Assembly (NCBI GenBank): GCA_907163375.1
Contig: CAJQUW010011540.1
Coordinates: 62,001 to 126,000, forward strand
Direction of reading: 5' to 3'
Source of the DNA: Prostheceraeus crozeri
Taxonomy: Eukaryota > Platyhelminthes > Polycladida > Euryleptidae
DNA length: 64,000 bases
How positions within the stretch are numbered: the first letter of the stretch is position 1; the number at the start of each line of letters is the position of its first letter. Both the position numbers and the translations under genes were made by a program. Shown here one piece after another: positions 1 to 64,000 of this stretch. Below the pieces are notes generated by a model. It had not been told where the DNA came from. It was given only the letters and a program-made list of their open reading frames with translations, and searched no databases.

Positions 1-54
1 ACGGACACCCTGTACAAGAAGCAGAATAAGTTCTCAACTGTTCATGTGATTACT

Positions 55-376
55 TAATACATCACAATGCTGTTCATGAAATTCCCTTGCTAATCAACTT
101 AATTTCCTTTTAAGAAAGATGTTTTAAGATTCTTATTAGAAGCGTTTCACTCTATACGCCTTTTAATGGGCTTCATACGATTGAGATATTAAAATCTGTG
201 GTATCTCTAGATTGTATGTCGACACATGATGTGCAAAGTTTTTCCTTTCTCAATTGATCAAATAGTTTGTAAACCTCAGGAACATGATCTCCTTAAAAAA
301 ACTGAATTTTGTGGTATAAATATATTCACTACATGCTAGAATTTTTTGAGTTGACAATCTACCTATGACTCTACTA
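55..376 (-). mobile_element. Truncated P-superfamily MITE copy
   Basis: This stretch is a diverged reverse-strand copy of the element seen intact at 48841-49495 and 53288-54133. Shared landmarks on this strand are TTCATGAAATTCCCTTG near 77, the ACTGAATTTT block near 301 and TTTTTTGAGTTGACAATCTA near 343, which is the inner part of the terminal repeat. The terminal CTCTATG is eroded and I see no target duplication. It is non-coding. Confidence 0.6.
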
Positions 377-390
377 CTTATACTATAAAA

Positions 391-488
391 GTCCATTCAT
401 ACCGGACGCGGCGCTGTTTCTCGCGCGTCTCTGTTTAAAAACGAAAATTCTGACGCGTGAGGACGCGCCGCGTTCGGTGTGAATGGAC
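391..488. mobile_element. 98-bp palindromic MITE
   Basis: The segment begins GTCCATTCATACCGGACGCG and ends with the near reverse complement CGCGTTCGGTGTGAATGGAC. The terminal inverted repeats are about 27-37 bp with a few mismatches, around a very short centre. It is far more GC- and CpG-rich than the AT-rich flanks. It has no coding capacity. The superfamily is unclear because I see no confident target duplication. Confidence 0.65.
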
Positions 489-1598
489 CTTATGACGGCG
501 GCTGTGCATGTCCTGTTGTCACCAAAGGCTTCCAGCGAGTCCTAGAGTGCCTGCCACATGAAGGATTGACAATCAGCAAATTTATCAACAAAATGATGAT
601 CCACTACCCACTTGAGCGAAATCCGCGATAGCTGGCGCTGATCCCGACATTTCAGGATCCCGGCGTTTAGCAAAATAGCGGGATTGCAAGCAATGCCGGG
701 TCGAGAAACTAACAACGACCTAAAGTCTTGTCATTCAATTTCTCTACACTCCATGTCGAGTATCCAAGATGAACATAGTCCTAAGATCTTAGACCACAAC
801 TCGAGGGCTTGTAAACACGCACCACTCTGGCAGTTTAGTGGTTCAACCAGAGACGTCTGTGAGTAATGATGATCATAATATTAATCGTAGATGTCCGTGG
901 CTGAAGCACAGAATGACTGCATGATTGCAATATAATTTCAGATATCATTTAGATTTTCTTTCTCGAAAAAAATCCTGAATCTTAGTCCGTAAAAATTATG
1001 TGATTCTATACTTATTTCAAAGAAAAGTCTTCAAATATCATACACTGGTTACCTCATGTATGAAATTAACAGACAGCAAGTGTTTAAAATCCTCACAGCC
1101 TGACCACAACCGACAATGTTCAGTTTTAAATCGAAACAACAGCAAGTATTTATCGCGTTTGAAATTAGGATAATTTCAGATCTACATTTCCAGAATTTCC
1201 AATCTGATTATGAGTAATCCTTAGTTAGAGATGTTTAAGACCAATAGATTAGCACTTTTGCATTATTCTTATGAGGTTCTTGTTATACTATTGATTACTA
1301 TCTTCAGCGTACGGAGAATAATTGAAAAAAGCGACAATGGCGCGTCTCTCCACTTATAACTAATCGGCAGCTTTGAAGTAGCGCCCAAATTGCTAGACAC
1401 GTGATAATTTCCCTTAACTAAAGAAATTTGAACAATAAGCTATCAAAAAGACTGAATATCAGTGTGTGATGAAAGCGAATACAAGCTGTCTGAGGAGCAG
1501 CGTTCAACAGATTAAACAATTCTGATAGAATCATTTAATAAAAACGATAATCGTGTAATAGAATAGGGCTTTATGTGTAAGTGAAGATTTTCTCAAAG
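489..1598. other. No gene recognised
   Basis: AT-rich unique-looking DNA. Only short open frames without supporting motifs or splice context are present. Confidence 0.5.
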
Positions 1599-1815
1599 TC
1601 ACAGTTTGGTGGGATACAAATAAGACTTTAGGGGAATGATTTCGTCATGCTGAAATTGCATTATCTGATTCGACATCAACTTTGAAAACACATTGTCTGC
1701 AAACTTGACACTCCGCCACGGTGATTGTATTTCATTGGAGATTATTTCAATATATTCCTCCTCATTTGCGAACACAGGGCTCGTCGTCCCATGCAATGTT
1801 AAATTATTCATTTGT
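1599..1815 (-). CDS. Candidate exon, 70-residue open stretch
   Basis: A reverse-strand frame opens with a real ATG at 1811 and runs 70 codons to a stop. Just upstream on this strand is GATTGCAG, a plausible splice acceptor, so this could be a terminal exon starting near 1815. The peptide starts MNNLTLHGTT and is mixed acidic and hydrophobic, with an EEEYIEIISNE segment and no long low-complexity tract. I do not recognise a family. No adjoining exon could be placed with confidence, so it may be a chance frame. Confidence 0.2.
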
Positions 1816-3116
1816 CTGCAATCAGTTATGACAAAATGAAAAGTAGGATGAAGAAGAACGATCTAATGCCGCTCATTCTAGCAGGTGTATTTAAAGTACA
1901 TACAACTCATGATGTAGACCTATCTATAGTCCTTTATAAAGCGCAAGGCCAGGTTGTTTGGTCATAAGTTTGTCAAATTTTAGAACAAATATAATCTGAT
2001 TATATTTCTTCTCATTATTTTTATAATATCACACCAGCAGCGTTCGAATGTGGTAATACTGAGTGATTTGTATTAACAGTTTTAGTGTTTTTGCTAGATA
2101 GTATGAATATCTAGCTGAATAAGCCACATGCAATGCACTCGCATTCGATAAAAATATATACCTAATAAAAAATCACTATTCGTGTTTTTGTGTCATAATT
2201 TTTTTTATCACAGGTTCCATCTTCAGAGGCCATGTGAAAAAATTGCGAATGATAATTTGGAGATATTTAGACTTCTAGGCTTATAAATTCAAAACACCAA
2301 AGCACCTGGTCCAAAAGGTTAAAACGAATCAAAACAAAGACCAACCTCTAATGGACAACATAATCACATTTGATATTCATCTTGCTTATCACTCCTTTAC
2401 GAAGTGCTGTGATCTTTGCATACCTACATTTGTCAATTTTGAAATAAAAGTAATCAGAAGATTACGACTTATGCTGACTACAACCTGAAAACTTAGTATT
2501 TTTTCAAAATTAAGACCTTGTGAAAATCCGCAAGAAGATCACGAAAACTCTGTAGATGAAAATTAAATTTATCCCAATCCCAATGAGAATCCCAACATGA
2601 AAAATGCTATCAAGGATGTTTCTACAATGATTCTACAATCTGCTTCTACAATGATTATAATGGTTGCTTCAAAACATATTTTTTGTACATGCAGATGGTC
2701 ATTTTAGGCATATTTTCCAAAGGAGTTGAGACAGACCTAAATACATTCTTTGCATTGTGGCACATGATAGGAGATATGCAGATATCTCCTATTCTATATG
2801 ATAATTCGACAATACCACTTGACCTCAGTTAAGTTTAAAACGATAATTGTTGAAACGCACATGCATACTTGTGCGGTGCTTATTTACCTGTCATACGAGC
2901 CTTATTTCGTCAAACCTGTGTCAATCCAATGTTTGTGTCAATTTTGTTCACATTACAGTATTGACAATTGAAGAATTAAATACATTAAATGCAAGAATTC
3001 AATATAATTTTGGTATTCGCGCGAGTGGATCTAATAGACCGCTTGACCAGTTGACTAATAGAAATCGAATTCGCAGACGATTTTTTGTTTCTCTCTTTAA
3101 ACATGATATAATCTGA
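1816..3116. other. No gene recognised
   Basis: AT-rich sequence with no motif, repeat unit or splice-supported frame that I can support. An open frame at 2847-3116 runs into the adjacent AT repeat and looks accidental. Confidence 0.45.
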
Positions 3117-3118
3117 GT

Positions 3119-3120
<2 letters not shown>

Positions 3121-3163
<43 letters not shown>
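3121..3163. repeat. (TA)n microsatellite
   Basis: About 40 bp of uninterrupted alternating A and T. Tracts like this are prone to length change and cruciform extrusion. Confidence 0.95.
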
Positions 3164-3164
<1 letters not shown>

Positions 3165-3327
3165 CACAACTCAGGAAAAACTAAGATCTGGATTCCCGAC
3201 CGGTTTCACCTCTTTGAGGCTAGTCATAGGAATGACCTTAATGTACAGCTTTATTTTCAAATAAACATAGTTTCTAGAAAACTACTAGAGAGGAATTAGC
3301 ACATAGAAGTAGCCAAGATCAGAATTG

Positions 3328-3935
3328 TCATGATTTGTTAAGTTTAGGCTGAAGCATAGATATAAGCATCTTCTCTTTGTTCTCTCGGTCAATTCTTGTG
3401 GATGATGGTGACATCTTATAAATAGGTGCAGCTTCAAAATTATTAGGGAAAGATGTAGTAGCTGCGCACCTTATTAAATGACGACTAACGTCCAAAATTG
3501 TGTATTGAAGTCCAAACATCTGTTGTCTATGTACTGTAAGTCTTTTCCTGAAGCTGCTTCCACTATGCCCTATGTAATAATCTTGACAATTCTTACATCG
3601 AATGACATACACGACATTACTGGAGTAGCAGTTAAGATATGAATTAACAGTAAAACATTTAATTACACCATTGACATCAAAGTCTATTGTTTTGCCTACT
3701 ATCATCGTTTCCCAACATGCACATCTGGGTTCACCACACCTACTGTCACCATCAATAGTCTTTCTATTGTTCTGACAAAGAGATGTAAGGAAAGATTTCG
3801 GTCGCTTGAACAAACGTGTTATTTTCTTGTCCTTGAATGACTCAATTAAGCTCAAGCAACCGCTCACAGGAATAATCACTTTTTGGAATATGTTAAGATT
3901 GTTCTTGTTATGAGTTGTTATAAATTTTATGATTT
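3328..3935 (-). pseudogene. Penelope-like GIY-YIG endonuclease, C-terminal relic
   Basis: A reverse-strand frame of about 200 codons has no ATG at its 5' end and follows a stop near 3936, so the upstream reverse transcriptase part is missing. A cysteine cluster (CGEPRCACW) comes first, then about 30 residues, then VVYVIRCKNCQDYYIGHSGS, the hallmark of the GIY-YIG nuclease. FRKRL and HRQQ follow. The order of Cys-rich knot then GIY-YIG is that of the C-terminal endonuclease of Penelope-like retroelements, which nicks DNA for target-primed reverse transcription. The frame ends naturally after QPKLNKS, close to the usual end of such proteins. It is a fragment without an RT in the window. The exact clade is not decided. 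Confidence 0.75.
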
Positions 3936-3967
3936 ATATTACATCCTTTAGCTCCACCACGACTGTA

Positions 3968-3998
3968 GAGGCCCAACAGGCCGAAACATGTCTCGTAT
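3968..3998 (+). ncRNA. Degenerate hammerhead-ribozyme-like motif
   Basis: CTGTAGA, a GGCC stem with loop CAACA and GGCC, then GAAACATGTC has the layout of a type I hammerhead core (CUGAUGA, stem II, GAAA). The first box differs from CUGAUGA at two core bases, so it is probably inactive. Penelope-like elements are known to carry hammerhead motifs. Here it lies 5' of, and on the opposite strand to, the neighbouring GIY-YIG relic, so it may derive from another insertion. Confidence 0.3.
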
Positions 3999-4028
3999 TG
4001 GTTACATCTGTTGAGATTTGATATACAG

Positions 4029-4075
4029 ACCCGGCAAAAAGTTTAGCAACACCCCTGATTTTGCAAACAACAGAA
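4029..4075 (+). repeat. Possible single end of a Tc1/mariner-like element
   Basis: A TA dinucleotide is followed by CAGACCCGGCAAAAAGTTT and AGCAACACCCC, which has the look of a Tc1/mariner terminal repeat. I found no matching inverted end in the next few kilobases and no transposase, so this would be a solo or truncated end. Confidence 0.25.
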
Positions 4076-4684
4076 TGTAGCGTTTGCTAAAAAGTATTTA
4101 TATAAATAAATTTTTACTCAAATCAAAATTACAGCAAAGTTAGAAGCTTAGCATACCAACACTGAGAATATGCGATTGTCGATAGCGAACGACTAATGGA
4201 GTGTCACATCGCGAATGATCAGATGCTGCCAAACATAACATGCTACTTGGGTGATGACGTAAACCGGTGGATCAAACGGGCATTGCAGGGGCTGCTGGCG
4301 AGTGGGCTCAAGCTGAACCCACATTGAGATCACCTGTTCTGAGGCTATATACCTAGAGGTCTATCCTGGCACCGACTGGACTCTATCCATATTTCTCTCC
4401 TATGCAGTGAGGTTCTCTATGACCGGGCCAGCCAAGTGGAATTCTGAAAGGGCAGCCATGAGTAGGATAGAAAGTCTGTTGGGAAGCCTATCCTTAACCC
4501 AGCCCAATCTATGCTTCTGCAAAATTGTTCAGAATATTCACCTTCCTTGTTTCCTTCTACCTGGCAAGTTCTGTTGGGCCAAAGTAATCTCGACACCTTA
4601 AGAATTTTTTCTATTTGCATGTATTCTCTCTGGCTCAAGAAAAGAAGTTGCAAAGAATTCTCTGCAGAATCAATGACTTTGGCA

Positions 4685-5368
4685 TCAATCCCTTTGTGAA
4701 TTTGATTTGGTCTGCATCGCGTTGTCTGGATAATGGGAAATGCGTTCAGAATTGTATCTACGAACTGCGACAAGTAGCATACGTCTCTGCGACACAAATT
4801 CTAGCTGCTCTCGTAAAATGTCATTCCGAATGGATTCGTTTTCCTCCTTTTCTGCTATCAGCTTGCTGGTAGCTAGCCTGTCACTTACTATTGTTCGCCG
4901 ATCTTGACGTTGCTCGCCGTGGTACGAGAGGACTTTTCGCTGATGTTTTTGAACAAGGACGAATATTTCAAAGTGTCTTGAATTTCTGGAACGTTCTGCA
5001 AAAGGGCTTTTATTGGTCTTGTATGAATTCAAATCAAATTTGTTTGCCTGAAGGCCGATGAAAGAAGTCTTGATGGAACGGTGAAGTAAAAAAGATTTGT
5101 TTCTGTCGATACGGAAAAAAACTAGGACATTGATAAGTATTTTATAGATTTCTGTCCGTTTGTTTGAAGTACGCAGGAAGATAACGACGAAATAACAAAC
5201 TGTGAGTAAGTTTTCGCAATAAAAGATCGGCATTTGAGTTCGTTTTAATGGGAGCACACAGACGAATAACTGGGTCGAAATTTGACGCAAACTAAAATCA
5301 TTGGTATTGGCTGAGAAAAAACAGTGATGATGAGATAAAGTGACAACTCTGGCATTTCGAAAACTCAC
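4685..5368 (-). CDS. Unidentified open frame with helical C-terminal part
   Basis: A reverse-strand frame of up to 227 codons. The most upstream start is GTG and sits in a GTGAGT donor-like context, so only the downstream part may be meaningful. The last 90 residues are rich in K, E, R and Q (for example LIAEKEENESIRNDILREQL), a composition that could form a helix or short coiled coil. A second frame at 4417-4797 overlaps its end in another phase. No family is recognised. It may be a decayed exon or chance. Confidence 0.15.
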   Translation of the reverse strand: MSFRNARVVTLSHHHCFFSANTNDFSLRQISTQLFVCVLPLKRTQMPIFYCENLLTVCYFVVIFLRTSNKRTEIYKILINVLVFFRIDRNKSFLLHRSIKTSFIGLQANKFDLNSYKTNKSPFAERSRNSRHFEIFVLVQKHQRKVLSYHGEQRQDRRTIVSDRLATSKLIAEKEENESIRNDILREQLEFVSQRRMLLVAVRRYNSERISHYPDNAMQTKSNSQRD

Positions 5369-5815
5369 GCTAGTGTGAGAAAGTTTTGGGTTTGCCTAGT
5401 AGCTGAGCTAAAAATAGAACTGAAAATTAAAAGTGTTCTCTCCTTAATCCTTGTGCGTGTTATGATTGAGAGTTTAACACAATATAACCTGGACTCTTTT
5501 TCAATTTATATTTTAAACTACGATAAAATCGTGCCAATGTCTACATACCAGCCAATATAATCACCAGAATGTAGACTACACAGATGGAATATGCTGATCC
5601 ATCTCCTTTAGATCCTCTTATGCTCACTCTCTCGAAGCACAGACATCATGCATTGGCAGGTCACGATGTTTAACCGTAGCTTCACTTTAGTCTTACTCTA
5701 CATTCAAATATGACAATCATTTATAAGGTAAAAGTAGATGTTTAAATTGTCTTATACAAGAGCAAATTTAATGGCGATATAAATTCAATGAATTCTGATG
5801 TCTTGACAACTGAAA

Positions 5816-5819
<4 letters not shown>

Positions 5820-5851
<32 letters not shown>
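5820..5851. repeat. (AT)n microsatellite
   Basis: About 30 bp of alternating A and T. Confidence 0.95.
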
Positions 5852-5856
<5 letters not shown>

Positions 5857-7540
5857 ATTTTTTCTAAAACATCTACCATGCGGTCACAGACATTGTTGAC
5901 GTTTTTGAAAAAGTTCTTGCAAATTTTGAATCCGCGCTTAAAACCAGAGATGGCAGATGCTAGCATATGAATCATGCACAACCGAGACGGAGCATGTATC
6001 AGTATTAGTTTCTTCAATATGATGAACGATATCAAATTGACCAGACTTAATGTTGATTATTGTATCAGGGAAGTGTCCTCGAGAAATGTAGCTCCAAAGT
6101 AAACCTATTTGATATCATCGTCTATTTAATTGACTATTACTGCATTGTCTTGTCTTCAGAGACTGCAAAACTGTCGCAGACGTATCTGCAATGCAGTACT
6201 ATATTGGTATTTCCATCATCACATTTTTAAATGTTACGTGGCAGCTCTGAAAAGAACTTCTACGTTTGAATAATAATTCAGCCACTGTGAGCAATTATGG
6301 CCCCAAAAAGTACTGCATGTGAACAAATTGCGGATCAAAAGCTAAAATGGTTTTCCTGCAATGTAAAGTATATTCTCTCATCAATCCAACGCTAAATTTC
6401 TCAGTTAGTGTAGAATGCTCTCGAATACAGCATTTGCATTCCAGCCAAACTTTCCCTCTTTCTCCATTTGAATTCAAATATGATATCCAGCAAGGCACTG
6501 TCTGCCATTCATGAGCAGGACATTTGAATATAGCACCATTCTGATATGTCGGATCTCAAACATAGGCCTTATACATGACTAGCATACGATGCATCTTCTG
6601 AGTACTCGTCGACTCGACAAGCAGGAGCGAGCAATCGACCTTTGTGCTATGATCGGATACCTGTCTAATTCACATGATAAGTAATACAAGAATGATCCTG
6701 TCGAATTTGCCTCACTTTAAGGCTACGTTTTTGCGACCTTTGCAGCTATTGGTGGATTGGCTCTCTGTGGTAATTTGTTTTTGCTATGCTGAGCAGCTAC
6801 CAACATACATGCTATCAAACAAAATGGTTGATAAGAGCAAATTCTATTTCTAATTAGCAACAATGAAACATGTGCATGTATTACATGTACATGAAATATT
6901 AGCATGAATGTAATTGATCGCATCAAAGCTTTGCAATGTGGGTCGCAAGTAGGATTTAAAATATGATCTTGTTCATATAGGAAAAATGTATTTGTTCCAT
7001 TATTTCTCTAAGGTTTCTTGATCACTAACTTCTTTTAATGAATCGATTACCTAAAAAGCTGTTTTGAAATATATCACCTGTAATGCTGATGTCGTTTTAT
7101 TTTGTATGAGGCATGCTTTCGCATGTAGCTCTTAAAAAAGCAAGAAAGCTTGTTTTAAAAGAAGCCACATTTTCTGAGCCCTCAAAAGTTCTTCATTTCA
7201 GAAAGCACGTTTCCTGTATACGCTCCTTGTATTGTATAATGGCAGTTAAGGATAAGTGAAAACTATGTAGGCCTACAAACCCTGTGAGCTTCAACTGCAA
7301 GCTCAAGTATATTCGTCATTAATCTCGAAGAAAATTAAAACAATTTCAGAGCAATTTTCTATGATACTGTTTTTATTTGCTTCGAGATTATTTTGCTTGC
7401 AATGTGAGCTTGAAAAGGTGCCGTCTTTTACCATTAACACGCAGGGAAGCTTTTCAAAAAAGGTCTTACATATTAATGAAATTTTGCTTCTATAAATCAC
7501 AATGAATGAAATATAACAAATATCATATCAAGTTGTCATG
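5852..7540. other. No gene recognised
   Basis: AT-rich DNA with short frames only. No protein motif, tandem array or inverted terminal pair seen. Confidence 0.45.
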
Positions 7541-7542
7541 CA

Positions 7543-7650
7543 AGCGGCTGCAAGGACTCGAACTTACGATCCCAGGTTGTCTAGGCCAGTTTTAGATGAC
7601 TACTGCTATAAAATCAGAGTTTGTGTAATTAACAGCTCGGCCACAGCACA
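7543..7650 (-). mobile_element. tRNA-derived SINE head or tRNA pseudogene
   Basis: On the reverse strand, GTGGCCGAGCTGTTAA matches the A box and D arm of class II (Leu/Ser-type) tRNAs. About 70 bases later AGTTCGAGTCC matches the B box and T loop. The distance allows a long variable arm or an intron-like insert. The acceptor stem pairs poorly and the T stem has a mismatch, so a functional tRNA is unlikely. Internal RNA polymerase III boxes suggest the head of a SINE. Confidence 0.55.
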
Positions 7651-8246
7651 ACTCTCAACAAAGTTTTAAGACTATGTGCAGTTAAATTTCATAAAATTGC
7701 AACTAAATTCATATTCCACTTAAATTCCACTGAACATGAGGGAATCCGTACTATCTGTCAGCGCATAATAGAAATCTTATCTTGATTGAGTAATGGGTAT
7801 TTGATATCCAAGTCTTGATGACACTGGCATATTGTACACATGAATATAAAAACAAAAATGCTTTCATGATGTGACAAACAAGTATGTCATTCACTGTCGT
7901 AATAGAGCGATTACTTCTCCTGGCAAAGGAAAAGCTCATTATCCGATTTTAGCTCAACATCAATGCGATTATATTTATGAAGAAAACATGAGTGCTCATG
8001 AGATGCCATGTCATTCATCTTCAAGATAAGGCATGCAATTTCAAAGATAGTCAGACTGCCTCAGAAAGACGCCAGGGATTTCAATGTTAGATACACATAT
8101 TCGTCATGCTTAATGCAAGTTCGTGGTTGCGCATGCAAATTAGTGAACAGGAATGCAAGTCATAGAGTAAGTATATTCGGTAGAGTAGGAACTCAGTATT
8201 AACTAATTCCCCAAAGTGTACATCTATACAGCTTCGATTTTATTAA

Positions 8247-9395
8247 CCCGCTGATGCATAAGCAGGGTCTATCTGAACCTATAGCCTGCTTTTTATGCTA
8301 TGATTTAACGACATGTTAGAGTTTTATTCTTATGCCTTACATCGTGGAACATCATCCAATATTGAATAACAAAAAATCATTACTCACTTGATACTCGCTT
8401 CCTCAAGATAAAAAAGCAACACATTTCACTAAAAAATAGCTGGGTCAAGTGGACAGTGGCTAAGAACTTCAAACGAATTGGGTTAAAACGAATGCTATGT
8501 CAGTAATTAGAGGTGCGCAAGTAATAGTGTCTGAAAACAAATAATAACATGCTCCCAAGTAGCACATCTCATAGTGAATAGATGAAAAATAAGTGGATGC
8601 TGTGCACTGGTCTCACATGTAGGCCAATTGTATCAGAAATTTGCATTCCTACACAACACACGGAAACGTAATCTGCGATATAACTTAACTTATTTCGAAT
8701 TATCTGAACTGTGATGGAAAAATAAAATTCTTCTTGGCCGCCCACACTGACAGTGAATTCTTCTCACATTGTCATAAGAAAGTCATCAGTTCGATTCTAT
8801 GGCATTTAATTTTGATGGGATTTCAACGCTTTTCTACAATCCATGGGGAAATAATAAAAATGCAATAAATTCAACTTAATACACGAATATATTGCAATAT
8901 ATTCTATTTGCTGAAGGCAATGAAGATTCTCAACCAAAATCCATTGAATACGGATTCGTGAGCTTCTTTGCGGGCATACGCTTTTGACAGAATGTGTGAA
9001 TATGATGAAGACCATGACTATAGTACACACTTGTTTTGAAGAAAGACTGAGACCGATGGTGAAAAGTATATAATTCCTTCGAACTAGGTATTCTTTAAAA
9101 GTATTCTTATATCATATATCGATGCAAGCAACTCGACTATGAGGTCATAAAGTTAGCAAGTGGGAAAGTCTTGTCCGACAATCCCACTAGCCATGATTTC
9201 AACTGCAGTTACTCTATCATAACGGGTTTCCATCTGATCATTCTATTGTTGTGTGCCACATAATTCCAATTGAGTTTCAAAATGCTGATAAACGATGGTA
9301 TAAAAGAAAGTTTCCCATCTATCTTTGTCACTGCATGGGTCAAATGGACCGTAGTTATGGAAGAACGTTATAAATTAGCTTATGCATCAGAGGGT
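8247..9395. mobile_element. PiggyBac-type non-autonomous element (MITE)
   Basis: The segment is bounded by TTAA on both sides (8243-8246 and 9396-9399). It carries 17-bp terminal inverted repeats, CCCGCTGATGCATAAGC on the left and its reverse complement with one mismatch on the right. TTAA duplication with ends beginning CCC is diagnostic of the piggyBac superfamily. The 1,149-bp body holds only chance frames, so it would depend on a transposase supplied in trans. A piggyBac transposase relic lies at 26100-26491 but cannot be tied to this family. Confidence 0.8.
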
Positions 9396-9784
9396 TAAAT
9401 GAACTTGAGTTGAGACCCAGTACCAATTGGAAGATGTGCAAATATTTACAGATTTGAAGAAATTACCAAGGAATTGACTGATGACAATACAGAGGGAATA
9501 ATGGTATTTTGCGAATCCTCCTTGTAGTGACAACCTTGAAGAATTAGTGTTTGTCAAATTAGCAATTCGATGGGTTAAAAGCTCAGCCCTATTAATATGA
9601 GCATTTTCTTAAGCGTGATCATATCACAGACTATCTGCCACTGAAAGAGAAAACTATCATAATCAAAGACAATGATCACAATAACCTTTAAAACATGTAC
9701 CTATGGTAAATGGATCCACATTACTTTTCAGATTCAAGAAATGAAACACTAGTTTAGTGAACCTTGATACCATGCCGATGAAAA

Positions 9785-10164
9785 ATGAATCAAAAACTTT
9801 CAGCCAAATAGTACAATGAGATCTTAACGTTTCCATGAGGGTTTACATTATAATGTAGTTCATGCATGAAATTGCCTTGATAATCAACTTCATTTTCGCT
9901 TAATTAAGATATCTGTTAGCAAGCGTTTATTCCTTTTGATATCTTATAAGTTTCATACTACTTATCAAGTGGGTGCACGTCACTATTATACAAACACAGG
10001 AATAATTTGCAAAGATCTAAGGCCTAACTTTTTAAAAAGTGATCGAAAATTTTTTTAGACCACAAGAACACAGTCTCCACAAAAAACTGAATCTTTTGAT
10101 ATAAAATTTTGCTGCACGCTGACATTTTTTGTCGACGCTCTACCTACTACGTACTTGCTCTATG
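9785..10164 (-). mobile_element. Truncated P-superfamily MITE copy
   Basis: A reverse-strand copy of the family at 48841-49495 and 53288-54133. It has the TTTCAGCCAAA block near 9800, a CCTTGATAATCAACTTCATT block near 9873, and an intact terminal repeat end GTCGACGCTCTACCTACTAC followed by CTCTATG at 10164. The opposite terminus is missing, and the 8 bp after 10164 (ATGCCAAT) has no partner. Confidence 0.65.
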
Positions 10165-11755
10165 ATGCCAATTCAATTCCCAATCATTCCAGAGAAATTT
10201 GATCCCATTGAATTTGCTTGCTTTATCTTCAACTTAAATACCTCAACACGAAATCGTGTTCTTCGCATTGAAACTCAGATGGCGCATGATTTAAGTTTGC
10301 ACGCTTTCTCGCTCTCTATGGTCTTTGAAATTGCACGACTTGTCTTGAACGAATGCACTAGAATTGATCTAGTAGCTCTGGAAAACATGTGTAATGCTGG
10401 TGAAGCCACATTTACCGCGAGTAATCTTATTGCATATCCGTAGCTGCTGCATTACTGAATGCCCGACAATGCGTGTCTTGATCCACAGAGATAATGCGTC
10501 CGTAACGCAGAGGATTTGTTTCCGTGATTTGATAAGATGGAGTTTCAAGGAACTAAAGCATCAAATGACAAACTTCTGCTCATTTGTAATGAATATGCCT
10601 ACATTATTGTCAGAAAGCGATACGATTAATCATAAAATCCATCGGAAGTATGCTAGTTATTTCAAGGAAATGCAGAGCACACGAGTATAGCGTAAAATAT
10701 GTCGGACAAAACGACTATCTCCCAAGTTATATGCTATCTGCATGATGGCATTTATGCTCTGTACAGATGATGCTGTTAGATGCTACAACAACCTGAATAT
10801 ATGCTGTTCGTGGCATATAGCGTAGTCCTGCAAGTAGGCATTAGACTCAGGCTGTATGCAAGTTGTATCTAAATGATGTCCGTATGTTTTGTAGCGACAA
10901 ATTTTTCTTGTCCTTTATATGCAAAAATCATAAAATCAGAGTCTTATATTCGAATACATGTTCATGTGAGATTTGCAGCAGAATAGTTTCGGCATGGTTT
11001 TGAGAGGGTTATAGCTCATTACCCTTTATGCTGCATTATTTTGCTGAAACAACATTGATTCCGCTTCGGTCCAAACTAAGAGTCTTTAGTCCCGCTTAAA
11101 CAAGATGCTTTCTAATTCCTTCTCCCTTCCGCTCCACAAGCAGGTCTGCGTGTTTGTGTCTACAGATGACATGCCTGAATACTGATGCTCGCGACCAGAG
11201 CTAGAGACAAGTGGCAAGAAGATCAATTTTCCATTAGACTCAATGTCAACTGAATTTTGAATTCTGACGAACCAGGAGATTGACACCATATTAAACGTAC
11301 ACAATCAGTAAATTTAGATTGGGAGGAGTCGAACGTTGTGAATAATATTTCCATTTAACGAATTTATCGCTAAGAAAAATTGAGTGAAAGATATCCAATT
11401 TTCACTTGACAGGCCTGCCTGCAATCTGATTATTGAGGTTCGTGTCCTCGCTAATTCCAGCTGCCTCTGCAATGCGCACTCTTAGCCAATCATGTAAGCC
11501 AAAGAGAGACGAATCTCTGTATCAATCTCTATTGCTTACTACCATTGCAAGCAATGGCTGGGATGGGATTATGTCCGCCTTGGACTAACTCGCACGCAAA
11601 TGCACCTATCTCTGTGGTACTGACCAGTTACAAATTAATATTGCTTCACAATAATTGAAGGACTTTCTCAATTACTTCTTGTACTTCTTGCTGATAGTCA
11701 TACAGTCTTTTTTCAGAAAAGTCATTTCTTCTTCGGGTACACATTCATATTAATA
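10165..11755. other. No gene recognised
   Basis: Open frames at 10165-10690 lack motifs or a convincing splice context. Nothing else stands out. Confidence 0.4.
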
Positions 11756-11756
11756 G

Positions 11757-11792
11757 CCACCAAATTTTCGCCTTACGGCTTTGTCAAGGTGT
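11757..11792 (-). ncRNA. Hammerhead-like remnant downstream of a Penelope-like relic
   Basis: On the reverse strand CTTGACAAAGCCGTAAGGCG then AAAATTTGG resembles a decayed hammerhead core: a degenerate CUGAUGA box, GCC/GGC stem II with GUAA loop, then GAAA. It lies about 300 bp 3' of the GIY-YIG relic at 12072-12539 on the same strand, where a Penelope-like element could carry such a motif. Core substitutions make activity doubtful. Confidence 0.3.
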
Positions 11793-11883
11793 GATAAATG
11801 CATGCAATCAATCAGTGCAGAGCAATATGAACAACGGACAGTCAATCGATAAAGATATAGGAAGCAATTATGGTGAATGTGAT

Positions 11884-12539
11884 CTACAATATTACTACTG
11901 ATATGAAATGAAAGTAACATGAGCAATTAAGAAAATGAAGTAGGGACGTTAAAACACTCCCAATAACAAATACTGTGTGAAAAAATATTAGACAACACGT
12001 AGAGAAGCACCGTTGCACCCATTCATTAGCATATGCATAGGAAACTGTTTGATATACATAGATTCTAGAGTTCATCGTCTGTTCATATAATGTAGGCCGG
12101 TATGAAGAAGTGACCATTCAAAGTCAATGTTGTTAGCGTGTTCATTCCTAGCATGCAAGGCCACGTGACTAGAGCTGTTATTCGGATTCAAATGCTCCAA
12201 AATTCTTGACTTGATCATTCTCTGGGTCCCGCCTATGTATGCCATCCCACAAATTCTGCAGACAATTTTGTAAACCACTCCTTTGGTATGGCACAAGTTT
12301 GGCTTGGCGGTATACCGGCAGCTTTTGCACGACTGATCACAGAAAGTAGGTTCTTTCGGTGGACGGAAATGCCGTTTCATTGACCGATTTGAGAAGCTGA
12401 TGAAAACTTTATCTTTTAGGCCAGTCCTTCTTACAGTGTTCAACATTTGTCTTTTTATATTTTCGGAAATGAAGGGATTTATAATATATATATTTATATA
12501 TTTCGGAAATGCAACAGCCCGGGTACGAGGAGAACCCAA
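11884..12539 (-). pseudogene. Penelope-like GIY-YIG endonuclease relic
   Basis: The main frame (12539 down to 12072, about 155 codons, no ATG) starts within the linker after the RT domain, including FPKYI and NPFISENIKRQM. It continues through a Cys pair (CDQSCKSC) into GVVYKIVCRICGMAYIGGT, a clear GIY-YIG motif, then RILEHL and HVALHA. The nuclease end continues in another phase (11884-12117), so there is a frameshift near 12080-12110. The element is truncated at its 5' end, where no RT palm is visible, and is a dead Penelope-like retroelement tail. Confidence 0.75.
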
Positions 12540-13807
12540 CCTTCCTTATAGTCATACAGTCGTTCAATATGAAAGATTTTTAGTAAAATTCCAATTCTGC
12601 TCTCTCATGGAAATTTTATGTGACACGATGGCATTAGATGTATTATCCCATGATATTACCACTGAAATTCGCACTCCTCTCTCATTTCAACTTCAATATG
12701 ACGCTTGAGAATTGTCATTAGGTTAACTTTTCTATTTCCATTAACCACACCCTCCACAAAAATGCACTTAGTTCTCAATAAGGAAGTATTAAAGAATTCC
12801 AACAGCTTTTATTCATAGTTATGAGTTTTCCTCATTATGTTTCACTAATTCTGTGCTTCAAATCCTTTCAGACAGCATATTCGACTTTATGCTTGACGTC
12901 AATAATATCAATATCTCACATATCTCGTGTCAATCATTTTCACGCAACCACCAGAGAAATAGCTATTGAGCTATTGATTCAATCTGGTGTCCTCGACTTG
13001 AAATTTCATAATTATTGTGAAGCTCATGCTTATTTAATTGATGAGGTATTTAGTTTCAGTATTTATTAGCAAATTGCTGGTATTCATCTTGTCATAGAAA
13101 TGACGGCATCGAATATATCTAATGGATAAATTCTTGTGTGAATGTCGAATGAGAGTTAAAAGAATATGCATAGATGTTAAATTCCATTAAAAATTCCTCA
13201 ACTCATTTGTCAATTACAGAAAGAATTTAATAATGTCTTGTTTTAGGAAGAAGGTCTTGAAAATGTATTGAATAAGTGCTAAATCATGCTCACTTTCCGA
13301 TAAGTAGACCAATAATTGCGTCACTAACACACTAGCGATTACTGTTTGTTGAACAATTATTTCAGTTTATTATTATCACTGACCAGCATAATCTTATCTC
13401 ATAGCATTTCCAAGAGGCATGATTTTGGTGTTCGGTGACCTTCCGAATGCGCTCGCCTAAAAGGTGCTTTTTGCTTATAGGCTACCATCAAGCTAATGAG
13501 GTCCATCCAACAATCAAATATTAAAAAACCCTCATTTTTGATTATATTTGTTGGGTGTTCATTTTAATGTTGGATTCGAGTGTTATGCTTTTTTTATCGT
13601 GTCGTTATATTTGTCGTCTATTCTAAAAAAGCAGTCAGTGCCTTACTGGATAATCAACAGATTGCCCAGTGCCTTGTGGTAAGAGGAAGCTCTTTCATGA
13701 CTTCTACGCTCTACTTCTAACGTCGCTGCAGTTCCAACCTACACACGACTGATGAGCTCAAATAAATTGAAACATCTCGTGGCAATTTCATCATAGTCAT
13801 CATCACC
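12540..13807. other. No gene recognised
   Basis: AT-rich sequence with short unsupported frames only. Confidence 0.4.
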
Positions 13808-14425
13808 AATACGAGCTTCTGCAAAAAACGTGACCGAAAATGCTACGATTGCACACGCTTGCCAAGTTCTACCCGGTCCCTCTTCTTGTCAGACATAGGA
13901 TCAGAGAAAAGACATACAAAATTAATGGGAAGCAGTTTCAGACTATCTGCAAAATGACATTTGTCTGTCTTCTCCGAGTGAGAGAGTCTACAAAATTTTT
14001 AGCATATAACTTCTTCAGGTCGTCGACTATCATGTTCATGTTCATGCTTCTATTTGATGATGCGCAAGATAATGAGATTTAAAAGCATTGAGCATCAGAT
14101 AGAATTGAATCAAAATGCTATGCTTGCCGGTATCAAGATGACTACTAAATCTGAATGAGTTTACCTTCATAGACAAAGGCATATCAATACACATGAACCT
14201 TTGTCTTAAGAAGCTTAACACAATTATATCAAAAGTCATTGCCCTAGACTTGGTGTTTCTCAATTGGTACAAAAAGTGCTATTTTACAGAAAAGCTCAGT
14301 CTACTTCCTATTGGATTTGCATGCATTATCTGTGATCCTGTCTAACAAGAAGAGGAACTGGGTAGAGCTCCAGGAGCGCAGATTCGCAGTAGCCAAAGTG
14401 TGTTCCTTTAAAAGACCGTGCAGAC
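13808..14425. mobile_element. Diverged foldback MITE, second copy of the 61464-62192 family
   Basis: The left half carries ACGAGCTTCTGC, then CTCTTCTTGTCAGACATAGG. The right half carries GATCCTGTCTAACAAGAAGA, then GCAGATTCGCAGTAGCC. These correspond in order and orientation to the two inverted arms of the well-preserved element at 61464-62192. Arms here are decayed and about 200 bp. The open frames inside are by-products of the palindrome. Confidence 0.6.
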
Positions 14426-15104
14426 GGCCTTGCTACATCTATGTTGATATTGATATTGATTTATCAGCGAGCCTTATTACTTTTAAAACATCTCAGAAGA
14501 CTAAATTTCCATTTTTTTATTTACAGTTTCGCTGAATCTTGCTGAATATCTACGAGTATAATGATCGGCAGTTGTGGTGGCAGAGCCATTTGATATACTA
14601 TGAAGTCAGTTTTCAATACTAAAGCTATTGAAAAGATGGAGTTTTGCATTAAACCAAACTTCAGTGAATGAATATGAAATCTCAAATCAGGATGAAATAA
14701 GGAATTGAAGCTTGCTTGAAGATTATGTTACGGCTACAGCGGAGTAATGCGACATGCCATCTTAAATTTCTTTCTTTTATTTGACACTGTCAGGTGATTT
14801 TGAAATTATATGGAGCAATATAAGACTTAAGTGCATGTATTTGGAAGTATGAATGATTTCGTGAATCCCGAAATGCCGTCTGAAATTCATAACTTTGCAA
14901 CAAATTTCAATTGCCTTTTAATAGTGGAATAATCATCTCTATAACCCACCTTGCGGCATCATTTTCAGGTGAAGATAAAGTTTGATTTTGTAAAATATAA
15001 AAGTTGGACTTCAAGCTGGGCATCAAAGCGCAGACACGATGCATTTCAATTTTCTAGTTTTTAAGTGGTTGGTGTTTTACAATGAAATTGCCATTAATTT
15101 ACAG

Positions 15105-15182
15105 GTGCACATACCAAACATCCCTCCGAAAATCATAGGTGATCCAGATCTGATCAATTACTACTTAAATGCCATTTTCAAA
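15105..15182 (+). CDS. Candidate 78-bp internal exon
   Basis: ATTAATTTACAG precedes 15105 as an acceptor and GTATGT follows 15182 as a donor. Between them are 26 codons open in phase 0, reading VHIPNIPPKI then IGDPDLINYYLNAIFK. The exon length is a multiple of three and the composition is protein-like. No neighbouring exon was identified and I do not recognise the protein, so this remains a weak host-gene candidate. Confidence 0.2.
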
Positions 15183-15699
15183 GTATGTTTGAATAACTTT
15201 CCGACAAATGATATTGTAGAAAAAACAAAATACATTGGTTTTGTAAAAATAACAAAAATTAACAAAATAATATGTGCAAATAACAGCCCGACGTTTCTTG
15301 ACGCAAGCACATACTAATGGGACTTGGAAATATGCTCCAACATGTGCAAGTATACTTTGTATAATGATTGGTACTTGACTCGAAATGTCGAGGAGCTACT
15401 GCACTATTTTAATTTATTGTTTCTACAATCTGGTTTTCTTGGTCTACCAGCCGACTCCTCGTGTGTGGCAATTAATCTGTTACTTGCATGTAAGTGATTG
15501 AAGGATAACGTGGTCTTTCTGTACGCTAATGTTACCATCTATAAATGTCATTTGAGCCACGGTTGCGTGTTTGAACGCTCCTGACTTGTTGGATGAAGAG
15601 CAATCATTTTTGCTGCTTAGGTTTTCATTCAGTATCAAGACGTTTTAAATTTGATGTTAAAATTTCAGGTCACATCAAAGTTTACGGTCAAACATTGAC

Positions 15700-16270
15700 T
15701 ACTCGCAGATAGTGAGTCACTCACAGCCGGAGGCCACCTGTCACGAACAGTTACTTTCTTCACTTCCTATGCTTTGTCGAAGCACATGTTCCCCACCTCA
15801 GTTGCTTCAGACTTCTGAGACATTTCAAGTATCCCATCACGTCGTTCCATGGCACAATCAGCGACCAGCCGGCCACTATTCTAATGGCGTGACCCACAAT
15901 CTCCTCTGCGGGCGTGTCTTCGCTACATTGACCCCTCCCTCCACGACCGCCCATTTTCTCTCTGCTTCCTCTCCGGCTTATTCGCTAGAAACTTCCTCAG
16001 CAACGAGTGCTTCACTTTCATCTTCTGATCTTCTCTCTTCCATCGCCAACCTCTACGAAAGGGCTTCTCTTCTGTGAATGTGAGAATGAGTAATTTTCTC
16101 GGCTGTGGTCATTCTTTTGGCTGGATGTTTGTATGGCTGAACGCAACCCCTCGTCCTCTGTTTCTGCTCACTAGCCTTTGCCGACGAGTACAAGAGAGGA
16201 GTCGCCTTCGGGCGCTTAAAGTCTTCTTCTTTGATTTCCATCCCGAGGAAAAGTTACAGTCTCAATTATG
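15700..16270. other. GC-richer segment of unknown role
   Basis: Base composition rises relative to the surroundings. Long open frames occur on both strands (a 121-codon forward frame rich in S, T and P, and a 62-codon reverse frame), which is expected from skewed composition as much as from coding. It could be a promoter or 5' exon region of an unseen gene. No TATA box, splice pair or family match was found. Confidence 0.3.
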
Positions 16271-17117
16271 ACGTCCAACAACTCCATGAAGTTATGTAAT
16301 CATGACGATGGACGCGATATGGAGTCGTGGAGGGGGCATTGGGAATTGGACACCAAAAGGCAAAGAGACAAAATGAAAACTAAAAGTTGGACGGCCGTGT
16401 GGTTGTCATTATTGTCTCAAGTCTCATGATTTCCTTAATTGAGTTCCTTTTGAAAATTGAGTAATGGGGGTTTTGATTTTTGTGTCATGACATCTGCAGG
16501 AATGTGAGTCAAATTATGTACGAAGAATTTCTTTTATGCAAGTTTCTGTTGAGACAGGACATGAAAAGATTGAGCGCCATGCAAGCTATGATAATCTGTG
16601 AAATGCTCTGTTAATTGATGATGGACAAAAGAATGCCTATATGAAATAATTATGATACAAATTGATTCGTTCGTAGTCAATTAATTATAGAGAGTTGATC
16701 GATATCGATTGATTTTCGCAGAAAAACAATTTCTGTTGGGCTTCTCTTTTTCAAAATGCTAACTTTATTATAGGCCTAATTATTGCTGACAGCTTATTGA
16801 GAGTCGCAATTTGCCAAGCATAGAATTCAATCAATATCAAGAAACAAAAAGGAGAGTCATTGATGTGTTTTGAATTTGTATTAAAAACATTTCAATGTTT
16901 CACCTACTTCTTCATTACAGCCTATATTTTGTGTTTTGCTTTTGGATGCATGGTTGGTCCATAATGCAATGTGCAATAAGCATATGCTCGTACAACATAC
17001 ATATGTGCACTGTTCAATGCACGAATTATCCTAGAAGTAGTGAGGAAGCCTATTGCATGTGTAATAATTGTTATTTTTAATAAAGTACTATAAATTATCA
17101 TGCGCGCCTGCAGCTCA
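16271..17117. other. No gene recognised
   Basis: AT-rich spacer up to the Tc1-like element. Confidence 0.4.
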
Positions 17118-17119
17118 TA

Positions 17120-18750
17120 CAGTCCGTTTCATAAAAAGTGGATCATCCTAAAATTTGACTAAATAAAACATAAGTATGATACAAAAAGCATTTTTCATGT
17201 TATTTCATGTCCCTAATATATTTAAATGTCCTTATAGAATCTGATAAGCTATGATACAGTAACGGTTCTTAAGAAGCTAATATTTTGTGGCCCTGCCCTT
17301 ATTGTCAATGACATTACCAATTCGTCTAGGCATTGATTCGATGATATCGTTGATTTTTGACTGATCTAACTTTCTCCACTCTCTTTTTAACAGTGACGTA
17401 AGTTGTGATACGTCATCTGTAGGTAGCAGTGAACGACGAACGTTACGTTTTAGAATACTCCATACATTTTTTAAGGGATTCAGATCAGGAGAACGAGCTG
17501 GCCAAGATAATGTCCTAAGCCCTAATTGAGACTTGCATAAGTTGACTCTACCACTCCTGTGACACGTAGCATTATCATCCATAAATAACCAAGTCGATGG
17601 ATCACCAAGTTGATCTGTCATTTGGCCAATGTTCATTCGTAAAACATTCACATAGCGTTCAGAATTCATGGTTCCTTGCTGTATGTGAAGTTCAGAGCGG
17701 CCATTGGTCCAAATGCCAGCCCAAATCAGTAGAGTCGCACCACCTTGTACCCGGGGACGATGTAAATGTCTCGGAATTTCCTGATCAGATTTTATCCATA
17801 ATCTCAATCGACCATCACTATCCTTCAGACGGACTGATCCCATTGATTTCGCCAGTGACAATGACTCATTGCCCATCTGAGACGTCTTTTTGTATGCTGA
17901 TCTGATAATTCGATCTGAGAGGGCCTCTTACAGCTCTTGAAATTCGACTCAATAAGTCTTCTACAAATAGTGGACTTAGAAATAGACGAGTCTAGTACAG
18001 CCATCTCAGTTAACGAGAGACTTGGATCAACTTTAACAAATCTCAAAATTAGGCGGTCTCTACGTTTGGATGTTTTGCGTGGACGGCCAGAGCCCTCTTT
18101 ACGACAGAGTCGAAAATCATCATTATGCCATCGATGCACATTTGTGTAAGGGATATTTAGTCGCTTGCTTGTAGCTCGCAAAGAAAACCCTAGTTCTAGC
18201 AAGTCTGACACTTTGCCTTTTGTGAATGCGATCTCGTTATTGTTCATCTGTGCTTTGTATTGTTTTCAACCGGTAAGAGATAGATTTCTAGCTGAAAGCA
18301 ATCAGAAGTGCTGCCAACACCACCGCAACGAAGTCAGGAAGCTATGGAAAATGAAGTCCAGTTAATCACATGTAGCAGTTACATTATTGTTGATGAATAA
18401 TGGTGCTATACTGGCTCTGATTGACCGATTTTCTTTATTTTTGTTTTGCTTGGTAGCTTTTGGCTTGTAGAACAACATACTACATAACAAAGGAAACAAA
18501 TGTAATTTTATAAGAGTGAGGTATGATTTTGTGTAACATTGCTAAATGAAGATCAAATTATCTACTACTTTTTTATCGATAACAGGAAAACAACTCAATA
18601 TTCATGCTTGAAATTTCCAACAATGATATTAGTAAGCACAACTGACATACCTTCCAAATTTCAGAGAAATTCGTTCAAGTTTGGCGGAGTTAGACAAAGT
18701 TGAAGTTAAGGCGATGTTTAAGGGTGATCCATTTTTTATGAAACAATCTT
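17120..18750 (-). mobile_element. Tc1-like DNA transposon, inactive
   Basis: TA dinucleotides flank both ends (17118-17119 and 18751-18752). The left end reads GTTTCATAAAAAGTGGATCA and the right end is the inverted GTTTCATAAAAAATGGATCA, so terminal repeats of about 30 bp enclose 1.63 kb, a normal Tc1 length. One transposase gene fills most of the body on the reverse strand. The forward-strand open frames inside are shadows. Confidence 0.9.
17277..18247 (-). pseudogene. Tc1-like transposase, broken
   Basis: The gene starts at a genuine ATG (18247). Residues 1-60 form a paired-like helix-turn-helix (LRATSKRLNIPYTNVHRW), followed by the AT-hook-like GRPRKTSKRR and a second HTH ending CRRL. The DDE nuclease follows. 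Near 17830-17870 the reading phase changes, and the stretch that should hold the first catalytic Asp (the usual FSDE box before the DGR motif) is missing, consistent with a small deletion. The second Asp is present in WLFMDDNATCHRS. The third catalytic position is changed: SPDLNPLKNVW has Lys where Tc1 enzymes have Glu. Two of three catalytic residues are therefore lost and the protein cannot catalyse transposition. Confidence 0.9.
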
Positions 18751-18979
18751 TATTTCAAAAGTGGCTTGGTAACTGAACACTGTAAATCGCAACAAGAAAT
18801 TCTTTTCGACAGCCGCTGAATCTCTTCTAAAAATCCAAATTCCAATGAGGATGTGTAGTATAGTCCGCCTCTCCTGTCTACTCTGTAAAAGATAGGGATT
18901 CCTGTAAGGACTTTAACATACACTCTTATTCATAAAGTTGTTAATGAGTTTTAGAAAGAGCAATGAAACCTGTGTGCTA

Positions 18980-19766
18980 ATTACGACTAAGAAATGAGTC
19001 GCAAAATCTAGCACCCTTTGAGTGTGAAAATATCAGTATTCATTTTAGAATTCTTGGGGTTCGAAAGCACAGTATTTCATCTGCACTCATTTTAGTATTC
19101 ATTTAGTGATTTACATTGGACTAGCACTTCCACTAAATCGAAAAATGCCATATGGAATATCTAACCCGCTACATCACATACGCACATCCATCGAAGAGCT
19201 GCTTTGGCAATTAAACGCAGATGCATTTGGATCAATAAAATATACACAAGACTCAAAGCCCAGTCGGTGAAGTGGGTAGACGCTGACAGGACTCAAAGCA
19301 CAGTCGGAGAGGATGGAAAACGTTGACATGACTCAAAAACAGTCAAAGATGATAGAAAACGTCGACAGGACAAAAAACACTGCCAGAAAGGATGGCAAGC
19401 GCTGGAAGGACTCAGAGCACCGTCAGAGGTGATGGCAAGGGCTGTCAGGACTCAAGCACATTCGGAGAAAATGGCAAACGCGCTGACAGTAGGAGCAAAG
19501 CACATCGAGCAAGTCAACACGAGCAGTAACAATGAAGACGTCGCTGTGAAGTGTGATAAGTGATGTTATGGCATTTCATTTACGCAATACCGATCAATGG
19601 ATCGCTATTGTCCTACGCTTGTATGTCCCTCCCATTTAGAGAGTCATTGCCATTTTTATGTTTCATCATATTAGTACTTATATGAATTTAAGTTCGATAA
19701 TTTTAGTGCTCTTTCACCCAGTGATCAGATTGGCACTCAAATAGGACTTTATGATTTACGGTTTAG
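18980..19766 (+). repeat. Dispersed repeat with minisatellite core, copy 1
   Basis: This 0.8-kb stretch matches 57280-57947 in order: CTAAGAAATGAGTC, TTTGAGTGTGAAAATATCAG, ACTAGCACTTCCACTAAATC, a minisatellite, GTGTGATAAG then TGATGTTATGGCA, and a final ACTTTATGATTTAC. A partial inverted copy of its first part lies at 56843-57010. No protein is encoded. It is probably a non-autonomous mobile element of unknown class. Confidence 0.65.
19233..19497 (+). repeat. About 45-bp minisatellite
   Basis: Roughly six imperfect units built on GACAGGACTCAAAGCACAGT and CGGAGAGGATGGAAAACG. The homologous copy near 57493-57650 has fewer units, so the array length varies between copies. Confidence 0.75.
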
Positions 19767-20817
19767 ATATGGATTCCTGGTTCTAGTCTAAAAGGATTTA
19801 TGAATTTTGGACGGGTTGAATGCAAAAAAGGGGTTCTTCATATGAAAAAGGGTTCTTGATAATTAATGAATGATTCTTGACTATCATGGCAGATTTCCTG
19901 ATATGAAGAAAAAAAATCAATAAGTTGACTGTTTAAACTGAAGAACCATTAGAACATTTTCGTCAAATCCAAATCAGGAGTAGCGTATAAATAACACATC
20001 CGTATTTCAGTCTATAACTTATCACATAGTGTCTAACATTGTAAGGGCTGGGTTGCAAGAGTTGTGAAAAATAATATCTAGATATGCACTTGGGCCAAAA
20101 TGGACGTTTATAGATAGGAGACAAGCGTCACGAACGTTTGGTACGCCCCTCGTATTTACATGTTATTATTGGTTTTATTATTATTTTTTATCATTGGTTT
20201 TTATCATCTTATTTATTGCTTTTATTTACACATCACACCCAACAGCAGTTTATTAATCCCATTATTTAAACGAATGCGCGGTATTTACTGATGGACGTTT
20301 AGGGCCTTAGAGCAAATCATGTTTTATACATACCTGAAAAACAGTTTGAGTATGATAAGAATATGATAAGCAGCGGAACGGGTTTTGTCACCGACCACCG
20401 ATTTAGAGTGTTAGCAAGTGACAGAGCAATTTTACAACCTAATGTCAGTGCAAGTGATTAATCTTCATCATCATCTATCAGTTAAACAATGCATTGTTCT
20501 TATCCACTATTTTTTTCTATTCTGTCAGTAGTAGCCTAATTGTCAAATATCTATTGTTTCAGATATCTAGATATCAGAGGATGATAAGCTGATGAATCAA
20601 TGCATTTCTCTTTATCACCATTCGCTAGATTGCTATTGTCTGGTCTGGTGACGCACGAAGCACAATCATTGAAGGCATCCCTTTACTTCAATTGTTTGTC
20701 CATTCTTTTCTGACTGAAAGGCAATCAAGTTACACGTGCAAACGCAGCCTAAAAGCTTCCACTGCATTCCAAACTTTGTGTCTCTGTACAATTGACTTTA
20801 TCAAACAGTCTAGATAC
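19767..20817. other. No gene recognised
   Basis: AT-rich DNA with T-rich low-complexity patches near 20160-20230. Confidence 0.4.
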
Positions 20818-21360
20818 TCAGACATGCCATGAATTTCGATGCGATTTATTGTCTACGTTGCACTTAATGTTTTTACAGACTCGCCTTATTAATCTTTCAT
20901 CATTATTCTTATTTAGTTTTAGAAAATAACTCATGGCAGACTTACAACAATAGAATTCCACCGGCTTGGCTCCAAATTCACCAAAAACGCAGTAATTAGG
21001 AGTGGTCATTTTTAGATGACAGTATATTTTGTAAAATTTTTATCAAGCATCAATTCACTGCAATGTCTCATTTTTGATAAAGTCAACATTTTAAATGCTT
21101 CTGCAAGTATCCCACCGTCAACTGTATTGAATTTTTCAGGGTTTTGGCAGTTACGTAAGAAGATGCCTTTCCTTTCTTGGTCAACTCTTCAATGTGCCTC
21201 CTATCATCTTTAGTAATCCAATAACCGAAGTATTCATATTCGTCTGCAACTTCAATAGGGGATATGTCTTTATCTTCTATAATTAATTTATCATATTTTT
21301 GTCCTTCCCTAAATACCATTATTTTAGTTTTATTGCAGTTTCTTTTCAAGCTATTTAGTT
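20818..21360 (-). pseudogene. LINE reverse transcriptase, C-terminal relic
   Basis: The upstream frame (21349 down to 21083) reads NKTKIMVFREG, then a DEYEYFGYWI motif typical of the end of a non-LTR RT palm and thumb, where N-x-KT and YLG-type motifs recur. A second frame (21009 down to 20818) continues with NYCVFGEFGAKPVEFYCC and a YFLKLNK segment, which resembles the VYGELG...YW-KL region that follows the RT in many LINEs. The two parts are separated by a phase change. The 5' part of the RT and any endonuclease are absent. Confidence 0.65.
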
Positions 21361-21683
21361 TGCAGAAGTCATGGAGACATTTTATTTGTTTGATGATTCC
21401 AGTCTGCGTCTCACTCAGTAATATTAGAAGTTAATGAATTGACATCAGTGAGACTATAATGTAAACATTGGAAATAGATTATCAAAAACAAATTAAAACT
21501 AATTAAAACGCTTTTGCTTTATGAACGTTGGTAACTTTCTAGGCATGCGGTGAAGGCCTCGCAGGCATGGACACTACGTTGCTGCCCAAAGATTAACCAA
21601 TCAATCAGAGTGCAGTTTGAAGATAACTAAACCAATTGGAGGACGAATATCGTTTCTGCCGGTTACAATACTTCGCAAAATTA

Positions 21684-21848
21684 AAGGCGAACATCCCACT
21701 TTCGTAGTTTACATTGTGCACTTTTGACATCAATATTTTGTAGCCAGACGCATTTTGCAGTGTAGTAGGCCTGCATGACTTTGTTGCTCAGCATGCGACT
21801 TAATGAAAGTAATTGTTTTCGTTTACGCACAAATCCTAACTTAGGCAT
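21684..21848 (-). CDS. Small unidentified open frame
   Basis: A reverse-strand ATG at 21848 opens 55 codons starting MPKLGFVRKRKQLLSLSRML, a strongly basic start. The rest contains AYYTAKCVWL and a lysine-rich tail before the stop. Basic N termini of this type occur in DNA-binding proteins of transposons, but there is no family motif. It could be a fragment or chance. Confidence 0.15.
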
Positions 21849-21899
21849 TTTAGTATGAGGATTTGGATGCAATATTTTTCAAAAGTCGATCCAGCGTTG

Positions 21900-23128
21900 T
21901 GATTCTACTATGCGGCGTCTCAACGTTGTGAAGAAGCTTAAATACATAGGAAGGAAATTGATTGGTTGCCTCTTGTCAGAGACACATATAACATGCATTG
22001 ATTCAAGCTGGTTTTTTGCTCTTCTAAGGGACAATTTCAATCAGTAGATCATTTTCAGCAACATCTAATAATTATGAAATCACATCATTTAGCATCATGA
22101 TATGTCATATTTATTAGAAAACTACATGCATATGATATCGCTGACAATCTTCATTCCGTTTATATTAATCCCTTCAGTGTTAGGATGTTGCATTTATTTC
22201 ATCTATTTGTTATATGAAAGTTCTTGCTTACTCTTGAAATATTATTCATTTTATCATACATTTACTTTGAATTTTGTAAATGCGAATATAATCCGTCTAT
22301 GATGTCCATGTTTCAGATTAATATTCTCTAAAATGTTTCCTTCCGGCGGCAATTTCAACCTCATTGAAATAAACATGCGCTTGAACAGTGGCTCATAACA
22401 TCAAAAATATTTGTCGTCATTTCCTCTGCAATGATCTCAAGCTAATTTCATTTGCAGTCATGAACTCATTTTCCTCATTTCCAAACGCATGAATGACTTT
22501 AGTTGTTAACAAATTCCTTTGAAAATTCGATTCTTTAGCTTTTAGAGTTGCATTTGAGTTGATAGCAGACCATAGATTTTAATCACATGGGTTGTTTTCA
22601 CAGCTCAATCACCAGTTCAACAACCAGATTGCATGTACTCGGAATGAAGATGTAAAGTGAGCTTTCATAACATACATAACTTTCTTGTGAATAGAGATGA
22701 ATATATTATGAGCAAGCACATAAAATTGAGCGGTCAAAAGAACTATTTCTATGCGAGATGAAATCTATTTCAATTTAAGTACGTGGTATACGTGAAACCC
22801 AAATATTGCCCCATTTGAGCCCACAGTATTTGCCAACAACAGAGCATTACTTATAAGCCAACCTGGAGCATTGCGTGGTACGCGATATTTACCATACTAT
22901 GCGTATGCATTCAGTATAATAGCATCAACTACATTATACCTGTAGGCATGCATGTAGACTACATTATTATGCCATTGGCATGTTAGATTGATCATCTCCA
23001 AAGTGAAAACAAAGACTCCATGTTCGAACATCATCAAATTGATTTTTAAAATATTGATTTAGAAATCTGTATTAGCACGTTATCAAAGTTTATAGAAATG
23101 TGATGCAGTTCAGCAAAATTGACACCTG
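21900..23128. other. No gene recognised
   Basis: AT-rich spacer preceding the Harbinger element. No supported feature. Confidence 0.4.
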
Positions 23129-23381
23129 AGGCCGTACACACGAAACAAGTTCAGGTTATGTAGCTATGTAACTGTAGTTGATGTTAAGAGGTTAGCTGCA
23201 GCTCATCGAACTTAAACCACAAATCGGTAATCATGAATGAAGCTGTAACTCGGGTTCGAATAGCTGCAGCTACAGAGCACGCGCGCGAACCAAACACACG
23301 ATTTTTCCTTTATCGATCAATCTGATGAACGCTTGCCATCGCAGTTGACAGCATTAACATCGATCGAGTTCATTCGACAGG

Positions 23382-24192
23382 ATGGCTGGTATGACTGAAG
23401 GTTCAGAGCTCGATCGTTTCTTAATTGAAAAATATGAAGAAAAAGTTGGGATATTAAAGAATAAAGAAAAAAGTTCAGACATCAATAGGAGGAAAAGAGA
23501 AGCATGGCAAGAAATAACTACCGCTGTCAATGCGCTGGACGGCAAAGGAAGCAGAAGCGTGGAGCAAATCAAGGCCAGATACAAAAACATGTACATTATA
23601 ATCGTGCGAAATCAAAGCTATCCAAAATGCGTAGGCACGCGTCAGGGACTGGTGGTGGATCAGCGTCAACGATTACGCTGACGGCCACAGAGCAGAAGAT
23701 AGCCCACTTGTTTGGAGATAGCCCAACATTCAAGGGAATTCTTGACGCCAGAGAATCATCAATAGGACCAAGAGAAGCATTCAAAGGTGAGTCAACTTTT
23801 GCCCTATTCTGAGCCTAACAATCATCGATATACACTGTATTTTAAATATTTTAGATATCAGTCAAGATGTCACCGTTAACAAGGAAAACCAAGAGGATGC
23901 CGGAGAGGAATCGTCCGAAATGGATTCTTCTCAAATCTCAATTCAAGCTGATCCAAAATTCCAAACTATTCGAACGACTCCGGAATCCCAACACAAGAGG
24001 TCATTAAGTCATCAAGTGACTATGAAGCAACTTGAGGTTCTAGAAGCTCAACTGAAAGCCGCTATAGCTACATACGAAGCCATGTTCGAGGTCAAAGCAA
24101 CAGCTGTTTCGCTTCGTGCTGCCGTGCCTGACTCAAATGACAATAACGGAGTATTTTCTTTTATGAAATTTTTAGACGATGTGAGACAATAA
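23382..24192 (+). pseudogene. Harbinger Myb/SANT-like DNA-binding protein, frameshifted
   Basis: It starts at ATG 23382. The first exon encodes a trihelix/Myb-like domain: LIEKYEEKVGILKNKEKSSD, then NRRKREAWQEITTAVNAL, then VEQIKARYKNM. Near 23590-23605 the phase changes and the protein continues in another frame with SKLSKMRRHA, TLTATEQKIAHLFGD and a PTFKGI segment. A 68-bp intron (23787-23854, GTGAGT...TTTTAG) joins AAAG to AT, restoring codon phase into DISQDVTVN. The last exon has a helical Gln/Glu-rich part (MKQLEVLEAQLKAAI) and a stop at 24192. In this superfamily the Myb-like protein partners with the transposase for nuclear import and end binding. The frameshift disables it. Confidence 0.85.
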
Positions 24193-24605
24193 AAAGGCTA
24201 TAATGTGTTATGGAGAAAATTGTTTTGTAATTATGGGTTACTTGAGCACGGAATTAAGGCAATTTTCAAGATAAATATCGTAAGGCCTACATGTAAATCA
24301 TTGGAAAATGTTATATGCCTACTTACGAACCATGTACATGAACCATGTCAGAGTTTCGGAAACGTTTTAGATCACGTGGTATATCTAGGCCTATAGATGG
24401 TGACATGCAATGCTCCCAACCCCGGGTGCCAAATGGACCCGCCGCTCCCCTATATTAGAACTTCTATTGCCCAGTGTATTTTGCTACAAATAAAAATCAG
24501 CATTAGGCATTGAGTGTTAAGCATAATAGACATTATTTCGAGGAACATAAACGAAATTGCGAGATATAGACCTAGCCTACATCCAGGAATCACAAGGCAT
24601 GTGAA

Positions 24606-25672
24606 TTAAACACGGTACTGCATGTATGAATTGCGAAATTGATAAAAGTTGAAGACCGTGTTAATGAGGTGTCGGCGAACCATGAAGCCATTACTTTCGA
24701 TCTCTGATGGAATTTGGTTAGGATCGCTAGTGGTCGGTAAGGATATAGGGGACTCAGCTTCAGGAACAGGATCATTATTATGTTTTGCGAAATTGTGAAG
24801 GATTGCAGTTGATCGAATGTCACGTGCAATATTTTGAATTTTACGTCGGTTTGGCGTGTTGAGCACTGCAAATCGTCTTTTCCAAACTCCGAATGCATTT
24901 TCTATTAGTACACGAGTTCGTTTGTGAGAGTAGTTGTATCTTCTCTCCGACTGATTTTCTGGACTTGATAGGGGAGTCATCAGCCATCTCTTGCAAGGAT
25001 AAGCACTGTCACCAAGGATAAATCCGATGTGATTGTTAGCCCCATATAAGTCCAAAGTTGGGAATCTTGAAGTATGAAACTATCATGAGCACTTCCAGGA
25101 TGCTTTACAACCATGTTGATAAATTTCCCCTGAGAGTCGCACACTGCTTGCACATCAATGCTATGATACATTTTTCGGTTGAGGTACTGCCATTCGTACT
25201 CCTTCGGCTTCAGGATAGGAATGTGCGTTCCGTCAATGCATCCCACAACGTTAGGAAAGCTGGCAATATTGTAAAATTGTTGTTTCACTGTGCGAATATC
25301 CGATGACTCGACAGGAAAGAAAATGGTCTGATCCCACAATTTATCTAACTTTGCACTAACCGATGAGATAACTCTACATGTATATATGGAAGGCTGTGAT
25401 AATCCGCAGGTATCTCCAATTACCATTTGGAAACTTCCTGTTGCATAATTTCGCAATGTGGCTGCAAGCTGATCGGTTGCTGAAATTGATTCACTTCTCT
25501 GAGTTACCTTTTCCAAATTCGGAGATATCCTATCCAATATGTTATTAAACGTCTGCTTAGACAATCGATATCGCGATATGAAGTCAATGTCATCATAGGC
25601 ATGCAAAGGATGAGTTCTTTCAGAGAACTTTTTAGAACGTCGAATAGTGGTTGGGACGATCATTTCAGCCAT
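24606..25672 (-). pseudogene. Harbinger DDE transposase, frameshifted
   Basis: It starts at a genuine ATG (25672). An N-terminal helical region (SKQTFNNILDRISPNLEK) precedes a helix-turn-helix-like GDTCGLSQPSIYTCRVI. The first catalytic Asp lies in NVVGCIDGTHIPI. A single-base phase change near 25045-25060, after DSQLW, moves the rest to another frame. That frame carries the second Asp in GFILGDSAYPC and the Glu in RVLIENAFGVWKRRF. The order D-D-E with the GDSAYP and ENAFG signatures is specific to PIF/Harbinger nucleases, and all three catalytic residues survive, so the gene died recently by the frameshift. The tail after 24800 is acidic and proline-rich. The gene converges on the Myb-like partner. 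Confidence 0.9.
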
Positions 25673-26099
25673 GACTATCTTCTTGTACCGATATTGAATG
25701 TTGATATGAAAAATTGACTACATACACGTGTAGCTGTCGTTCTTCTCCAACCAGTCTAAGTGAACCATTGATTTTCTGCAGTTAACCACTAAATTAGGTG
25801 GTTCACTATTTTCATGTAGCTTCAGCTTGCAGTTATGTAGCTACAGCTACGTAACACATTTCCAGAATACCATTTTGTGGTTAAGTAGCTGTAACTACAT
25901 CGATGGAAGAATTGGTTACCCTTAACCTAAGCTGCAGCTACAGGGTAACCGCTTTCGTGAATTCGGCCTCTGATTACCTTTGTGACTTCTCTATGTTCAG
26001 TATAAACGGCCTTGCTGCATTCCAGACATTTCGATCTTGTCTTTTTGTTACAAACGCTGCAATGTCAGACGCGGCTGTCGTTGGTGGTCAACATTGATT

Positions 26100-26491
26100 G
26101 GACGGAAGCCAAGAACAAAACCTGCATATTTCACTTCAGATGGGAGGTTTTTATTTTGAACATGGGGAATTCTTGCATGGCTTTCCGATGATTGAAAAGA
26201 CAAATATTTCAGAAAATCTTTCCATGAATCCAGATGGAATGTAAGTTCTGCCGGGAATGTTTCCGCGGTATCCGACCAGTTGTTCGTCCATGGTTAGGAC
26301 ATCTGGAAGTGCAAAATGGCGGCCAAGATTGAGAAGAAATTGGTCCCAGAAACTTTGCATTGTCAGATCATTTGCATTTTCATCAAGTTTTCTTCTTGAT
26401 CATCGTCGCTTTCAACAGATTCAAACTTAGTTGAGTCATTAAAATCAAGCAAACGATGAAACTCAACTTCCGTTTCAAAACCATGTGTCAT
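26100..26491 (-). pseudogene. PiggyBac transposase scrap
   Basis: Two short reverse-strand frames lie end to end. The first (ATG at 26491, stop near 26363, 42 codons) has an acidic stretch, FESVESDDDQEEN. The second (26360-26151) contains SFWDQFLLNLGRHF, then LTMDEQLVGYRGNIPGRTYI, which matches the conserved DEQL-FRG-R-YIPSK block around the second catalytic Asp of piggyBac transposases. The following lysine-rich part is decayed (PSEVKYAGF remains in another phase). Most of the enzyme is missing, and no TTAA-flanked ends were found around it. Confidence 0.75.
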
Positions 26492-26973
26492 TTTGATAAA
26501 TGATGTAGACTCACGATTGAAAACTATTTATTGACACAGTGTACTGAATGCCTGTCCGTGATTAGCTGATGGATGCTACAGCTATTTTTTTACACAATAA
26601 TTGGATAATATTATCCACAGGCATTAGCTGACGCAGGGACGCATTCATAAGTCAGATGAGCTGAGATGACAGGAAGGATTCGAATGCAAATTGATAGATA
26701 CAGCCATAGACATAATAAAACTTACCTGAGAGAATGCAGCAGATAAACGTGACAGCTACAAAATGTAGCTGTCACCAGGTTAAGAGGCTTCACAATTCTA
26801 CTGAGTCACGTTCAGCAATACTGAAAAAATTCATGGTTAAATAGACGTCTCAGGTAGCTAGTCATCATCATGGAATATCGACCTCTCAAACTAAATTGTC
26901 TCATAATTACTTAACTTTTAATTTTCAACATCTACAAAATGTACCTAATTGCAGGATAAAGCATACTCTAGGT

Positions 26974-27285
26974 CAGGGTTTCCAAAAGTGTGGGGCGCGA
27001 CGCATTGGCTTCTGCCAAGACTGCTTCACTTTTTCTATGACTCGGTGTTGGAGAAATACGCAGAAGAACGCTGGAGTCCCTTTCCTCATTGCTGCTAGTA
27101 ATGAAGATACTCGGAGATGATACTTTATCGTGAATGTAGGAATAGTTATGAGAATGTGGTAAATTATGATCAATGCCGATAACGGAGCATCGGAATTTAC
27201 GTCGTGTGGCATCGACAAGTTTATAGTGGGGCGCGAGACAATAGTTAATAATTTCGGGTGGCGCGAAAAAAATTGAAATCCCCTG
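26974..27285. mobile_element. hAT-type MITE, 312 bp
   Basis: The left end CAGGGTTTCCAAAAGTGTGG and right end, inverted as CAGGGGATTTCAATTTTTTT, are the imperfect terminal repeats typical of hAT elements. Both subterminal regions carry GGGGCGCGA or GGCGCGAA motifs. The 8-bp flanks are CTCTAGGT and CTCTATAC. They share the first five bases and fit the NTCTAGAN preference of Charlie-type hATs, so the duplication has probably mutated. No transposase is encoded. Confidence 0.7.
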
Positions 27286-27699
27286 CTCTATACGTATGTC
27301 ATTGCAATTTTCGAAATCGTCGTATATGGCAAATTGAAATGATAAGTCGTCTACCTCACTCAGTCTAGACTTGACCAGCAGAGATCAAGTTGGGAACAAA
27401 TGCCGGTACATATTTTTCCAGGATCAAATATTTTTCTTTTTAAATGTCAAAATGCAGATGCAAATTGATGCGAAGACAGAACTTAAAGAATTCAAAAGTG
27501 CAGTTATGTGAATATCTTACTCAAAATGTCCAAAATGCAAGCACTTACTGGATAAAGTATTAAAAAGCATTTCAAATACGATTAGTACTAAACAAGTGTT
27601 CCAAGTCTGGCAGAGAGATCGCTTTCACTTCAGTCACACAGTGAAATCTGAAAGCCTTGGAGAATAAAGTATTTTTACTTCTCCATATTGGATGACTGC

Positions 27700-28890
27700 A
27701 TAAAACTACAATTCCGGTTTTGAATACGACAGCCAACGACCGACCGGTCTTGGATGCCCCATGGGGAGTCCAGTGTCTGTCATAGATGCCAATTTACTTA
27801 TGCAACACATTGAAAATAAAATATTATCTAATAATTTTTGTGATTTGTTATACTGGCGCAGGTGTGTACTGGTAGACGATACCTGGATTGTCATTCCAGA
27901 GCACAACATAGACAAATTTGTTGATTACATCAATACATGTGCTATTGAGCAATCTATTAACTTTACGGTAGAAAGAGAAGATGACAGCCACTCTCTGTCG
28001 TTTCTTGACATTTTCATCACAAGGAATATTGAGGACCATGCTTTTGAGATGTAATTGTTTTATAAGCCGACCCAGACGGACAGGCATTTACAGTTTTCTA
28101 CACACAATCATATGTGTCATAAAAGAACAGTTGTTAAGTGTTTTCACAGAAAGATTGGTTCTTTTATCATCTTGTGATAATGTTAGTGATGCTCAGGGAT
28201 GTTTGTAATAAGCTGCTAAAAAATGGGTATCCGTATAATTTTGTCCGCAAAAATGTTTATTTTCGGGAATCTGTTTTTTCGAATCGTTTTGAAAGCGTAT
28301 AGGTATAGTGTGCTTGCCATATATGTCCAAGATATCTGAGTCTATAGCAAGAATTTTACATCATGATAAAGTCAAGACGTTTTACCAACCGTGTTTGCGA
28401 ATAAGGAATTTTCTACCGGCCCCTAAAGACCGTGTTGATGACGCTCAGAGATGTGGTGTCGTGTGCCAGATAAATTGCCAGGACTGCAACCGCTCTTATG
28501 TAGGCCAATCAGGCAACAGGTTGAATACGCGTGTCGGTCAACATCGCGCCGATTTTCGACTCCTACATCCACAGAAGTCAGGAGTAGCCGAACATTCGCT
28601 AAATAGCGATCATCATATCGATTGGAATAATGTCGACGTACTGGAGCACGAGACAAATTATCATAAAAGATTGTTTTTGAAAGTGTGGCATACAGAACGT
28701 GTTTCAGATACTTTGAATCGTTGTGATCGGAGTGTTCCTTCGGTTTACAGTATTATTTGGTTTAATTCCAGCATTATTTTTCTTCTTGTGATAGTATTGC
28801 ATTACTGTAGATGTTTTAAAGTGCTTTCTGTAAATATTGTAAATAATGTACGATTCTCTCTTTTATCCGATGTCTGTATATAATTTCCTG
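27700..28890 (+). pseudogene. Penelope-like retroelement, 3' half (RT plus GIY-YIG)
   Basis: A 5'-truncated element in several phases. The RT palm is seen at 27761-28054: MGSPVSVIDANLLMQHIENK (motif B region), CVLVDDTW (the catalytic YVDDT-type box, with Val for Tyr), and SLSFLDIFITRN. A second phase near 28050-28170 gives FYKPTQTDRHLQF and HKRTVVKCF, the connector usual in these proteins. The third (28308-28740) has MSKISESIARILH, then GVVCQINCQDCNRSYVGQSG, a clear GIY-YIG endonuclease motif, plus AEHSLNSDHHIDW. At least two frameshifts and in-frame stops (near 28205) make it inactive. The fingers domain and 5' part are missing. Confidence 0.85.
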
Positions 28891-30030
28891 TAGACTTTTA
28901 GACTTTGTTGTGTTTCATGTGCGTGCACAGGGTCTCTTTGTGTCAATTGTAAATTATATCCACCGCTTGCTGCATCTCCATTGGTTGACAGCTAATGTTG
29001 AAATGTATTCATTTTGCATGACGATTACCATGTCAGTCTGCCTTGACGATGAGATCTGTAAAGTCGCGAAATATTGGCTCACTTTGCCTTTGATTTGTAA
29101 ATGTCGAAGAACATTTTCACTTCTGTTTATCATCCGACGTTCTACGATGTTCTCAATTCTCACTTCTACAGTAGGTGCGAGAATTATCTATGCGACAAAT
29201 GCTATTAATGCAAGATATTTTATGAGGATAATGCAATCAAATCGTTTCTTCCACTTATTAAGTTAAGCTTATAAGTCACTTATTCAGTTAAGCTTTCTCA
29301 AAATTTCTGGGAACTTTTCTGTACCGGGAAATCCCGTGTTAGACCCTAATCACTACTAATAATTCCTAATAAGTACTTCGGAGTAGATGCTATCACAGTA
29401 TCCGCCACTTTTTCAAGCCGCTGCTACTGTAATTTGTGAAATTCATTTACTTAGCAGTGAGTTATTTTCACTTACATTTCAAAAGTATCACTGACAAAAC
29501 TTGAGATATTTCATTAATAAAATCTATTTCAAAATTAAATAATTTTGATGAAATAACTTATAATAGCAGGAATTTACAATTAATGCCTGTTTCAAAAATC
29601 TGATTGAAATTCTTAAGATGCATCAAGATTGACCTAATTCGATGCTGAAGTATGTCACAATTAGATTAATCATCAACACATGGAGAGATTTCACTCAAGT
29701 CAGACAGAAATGGGAAGTCCGATTTCTATGATAATGGCATTTGCTCGCAGCTAGGTGAAATAGCAGCCAACAATCGAGATTTGCTAATTTCTCGATTTTC
29801 AAATGAAGCTCATTTTGGAATGATAATGACTTTTTCATTGAAAATTACCAGAGAAATGAACTCCTACAACGGAATGCATTGAATTATGATTGTTTAGACG
29901 AAAAATTTAGTGGTGTTACCTTCTTATGGAAAAGAATTTAGCTCTGCTGTAAATATTTTGCTCATTGAGTTAAAAACTTCAGAAGTAGAGACGCAGCAGA
30001 TGCGGCAATGGGATGGTATTGACTGTCAAC
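28891..30030. other. No gene recognised
   Basis: AT-rich DNA. Short frames only. Confidence 0.4.
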
Positions 30031-30039
30031 TGCCTATTA

Positions 30040-30255
30040 TCTCCTAACTGTCGCCTTTGTTAGGCAATCGTCCAGCGTTTTCCTCGCCTCGCCACGCCTG
30101 TCAGCGCCAGGCCACTTCACAGTCACTCCCATCTCCGCCATGGACGCCTGAGAGCTCTCTACCAAATTAGACATGGCCACGATTGGCAGCTGAGTGTCCT
30201 TCATAAGCAACCACAGCTGAGATGAGGAGCAGCAAGGGACAATCGCGACCACGAA
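30040..30255 (-). CDS. Candidate exon in a GC-rich island
   Basis: A reverse-strand frame of about 70 codons sits in a locally GC-rich patch. Its 5' codon is GTG. The first Met lies at residue 17 (MKDTQLPIVAMSNLVESSQA). The C-terminal part is charged (WPGADRRGEARKTL). CpG density and composition differ from the flanks, which could mark an exon or a former promoter. I do not recognise the protein and splice sites are not convincing. Confidence 0.2.
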
Positions 30256-30659
30256 GGACGTTTAGAAATTTGAATGACGTCATTCTTAGTCACGTGACAA
30301 GAACTGATACCAGGATTGAGATGAGCATGTCAACTATATATCCAGTGTGCACAGGTCAGGGGTTGTCCAAAAATAATTGCAATTTAATGGACAAGTAGTG
30401 ATGCAATGGAAAATTTTTAAATTTTTTTGCGATTGATTATGAAAATAGTGTTAATATATTTATCTATACATTATACATTTTACCACACTTAAGGAGGAAT
30501 GCGATATACTCGTAGGTCGTGTGCATACACCATTGAAATTTACTTGAAATTTTTTTGCGTGAACTAAATGTATAATTGATATAATGATAGAGAGGCATGT
30601 TCGGAGGAAGTGAGTGAATTGAAAAAGAAATTCAAAATTACTGTTAACCATTTTAATGC

Positions 30660-32100
30660 CAACAGAATAGATGAAAATCGACGTACGTCAATGATATAAA
30701 AGAGCAATTAAACAAAATCATAAGAAAAGAGAAAAGGATTAACAAAGCTATAAAACTTCAAGAGAAAAGTAAGGCCAAATCTAGAAATAGCGCCAAAAAA
30801 TATTGGAGACTTTTAAATCCCAAATTCAAAACAAAATCTTCAAGCAATTTAAGTGCTACTGACTTCCTGCCTCAATAGAATTACATCAGGGATTCAGAAA
30901 CAGTGTGAATATAACAAAGATTGAAAAAATGCTGCCCTAGATAAGGGTATAACTACATTAGAAGTCGGGAAATGTATCAAGGAAAGTAAATCTCAGAAAG
31001 CTAGTGGACCTGATCATCAAGTGTATGAAATTTTTACAGAAAATAATGAGAATTCGGCTATAATACTTTTAAAATTTGTGAATAGATAAGCAAAATATTA
31101 TTCATCCTGCACAAACTGGTTTTAAAAAAGGAAACTCTGCATTGATAATATCTTCGTCTTAAAGGAAATCATTCAAATTCACAAAAATAAGAGAGAACCA
31201 TGCTTTTTTGATCTATATAAATATTGACAACACAAATATTGTGAAAGACACATTTGAAATGCTAGTTTAATCAAAAACAAAATATGGTTCAGAATTCTGT
31301 TTTCATCAGAACTTAGGTAATATGAATAAAATGCAATTAGAATAATGAATAAAGTTCTACAAAAGATTCTTTCATCTAATGCAAACAACAGCGAACTACT
31401 GTTTAGTAGGAGAATTTGGAATATTTCCATATGAATATCACTTTTTACAAAGCAGCAATCTTATATTGGATAAAGTTGTCATCATCTAATTCTAAACTTT
31501 TATATGGTTTATTCAGTAAAGTATCGAGGAATCGCTATGAAAGTGACTTTAAAATACTTGGTGCTGGAAAATATCTAGGCTGATAGAAAAGCAAATCTCA
31601 AGGAATTATGTACTAATCAAATAAACTTAACAGAGAATAATCAGAAATTTTTTGTCAAAAAACAATGAATGGAATATTTCCGTGAACAATAGATTCAGAA
31701 TGCAAAATCCAGTCAAAGTAAACTAAGTTATCTAAGATTACCAAGATTTGAAAGCAATACAAAAAATTATCTTAATCTAAACGTCGATGGAACCGAAGTT
31801 CAAATGTTGCTTAAATATCGAACAGGAAATGGAGTACTGGATGATATCGCATAAATAGAGATAACCCAGAAAGCAAAATTTGCAAACTATGTGATACCGA
31901 CGACATCGAGAATGCTTTTTATGTCATTGTCCAATCTATATGGAAATCCGGAGAAAGTACATCCCTTCATACATAGATATCTATGAGGAGGATCTATTCA
32001 AAACTACATTCGGTACATGCGAATGAATTGAAATCAATGTCCTACTATTTGATAGAAGCAGAGAAAATTAGAAGCAATAGGACTTAATTTTTGGCAACAA
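30660..32100 (+). pseudogene. Decayed LINE (non-LTR retrotransposon)
   Basis: Translation across phases shows an order typical of LINE RTs. First comes a basic stretch (KSRNSAKKYWRLLNPKF). Then come EVGKCIKESKSQKASGPDHQ, resembling the K--GPD box before the RT fingers, and HPAQTGFKKGNSALDNIFVL, resembling the Q-GF-KG-S--D motif, followed by EPCFFDLYK in place of the catalytic FIDF-KAFD. Further on, CKLCDTDDIENAFYVIV resembles the C-terminal zinc-binding tail. Many stops and frameshifts are present, and the catalytic YADD region is not recoverable. It is a fossil of RTE/L2-like type, with the clade undecided. Confidence 0.65.
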
Positions 32101-32731
32101 CATGACAAGTGAGATTTATTCACATTCGTTTAAGAGATTCGTTTCAGATTAGTCAGTTGCTAATTTGTCTTTCAATTGATAAGGTCGACATTTGTATCTG
32201 TTCTTTTCCTGCAATCAATTGATTCATTACAGGTGAGATGCTGTCCACATTACATATTAACTGATAATCGCTTTTGTATATGTTACGCATGTATTTGATG
32301 TTTTTGACGGCCCTCTCTCCAAATAACTTTAAAAAAATATTAAGTAAGGTCTAGTCACCGATTGGAAAGTCATGAGAAATTAGTTACGCATAATAAAGAA
32401 ATGAGCCGTCAATTTAATGAAACAATCCACTTTTGCATTTCGATGAATGTTATTGATTACCTATCATTGAAACATTTGATTTTGATTGATTATAGTCTAT
32501 CTCTCCTTCCATCTTTCATGCATGTTCCGTTATCATCGTGTCCCATTCAACTGGCAGAAGCATCATTTCAGTTACTCCTCCAAATTAGTTCCGGTTCTTT
32601 TAAACTTTAAATTTTATCATGTTTATTTTAGCCACAAGTCGGCAATAAAACATTTTTGGCTTTTTTGACTATTGTGAATTCTAAAAATTCGCGTGCCGTA
32701 GTCATAATACTAATTTTATATATTTTTGATG

Positions 32732-32737
32732 GAGATA
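32732..32737 (+). repeat. Left target-site duplication GAGATA
   Basis: GAGATA lies immediately outside the left terminus of the 12-kb element and is repeated directly at 44759-44764, immediately outside the right terminus. Confidence 0.85.
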
Positions 32738-32781
32738 AGTAGTAACCCCATTCCAAATTCAAGCGCAGTGCGGTGCAGTGT

Positions 32782-32812
32782 TGAGTCATCGATGAGTCAT
32801 CATGCTGACTCA
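32782..32812 (+). promoter_or_regulatory. Triple AP-1 (bZIP) site cluster, left tip
   Basis: Three consensus AP-1 heptamers lie within 31 bp: TGAGTCA at 32782, TGAGTCA at 32793 and TGACTCA at 32806. They sit 45 bp from the element tip and are preserved at the right tip. Such spacing by chance is unlikely. They could bind Fos/Jun-type factors or an element-encoded protein. Confidence 0.6.
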
Positions 32813-32879
32813 GCCCCCCCTCTGGAAGGAAGTGGGCAAGGATGTGATGGAAGGATGGGTCCGAGAGGCGGAAACTGTT

Positions 32880-34490
32880 CCCTCCCCCCCTCGGCAGCGA
32901 TCTTCTAACTTTGGTTGTAGAGATGGTAGAAAGTCGTGCAATAGCTCATTTGAAAGCTAAGAGTGAGAAAAATGCCGTGGAAAGCTCAGTTTGGAGTCAT
33001 TTTCTTGGGTTTAGGGAGGAAAATGGCAAGAAACCGTCAGACTTGGAAAAGTCAGGTTTTGGAGGTTTTGGGATGAGAAAGTCAATTTTTCGACAGGAAG
33101 GAGGCCTCGGATGGGAAAACGGAGTGCAAATTCGGACGTTTTGGTCAAAGTTGGATCTAGGAACTTCTTCCCAAATCAATAGGAGAGAAAAAGTTTTGAC
33201 CTCCCCCCCCCCTCCTGCCAAACTTCCAACTTTGGTTGTAGACATCGTAGAAAGTCGTGCAATAGCTCATTTGAAAGCTAAAAGTGAGAAAAATGCCGTG
33301 GAAAGATCAGTATGGACTCATTTTCTTGGGTTTAGAGAGGAAAATGGCAGGAAACCGTCAGACTTGGAAAAGGCAGGTGTTGGTGGTTTTGGGATGAGAA
33401 AGTCCATTTTTCGACATGAAGGAGGCCTCGGATGGGAAAACGGAGGCCAGATTCGGAATTTTTAGTCAATTTTGGGTTAGGAAGGATGTTTCCAGCGACA
33501 TTGGAGAGAAAAAGTTTTGAAGACCTCCCTCCCCCCCTACCAAACTTCCAACTTTGGTGTGAGAGATGGTAGAAAGTCATGCAATAGCTCTTTGAAAGCT
33601 AAGAGTGAGAAAAAGGCAGTGAAAAGCTCAGTTTGGACTCATTTTCTTGGGTTTAGGGAGGAAAATGGCAGGAAACCGTCAGAGTTGGAAAAGTCAGGTT
33701 TTGGAGGTTTTGGGATGAGAAAGTCCATTTTTCGACAGGAAGGAGGCCTCGGATGGGAAAACGGAGTGCAAATTCGGACGTTTTGGTCAAAGTTGGGTCT
33801 AGGAACTTCTTTCCAACTCAATCGAAGAGAAAAAGTTCTGACCTCCCCCCCCTCGACACCGATCTTCCAACTTTGCTTTTAGTGGATGGATTTTGTCGTG
33901 CAATAGCTCATTTGAAAGCTGGGAGTGAGACAAGTTCACTGAAAGAAACGGCTTGTTCATATCTGCCTTCGTTTAGATGTGAGACGTCATTCAAGATTTT
34001 GGGAGATTGGCGAAAAACGACAGAGTTAGAATTTGGACGTTTTTGGGCTGTAGCTTCAAAACGAAGCATCGGATGGGAAAACGGATTTCAGATTTGGAGT
34101 CAGCATGAAATTCTCTATCAACATGGTGAGTTTCAAGTCAATCGGAGAGAAAAATTTTCGCTGACGTCCCCCCCCTCGGGAGAGCTAGCTTCGATCTTGG
34201 CTTCCAGTGGACGGATTTTGTCGTGCCATAGCTCCTTTGAAAGCTGGGAGTGAGACAAATTCAGTGGAAAACATGGCTTGTTCATATCTACCCTCGTTTA
34301 GAGGTGAGATGTTATTGAAAATTTGGGACCTTGGCGAAAAAACGACTAAGTTAGAATTTTTGCGATAGCTGTTGGCTGTAGAGCCAAAACGAAGCATCGG
34401 ATGGGAAAATGGAGGGCAGATTCGGATTCAGCGTCAAATTCTACATGGAAATGGCGTATTTCCAGCTCAATCGGAGCACTAGAACCGGAG
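32880..34490 (+). repeat. About 320-bp tandem repeat array, left arm
   Basis: Five units are marked by poly-C tracts near 32885, 33207, 33528, 33846 and 34168. Each unit contains GTCGTGCAATAGCTCATTTG, then GAAAGCT, GGGTTTAGGGAGGAAAATGG and GGATGGGAAAACGGA. The unit is close to 321 bp (107 codons), and one forward frame stays open over the first two units (32911-33465), reading ESRAIAHLKAKSEKNAVE repeatedly. The opposite strand is also partly open, so coding is not established. The inner units are more diverged. Confidence 0.85.
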
Positions 34491-34523
34491 ATAGACGGGT
34501 TTTTAGTGTTTGGATGATGGGTA

Positions 34524-34558
34524 TTACGTCATCAGCTGATCGCCACACACTATATAAG
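34524..34558 (+). promoter_or_regulatory. CRE plus TATA promoter pointing inward, left arm
   Basis: TTACGTCA (34524-34531, a CREB/ATF-type site) lies about 20 bp before TATATAAG (34551-34558). Transcription would start near 34583 and run toward the centre. The first ATG downstream (34628) opens only six codons, and a GTAAGA donor-like site follows near 34663, so the product is either non-coding or spliced. The whole arrangement is mirrored at 43339-43373. Confidence 0.5.
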
Positions 34559-35049
34559 TGGAAACTCGGCTTGTGGAAATCAGTTCTCCTCCCGACTGGG
34601 TTGGGGTAGGTGAACTCCGGAGCTCCGATGATAGCATTGGAAATCTGAAAAACCGGGTTTCTGTAAGAAAGCGACTTAGAAAATTTCATTGCTGAACTCA
34701 GCTAAGGCGTCAGACTTAGAGGTTCGCCAGGAGATGGCCTTCGTCTCCAGGCCATAAAAGACTCCAAAACTTTAAAGGCTTGTAACTTTGCTTCTACAAG
34801 TCCGTTTGACTTGATTCAAAAAAGGTTCGGTTGCTATTGACCTGCCCTAAGTGATAGACTACTTATAAAATTTCATAAGTAGTGTTAAAAAGTTGAAAAA
34901 TTTAAATTCACTAGTTTTGGAGGTTTTCTGGGGTTTTCGACCCTGCTGAAGTCAATGAAAGGATTTGTCATGATATCTGAGCGAGTCTTCTCATGGACTA
35001 AGCGGCTTTTCACTGAAAGCGAGCAAGACATGGAGAGTTTTGCTGTAAT

Positions 35050-35600
35050 ATTCCACTGACAGGGTGTTCCTTCGGGACGGCGGACGATGCCGTAGTGTTA
35101 AGTGTGGCAAGGGAGTGTGTCATAGTTTAGACCAAAACCCCTGGGGGTCGTCTCATGTTGGGCATTTGACACAGTTCTCAAGGTAGCACTTTGAACGCCA
35201 ATCGGTTGAGTCTTAGCTATCTTGTCATGGGTGGCCTCTAAACATCTCCATTGCAAAACGCTGGTGAATCAAGCTCGCTCTCTACGGCTTGCTATCAAGC
35301 TGATCAAAGTCTGCTAACCTCTTACCAACTCCACCGGTTTTCATGTCTGGCGATCAAGTCATGGACGGTGCACGATTTTCGGTGTGATACTTCCTGTGGG
35401 TGATTTCGAGACAGCGGTGAAGTCCGTAGCTGCACGGGACGTGGGCAATGGTAATCCTTGTGAAACCTCTCTGCGTCATGTCTGCAATGTTTCGTCTCAA
35501 CGTTGTACTCTGACCGCCAGGGCGACATTTAGCTATCTGCCACAGGTTACCTCATAAAATCTCCATTGCACTTGTCTCCCGACAGTTGGCCAACCATGAG
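35050..35600 (-). repeat. Diverged duplicated module, left arm
   Basis: Mirror of 42300-42850. Read on the reverse strand, two consecutive segments share CAATGGAGAT...AAGATAGCTAA and CA-AGTRC-ACSTTGAGA landmarks, so an ancestral unit of about 300 bp duplicated and diverged. Partial frames (reverse 35322-35528) exist without an ATG start. Confidence 0.5.
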
Positions 35601-35689
35601 AGAATGAACCATCAGTTCTTCTTGTCTCTATCACGATGACGAAATGATGAATGGAATGAAGGGAGGACATTCATGCGCCACACGCAACA

Positions 35690-36560
35690 CATCACAGAAT
35701 TCTCTCTTCGCTAGTGAACAAGCTCTTGTCAGTGTCGTACAAAAGTTTTACTGCAGCACAGGTTGATGTATAGTTAGAAAGATTGATCATTGAAGGTTTA
35801 TTCGTAAGTCTAGTCAGAAACTTTATCATGTTGTACAAAGGTTTTATTGCAACACAGGTTGATGTATAGTTAGAAAGTTTGATCATGACGTTTATTCGTG
35901 AGTGTCATCAGAAAGTGTATCATGGTTTGTAAAAGCAAAGTTTAGTATAGTCAAATATTTTTACTGTAACACAGGTTGATGTATAGTTAGAAAGTTTGAT
36001 CATGACGTTTATTCGTAAGTCTAATCAGAAACTTCATCATGTTGTACAGAGGTTTTACTGCAGCACAGGTTGATGTATAGTTAGAAAATTTGATCATTGA
36101 AGTTGTATTTGTGAGTGTCATCAAAAAGTGTATCATGGTTTGCAAAGTTAGTGTAGTCAAATATTTTTACTGTAACACAGGCTGATGTATAGTTAGAAAG
36201 TTTGATCATGACGTTTATTCGTAAGTCTAGTCAGAAACTTCATCATGTTGTACAAAGGTTTTACTGCAGCACAGGTTGATGTATAGTTAGAAAACTTGAT
36301 CATTGAAGTTGTATTCGTAAGTCTAATCAGAAAGTGTATCATGGTTTGCAAAGTTAGTGTAGTCAAGTAGTTTTACTGTGACACACGTTTGTAAAAGTAA
36401 AGTTTGATCATTGACGTTGTATTCGTAGGTCTAGTCAGAAAGTGTATCATGGTTTGTAAAAGTTTTACTGCAACACAGGTTGATGTATAGTTAGAAAAGT
36501 TTGATCATGACGTTTTATGAAACACAAGTGTCATGAAATGCTAGCGTTAGTGTAGTCAAA
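35690..36560 (+). repeat. About 100-bp tandem array, left arm
   Basis: At least seven copies of ACAGGTTGATGTATAGTTAG followed by AAAGTTTGATCATGACG occur at spacings of roughly 90-115 bp, with insertions between some units. Further shortened versions continue toward 36660. Confidence 0.85.
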
Positions 36561-36908
36561 TAATATTACCGCGACACACGTTTGTGAAAATAATGTTTGA
36601 TCATTGACGTTGTATGACTGACCGAACTCATCACAGCACTAGAAAGTTTTAGAAGGTTTTACTGCACAATGTAGATTGTCTTGTAACTTACTTTCACAGT
36701 GTTAGAAAGTTTTATTGGAGACAGTTGCCAAATGTTTCCCTATTAGAAAATTCAAACTTCATGACTGTTAGATTAGCTTCATCAGGTTTACTAAAAGCAG
36801 TTTTCTACTGCAATGAGAGTTTAGAATGTTATATGAAAACGGTGTTCGCCACAGCACTAGAAAGTTTTAATCCTTAGTTGAGATCCGGACTGCAGTGTGT
36901 AAAATGTT

Positions 36909-37214
36909 TTATGTGACAGTCTTTTCACAAACGGTGAAGTGTAAATTCAGAGTGAATACATCTGTTAGGTAGTCATTAACTTTGGATGTGAAGTAAAGCG
37001 AATCTGTGTACAGAATGAATTGAATATTAGACAACGCATGCAAGTTTTTGATGACTTGAGTGGTTGAACCCAAGTCTAAGTTTAACATGTTGGATATAAA
37101 AGTGAGATGGATAGGAATAAGTGTTGAATGTTTTATAAAACCAGATGTTGTCACACACGTTGAGTATGTATTCCATGACATTGAATCGCGTGGGTCGTAA
37201 AGTTCATCATCCAA
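36909..37214 (-). CDS. Arm open frame, about 100 codons (left copy)
   Basis: Identical to 40684-40989. The first codon is TTG. The first in-frame ATG is at residue 12 (MSWNTYSTCVTTSGFIKHST). A TATA box (TATAAAA, 37245-37251 on this strand) lies upstream. Hydrophobic and polar residues alternate without repeats, which looks protein-like (NLHALSNIQFILYTDSLYF). No family is recognised, and the lack of a well-placed ATG leaves coding unproven. Confidence 0.3.
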   Translation of the reverse strand: MDDELYDPRDSMSWNTYSTCVTTSGFIKHSTLIPIHLTFISNMLNLDLGSTTQVIKNLHALSNIQFILYTDSLYFTSKVNDYLTDVFTLNLHFTVCEKTVT

Positions 37215-37244
37215 GGCTAGGCTCCTCTACGGTTGGATTTAGGG

Positions 37245-37251
37245 TTTTATA
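37245..37251 (-). promoter_or_regulatory. TATA box, left arm, pointing outward
   Basis: TATAAAA on the reverse strand, mirrored at 40647-40653, followed by the CCCTAAATCCAAC module. It faces the inward CRE/TATA promoter of the same arm across the tandem array. Confidence 0.45.
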
Positions 37252-37538
37252 TGACATGTGTTAACCGTTCGTGTAGAATATGTGAAGCACATGTTCGCTT
37301 AAATGCAAATGTTGAAATAAGTTTTGTAAGAAGTCTTTGACAGGTTGTTGTGAAACTTAGCGAACGTTGAAAAAAGTTTTGTGAAATGTTTCTGCAGTCA
37401 CACTCATTAGCGTACCAGCTTTACTAAATGTGTTGTTTGCCTTTATCAAATTGAATGTGTGTGTGTTTTGTAAATAAAGACAGCGTGTTTGCACTCTGCA
37501 TCGACAGCATACAAGTATAGACATAGCAACTTGTTGTT

Positions 37539-38926
37539 CCAGTAGAAACATTTATTCTGTTACATCCATGAACATGACGTGATAAAATTCACATCATATT
37601 AAAACCTTTTAACAGCGCTTGTCTTTAAACATATGCTGAATCTCACGTAGCTTGTTTGTTACACTACCAATTCATTTCAATGCGAGCTAATCTTGCATCA
37701 CTGATTTCATGCGACATAACTTTTCACTTTACTTATTCCTACAATGCTACTACTATGTGTTCTAAACTTTCTGAGATCGCTTTCACTTCTATCTCACACT
37801 TTCTCCATCATATAACTAAGTGAATAAAGTTGATGATACATTATCTGACTAAACTCATTGAGTCACATCCTACACGAGCAGATATTGCTAACATGGATCA
37901 TATAAGACGCTAAGTCTTGTCATAGGGTTGACTATACTATGGAGTTAGTGATTTATCAAATTAACTTGTACTTCTAAAACGCTAAATCCCTAAATCTTAA
38001 CGCAGGGATACCTATCCTAAGGGTTTAGTGATTTAGGAGTTTTGCTGTATAGTTTAGTAAACTTATGTCTCTGTCAGCATACGACTTTTAAAATACAACA
38101 CTGACTGATGATTGATGCTCATATATTCCTAGCTTGGATAACAAGAAACTTTCATGCGTTGACTATTATATATTTTAACTCTTTACACACTTATTATTCC
38201 AATCACTAAGATACATACAACTCTTCTATTGAACATGTATCAATCACCTTTTAACTCACCACATCAAATGTAAAGTGTATAAAATAATGAGCATGTAACT
38301 ATCTCTCATCAACGATATGAAATCTGTCTTTTTAACCTGAAATTAAGTCTTGCCTTCAAAGTCATTTTATAAAGCGAACATATGCATCACGTATTCTACA
38401 CTAAAATAGATCGTTCATTTGTGCTATCCAAAGCCCTAAGTCCCTAAATCCAACGGTAGGTAACCCTACCTCTTAGATGATGGACTTAAGCAATTTATAG
38501 GTCAAGTATAAATAAAGTGACAAGCATTTCAGTGTTTGTAAGTTAGGTAAAGTATAAAATAGTGTCACAAGCATTTCACTGTTTGCAACGTTAGAAATAT
38601 AGTTGATGTTTGTAAAGTTTGAAATCATGTTGGAATCCTTTCAGTGTTTGTAAAGTTAGAGATAATAGGTTCAATAAGTACGTTAGAGAGTTGACTGTAC
38701 TGAGGTCTAAGGATGTGATGGTCACATTAGAATTCAAGTGACTGAATGTCATCCTAATGAAGATAGAAATGTGTTTGTGGCTGCATGTGGTGCAAGAGTG
38801 TCCTCCCATTTCATTCCATTCATTATATATCCTTTCCCTCTGCATTCCATATCCGAAGATATGTGGCGGGCTTGGGACCGCTTTAGCTGCACTAGAAGGA
38901 AGTTCTTATAAGAACTCATGATGCAT
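37539..38926. other. Unique centre, left part: diverged copies of an arm module
   Basis: Two CCCTAAAT-type boxes occur, CCCTAAATCTTAACGCAGGG near 37987 and CCCTAAATCCAACGGTAGG near 38443. Both resemble CCCTAAATCCAACCGTAGAG in the right arm near 40654. Downstream, GTGTCCTCCCATTTCATTCC near 38799 matches ATGTCCTCCCTTCATTCC in the arm near 42228. The centre therefore seems to hold an old shortened copy of the whole arm transcription module. No convincing gene is present. Confidence 0.5.
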
Positions 38927-39397
38927 TCACGAGGAAATGTGGTGAAACAGTGTGCTGTATGTGTGCATGATGATTTTATGAACTAAAGAACGCCCATCAC
39001 TCACTCCATCACTGAAAGAAAACATGAATGAGTTGAGATGATAGTCATTCGTATGCATGTGTAAAACTCTTACTTCATTATCCGATATCACAATGACATC
39101 TTCACTCGCTTCCACTTCCTCACTTTCTATGTTATCACTTTCCATGTTATCACTTTCGACCGTCTCGCTCTCGCTGGTTGCCATCTCGGCCTCGCTCCCC
39201 ACCGTCTCGCTCTCACTCGGAGATTCCTGCAGATCCATCATCGGGGATTCGGGTGGAGGTATGACGTTCGATTCATCGAACAAGGAATAGTATTTCATAA
39301 AATGAAATACTATATCCTCACTCTCATCGGAGAGAAACGTTTCACCCATATAAGTAATCCTATATGGGGTAACTTGAGCAGTTGGCTTCTCGGACAT
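38927..39397 (-). CDS. Central acidic protein with SUMO-interaction-like motif
   Basis: The only substantial frame in the centre. The first real ATG is at 39397 (MSEKPTAQVT); upstream codons lack ATG. A TATA box sits about 30 bp before it. Residues 1-50 are mixed (PYRITYMGETF, DIVFHFMKYYSLF). Residues 50-100 are extremely rich in Ser, Glu and Asp. Residues 101-108 read VIVISDNE, a hydrophobic core flanked by acid, as in SUMO-interaction motifs. At 39073 a GTAAGA donor follows the GAA codon, and a TTTTCTTTCAG acceptor ends at 39012. Splicing this 62-bp intron would put a TGA immediately after, giving 108 residues, while the unspliced frame gives 156. Acidic proteins of this type can be transcription regulators, but no family match is claimed. 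Confidence 0.5.
   Translation of the reverse strand: MSEKPTAQVTPYRITYMGETFLSDESEDIVFHFMKYYSLFDESNVIPPPESPMMDLQESPSESETVGSEAEMATSESETVESDNMESDNIESEEVEASEDVIVISDNEVRVLHMHTNDYHLNSFMFSFSDGVSDGRSLVHKIIMHTYSTLFHHISS
39012..39073 (-). other. Candidate 62-bp intron in the central gene
   Basis: On the reverse strand it begins GTAAGAG and ends in CATGTTTTCTTTCAG, with a good polypyrimidine tract. The length agrees with the 68-bp intron in the Harbinger gene of this window. If removed, the frame stops at once. Confidence 0.4.
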
Positions 39398-39427
39398 GAT
39401 TATGATAGTAAAATGCACGAGACTCTG

Positions 39428-39434
39428 CTTTATA
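39428..39434 (-). promoter_or_regulatory. TATA box of the central gene
   Basis: TATAAAG on the reverse strand. A start site about 30 bp downstream would lie near 39404, only a few bases before the ATG at 39397, implying a very short leader. Confidence 0.5.
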
Positions 39435-40359
39435 GGAGAATGATACAGCCTTTCAAATGTCTGGTTCGCGCAATCAAATCGCTCTAAGCTTATGTTTGGT
39501 GGACGAAAAGGGAAGTCATATTTTCATTGACTGCCATCCTCAACCACTCAACAAACTTAGATGCATTTATCGCGTGAATCTCCCTTCCGGTCGGATAGCA
39601 ATGACCTGTGTGGGAATCAGCTAGGTGGGAGGTCGGAGATGGCGATAAGTTCCTGCATCCTTGCTCGTGGGACAGATGCGATAGATCTCTGTTTCATGTG
39701 ACAGACGAGTGCCAGAGAGAGCGCGTACATCTTTGTGTTCTACTCTATCTGCCGAGAGCTAGCGCGACAGACGATCGCCAACCGGCTGCGCTGTCATTCA
39801 TCTTTGTGTTCTACTCAATCTGCTGAGGGGCTAGCGAGACAACCAGGCGTCAGAGAGCACTTATGATTCTTTGTGGGCACAGGAGGGGTTTTTTCACTGA
39901 TAGGTTTTATGACAAACATTTTGAATGGTAGCGTGTTGACTATTGCAAGCCATGTTAAATGTCATGTTTTCATCGTCTGCATTCACTCAGAAAATGCTGT
40001 TTCCTACAAATTAGTTTTCTCAACAGACGTATTCATTGTGTGAGTTCAAGGGTCGAGTCGTTGAACTAAGACTTATGCGTTTCTACAGGTCTTGATATCA
40101 GCTTTCAACACGCCTGCAATCTATGAAAGTTTTACCAACATAAAGTTGTTGACATAAAGTTTCTTACACCGCAGTTCATGTTTACGACTTTCATTTGAAT
40201 GTCAGATTTGTATGTTCATCTGTCTATGATGAGTGTAAACGTTGTCACAGTTCTCCTTTATTTCCCGTAAACTAGTTGTGACACTTTTGTGTTTCACTTC
40301 ATCTATCAGGTTGATTTTTATCTCACACATAATGTTTCCTATCTCATATGCATTCGACT
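39435..40359. other. Unique centre, right part
   Basis: A GC-richer patch (39590-39870) contains two copies of a CTTTGTGTTCTACTC segment about 70 bp apart (39733 and 39803), each followed by a GCTAGCG tract. The rest is AT-rich. A forward frame at 39608-39826 overlaps the duplication and is not convincing as a gene. Confidence 0.4.
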
Positions 40360-40646
40360 AACAACAAGTTGCTATGTCTATACTTGTATGCTGTCGATGC
40401 AGAATGCAAACACGCTGTTTTTATTTACAAAACACACACACATTCAATTTGATAAAGGCAAACAACACATTTAGTAAAGCTGGTACGCTAATGATTGTGA
40501 CTGCAGAAACATTTCACAAAACTTTTTTCAACGTTCACTAAGTTTCACAACAACCTGTCAAAGACTTCTTACAAAACTTATTTCAACATTTGCATTTAAG
40601 CGAACATGTGCTTCACATATTCTACACGAACGGTTAACACATGTCA

Positions 40647-40653
40647 TATAAAA
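40647..40653 (+). promoter_or_regulatory. TATA box, right arm, pointing outward
   Basis: TATAAAA followed by CCCTAAATCCAACCGTAGAG. Mirror image of 37245-37251. Confidence 0.45.
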
Positions 40654-40683
40654 CCCTAAATCCAACCGTAGAGGAGCCTAGCC

Positions 40684-40989
40684 TTGGATGATGAACTTTA
40701 CGACCCACGCGATTCAATGTCATGGAATACATACTCAACGTGTGTGACAACATCTGGTTTTATAAAACATTCAACACTTATTCCTATCCATCTCACTTTT
40801 ATATCCAACATGTTAAACTTAGACTTGGGTTCAACCACTCAAGTCATCAAAAACTTGCATGCGTTGTCTAATATTCAATTCATTCTGTACACAGATTCGC
40901 TTTACTTCACATCCAAAGTTAATGACTACCTAACAGATGTATTCACTCTGAATTTACACTTCACCGTTTGTGAAAAGACTGTCACATAA
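40684..40989 (+). CDS. Arm open frame, about 100 codons (right copy)
   Basis: Exact copy of 36909-37214. The TTG at 40684 is about 30 bp after the TATA box, and the first in-frame ATG is 11 codons further. No known family. It could be translated from the internal ATG or be part of a non-coding RNA. Confidence 0.3.
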   Translation: MDDELYDPRDSMSWNTYSTCVTTSGFIKHSTLIPIHLTFISNMLNLDLGSTTQVIKNLHALSNIQFILYTDSLYFTSKVNDYLTDVFTLNLHFTVCEKTVT

Positions 40990-41337
40990 AAGATTTTACA
41001 CACTGCAGTCCGGATCTCAACTAAGGATTAAAACTTTCTAGTGCTGTGGCGAACACTGTTTTCATATAACATTCTAAACTCTCATTGCAGTAGAAAACTG
41101 CTTTTAGTAAACCTGATGAAGCTAATCTAACAGTCATGAAGTTTGAATTTTCTAATAGGAAACATTTGGCAACTGTCTCCAATAAAACTTTCTAACACTG
41201 TGAAAATAAGTTACAAGACAATCTACATTGTGCAGTAAAACCTTCTAAAACTTTCTAGTGCTGTGATGAGTTCGGTCAGTCATACAACGTCAATGATCAA
41301 ACATTATTTTCACAAACGTTTGTCGCGGTAATATTAT

Positions 41338-42208
41338 TTGACTACACTAACGCTAGCATTTCATGACACTTGTGTTTCATAAAACGTCATGATCAAACTT
41401 TTCTAACTATACATCAACCTGTGTTGCAGTAAAACTTTTACAAACCATGATACACTTTCTGACTAGACCTACGAATACAACGTCAATGATCAAACTTTAC
41501 TTTTACAAACGTGTGTCACAGTAAAACTACTTGACTACACTAACTTTGCAAACCATGATACACTTTCTGATTAGACTTACGAATACAACTTCAATGATCA
41601 AGTTTTCTAACTATACATCAACCTGTGCTGCAGTAAAACCTTTGTACAACATGATGAAGTTTCTGACTAGACTTACGAATAAACGTCATGATCAAACTTT
41701 CTAACTATACATCAGCCTGTGTTACAGTAAAAATATTTGACTACACTAACTTTGCAAACCATGATACACTTTTTGATGACACTCACAAATACAACTTCAA
41801 TGATCAAATTTTCTAACTATACATCAACCTGTGCTGCAGTAAAACCTCTGTACAACATGATGAAGTTTCTGATTAGACTTACGAATAAACGTCATGATCA
41901 AACTTTCTAACTATACATCAACCTGTGTTACAGTAAAAATATTTGACTATACTAAACTTTGCTTTTACAAACCATGATACACTTTCTGATGACACTCACG
42001 AATAAACGTCATGATCAAACTTTCTAACTATACATCAACCTGTGTTGCAATAAAACATTTGTACAACATGATAAAGTTTCTGACTAGACTTACGAATAAA
42101 CCTTCAATGATCAATCTTTCTAACTATACATCAACCTGTGCTGCAGTAAAACTTTTGTACGACACTGACAAGAGCTTGTTCACTAGCGAAGAGAGAATTC
42201 TGTGATGT
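41338..42208 (-). repeat. About 100-bp tandem array, right arm
   Basis: Reverse complement of the left array: CTTTCTAACTATACATCAAC then CTGTG repeats at about 100-bp steps, with GCAGTAAAACCTTTGTACAA in most units. Confidence 0.85.
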
Positions 42209-42299
42209 GTTGCGTGTGGCGCATGAATGTCCTCCCTTCATTCCATTCATCATTTCGTCATCGTGATAGAGACAAGAAGAACTGATGGTTCATTCTCTC

Positions 42300-42850
42300 A
42301 TGGTTGGCCAACTGTCGGGAGACAAGTGCAATGGAGATTTTATGAGGTAACCTGTGGCAGATAGCTAAATGTCGCCCTGGCGGTCAGAGTACAACGTTGA
42401 GACGAAACATTGCAGACATGACGCAGAGAGGTTTCACAAGGATTACCATTGCCCACGTCCCGTGCAGCTACGGACTTCACCGCTGTCTCGAAATCACCCA
42501 CAGGAAGTATCACACCGAAAATCGTGCACCGTCCATGACTTGATCGCCAGACATGAAAACCGGTGGAGTTGGTAAGAGGTTGGCAGACTTTGATCAGCTT
42601 GATAGCAAGCCGTAGAGAGCGAGCTTGATTCACCAGGGTTTTGCAATGGAGATGTTTAGAGGCCACCCATGACAAGATAGCTAAGACTCAACCGATTGGC
42701 GTTCAAAGTGCTACCTTGAGAACTGTGTCAAATGCCCAACATGAGACGACCTCCAGGGGTTTTGGTCTAAACTATGACACACTCCCTTGCCACACTTATC
42801 ACTACGGCATCGTCCGCCGTCCCGAAGGAACACCCTGTCAGTGGAATATT
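42300..42850 (+). repeat. Diverged duplicated module, right arm
   Basis: Two successive segments begin CAATGGAGAT (42329 and 42645) and translate to QWRFYEVTCGR and QWRCLEATHDK, followed by IAK--P-G-QS-TLR in both, though the first copy needs a one-base shift. The pattern suggests a duplicated and decayed coding unit. The second copy stays open to 43012. There is no ATG start and I do not recognise it. Confidence 0.45.
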
Positions 42851-43338
42851 ACAGCAAAACTCTCCATGTCTTGCTTGCTTTCAGTGAAAAGCCGCTTAGT
42901 CCATGAGAAGACTGGCTCAGATATCATGACAAATCCTTTCGTTGACTTCAGCAGGGTCGAAAACCCCAGAAAACCTCCAAAACTAGTGAATTTAAATTTT
43001 TCAACTTTTTAGCACTACTTATGAAATTTTATAAGTAGTCTATCACTTAGGGCAGGTCAATAGCAACCGAACCTTTTTTGAATCAAGTCAAACGGACTTG
43101 TAGAAGCAAAGTTACAAGCCTTTAAAGTTTTGGAGTCTTTTATGGCCTGGAGACGAAGGTCATCTCCTGGCGAACCTCTAAGTCTGACGCCTTAGCTGAG
43201 TTCAGCAATGAAATTTTCTAAGTCGCTTTCTTACAGAAACCCGGTTTTTCAGATTTCCAATGCTATCATCGGAGCTCCGGAGTTCACCTACCCCAACCCA
43301 GTCGGGAGGAGAACTGATTTCCACAAGCCGAGTTTCCA

Positions 43339-43373
43339 CTTATATAGTGTGTGGCGATCAGCTGATGACGTAA
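43339..43373 (-). promoter_or_regulatory. CRE plus TATA promoter pointing inward, right arm
   Basis: Mirror of 34524-34558: TGACGTAA at 43366-43373 and CTTATATA at 43339-43346 as written on the forward strand. Confidence 0.5.
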
Positions 43374-43714
43374 TACCCATCATTCAAACACTAAAACCCG
43401 TCTATCTCCGGTTCTAGTGCTCCGATTGAGCTGGAAATACGCCATTTCCATGTAGAATTTGACGCTGAATCCGAATCTGCCCTCCATTTTCCCATCCGAT
43501 GCTTCGTTTTGGCTCTACAGCCCACAGCCATCGCAAAAATTCTAACTTAGTCGTTTTTTCGCCAAGGTCCCAAATTTTCAATAACATCTCACCTCTAAAC
43601 GAAGGTAGATATGAACAAGCCATGTTTTCCACTGAATTTGTCCCACTCCCAGCTTTCAAACGAGCTATGGCACGACAAAATCCGTCCACTGGAAGCCAAG
43701 ATCGAAGCTAGCTC

Positions 43715-44600
43715 TCCCGAGGGGGGGGGAGGTCTTCAAAACTTTTTCTCTCCGATTGAGTTGGGAAGAAGTTTCTAGACCCAACTTTGACCAAAACGTC
43801 CGAATTTGCACTCCATTTTCCCATCCGAGCACTCCTTCATGTCGAAAAACGATTTTTCTCATCCCAAAACCTCCAACACCTGCCTTTTCCAACTCTGACG
43901 GTTTCCTGCCATTTTCCTCCCTAAACCCAGGAAAATGAGTCCAAACTGAGCTTTCCACTGCATTTTTCTCTTTTTTAGCTTTCAAATGAGCTATTGCACG
44001 ACTTTCTACGATGTCTACAACCAAAGTTCGGTAGATCGCTGCCGAGGGGGGGAGGTCAGAACTTTTTCTCTTCGATTGAGTTGGGAAGAAGTTCCTAGAC
44101 GCAACTTTGACCAAAACGTCCGAATTTGCACTCCGTTTTCCCATCGGAGACCTCCATCTGCCCGAAAAACGACTTTTCTCATCCCAAAACATCCAAAACC
44201 TACCTTTTCCAACTCTGACGGTTTCTTGCCATTTTCCTCCCTAAACCCAGGAAAATGAGTCCAAACTGAGCTTTCCAGGGCATTTTTCTCACTCTTTGCT
44301 TTCAAATGTGCTATTGCACGACTTTGTGCGATGTCTACAACCAAAGTTAGAAGATCGCTGCCGAGGGGGGGGGGAGGTTAGAACTTTTTCTCTCCAATGT
44401 CGCTGGAAACATCCTTCCGAACCCAAAATTTCACGTAGAGTCCGAATCTGCACTCCGTTTTCCCATCCGAGGCCTCCTTCTGCTCGAAAAACGACTTTTC
44501 TCATCCCAACACCACCAACACTCGCCCTTTCCTCACTCACTCCCTCACACGTCACCTTCCTTCCCTTACCCGAACACTCCTTCCTTCCTTCCAGAGGGGG
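43715..44600 (-). repeat. About 320-bp tandem repeat array, right arm
   Basis: About three units on the reverse strand, with poly-G tracts (forward view) near 43725, 44047 and 44368. Sequence and spacing match the left array, but fewer units are present, explaining the shorter arm. Confidence 0.8.
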
Positions 44601-44683
44601 GGAGGGACCTGTTTCCTCCTCACGGACCCATTCCTCCCAACACATCCTTGGCGAACTCCCTTCCTGCCAGAGGGGGGGGGGGC

Positions 44684-44714
44684 TGAGTCAGCATGATGAC
44701 TCATCGATGACTCA
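44684..44714 (-). promoter_or_regulatory. Triple AP-1 site cluster, right tip
   Basis: TGAGTCA at 44684, TGACTCA at 44697 and TGACTCA at 44708 mirror the left-tip cluster. Confidence 0.6.
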
Positions 44715-44758
44715 TCACTGCACCGCACTGCGCTTGAATTTGGAATGGGGTTACTACT

Positions 44759-44764
44759 GAGATA
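44759..44764 (+). repeat. Right target-site duplication GAGATA
   Basis: Direct repeat of 32732-32737, immediately outside the terminal ACTACT. Confidence 0.85.
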
Positions 44765-46290
44765 ATTTTGTTTGTTCCAAAACTTTATAATCAATGATGC
44801 TTTCATTTTGTGAAAGTGAGATGAGAACCGAGATGAACTATAATTGACCACGTTCACCTATATTTTCACAATAATTTCACGTGTATAGTGTTGCCCAGTT
44901 CTTCCATTTATAAGCTCCACACGGTTGTGAAAACAAAGGAGATAAGTCATTAGGTACGTGGTCAAATGTATGAGTTCTTTCGCAAATACGACTGCAATGA
45001 AAAATGTGATTTTTTAGGGAGACACAAGCCATCATTTAAGACGGATTGAAATGGATTGAACACCCAATTCAGTGACCCAACCTCGTAATTGGCGCATGTT
45101 ACACAGACGGAGTGAAGGTGTAGCACATGTAATTCGTTAGAATCAGAATAGAACAGCTTTCAATTTGGTTTACTTAAGACAGGACGCATGCAGATTAGGC
45201 TTCCATGTTTTGCAAAACGTGCTGTGATAACATATTAGTTCTGTACAATTTGAATCCATAATTTCGAAGCACGTATAGACAATATGTAGGCCTTATCTCA
45301 ATTTGCAGGATTTTGGCATTGAAGTCAAACTAAGCTTAATGAAGTCTCCAAGATTTCACATTTACAAATGGTCTTATTTTGTTCCTCATCTGTTCGTCAA
45401 GTAAGTTGTTTGGAAGTAGGTCAATATTTACTGTACTCGTATATATTAGCATAGTCAACATGCATCTAATATATTGACAGCAAGTCTAGGGTGCATTAAA
45501 TAGAATACAAAGTAACAAATAACGGATAAATCTTGATGCTGCGTATTTTGTAATTCATTGTAGAAACACACCAAACATGTCTATTTCGACTGGTCGTATA
45601 ATTTTGCACATTTAAATCAGCTCCAGGAGATTCCGAATTATACGTAGGCCTATTCTATTGTGAACAAGGTAAATTAAATTAAGTGTAATTATGTGGACTC
45701 TAGTTATTCATGCAGGCTTATTTGATTGCAGTGGTAAAATAAATACTTCTCTGAACCAGTCTAATGATTGAAAATATTTTAATACGAAGAAAATGAAGAA
45801 ATTTATTGCTATTTGGAATTTTTGTTAAAAGGAGAATGAAAAAGTTTAATATTTGGAATATTTATCACTAGAACTAAATGTCATTTTCTGAAAATAATGC
45901 TTTTCCATTGCAATGTAGATTTTCATATTTATGTAGATACTCATTAATACTCATTAGATACTCAATAAACAGGCAGATAAATTACGATCTAATCTTATAA
46001 ACAACTATTCTTTTTAAAGAATTTTATGTCGGTATTCTAAGTAGGCCTGCTGCTAATGAAAACAAGTTCTTTTACCACAAACCGCGCAGCAAAGCAGATG
46101 TCACCACACTTAATTGCTCAACAGTCTCGAAAAAATCGAAGCATAAAGCTTGATCTGACAAGGAGATTCACATTTTGATGCATTCAATGAAGAATGTTAA
46201 TGACAAATGGTTTGCGGTAAATCATGCAGGAAAAATACATGTATTCTTATCATGCAAATATCAGCATTCTAGTTTATGACGATCAACATT
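44765..46290. other. No gene recognised
   Basis: AT-rich flank of the 12-kb element. Short frames only. Confidence 0.4.
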
Positions 46291-46299
46291 GGTCGACTT

Positions 46300-46430
46300 T
46301 GATAGTCAAGCTCATACCGGTCATGCCGGCCGGGTACTGGCCAGTCATGTTAATGCCTGACCGAACTGGCCAGGCGCCGGTACTTGTCCGACTGGTATGC
46401 CGATCGGCATACCGATTCCACCTCTAATTT
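46300..46430. repeat. GC-rich palindromic patch
   Basis: Alternating CCGGTACTGGCC and GGTATGCCGATCGGCATACC blocks give strong short self-complementarity in an otherwise AT-rich region. GATTCCACCTCTA at its right edge resembles the terminus of a DNA transposon, but no partner end was found. Confidence 0.4.
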
Positions 46431-46828
46431 ACCTTCTGTGAAAGAACCCAGCTGGGATGTGTCTAAGCATAGCGCTCAGCTGTGTTTTTAATCAACGCTG
46501 CCTTTTAAACGAACCGTGATAGATTGACTGTGACCGTTGACTTTTTCAGATATATCATTTCCCGTCCCTGCCCAATCTATGGACTTCTTGGCTTGCTAAT
46601 CTGCCTCCAAGTATGTCGATGTGCTTAAGAGCCCGATGTGGAGAGGGTCAAATTGTTATCAGCTGCTACTACATCATGAGCTCCAACAAAAATATTAACA
46701 TGCAGCCATTCTATAAAAAAATAAATATAAACATTCCTCTAACATGGATCGACCGATGGTGCTGTCATCAGAATGTGTATTTATCAGTATTACTGAGTAC
46801 ATGGATTAACCTGATGTTCTGGCGGTGA

Positions 46829-47395
46829 GATTGACATGCTTTGATTTAACGAAGGCATTTCATAAAATTCTGCCAAACGTCTTACTAAGCAGACTTGTTG
46901 AGGGAGGTGCAAGTGGAGGTTTCATAACATGGTTGAAAGTTATTTGACGAAGAGGTTGATTCGTATTAAAATGGAACCTGCATTTGTCCCCCCTCTCAAT
47001 GTTCCGTCGGGAATCCCACAGGGATCACTGATGGGTCCTTTTATTGTATGCTGTGCTCATGGGCTCGCTCTCAGTTTCATATTTGTCAACTGTAGTTATC
47101 CATGCTCATTATGTAAGCCTGATTGAACTGATTTGTGAAAATGTCGCATTGTGATAATTTATTGGATATTTTCGCTTGAATTCGTCGAAATCATATGACT
47201 CTTAATTTGCGTAAGCAAATGGCACTACGATGTGGCGCTCCTTGTACGTCTATTCATCCTGATATTGAGGTTGTAAGTAAATGCAAGGTAATTGGTGTCA
47301 TTTGGAATGACAAGCACAAATGACATTTGCATGTTGATGCTGTATTGAAAACTTACTCGCAGCGTTTATATACAATACGTCTTTTAAAATTATAA
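46829..47395 (+). pseudogene. LINE reverse transcriptase fragment
   Basis: The reading MLCFDLTKAFHKILPNVLLS (catalytic FDL-KAFD region, second Asp replaced by His), then MVESYLTKRLIRIKM and PSGIPQGSLMGPFIVCCAHG (RT motif with PQGS--GP), is clearly a non-LTR RT palm. After stops, NHMTLNLRKQMALRCGAP and KVIGVIWNDKHK correspond to the later LN--K and -LGV- motifs. Only about 190 codons survive, with several stops, and the YADD box is lost between them. Jockey/CR1-like, with the clade undecided. Confidence 0.75.
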
Positions 47396-47439
47396 TCTTC
47401 GTTATCGCCAGCCCAATTTGTGAATGCATATAACTCAAT

Positions 47440-47805
47440 CATTTTGTCCCAACTCTTATACCAGTTGTCCCAAAAAAGTGCCGAAAAGCGCTTATAACTT
47501 CACCAATTTCCATTCGACTCAGCTGACGTTTTGCATACAATTGTAAAATACCCACAAATTTTTGTCTGTAAAGTTTGAAGTTTGAATATTTAGTACTCTT
47601 AGAGAAAAATAGGCATAAGTTCAAATCCTGCATATTTCTCTTGGTGAAGCTCAAGATATCGGACATATTGATATCCGATTTCCATCCATCAATCGTGATC
47701 ACAGCACGTTAGTTAGTATGATCAGGGATGTCCATGAATCATAGAAAGTGTCAGGGATTTCCATTCCAACTCTCAATCCGTAGGATTTAGCGTAGGCTGC
47801 TTTTC
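47440..47805 (-). repeat. Dispersed repeat, uninterrupted copy
   Basis: Reverse complement of the two outer parts of 50175-51755. Landmarks: CCAGTTGTCCCAAAAAAGTG at one edge, ACAATTGTAAAATACCCAC inside, and ACTCTCAATCCGTAGGATTT at the other edge. It lacks the 1.2-kb insert found in the other copy. No coding function is established, although a reverse frame of 87 codons (47439-47702) is open. Confidence 0.6.
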
Positions 47806-48204
47806 TACCGAATTAGGTTTCTGGGCATATGGCTTTCATGAGTTATAAGAACCTTTATTTCATCAATCAATTGGTTATAATTATGGGCGGTTACACTACG
47901 GTTGCTCAATTGCTCCCGAAGTTCAAGAAAATGATCTAAATGCAGATGTGTCATCATTACAATTATCAGATATATTGTCAAACACCTGAAGATCACAAAT
48001 TTTCTCTTTCCTTCAAACGAAAGTATTATAGGATAATTCTGTTAGGACTGAATTCACGATGACCTCCCTCTCTCACTCCTCTCCGTTATATCAGCAATAC
48101 CCGACCAAGAAGCAGTCATGAATTTGAAATATTTATTAGACTTTTTGGGACTGTGCACCTGAATTTATGATCGGTTGATGTAAGCCAATCATTTGTAATA
48201 AACT

Positions 48205-48644
48205 TTAATCAGTGGACGGGATGGAATAATAGATAGTTGGGCGTAGCGGAGGATCGGCAATGTGTTTCACTAAGAAATTGTTTGAGCTTTTGTGATCCTT
48301 CTGAACTAGTGAACGGAGAGTTCGATTTGTGACGTGATTATCTGCCATTATATAAAGTATGGATATCCACCAGAAGACTTCACAATCTCAATAGCATTCA
48401 CTAAAATTTGCTTGATCAATTTTGAAGTCAGTGGAAATGCTGGAAAGAGACATAACAAATGCACGGATGGGTTTTCAAAAACAAAGGCTTTACCATCATT
48501 GATAGAATAGTATGGACTGCTGTTTTTACGCGAGTCACCAGCATGTCCGATAATGTATTTTCCGCAATATCTAAGAGATGACAAAATCTTCATATCATCA
48601 CACACCACTTGTCCAGGAGAACCTGAAAATGTATAGTTTTGCAA
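48205..48644 (-). pseudogene. P-element (THAP-type) transposase exon relic
   Basis: A reverse-strand exon begins after ACATTTTCAG (acceptor near 48623) and reads GSPGQVVCDDMKILSSLRYC, then HLLCLFPAFPLTSKLIKQIL and VNAIEIVKSSGGYPYF. After a one-base shift near 48350 it continues MADNHVTNRTLRSLVQK. The pattern of aromatic and hydrophobic FPLTS---I--I, then SGG, then DNH-TNR matches the RNase H-like catalytic core of P-element/THAP transposases, where the second Asp lies in this DN--TN box. It lies about 200 bp from a P-type MITE. Upstream THAP and GTP-binding parts are not seen. Confidence 0.6.
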
Positions 48645-48840
48645 AGTTCTAGTGACTCTTATTCCGATACTTTCCGATTATTCCGATATTTTGGAAGCTT
48701 TCAATGTTTTCCGCCAATGTGCGAGTAGTTGGATGTGGAAATGGAAGAAAAAATCATTTAGTAATATTTATTGTCTGCTATCTGTTGGATTAATCCATTC
48801 AGCTACTGATTTGATCGATTTGATAATATGTCATTCATAC

Positions 48841-49495
48841 CATAGAGTAGGAATATATAGGTAGAGTGTCGACTCAAAAAAGTATCTATATACAGTGAAA
48901 ATTTTTATATCAAAAGATTCAGTTTTTTGTGGAGATTGCGTTCCCGTGGTCCAAAAAATTATTTGAGCACTTTCGAAAAAAGTCAAAATTTGCCAATTTA
49001 TATACTACCGAGATGACTCTTCTATGTAAGTAGTATACAGCAAGTTGGATATCAAAAGGAATGAATACTTACTGATACGCATCCTAATCAACCGGAAATT
49101 AAGCTGATTATCAAGGGAACTTCATGATCCGTTTTATAATGGACGTCTTCATGAAAATGTCGACATCTCATTGTGTTTCCTTGGCTGAAATTTCTTGCTT
49201 CTAATTCATGAAAGCAATAGCAGGTCATCGAGTTGCCAATTTAACAAATATTACCTCTCCAAGGCTGTCACGAAACGGACAATCTGTAAAATAACACCAT
49301 TTCCTTCTGCTTTGCTATCATGATCAATCAATTCCGTTGTAATTTCTTCAAAACTGCATAAATGTGCATATCTCACATTAGGAAACAATTCCGATTGTAT
49401 CTCCCTTGAGTTCATTTAATAAAATCGAAAGTGTATACACATTGGGGATTTAATAAATGCGGAGTTACCACTCTATCTAATATACTTACTCTATG
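48841..49495 (+). mobile_element. P-superfamily MITE with 8-bp duplication, copy A
   Basis: The ends read CATAGAGTAGGAATATATAG then GTAGAGTGTC and, inverted, CATAGAGTAAGTATATTAGA. They are flanked by ATTCATAC on both sides (48833-48840 and 49496-49503). An 8-bp duplication with a CANRG-type terminus fits the P superfamily better than hAT, whose ends follow YARNG. The 655-bp body is non-coding. Confidence 0.8.
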
Positions 49496-50174
49496 ATTCA
49501 TACTTTTCATGAAGTATAGCACATTTCCCAAATGTGATGATCTCTCTGATATATGCTAGCCAAGCATTGTGGGTGGAATTGAGAAAAGTTATGTACCTGG
49601 GTATCCTTTCAGCTGTCAAATATGAATAAGCTTGAAGCAAGACTATTTGAGGCCTTCATCAGTAAGCATACATGATCAAGAATTTCTGACGGTGCTGCTA
49701 AACAAGCTATTCTCTGTGAATGAAATCGATAGGATACTCTTTCAGCTGCAGGCGTAAGTATTGTTTGAATGATCATAATCAATAATTCACATAATTCTAA
49801 ATTTCTTTAAATTCATATATTTTGTCGAGAATTTGATTCCAATGTTCAATTGATACTCAGTTGGAATTTTTTGTGACTAAATGTATATTCCACGCAGAAT
49901 ACCTGCAGTGTTGTTAATGCAAGAATCGAAAATAATAGATTGTATGGCTATCAGATGTCCACTTCTTATTCAATGCTTTGGCTTTTTGCAAGACCAGTGT
50001 CATGCACAAATACTCATAGTTTTTGCTGCTATCTCTAAATCAATGATGTTAGGAATGGCGTTAATGCACTTGTCTTTGTTTTTTTGTTTCTGATTGGAAA
50101 TTACAATTTACGACAGCGCGCTTTCTGAACATCCTTGATGAAAATTCTGCTATCTGCTTTTTCAAACCGGTCTA

Positions 50175-51755
50175 CGCTAGATCCCACGGATTGAGAGTTG
50201 GAAATTCCTAACACTTTCTATGTTTCATAAACATCCCTTGCATGATCAAGCAAACACGAATATCAAAGATTGATTACACTTCGCAGACAGAAAATGTGGG
50301 TCAAAATGTCCTCAAGAGAGTACAATATGCATGAAAGGGTTAATGTTAGTATCTGGATGGGCAACTTTCCTAGAATGATTCTTCAGCTGCACATCTAATG
50401 GTCTACATAATAACGGGGACTGCACGAGTGAATGAAGGAACGCTCATTCCCAATAGCATGCACTTGACTGAATACTGGCGAATTGTTTTAGCTTGATAGA
50501 TGACGGTTGTGTGCACTTGGATAAAACTATAGAACGATATGCAAAAAATCCATTTCATTGCTGTGAAATGCATCAGAATCAATTGCTATACATTCAAATG
50601 CTCTAGTCCATGCAATTTATTTGTCGAGAGAAGATTATGAACCCAATGGAGAAGATTGAATACATGTATATATGCCTAGTATCAACGGCTAACAGTACAA
50701 AATCCATATTTACCCATGTCTTGTATCTAGAATATTCTTGCTACCATCGATTCAGTAGACTTTTATGTGAATTTTATTTTATTTTTTATTCCTCTGCTAG
50801 TAGTAATGTGGTGATCGAATTGTTCCAAAAATTATTTGCAAAATTCTACTATTATTGCACCTGTTTTCATGCATTCTTTATTACTAAAAAAGCATGATTG
50901 AAATCTAAAAAGTTGACATTCTGTGTGCTTCCACAAAGAATAGCTCATAAGCGATTTGTTGTGCTCTATGATGGTTTTGGTTGCAGCTTACTTTACAGCT
51001 GATGTAACTTCTCTAACGATATGAAAGAAGCGACATCAAGACGGTGTCAAAAATCCAACCAACTGCAAATTCAACGCAGAAGAAAATATCTATATCAAAG
51101 GGGGCAGTCTGAATCAGATGTCTCAGTAAGCCTGCTCACTTGAAAGGAACTATCGAATCGATTATTTTGCGCCCAAAATTAAGCATTTCCAATTATTCTT
51201 CTCAGCTCATCATATCACTTTCCGCATTAGATTCACTTTTTCTCATTGTTCTTTAAAATCATGCTTCTTGCTACACGCACTTCTTCAAAAGTATCGGCAA
51301 TCGTTCTGGAATAATTCCCATTTGCGTTTGTCACAGCTTCCAACTTCTATCAAATAGTGATTCTATGTAAGTTGTCCATCCAAATACTAGCATTAAGAAG
51401 TCTGCGAAGTGTAATCAATCTTTGATATTCGTGTTTGCTTGATCATGCCATGGACAGCTAGAATACTATCACCTGTCCATGATCATGCTAACTAACGTGC
51501 TATGATAACGATTGATGGTTGGAAATTGGATATCAATATGTCCAATATCTTGAATCACCAATGGAATATACAGGATTTGAACTTTTACCTAATTTTCTCT
51601 AAGAGTACTCAATATTCAAACTTTTAACTTTACATACGGTACAAAAATTTGTGGGTATTTTATAATTGTATGCAAATCGTCAGCTGAATCGAATGGAAAT
51701 TGGTGAAGTTACAAGCACTTTTTTCAGCACTTTTTTGGGACAACCGGTATGGTGC
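50175..51755 (+). repeat. Dispersed repeat interrupted by a nested element
   Basis: Outer parts (50175-50240 and about 51478-51755) match the copy at 47440-47805 in inverted orientation. The middle is the separate TIR element at 50241-51447. The right edge reads CACTTTTTTGGGACAACCGG. Confidence 0.6.
50241..51447. mobile_element. Nested DNA transposon with perfect 48-bp TIRs
   Basis: CATGATCAAGCAAACACGAA at the left end is reproduced exactly in reverse complement at the right end, and the identity covers 48 bp (50241-50288 and 51400-51447). Weaker pairing continues inward to about 50385 and 51348. The 1.2-kb interior has only short frames. Superfamily and target duplication are unclear, because the junctions carry an extra ATGGACAG...CTGTCCAT palindrome. 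Confidence 0.7.
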
Positions 51756-53279
51756 TTCCTTGTTAGCATGGCTGCCAAAGTCACTAGAAATATAATTTTA
51801 ATCAACATAGTCATGTCCTAATTTGTAGGAAGCATTGTAAATGTGACGATTTTCCTTCGCTTTCCTCATTGCGACAAAATCATTCAATTAATTATTTCAG
51901 AAAATGCGAAAATTTCGATGTATATCTTCACGACTTTGTACCGTCTCACATGTACCATAGTGGCCATTTATGTCTACCTGAAGTTAACTCAGCGCGCCGA
52001 CTGCGTTCTTTTTCCTTCTGTCTCGTTTATGATCAACAATATTTCACCTTAACAGTCGCTGCTGAATATCTTTACATGTTACCTTCTTTTCTTTCTCTGT
52101 GATATTATTGCCAATAATTCGAGTGTCCTGATTTTCATTGGTACAAATGTACGCTTACTTACTTCCTTTACATTACCTGTCTACAAATTACAGTGAATTT
52201 TTTGACGCTTTTGCTTATTGAGCGCTACACCTTTGCCTAATATATTTTGATAGGCGCCAACAGCATTTGAAGTCTTTTTCCACATTCCATTTACAGATGA
52301 AACTCGATAGAATACTTTCTTCCGAAGTTAAATCATATTAATTGCAGTCATCTAATTATCTGATGCTTTGAGTCGTGTTTTTATTCATTCGTGCCAAAAT
52401 CAATGCTTACCAACCTTGTTAAGCACATTAAACCAGATGGGAAATTTTAAGTTAGAAAAAGTGTTCGACAAAACTGTAAGCATCAAAGTTACCGCTAGAG
52501 CAATGAAGAGTAAGGAGATAAGCTGATTCGATATTTACGCAGTACTCGGGTTTGATACGAATCGGCGCAGTGCTGACGTTTTAAGTAACGACTGTAGAGA
52601 CTTGAGACACCAATTTCATTTCAATAGAGAAGTTTTCAGGGAAATATTTCAAAAAGTCGCCAAGTACTGCTATCTCAAACATTGCTTATTTTTGTGTATT
52701 TTTCGATTTGTCTGCAATTTAAATGACCATTGATATCAGGCTTTACACGAATTAGGATGTGCCAGATCCAAACAAAAGATTTGGATGCAGGAGTCTCCAG
52801 AGGACGGTGAAAAGAGTCTGACATGAGGAAAGTAACACATGTAGTAACAAGAGCATTTAATGTGATAAGCCAGACACGATAGGAGGGACAACCACACTAA
52901 ACATCGATGTCAATGCTTTTTGTCATCACTTATCACCGCATTGGCAGAATTTTCAGTGGGACTCCGTAATGTGGCATCTCGAGCTTGTATAATGAAGTTC
53001 TGTCTTTCTGGCTGAGCGGTAGTACACTGATTCAGCATCATGCTGAAAGAGTATAAATTATTACATTATGTGCTAGGCTATGCATCTGTTATGCGCAGAA
53101 AACATGTCAAGATGATATACATGTGCATGTGAAATACATGCAATTATTGTCAAATATCATTTGAACATTATGTACGGCATCCTGATAGGCTAGCTACCAT
53201 TTCACTATTCACAAAAGTACATCAAAAGTGCATGAAATCAAATGTTGGCATTGACTGTTCTTAAAAATCTTTCTAACTA
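51756..53279. other. No gene recognised
   Basis: AT-rich DNA. Overlapping short frames at 51843-52102 have no motif support. Confidence 0.4.
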
Positions 53280-53287
53280 GTGTGGAC

Positions 53288-54133
53288 CATAGAATATGCA
53301 TATATTAGGTAGAGTGTCAACTCAAAAAAGTATCTGTATACAGTGAAAATTTTTTTATCAAAATATTCAGTTTTTTGAGGAGATCACGCTCCTACGGTTA
53401 AAAAAATATTTGAGCAGTTTTTAAAAATCTAAAATTTTGTCAATTTATATATTACCGACATGTAGCCCTTTTATAAGTAGCATGAAATAAGTTGGATATC
53501 AAAGGAATGAATATTTGCTAATAAGCATCCTAACTAAGTGAAATTAAGCCGATTGTCAAGGGAATTTGATGAGCCGCATTATAATGGAAGTCTTCATGAA
53601 AAAGTCGCGATATTATTGTGCTTTTTTTGGCTGAAATTTGAAGTTTTTTATTTTATTTTCATCGATATGATTTTGTGATTCACTAAATTTATATGTTTCA
53701 TTTCTTGAATATGAATAGTGATGTGAACCCTTCAATCTTTCAAAGTTAATTGACATCGTTGTCTTTGATTATGTTCTTTTGTTCTACCAGTGGTTGGTTA
53801 CCTGTGATGTGATCACACTGTAGAAAAGTGAGGTTGCGCATGAAAGTAATAACAAACTATCGAATTGATTTAACAAACATTACCTCTCCAAGGTTGTCAT
53901 GACACTGAGAATCTGTAAAATATCATCATTCTTCCTGCATTGCTGTCATGATCAGTCAATTTCGTGGTGATTTCTTCAAAACCTTCAAAACTGCAAAAAT
54001 TTGCATATTTCACATTTGGTAACAATGCCTAACTGTATTCACCTCGAGTTCATGTCATAAAATCGAAAGTGTATGTACATTTTGGATTTAATAAATGCGG
54101 AGTTACCACTCTACCTAATATACTTACTCTATG
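53288..54133 (+). mobile_element. P-superfamily MITE with 8-bp duplication, copy B
   Basis: Ends CATAGAATATGCATATATTA and, inverted, CATAGAGTAAGTATATTAGG are flanked by GTGTGGAC at 53280-53287 and 54134-54141. It is homologous to copy A throughout, with about 190 bp extra in the middle. The open frame that crosses its right end (54073-54360) is fortuitous. Confidence 0.85.
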
Positions 54134-54141
54134 GTGTGGAC

Positions 54142-56329
54142 TGTCTTAAAACGTGGCAGGAAAGTCAAAAGCTTAGAAAACTACTGAAATTCATGAAGAT
54201 GCTAGTTAGTTTAATAAACATCTTATTAATTGGTATTTACGTGGATGTCAGTGACATGCAAAAATTGAAATTTTGTCTCATAAAAAGAAAAAATATACAT
54301 GTGAATGCCTGCTGGTCACCAATTTACCACAAATATCGGAGAAGCAAACTAAAAGAGTGATTACAAAATAATTTCATTTAATGCTAAGATATGCTGTGGA
54401 CAAAGCAAATAGTGCTCACCTTCTGATTAAGTGATTTCAAAACTGTATTTTAATTGGTCTCTTCTGTTTCAAAGCATTTATATCCAAGTTAAGGGCATTT
54501 TGGCGGGTAGTACCAAAAGTGAAGAATAACTTCTTAGCTTATCAAGTGATCTTTTTACATCACTAATTTCTCATGACGCAACTTTACAAAACCATCTTAT
54601 TTCCCAGGAGGAAAAACGCCTTCTGAATGTGCTTATCATTGGAGTTGATCTATCAACCACAACGACAAATTTGATTAATCGCAGAGAGATAAACTTACTA
54701 TCCTGTAATTTTTTGAAAACGAACAAACTTTTCACCATTCAGAGCGTCACGGTACAACTCACTGCTGGACTGTTATTCAGCAGCCACTGATTCATTGATG
54801 CATTATTAAACAATTTCCTTTTGCAACTTTGGAATGATAATTTGTCAATATGATGCATCCGGCTAAGAAAACATCATTTTGAGACCGTCACATTCATGGA
54901 CTCGACACAGGTAGGTCCATAACCTGCGGATGGCATCCTAGATAATTCGCAATACATACTTCGTAAATTGCATTATGACAAAACATAGCATAAGTTAGGA
55001 AGTAATAAAAACGGTGCTTTAAAAATTTGCATCGTTGAAAATTTGGATGCCTGCAATAATTTTTCGGCAATGCTAATCAGCACTGTATTTTTTGCACATT
55101 CAAATAATCTTAAAATCCTTCATTTATGAAAAAAATGTCGAGTAGCTGATACTGTCAGTCAATTTCCATCAAAATGTTCTCTCGTATCTATGTTGAAGTC
55201 TTGCGGTCAATTCTATTGCATGTGAACAACCGGTCACAATTCATCACTAAGGAAGGTAAAGCATATGTCAAAATAATCTATGAAACATCATATATCATAC
55301 GGTGTATTGCATATTAAAATTGAATCACAACTTCAACGCGAAAATTGTATGCTAAAATATGTTGATTTAAGGCATTTTGTCAATATATACTCGTACATGT
55401 ACATCGCTCTTCAGTTGCATGGTACTATTTAGTTATAGGCAGTAAGATGTGAACATTTAATAATCAAACTTGTGATATTGAATTCGATTCTATTTACCCA
55501 TAAATCTAGGAATTTTTATATATAAATAATAGGTGCACATATTTACAATATGTAGGCCTTTTACACATTTTTTTAAATTTACATGCAGCCAATAATGAAT
55601 CCAACATTGGGATATACAGTGTAGATGTATGTTGATTTAATGAGGTCAGAAGGTGTTCCGCTACCCTAAACCGCTAACACGGTTTGGCAACCATTAAAGC
55701 TAAGACATTTTCATTTGGGAAGAAATGTTAGTTACTTTTCCTGAGAAGGTTTCTCAGCCAAATTAGCTTCATTTTGTAGCTCACGATTTACACTGTAGCT
55801 ACCGACAAATGGAGTACTTTTCGCATTGATCACATCAAGCTAATTGTGAAAACCTTTTCATCAACCATTCATTCATATCACAAAATTTTTCAGTTCGATG
55901 CGATTTCGGTACTAGTCATAAGGCAATTAGGAATGCCACATGAAGAATTCTCTCTTTGACACCTGTACTTTGACTTACAGCATATTTGACATTCAACGAA
56001 GTAAAAATGTTCTACATCTAAATTCTTCATAAAAACGATGCGTAATTTTGAAATGATAGAAACATCACTTATCAGTGGCTACATAAACCAGCCAAATTTT
56101 AAAGCCTGAACACCACTTTCAATTATTGTAGGCCATGTTCCTACAATAGATAATATCTGACACACATGCGATGATGGCTCTGTCGCAAATCATCAAACAT
56201 AAGTCTGGAAATTCAAAACTTCTCATTTGATTTTGAGAGAGCAAGTTGTGATTATGTCGATCTGTGTACGAATTTTTGTTCAGTAATGACAGCAATAACA
56301 AGAAATTGAACGATTTCTGTGTCCCCAAC
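54142..56329. other. No gene recognised
   Basis: AT-rich spacer. No repeat pair or motif I can support. Confidence 0.4.
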
Positions 56330-56475
56330 AGAAACCTTGCATCGCCGCCCATGAACTCTACACTTCTACTAATCACAATCGCTTCTGTCTCAGGTAGCGA
56401 GTCCTCACAACTGGTAGACGGCTTGTTGATTTCCTGCATGTCGAAGTGGGTACAATGAAGCAAGAAGCGATCCTG
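56330..56475 (-). CDS. Candidate exon
   Basis: On the reverse strand GGTGTTTGCAG is a possible acceptor, followed by about 48 open codons reading DRFLLHCTHFDMQEINKPST, then CEDSLPETEAIVISRSVEFM. The frame runs on to 56119, with less protein-like sequence after about 56330. The composition is soluble and acidic. No family is recognised and the downstream donor is uncertain. Confidence 0.2.
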
Positions 56476-56842
56476 CAAACACCAATCTGTGACATTTCAT
56501 CGATTTCCTCTAAATGAACCTAAGACATCAAATTTGGATCAAACTTTGATCGCACTAACTTTATTCCGACGACATATGCACTTTTCTTTTCACTTCAATG
56601 ATGATGATTATAAAATTGAATCAGCCGATTTGCACATTCTCTGCGTGGACATGCTATGACTACCTTCGGCATGTGAATTGTGATTCTTATAATCGTGAAC
56701 GATAGGATGCAAATTTGCTTTCTTTGATCATAACTGCAATTCAATGTATTCTACTTTTAAGAATCTTCTTCAAGATGAAAGTGATTTAATTTATTCAAAT
56801 GCATTTATGCATTTCATTTATGGCACAGCAGTTCTTTTGTGG

Positions 56843-57947
56843 AAGTGCTAGTCCTATTCAACTCATTAAATGAGTACTAAAATGAGTACGAATTAAGTAT
56901 TGATGCTTTCGAACCCAAAGAGTTCTAAAATAAGTACTAATATTTTCGAACTCAAAGAATACTAGATTTTAGGACTCATTTCTTGGTCGTAGTTAGTACT
57001 AGGATTAAGTTTTCTTTCTAGTACTCATTTGAGACTACATGAATAGCACCGTACAGTATAACAATTCCGAACTTTAATTTTCACAATGGTTTTCATTAGC
57101 TATTATTCATTATAAGCAAGTAGTAAATAGATTGATTGCTTTTGATGGAAAGAGCATGAAAAACCATTAAGAAATAGACTTTTGTATGAGAATTGCCAAT
57201 GGCATGAGCAAATTTAGATATATACAGTGCACTATTTTTTATAAAGTCTCAAATGAGTGCTTGACAGAGCACTGAATCTGAGTACGAACTGCGGCTAAGA
57301 AATGAGTCCAAAATTTTAGTACTCTTTGAGCGTGAAAATATCGGTACTCATTTAGTGAGTTGCGTAGGACAAGCACCTCCGCTAAATCCCAAAATACCAT
57401 ACGGCATATCACACCTGCTATATCCCATGTGCACATCTAAGAACTGCTTAGGCAACTAAACATAAATGTATTTCGATCAATAAAACATTCACTGGACTCA
57501 AGACGCAGTTGGTGAAGTGAGTAAACGCTGGCAAGACTGAAAGCCCAGTCAGAGATGATGGAAAACATTTGCAGAGCTCAAAGCACTGTCGTAGAGGATG
57601 GTAGACGTTTGTAGAACTCAAAGCACTGTCGGAGAGAATGGCAAGCACTCTGAAATTAGGAGCAAAGCACATCGAACAAGCCAACACGAACAGTGACAAT
57701 AGAGACGGCGCTGTGACGTGTGATAAGCGATGTTATGGCAATGTAATCACGCACCCCGATCAATACATCGCTATTGTCCTACGCTTGTATGTCCTTCCCT
57801 TTTAGTGAGTCATTGCTATATTGATGTTTCATCATTGTAGTACTTAGTACGCTTTATAGTGCTTGTGTGAAACTAAGTTCGATCATTTTAGTACTCTTTT
57901 CATTCAGTACTCAGATTGGAACTTAAATTGAACTTTATGATTTACAT
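56843..57947 (+). repeat. Dispersed repeat with minisatellite core, copy 2, with inverted head
   Basis: 57280-57947 matches 18980-19766. Its first part is also present in reverse complement at 56843-57010 (for example AGTGCTAGTCC, then ATGAGTACTAAAATGAGTAC), so this copy has a foldback head. The minisatellite at 57493-57650 is shorter than in copy 1. A reverse frame through it (57448-57699) is not convincing. Confidence 0.6.
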
Positions 57948-58308
57948 TGCATACTAGAGCAGCTTGGATTCGCACATTAAATTAGTTATGTTTAGTCATC
58001 AGCTCAGGAATAATGCGTAGACTGTAACTAGCTATTTTGGAGGAGAGACGCCACCAACTGTTTATATTTCATATTAACAATGCTCAAAGAATTGTGTATG
58101 CAAAAAATCTTTGTCATGTGTTGAGCCCTGGTGGGACATTTTTCAATTATAATCACCAAAGTCTTCTTCCTTCGAAACAATGCGCCCGATCTTCTATGGA
58201 TATCAGCGCAAATTTTCAAAATAAAAAGAATACAAAAATGCATTAATGGCACAATTAAAAATGCCCATTTTTTCTGAATGTGAATTATCCCACCGATTTT
58301 CATTAATG

Positions 58309-58320
58309 GACTCGTATACT
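58309..58320 (+). repeat. SINE target duplication, left
   Basis: GACTCGTATACT, repeated exactly at 58593-58604. Confidence 0.75.
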
Positions 58321-58592
58321 AATAGCAGCACACCCTCCATGATCGTGTCAAGAGTAAGTAAAGCTTTCAGCGCGCATTATTCGCGTCATAATGCTCGCTG
58401 AAAGCTTTACTTGCTCTTGACACGATCATGGAGGGTGTGCTTCGCTGATCTTGGGGATCTTCATGCCGCGTCAGCATTTCGAAGACTGGGTTCGATTCCC
58501 AGCCGGTAAGCCACTTTTCATGGTGGTGCCAAGAGCAAGGTGCATTGAAATATTATTTCAACCTCGTGAAAGCCGGAGGCATTAAATCATTA
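58321..58592 (+). mobile_element. SINE-like insertion with tRNA-type T arm and 5' hairpin
   Basis: A 272-bp unit lies between exact 12-bp direct repeats, as produced by LINE-type integration. Near 58490 a perfect tRNA T arm is present (CTGGG, loop TTCGATT, CCCAG; B box GGTTCGATTCC), followed by CCGGTAAGCC. No matching acceptor stem or clear A box is visible, so only the 3' half of a tRNA is preserved. The 5' part is a long hairpin. A tail of AAGCCGGAGGCATTAAATCA precedes the right repeat. It is not a functional tRNA gene. Confidence 0.6.
58327..58441. repeat. Long hairpin, 54-bp arms
   Basis: AGCACACCCTCCATGATCGT and following bases pair with the reverse complement ending GGAGGGTGTGCT. The arms are 54 bp each with about two mismatches around the 7-base loop TCGCGTC. 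The right arm leads directly into the tRNA-like part, so the left arm looks like an inverted copy of the SINE head. Confidence 0.9.
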
Positions 58593-58604
58593 GACTCGTA
58601 TACT
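58593..58604 (+). repeat. SINE target duplication, right
   Basis: GACTCGTATACT, the partner of 58309-58320. Confidence 0.75.
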
Positions 58605-60801
58605 CTTTAGTTGGTGTAGTGAACGCTTATTACACGTGTAATCAAATCATTCCATTTAGTTTAAAGGTATCATGGACTAGTAATTGTAGAGCCTCATATA
58701 GCCGATTCTCTTCCTTAAATTGATTGAATCTTATGATATTCTTATTCTATAGTATATGTGCGAAAACGCATTTCATTGAGAGATATTTTTACACGCTTTT
58801 AGTATGACACTGGTTTTTTCAAAAGTCCCAATCCACCACAACGATTGGTTGCATGCATTTTGTATTGCACCAACTGTTTTACTTAAGTTAGTATTGGTTT
58901 CAGACTTTTTCCCATCGTGTACATGTATTTAAGCACAGATTTTTAGCAAGAAATTCTTATGTGCTCAGAAAATTCAGTCTTAGACAGATGGTCATAGAAG
59001 ATTTTTGAATTGTCGAAGAATTTAGCAATTGACCCTATGCTCATGAAACTTTCCCGTAGTCGGAAATTGCTCATAAAAGCAATGGGGATAAAGCAATGGG
59101 GATGTCTCATGAATTACAGTGAATAAAACTCTTTTAATTACCTAATTCATATTTGTTATTGAGGCATCTAGTTCCTGACCATTATCTTTACTTGATGATT
59201 TTAAAATAGGCCTACCACTAAGCTGCTGTTGGCGGGCATGAAATGAATTACTACCTTAATTAACAATTAATTTCAAATATTATCACTAGATAATGTAGGA
59301 TTTTTTCCATCATGATTTTTTATTAAACCCGTCTGGCATACAGTTAGAGAAATGCTTACTCTTCAACAAACGGACATCATCAGCAAGTGTTAAACTGCCA
59401 CCAGCAAACTGAATGTGCTTTGATCGGATAGTCTTTTAAATAAAATTATCTGTGATTACGTCTAATGCTGTGGCTATTTAGACACTGGTTGACAGAATAA
59501 TCCGCTTAACTTGTTCGGGATTTGTCACCAAATCGACAGATGGAAATTGCTCTCGCTTTATCCCTTAAACATAAACAGAGCAGCGTAATACTATCTTCCG
59601 ATACCATTTCATGAAAGAAATACATAACTGTTGATATTGAAAGTGCATCGATATGTTTATACAAACATTTGCATGGAACTTCGTTCTGATTGTGCTAGAT
59701 AAAATTCAAGGTGGAAATTGAAATTTTGGCGCATCCGTAATGCTTGACATTTCATCAAACTTTTATGTTTGCTTATTGAAATCCAGAACAAATATCATGT
59801 ATCTCAATATGTATGTCCATCTCAAGTATAAAGTCTCGGTTTTGAAATCGAGCTTTCTCAGGTATCAATTATCTTCTCTTTGCAAAAATTATCTGTTGCA
59901 AACTTGTTGTTTATGTAAATAAATGTGAATGTTCGCCTCGTTCATCGACTTCCAAGCAGCATTTTTTGAACTTTTACGGATGTGTTCTGCAACAGCTTGC
60001 AATTGCCATTCACAATATGAAATAGGCCTGTGCTTTATGAGATAAAGCACAATTCCCACTTTATACAAGAACAGTATCATTATTAGTCGCAGATGCTTTA
60101 AATGGTATTCACATTGAATAATGTTTTCAGATTATTAAACTGTAAAAGCCTTTAGCGACACCCATTATTATATCGCAGTTTTAAACTACTTCTGCAACGT
60201 GTGATATAGCTAAATTAGTGACATAATATTTTTCTTTGTATTTTTCGTATTTTTCTTTGTAATTATGTTAATCCTAAAATGTATTTTCAAGAGTAAAGTT
60301 AATCAGACAACTGATTGCGATTCTACAAATAAAATCTTCTAAAATCAGGTAAAATCAACGGCGTCTGCAATACATGCAACTGACCCTGCCCTTAACAATA
60401 TGGATAATTTGATTTTGATATTTTTGCATTGTTTCTTTTCTCCATTCATTAAACTTCTAAATTTATTTTCTGAGCATGAAACGATTTCACTTGATAAATA
60501 GCCACAAAAATAATTCCCAAACTTCCTAACAATGACAGAGATCAAAGGCCTTCATAAAATTCTCTTTTAGTTCAAACATGAACAGTTCTTTGTAAAACTC
60601 TCGACGGAAATTGCTAGAGAAAATTGCAAACAAGTGATTCCAAACCCAAGTTCGTGAAAGCTGTTATTTCCTTTCGTAAATTGTTTCAGGTGTATTTACA
60701 TGCTTACCGTAAATGACAATAATTTTCATCAACTCGGTCGAAATACTGGTTGTGAATTGAAGACAGGATAGCATGACAAGAAAAGTTGTTGGAGAATTGC
60801 G
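58605..60801. other. No gene recognised
   Basis: AT-rich DNA. Frames at 59740-60545 lack motifs or splice support. Confidence 0.4.
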
Positions 60802-60951
60802 TTTGCAATTAAGTTCTAATTGAGTCCTTTTTTCCTGCAGGTTTTGCGAAAATTCTCCAATTGTTGGTAAAAGATGTTGTCAACATTTTTTACCAGCAAT
60901 TGGAGAATTTTCGCAAAGCCTACAGGAAAAAATGATGCACCCAATTGCAAA
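60802..60951. mobile_element. 150-bp palindromic MITE
   Basis: TTTGCAATT at the left and AATTGCAAA at the right bound an almost complete hairpin. TTTTTTCCTGCAGG and GCGAAAATTCTCCAATTG pair with the right half with few mismatches down to a central ATGTTG-T-CAACAT. It is non-coding and the class is unknown. Confidence 0.7.
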
Positions 60952-61202
60952 TACAACATGTAGCATATTTGCTGCAATTGAGACTTGTAACCACAGAATT
61001 TGATTGTTTAATCGTATCACTTTGCTAGAAGTGCAAACTGATTCAAACAGATGGCACATGCAGGAACTTAATAAGTGGGCAAAAAGAAATTCTTAATACC
61101 TTACAGAGATAGGAAAAATAGTCGTGCGTCGCTTGCAGATTTCTCTGAATTCTTTCAAAATGCTCCGATCGCCACGATTCCTTCAGATTCGAAGAATTCA
61201 GA

Positions 61203-61445
61203 TCATTGCGCAAAAGTTTTCTCGATAATGTTGGGTCCTCCGATCATTTTAAAAAAAGTTAGCAGGCGCATGAAAAAACGTTCACAAACTTCTCTGCAGA
61301 ACTTGACATCGTCTGTGTCTCTTTGCTGTGTGATCCGGTTGATAACAGTCACTGAAACTTTGTACAATTTGGCGTGTTTAATGTTGAACTGGCTGCTCAT
61401 TGTTCGATTGCTATGGTATTTAGTCAGGAGATTGTGCCATTCCAT
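61203..61445 (-). CDS. Unidentified open frame next to a MITE
   Basis: An in-frame ATG at 61445 opens 80 codons (MEWHNLLTKYHSNRTMSSQF, later CREVCERFFMRLLTFFKMIG) before a stop. The opposite strand is open too (61075-61467). Composition is protein-like but no family is recognised, and the foldback MITE begins 20 bp upstream, so any 5' part has been displaced. Confidence 0.15.
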   Translation of the reverse strand: MEWHNLLTKYHSNRTMSSQFNIKHAKLYKVSVTVINRITQQRDTDDVKFCREVCERFFMRLLTFFKMIGGPNIIEKTFAQ

Positions 61446-61463
61446 TAACGCTACATGTCCCAA

Positions 61464-62192
61464 TTAGTCCGGCAGCCAGAACGAGTTTCTGCAGGGAACG
61501 AGGCCGAAAGTGAGACTTTCACAGAATGATGTGCACCCTATGCCTACTACGAATTGGCACGTCTGCCGAGTTCTATTGAGTTCCTCTTCTTGTCAGACAG
61601 GATCAAAGAAAAACACATGTAAATCCAATGGGACGCAGATTGCAGTTTTTGACTAAAATGAAATTTTGTATGTTTTCTCTGATTAAACGAAAAGTACCAA
61701 GTCTAGAGTCATGATTTTTGACATGGAATGTATTCAGGTCATTTCCTATGATGTGCAGATGCTTTTATCATGCATTATATCGCCGATGTATGCGAGAATC
61801 AGGTTGAATGTGGATAAAGTAGCTCAAAATGTTTGTGTTTGCCGACATTTAGAGGCTCGCCAAATATAAATGTGTTTAGCTTTAGAGACAGGGGTGCATG
61901 AACATGAAAGGAAATGACCTGAATACATTCCATGTCAAAAATCATGACTCTAGACTTGGTACTTTTCGTTTAATCAGAGAAAACATAGAAAATTTCATTT
62001 TAACCAAAAACTGCAATCTGCGTCCCATTGGATTTACATGTGTTTTTCTTTGATCCTGTCTGACAGGAAGAGGAACTCACTAGAACTCGACAGACGTGCC
62101 GATTCGTAGTAGGCATAGGGTGTACATTATTCTGTGAAAGTCTCACTTTCGGCCTCGTTCCCTGCAGAAACTCGTTCTGGCTGCCGGACTAA
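61464..62192. mobile_element. Foldback MITE with 283-bp inverted arms
   Basis: The arms 61464-61746 and 61910-62192 are reverse complements without net length change. Tips read TTAGTCCGGCAGCCAGAACG. The 163-bp spacer is unrelated. AAT occurs on both sides if the element is taken as TAGTCC...GGACTA (61462-61464 and 62192-62194), a possible 3-bp duplication. A decayed relative lies at 13808-14425. Confidence 0.8.
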
Positions 62193-64000
62193 ATGCTTCC
62201 TTTCTAGTCAAACAGAGGAAGAGACGACCTGTCTATTTCTGTGCTTGTAACAAATCACCTTCTTCTTGTTTAGTCAACACAGTTTATTGATTTATTAATT
62301 CAAACAAGCTCCGAGCAGATATTTGCATTGTACCGGTATATTGTAGTCAAGATAGTTACACTGTTAGATAACTAAAAGAGGTGAAGTTAGTAAAACGTGA
62401 ATTGTCATGAAACTGCTTGACATATAACGCTTCTCGTCAGCTGAACAGCACCATAAATTATGTACACGGCCAAATTATGAACTCAAATTTCAGTTGCCGG
62501 TATTCTTAAAAGCATATGGAAATCCATGCTACTTTCGAGTGGATTGTTTCGAGCGCATCAATTTGCATGTATAGAAAAAAATTATTTCCGAAATTTCATA
62601 AAGAAGTAATTCGATGTCAAAAGGAGTTCTCAATTGCTGTGCTGACAGCATTTGAAATAAAACTTTTTTACAGACACTGTATAGCTGATATGGTGACCAT
62701 TTTAATGAAAAATGTATTTGAATATCACATGTCTTCATGTTAAAAATTGCTACTCTCTGATATCTTTTTCTAAAAGATTTGTATGATTGTCATTTTTTCT
62801 GATGCTGTCATGGTTTTCAAACAAACATTCGAGTTTTTCAATTAATTACGAACGTACAACTTAAATTATTAAACGCTTGTAATGGTCACAGCTATGGTAT
62901 CAAAAATAGTTATTAGAGTTATTAAACATGTTATTAGAGCTATGTTATTAAACATAGCTCTATCAAGAGGAAATAGCTTCGGGACTCGTAAGTCAAATTT
63001 ATCGACAGTGCTGAACACTTTCATTTAAGCCAATATGTTGTGAAGCCAACTCAACTGCATCAATCTATTTATTATTGATAAATATTACTTATTAACCTTT
63101 TCCAAACCAGGAGCTGGGGCAATTCGTTCCCTGTCGCACTTTTGCTGTGAACCTGTAAGAAACTGAGACACTGAGCTGTTCAATTTGTGCTTTGTTTTAA
63201 TTTTAGCGCATTATGAAACTTTTCACCAAAGCTAGGGTCATGAATAAAGCTGATTTTCTATATGAATAGAGCAACATATCATAGCTGTTACTGTTACTCT
63301 GATGCATTAGCATTAGATAGTTAACAGAATTAGAGACATAAGTTGATGATCATCTACTATGATAATAAATAATTTTAGTAATTTTTTTATGTGTCCTGGG
63401 GTAGGCTGTAAGAAGGCCTATTTTGACATTTATATGATGGCCAATTTCTTACCAAAAACGCAGTCTGTTGGGATTTTTCACTTGTCGACCTATAACAAGC
63501 GAGATTTTACAAGAAAAGAAATTGATAAAGCAAAAAGGCAGGTAATAACAGTTTTTGATTACTTATGAACATTAATAGGAAAAGTAATAGAAACACAGTT
63601 TTGTTGAGCGTGATACAACATCAGCCGAAAATAGTCTGTTCTGAATCAATCAGACAGCGAAGCAAAAAATTGTGTGTATTTTAAATCAATCAGCGCACTG
63701 TGAAGGGATTCTTTCAGCTGCCGCATGTTCTTTTATAAAGGTCCTAAGTTTCGGCGAAATGCAGGTTTCATTCATGTCTCATAATATATCGACTCAACAG
63801 CGTCATGCATTCCTAAATAGAGTTTAAAAAAACATTGCTTGTTTTGAGACATGTTGAGAACAACTGATTAAATTAAAACACGACATTGTTAAAAAATTCG
63901 AAGAATCGAGGAAACGGAGGAAATCAAATTTAAACAACTGCTCTAGTAGAAAATCGTGTAAATAATTAGGCTACTTGAAGTCAAAGCGTATAAATTAATA
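62193..64000. other. No gene recognised
   Basis: AT-rich DNA. A small direct duplication around TTATTAAACATAGCTCTA occurs near 62925-62965. Frames at 62516-62743 and 63359-63568 lack motifs. Confidence 0.4.

What the first reader, a model, noticed from the sequence alone, without database searches (positions are those of the whole stretch)
32732..44764. A 12-kb giant palindromic element with Polinton-type ends but none of the Polinton genes
The sequence shows an exact 6-bp target duplication (GAGATA), 5'-AG...CT-3' termini, inverted arms of 4.8 and 4.4 kb and a 2.8-kb centre. Six-bp duplications with AG/CT ends are known for Polintons/Mavericks. Arms making up over three quarters of the element, filled with tandem arrays, are not. 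I infer a non-autonomous giant foldback family, perhaps mobilised by a Polinton or related integrase.
Basis: partly seen in the sequence, partly recalled or inferred. Interest (0 to 1): 0.92.

Follow-up and report, generated by a model that had tools for sequence, protein, structure and literature searches.

The report
Palindromic piece of a split Polinton
A 12-kb palindromic mobile element in what is most likely an animal genome has the ends of a virus-like transposon (Polinton) but not its genes, which sit on two other kinds of elements with the same ends, so the transposon's genome seems to be split over at least three co-spreading pieces.

Summary
Observation confirmed. The element is 32738-44758 (12,021 bp), with GAGATA on both sides, AGTAGT...ACTACT tips, 4.8/4.4-kb arms and a 2.8-kb centre. 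Inner arms are 99.2% identical (26 differences); the flanks differ, so it is not a mirror misassembly.

In its own 2.05-Gb genome the same ends bound three kinds of element. Class A: integrase, protease, putative capsid/ATPase ORFs, no PolB. Class B: PolB, a TBP-fold protein, no integrase of this family. Class C, the window's kind: an acidic-protein ORF; longer copies add a coiled-coil ORF. Among scored copies, integrase lies 1.7-2.0 kb from MCP in 63 of 125; PolB within 5 kb of TBP in 50 of 57; PolB within 10 kb of integrase or MCP in 0 of 57; acidic ORF within 10 kb of integrase or PolB in 0 of 150. Of nine elements with both ends read, eight have 6-bp duplications (five exact, three 5/6).

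Best reading: a palindromic, reduced segment of a multipartite Polinton family, mobilised in trans. The gene partition is shown among the best-scoring copies; functional interdependence is inferred.

The parts
32732..32737 (.). left copy of the 6-bp target duplication GAGATA
44759..44764 (.). right copy of the 6-bp target duplication GAGATA
32738..32807 (+). left tip, AGTAGTAACCCC..., with close relatives at the ends of class A, B and C elements elsewhere in the genome
44689..44758 (-). right tip, inverted copy of the left tip (98.6% over 70 bp)
32902..34442 (+). outer left arm: arrays of about 321-325-bp units with C-tracts
43717..44532 (-). outer right arm: array of 320-bp units, fewer copies than on the left
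34168..37538 (+). inner left arm, 99.2% identical to the inner right arm (26 differences)
40360..43728 (-). inner right arm
34521..34586 (+). inward-facing promoter-like block (TTACGTCA ... TATATAAG at 34551-34558 ... TCAGTT at 34580); each of the three motifs exact in 14 of 16 aligned arm copies
   Evidence: that it is a promoter is inferred from motifs recalled
43311..43376 (-). the same block in the right arm, facing inward (coordinates approximate)
35731..36508 (+). 206-bp tandem array, left arm
41389..42166 (-). 206-bp tandem array, right arm
37539..40359 (.). single-copy centre
38930..39397 (-). ACID: 156-aa ORF beginning MSEKPTAQ, acidic; many relatives scored in this genome; dN/dS below 0.5
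39067..39073 (-). possible splice donor (GAA|GTAAGAG) after ...VISDNE; the stops seen in two of the four aligned copies fall only after this point
   Evidence: splicing is inferred

Best explanation
The element is a palindromic, non-autonomous member (class C) of a Polinton/Maverick-type family whose genes are divided among at least three kinds of element sharing the same tips and multi-kilobase inverted arms. Likely working: inward promoters in the arms express each class's genes. Class B PolB (protein-primed type) copies the linear DNA from the shared tips, class A integrase inserts copies with 6-bp duplications, and class A structural proteins may package them. The class C acidic and coiled-coil proteins may act as regulators. 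The palindrome grows when one end of the linear DNA is copied onto the other (panhandle or template switch), so the inner arms are nearly identical; the window copy lacks the coiled-coil gene and has a short centre. Shown: shared ends, duplications, gene partition among the best-scoring copies, many open frames. Inferred: trans replication, integration and packaging, arm copying, and what the class C protein does.
For: Tips and duplications: (8 of 9 two-ended elements with a 6-bp duplication: 5 exact, 3 at 5/6). Class A: rve+chromo integrase and C48 protease; C5766 read from tip to tip and C7219 read but for 1.7 kb around its integrase; no POLB hit in either. Class B: PolB with Endonuclease_7 and C2H2 parts, 59% over 780 aa to a database protein that has DNA_pol_B_2 at 9.5e-18, DTDS motif; TBP fold; C11280 and C2832 read from tip to tip, with no INT or MCP hit. 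Linkage: INT-MCP 63 of 125 at two fixed offsets; POLB-INT and POLB-MCP 0 of 57 within 10 kb; POLB-TBP 50 of 57; TBP-INT and TBP-MCP 0 of 150 within 10 kb; ACID-INT and ACID-POLB 0 of 150 and TBP-ACID 0 of 150 within 10 kb. The one POLB-INT pair within 20 kb (C3196) has element ends between. A promoter-like block is shared by arms of all three classes. ACID dN/dS 0.37-0.47. Copies with one and the same bit score (INT 13, MCP 19, TBP 21, ACID 20; my count of the tables) suggest recent bursts in each class.
Against: No transcript, particle or free linear DNA was looked at. Only the best-scoring copies were listed (125 of 26,587 INT candidates, 57 of 27,132 POLB, 150 of 1,166 ACID), so an older single-piece element with both genes and these tips is not excluded. 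At C4337 a class B start (tip, partial PolB N-terminal part) is followed about 12 kb from the tip by a distant INT match (37-40%), and no right tip was seen: probably another Polinton nested there, as at C11615, but not resolved. One ACID copy lies 16.0 kb from a POLB copy (C1944), not examined. Class A could use PolB of another Polinton family in the genome. In C11280 the PolB frame is interrupted, and PolB pieces of C2832 and C1023 have stops. Coiled-coil and L011_5241 ORFs show dN/dS near or above 1 in the few comparisons made. Capsid and ATPase labels are resemblance and recall: no Pfam match. C5766, the only class A copy with both ends read, has mirror-image flanks, so its right end may be an assembly error.
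Confidence: 0.66

Rival explanations
1. Satellite view: class A plus another source of PolB is the real element, and classes B and C are non-autonomous hitch-hikers that only borrow the ends; genes are not complementary by design.
For: A conventional Polinton with both INT and POLB is present in the genome (nested in C11615), so PolB in trans has another possible source. The window element and C11181 carry few genes.
Against: Class B keeps long PolB and TBP frames in many copies: 44 of 57 POLB matches lie in frames of 1,300 codons or more (3 of these with a stop marked), and 147 of 150 TBP matches have no stop (my count of the tables); POLB dN/dS 0.20-0.42 over a 322-338-codon piece. The nested Polinton's PolB is only 28-32% identical and its tips differ (AGTAATGG...).
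Confidence: 0.2
2. Recent deletion derivatives: a single ancestral Polinton with all genes existed recently and each class is a different internal deletion of it.
For: Non-autonomous deletion copies are the usual origin of gene-poor transposons (recalled); the arms are shared. Class A and B share one small paralogous ORF (SMALLp).
Against: That shared ORF is only 32-33% identical between classes, so the split looks old; the copies read from tip to tip carry no hit to another class's core genes; no INT+POLB element of this family was found among the listed copies.
Confidence: 0.1
3. A gene-less foldback transposon family of its own (Foldback/Galileo-like), unrelated to Polintons, with convergent AG/CT tips.
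For: Long, internally repetitive inverted arms filling most of the element.
Against: Same tips and arms bound elements with a Polinton-type integrase and PolB; 6-bp duplications; AGTAGT/ACTACT end motif.
Confidence: 0.02
4. Assembly artefact: the palindrome is a foldback misjoin.
For: At C5766 the flanks are exact mirror images, so such misjoins may occur in this assembly.
Against: The window element has different flanks, an exact duplication and arms with private differences; 31 of 32 neighbouring ACID pairs elsewhere are convergent inverted pairs, though those could share the same weakness.
Confidence: 0.02

Closest known systems
Polintons/Mavericks (and adintoviruses)
   Same: 6-bp duplications, (AGT)2//(ACT)2 ends as reported for vertebrate Mavericks (PMC8097293, passages), inverted terminal repeats, rve+chromo integrase, PolB, cysteine protease.
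   Different: Intact vertebrate ones carry their core genes in one 12.7-24.6-kb element with repeats of 46-1,447 bp (same passages). Here the genes are split over element classes, repeats are 1.7-6.2 kb in seven elements of the three classes, the window included, and class B encodes a TBP-fold protein.
Bidnaviruses (Bombyx mori bidensovirus; Drosophila Vesanto virus)
   Same: Several linear segments with inverted terminal repeats and a PolB of Polinton origin; the second segment is thought to have evolved from the first by gene replacement while keeping the ends (PMC4061559, passages; Vesanto virus perhaps up to twelve segments, PMC8363768, passages).
   Different: Bidnaviruses are small ssDNA viruses with parvovirus-type capsids; here elements are integrated in many copies, with an rve integrase in one class.
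Galileo / Foldback transposons of Drosophila
   Same: Long, internally repetitive inverted arms (PMC3573991, start of abstract in listing).
   Different: Galileo is filed with the P-element superfamily by its transposase (same abstract); here an rve integrase and 6-bp duplications.

Membership tests
Polinton/Maverick | 6-bp target duplication | tested here: met
   window exact; 8 of 9 two-ended family elements (5 exact, 3 at 5/6), 1 of 9 without (C5766)
Polinton/Maverick | AG...CT tips, here the (AGT)2//(ACT)2 motif | tested here: met
Polinton/Maverick | rve-type integrase in the same element | tested here: not met
   no hit in the window element; present in class A with the same tips
Polinton/Maverick | protein-primed PolB in the same element | tested here: not met
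   no hit in the window element or in the two class A copies read; present in class B. Protein priming itself was not tested
Polinton/Maverick | double jelly-roll capsid, ATPase, protease genes | tested here: inconclusive
   protease C48 in class A; capsid and ATPase only by resemblance, no Pfam match; no hit to these ORFs in the window element
Bidnaviridae | several segments with shared inverted ends and a Polinton-type PolB | tested here: inconclusive
   separate integrated elements with shared ends, one class with PolB; virion segments were not tested
Bidnaviridae | parvovirus-type capsid and superfamily 3 helicase | not tested
   no targeted search was made
Foldback/Galileo | long internally repetitive inverted arms | tested here: met
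Foldback/Galileo | P-superfamily transposase | tested here: not met
   ten ORFs from the window, two of them in the element, and ten family ORFs gave no such Pfam match; integrase rve found instead in class A

The most novel reading that the evidence does not exclude
A multipartite Polinton: an integrated, virus-like dsDNA genome permanently divided over at least three kinds of segment with common multi-kilobase ends (structural/integration, replication/transcription with its own TBP, and a palindromic regulatory segment), all bursting together in one genome, and so an intermediate between transposons and segmented DNA viruses.
Probability: 0.5. Interest if true: 0.95.

Novelty: new variant of a known kind. 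Interest (0 to 1): 0.88.

Why it matters
Polintons are treated as self-contained mobile viruses. A family whose integrase/structural genes and polymerase sit on different, separately amplified elements would be a multipartite transposon. It would give a natural case for how genome segmentation arises (a step proposed for bidnaviruses from Polintons), and it would make 'helper versus satellite' directly testable from genome sequence. It also offers an origin for giant palindromes in genomes: copying of ends during linear-DNA replication.

Tried and rejected
Viral contigs (IMG/VR): the tip pattern gave 0 stretches; ACID 3, POLB 8 and MCP 3 pattern matches, none confirmed. Phage collection, one 1.6-kb query: none. 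Rfam on the window: 0 matches at gathering score. PHROGs on seven ORFs: none. PDB by sequence: TBP found, POLB none. Protein database: ACID gave one relative, 89%; the arm-array ORF gave six proteins that look like translations of the same repeats; POLB gave 4,811 at 1e-5, of which 120 were listed, the best at 62%.

Rejected: 'gene-free foldback' (ACID is under selection); 'INT and POLB together in larger relatives'; mirror artefact for the window. A first thought that arm ORFs are genes was dropped: the 115-aa ORF at 42340-42687 is interrupted in the left arm. The host species was not identified; the assembly is unnamed.

Counts are lower bounds, because the genome search scores only the best candidates. 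In one search the ACID list held 86 of the 150 positions; one search repeated that test with all 150. ACID against MCP was not run. In one search four further arm matches under 150 bases were dropped. Element ends were placed by eye from tip matches.
Full report
What is there. The window is G000:C9575:62001-126000 of a 2.05-Gb unnamed assembly. Elsewhere in the window are Tc1-like, Harbinger-like and Penelope-like coding remnants (family names recalled from the Pfam domains), so this is repeat-rich eukaryotic, most likely animal, DNA. The element runs 32738-44758 between exact GAGATA duplications. Inner arms: 26 differences over 3.37 kb; outer arms: repeat arrays with different copy numbers and 84-92% identity per 200-bp bin. 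Different flanks and private arm differences speak against a mirror misassembly.

Ends. AGTAGT...ACTACT is the commonest end motif of vertebrate Mavericks; their repeats measure 46-1,447 bp and the intact elements carry seven or eight conserved ORFs (PMC8097293, passages). The first 200 bp (6 flank bases included) found 41 matches in its own genome (40 of 4,664 candidates scored, the window among them), among them six facing pairs 16.6-43.5 kb apart.

Three kinds of element share these ends. I fetched stretches around tips at 12 places and then around one integrase copy, C7219. Class A (C5766, C7219): integrase with rve and chromo domains and C48 protease, RING ORF, and ORFs that resemble Polinton ATPase and capsid proteins (labels from resemblance; no Pfam match); no POLB hit. 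C7219 was read but for 1.7 kb holding its integrase, and not out to both flanks. Class B: PolB with C2H2 and Endonuclease_7 parts, a TBP-fold protein and others. C11280 and C2832 were read from tip to tip, with no INT or MCP hit; C1023 is a 9.1-kb two-ended copy with part of PolB; C13750 has one end read; C11615 is a two-ended copy with another Polinton inside; C4337 has the start of class B and then a distant INT match (37-40%), no right tip seen, unresolved. Class C (C6267, C4929, C5600, window): the acidic ORF, plus coiled-coil and other ORFs in the first three. C11181 (13.3 kb) has only a relative of one class A ORF; C227 gave no gene hit. Of nine elements with both ends read, five have exact 6-bp duplications, three 5 of 6, and one (C5766) mirror-image flanks.

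Linkage. INT: 125 scored copies, 91-100%; 94 of 125 without a stop (my count). MCP: 150. POLB: 57, 95% or more. TBP: 150. ACID: 150 listed of 162 matches. INT lies 1.7 or 2.0 kb from MCP in 63 of 125 (and has no listed MCP near in 62); POLB lies within 10 kb of INT in 0 of 57 and of MCP in 0 of 57; within 20 kb there is one, C3196, where one element ends at 256,808 and a weak tip match (26 bp, 88%) starts at 257,013. POLB lies within 5 kb of TBP in 50 of 57; TBP within 10 kb of INT or MCP in 0 of 150 and of ACID in 0 of 150. ACID within 10 kb of INT or POLB: 0 of 150; within 20 kb one, C1944, 16.0 kb from POLB, not examined. ACID against MCP was not run. The two positive pairs show that the lists are dense enough to reveal linkage. 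A conventional Polinton nested in the class B element at C11615 has INT (38%) and POLB (28-32%) together, tips AGTAATGG...CCATTACT and a CAGTCT duplication, read from its two junctions: single-piece Polintons do occur in this genome.

Arms. Inner extents left/right: window 4801/4399; class A 3929/3523 (C7219, from the ends of the fetched stretches) and 3228/2904 (C5766, patchy); class B 3417/3199 and 2253/1711; class C 4791/4811 and 6228/5337. C11181 measures 1874/1208 and the 9.1-kb C1023 619/633. Long arms are thus common to all three classes, with shorter ones in some copies. In 31 of 32 neighbouring ACID pairs the gene is present twice, convergent, in 30 of them 2.6-9.6 kb apart, as expected if arms extend inward over genes. 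Inner arms are the most alike in the window (99.2%) and in C4929 (99.2% against 92-96%), but not in C6267 (94.7-96.9% in its main arm alignments) or clearly in the class A and B copies, so copying of one half onto the other would have been recent in some copies only; the mechanism is inferred. A block with TTACGTCA, TATATAAG and, 31 bp on, TCAGTT lies in the arms of all three classes; each motif is exact in 14 of 16 aligned copies, and four short matches were dropped. It faces inward and looks like a core promoter (motifs recalled).

The window's gene. ACID has dN/dS 0.37-0.47 in the six comparisons of four copies, which form two close pairs and so are not independent; the whole 156-codon stretch was used, presumed intron included. 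Stops in two copies lie only beyond a good splice-donor match. POLB piece 0.20-0.42, TBP 0.23-0.45, L013_3988 0.36-0.85, SMALLp2 0.69; coiled-coil ORFs 1.04-1.26 and L011_5241 0.85-1.42 (one further pair undefined) in few comparisons, which weakens the case for those ORFs.

Prior reports. Searches of an open-access library (titles and starts of abstracts of capped lists) listed no paper on a Polinton with genes divided over elements; most subscription papers are not held. I saw passages of PMC6431247, PMC8097293, PMC11071296, PMC11071308, PMC4061559 and PMC8363768 and read no paper whole. Bidnaviruses are the nearest precedent.

Verdict. Confirmed observation.

Noticed in passing
L014:2057-2596 (-); 150 scored copies: A diverged two-repeat TBP-fold protein (best PDB match a TATA-box-binding protein, 1.5e-6) is carried by the class B Polinton elements; unusual for Polintons as far as I recall.
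   Followed up: partly
C5766:67175-84205 (L009, L010): Flanks of this class A element are exact reverse complements of each other over the 15 bases printed: perhaps a collapsed-repeat misassembly or a rearrangement.
   Followed up: no
C11615, between about 218565 and 237592 (L021-L024): A conventional Polinton (tips AGTAATGG, duplication CAGTCT, both INT and POLB) is nested inside PolB of a class B element.
   Followed up: partly
window tips 32738-32830 and 44665-44758: Both tips hold TGAGTCA twice and TGCTGACTCAGC, which look like bZIP (AP-1/MARE) sites (recalled).
   Followed up: no
window 39040-39110, ACID C-terminal part: VIVISDNE (VIVISDDE in relatives) among acidic residues looks like a SUMO-interacting motif (recalled).
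   Followed up: no
window 18921-19759 and 56835-57945: A second repeat family with 40-bp units, two copies about 75% alike with inverted parts.
   Followed up: no
window 61461-61757 and 61899-62195: A 297-bp inverted repeat, 95.6% identical, 141 bp apart.
   Followed up: no
window 3328-3933, 12072-12545, 17277-18265, 24606-25717, 28293-28883: GIY-YIG (Penelope-like) ORFs, a Tc1-like transposase in two frames, and a DDE_Tnp_4 (Harbinger-like) transposase; 12072-12545 noted by eye only and 28293-28883 below the Pfam cut-off.
   Followed up: partly
C3151 29688 and 49665; C1944 317288 and 328240: POLB copies in the same orientation 20.0 and 11.0 kb apart, perhaps tandem segments.
   Followed up: no
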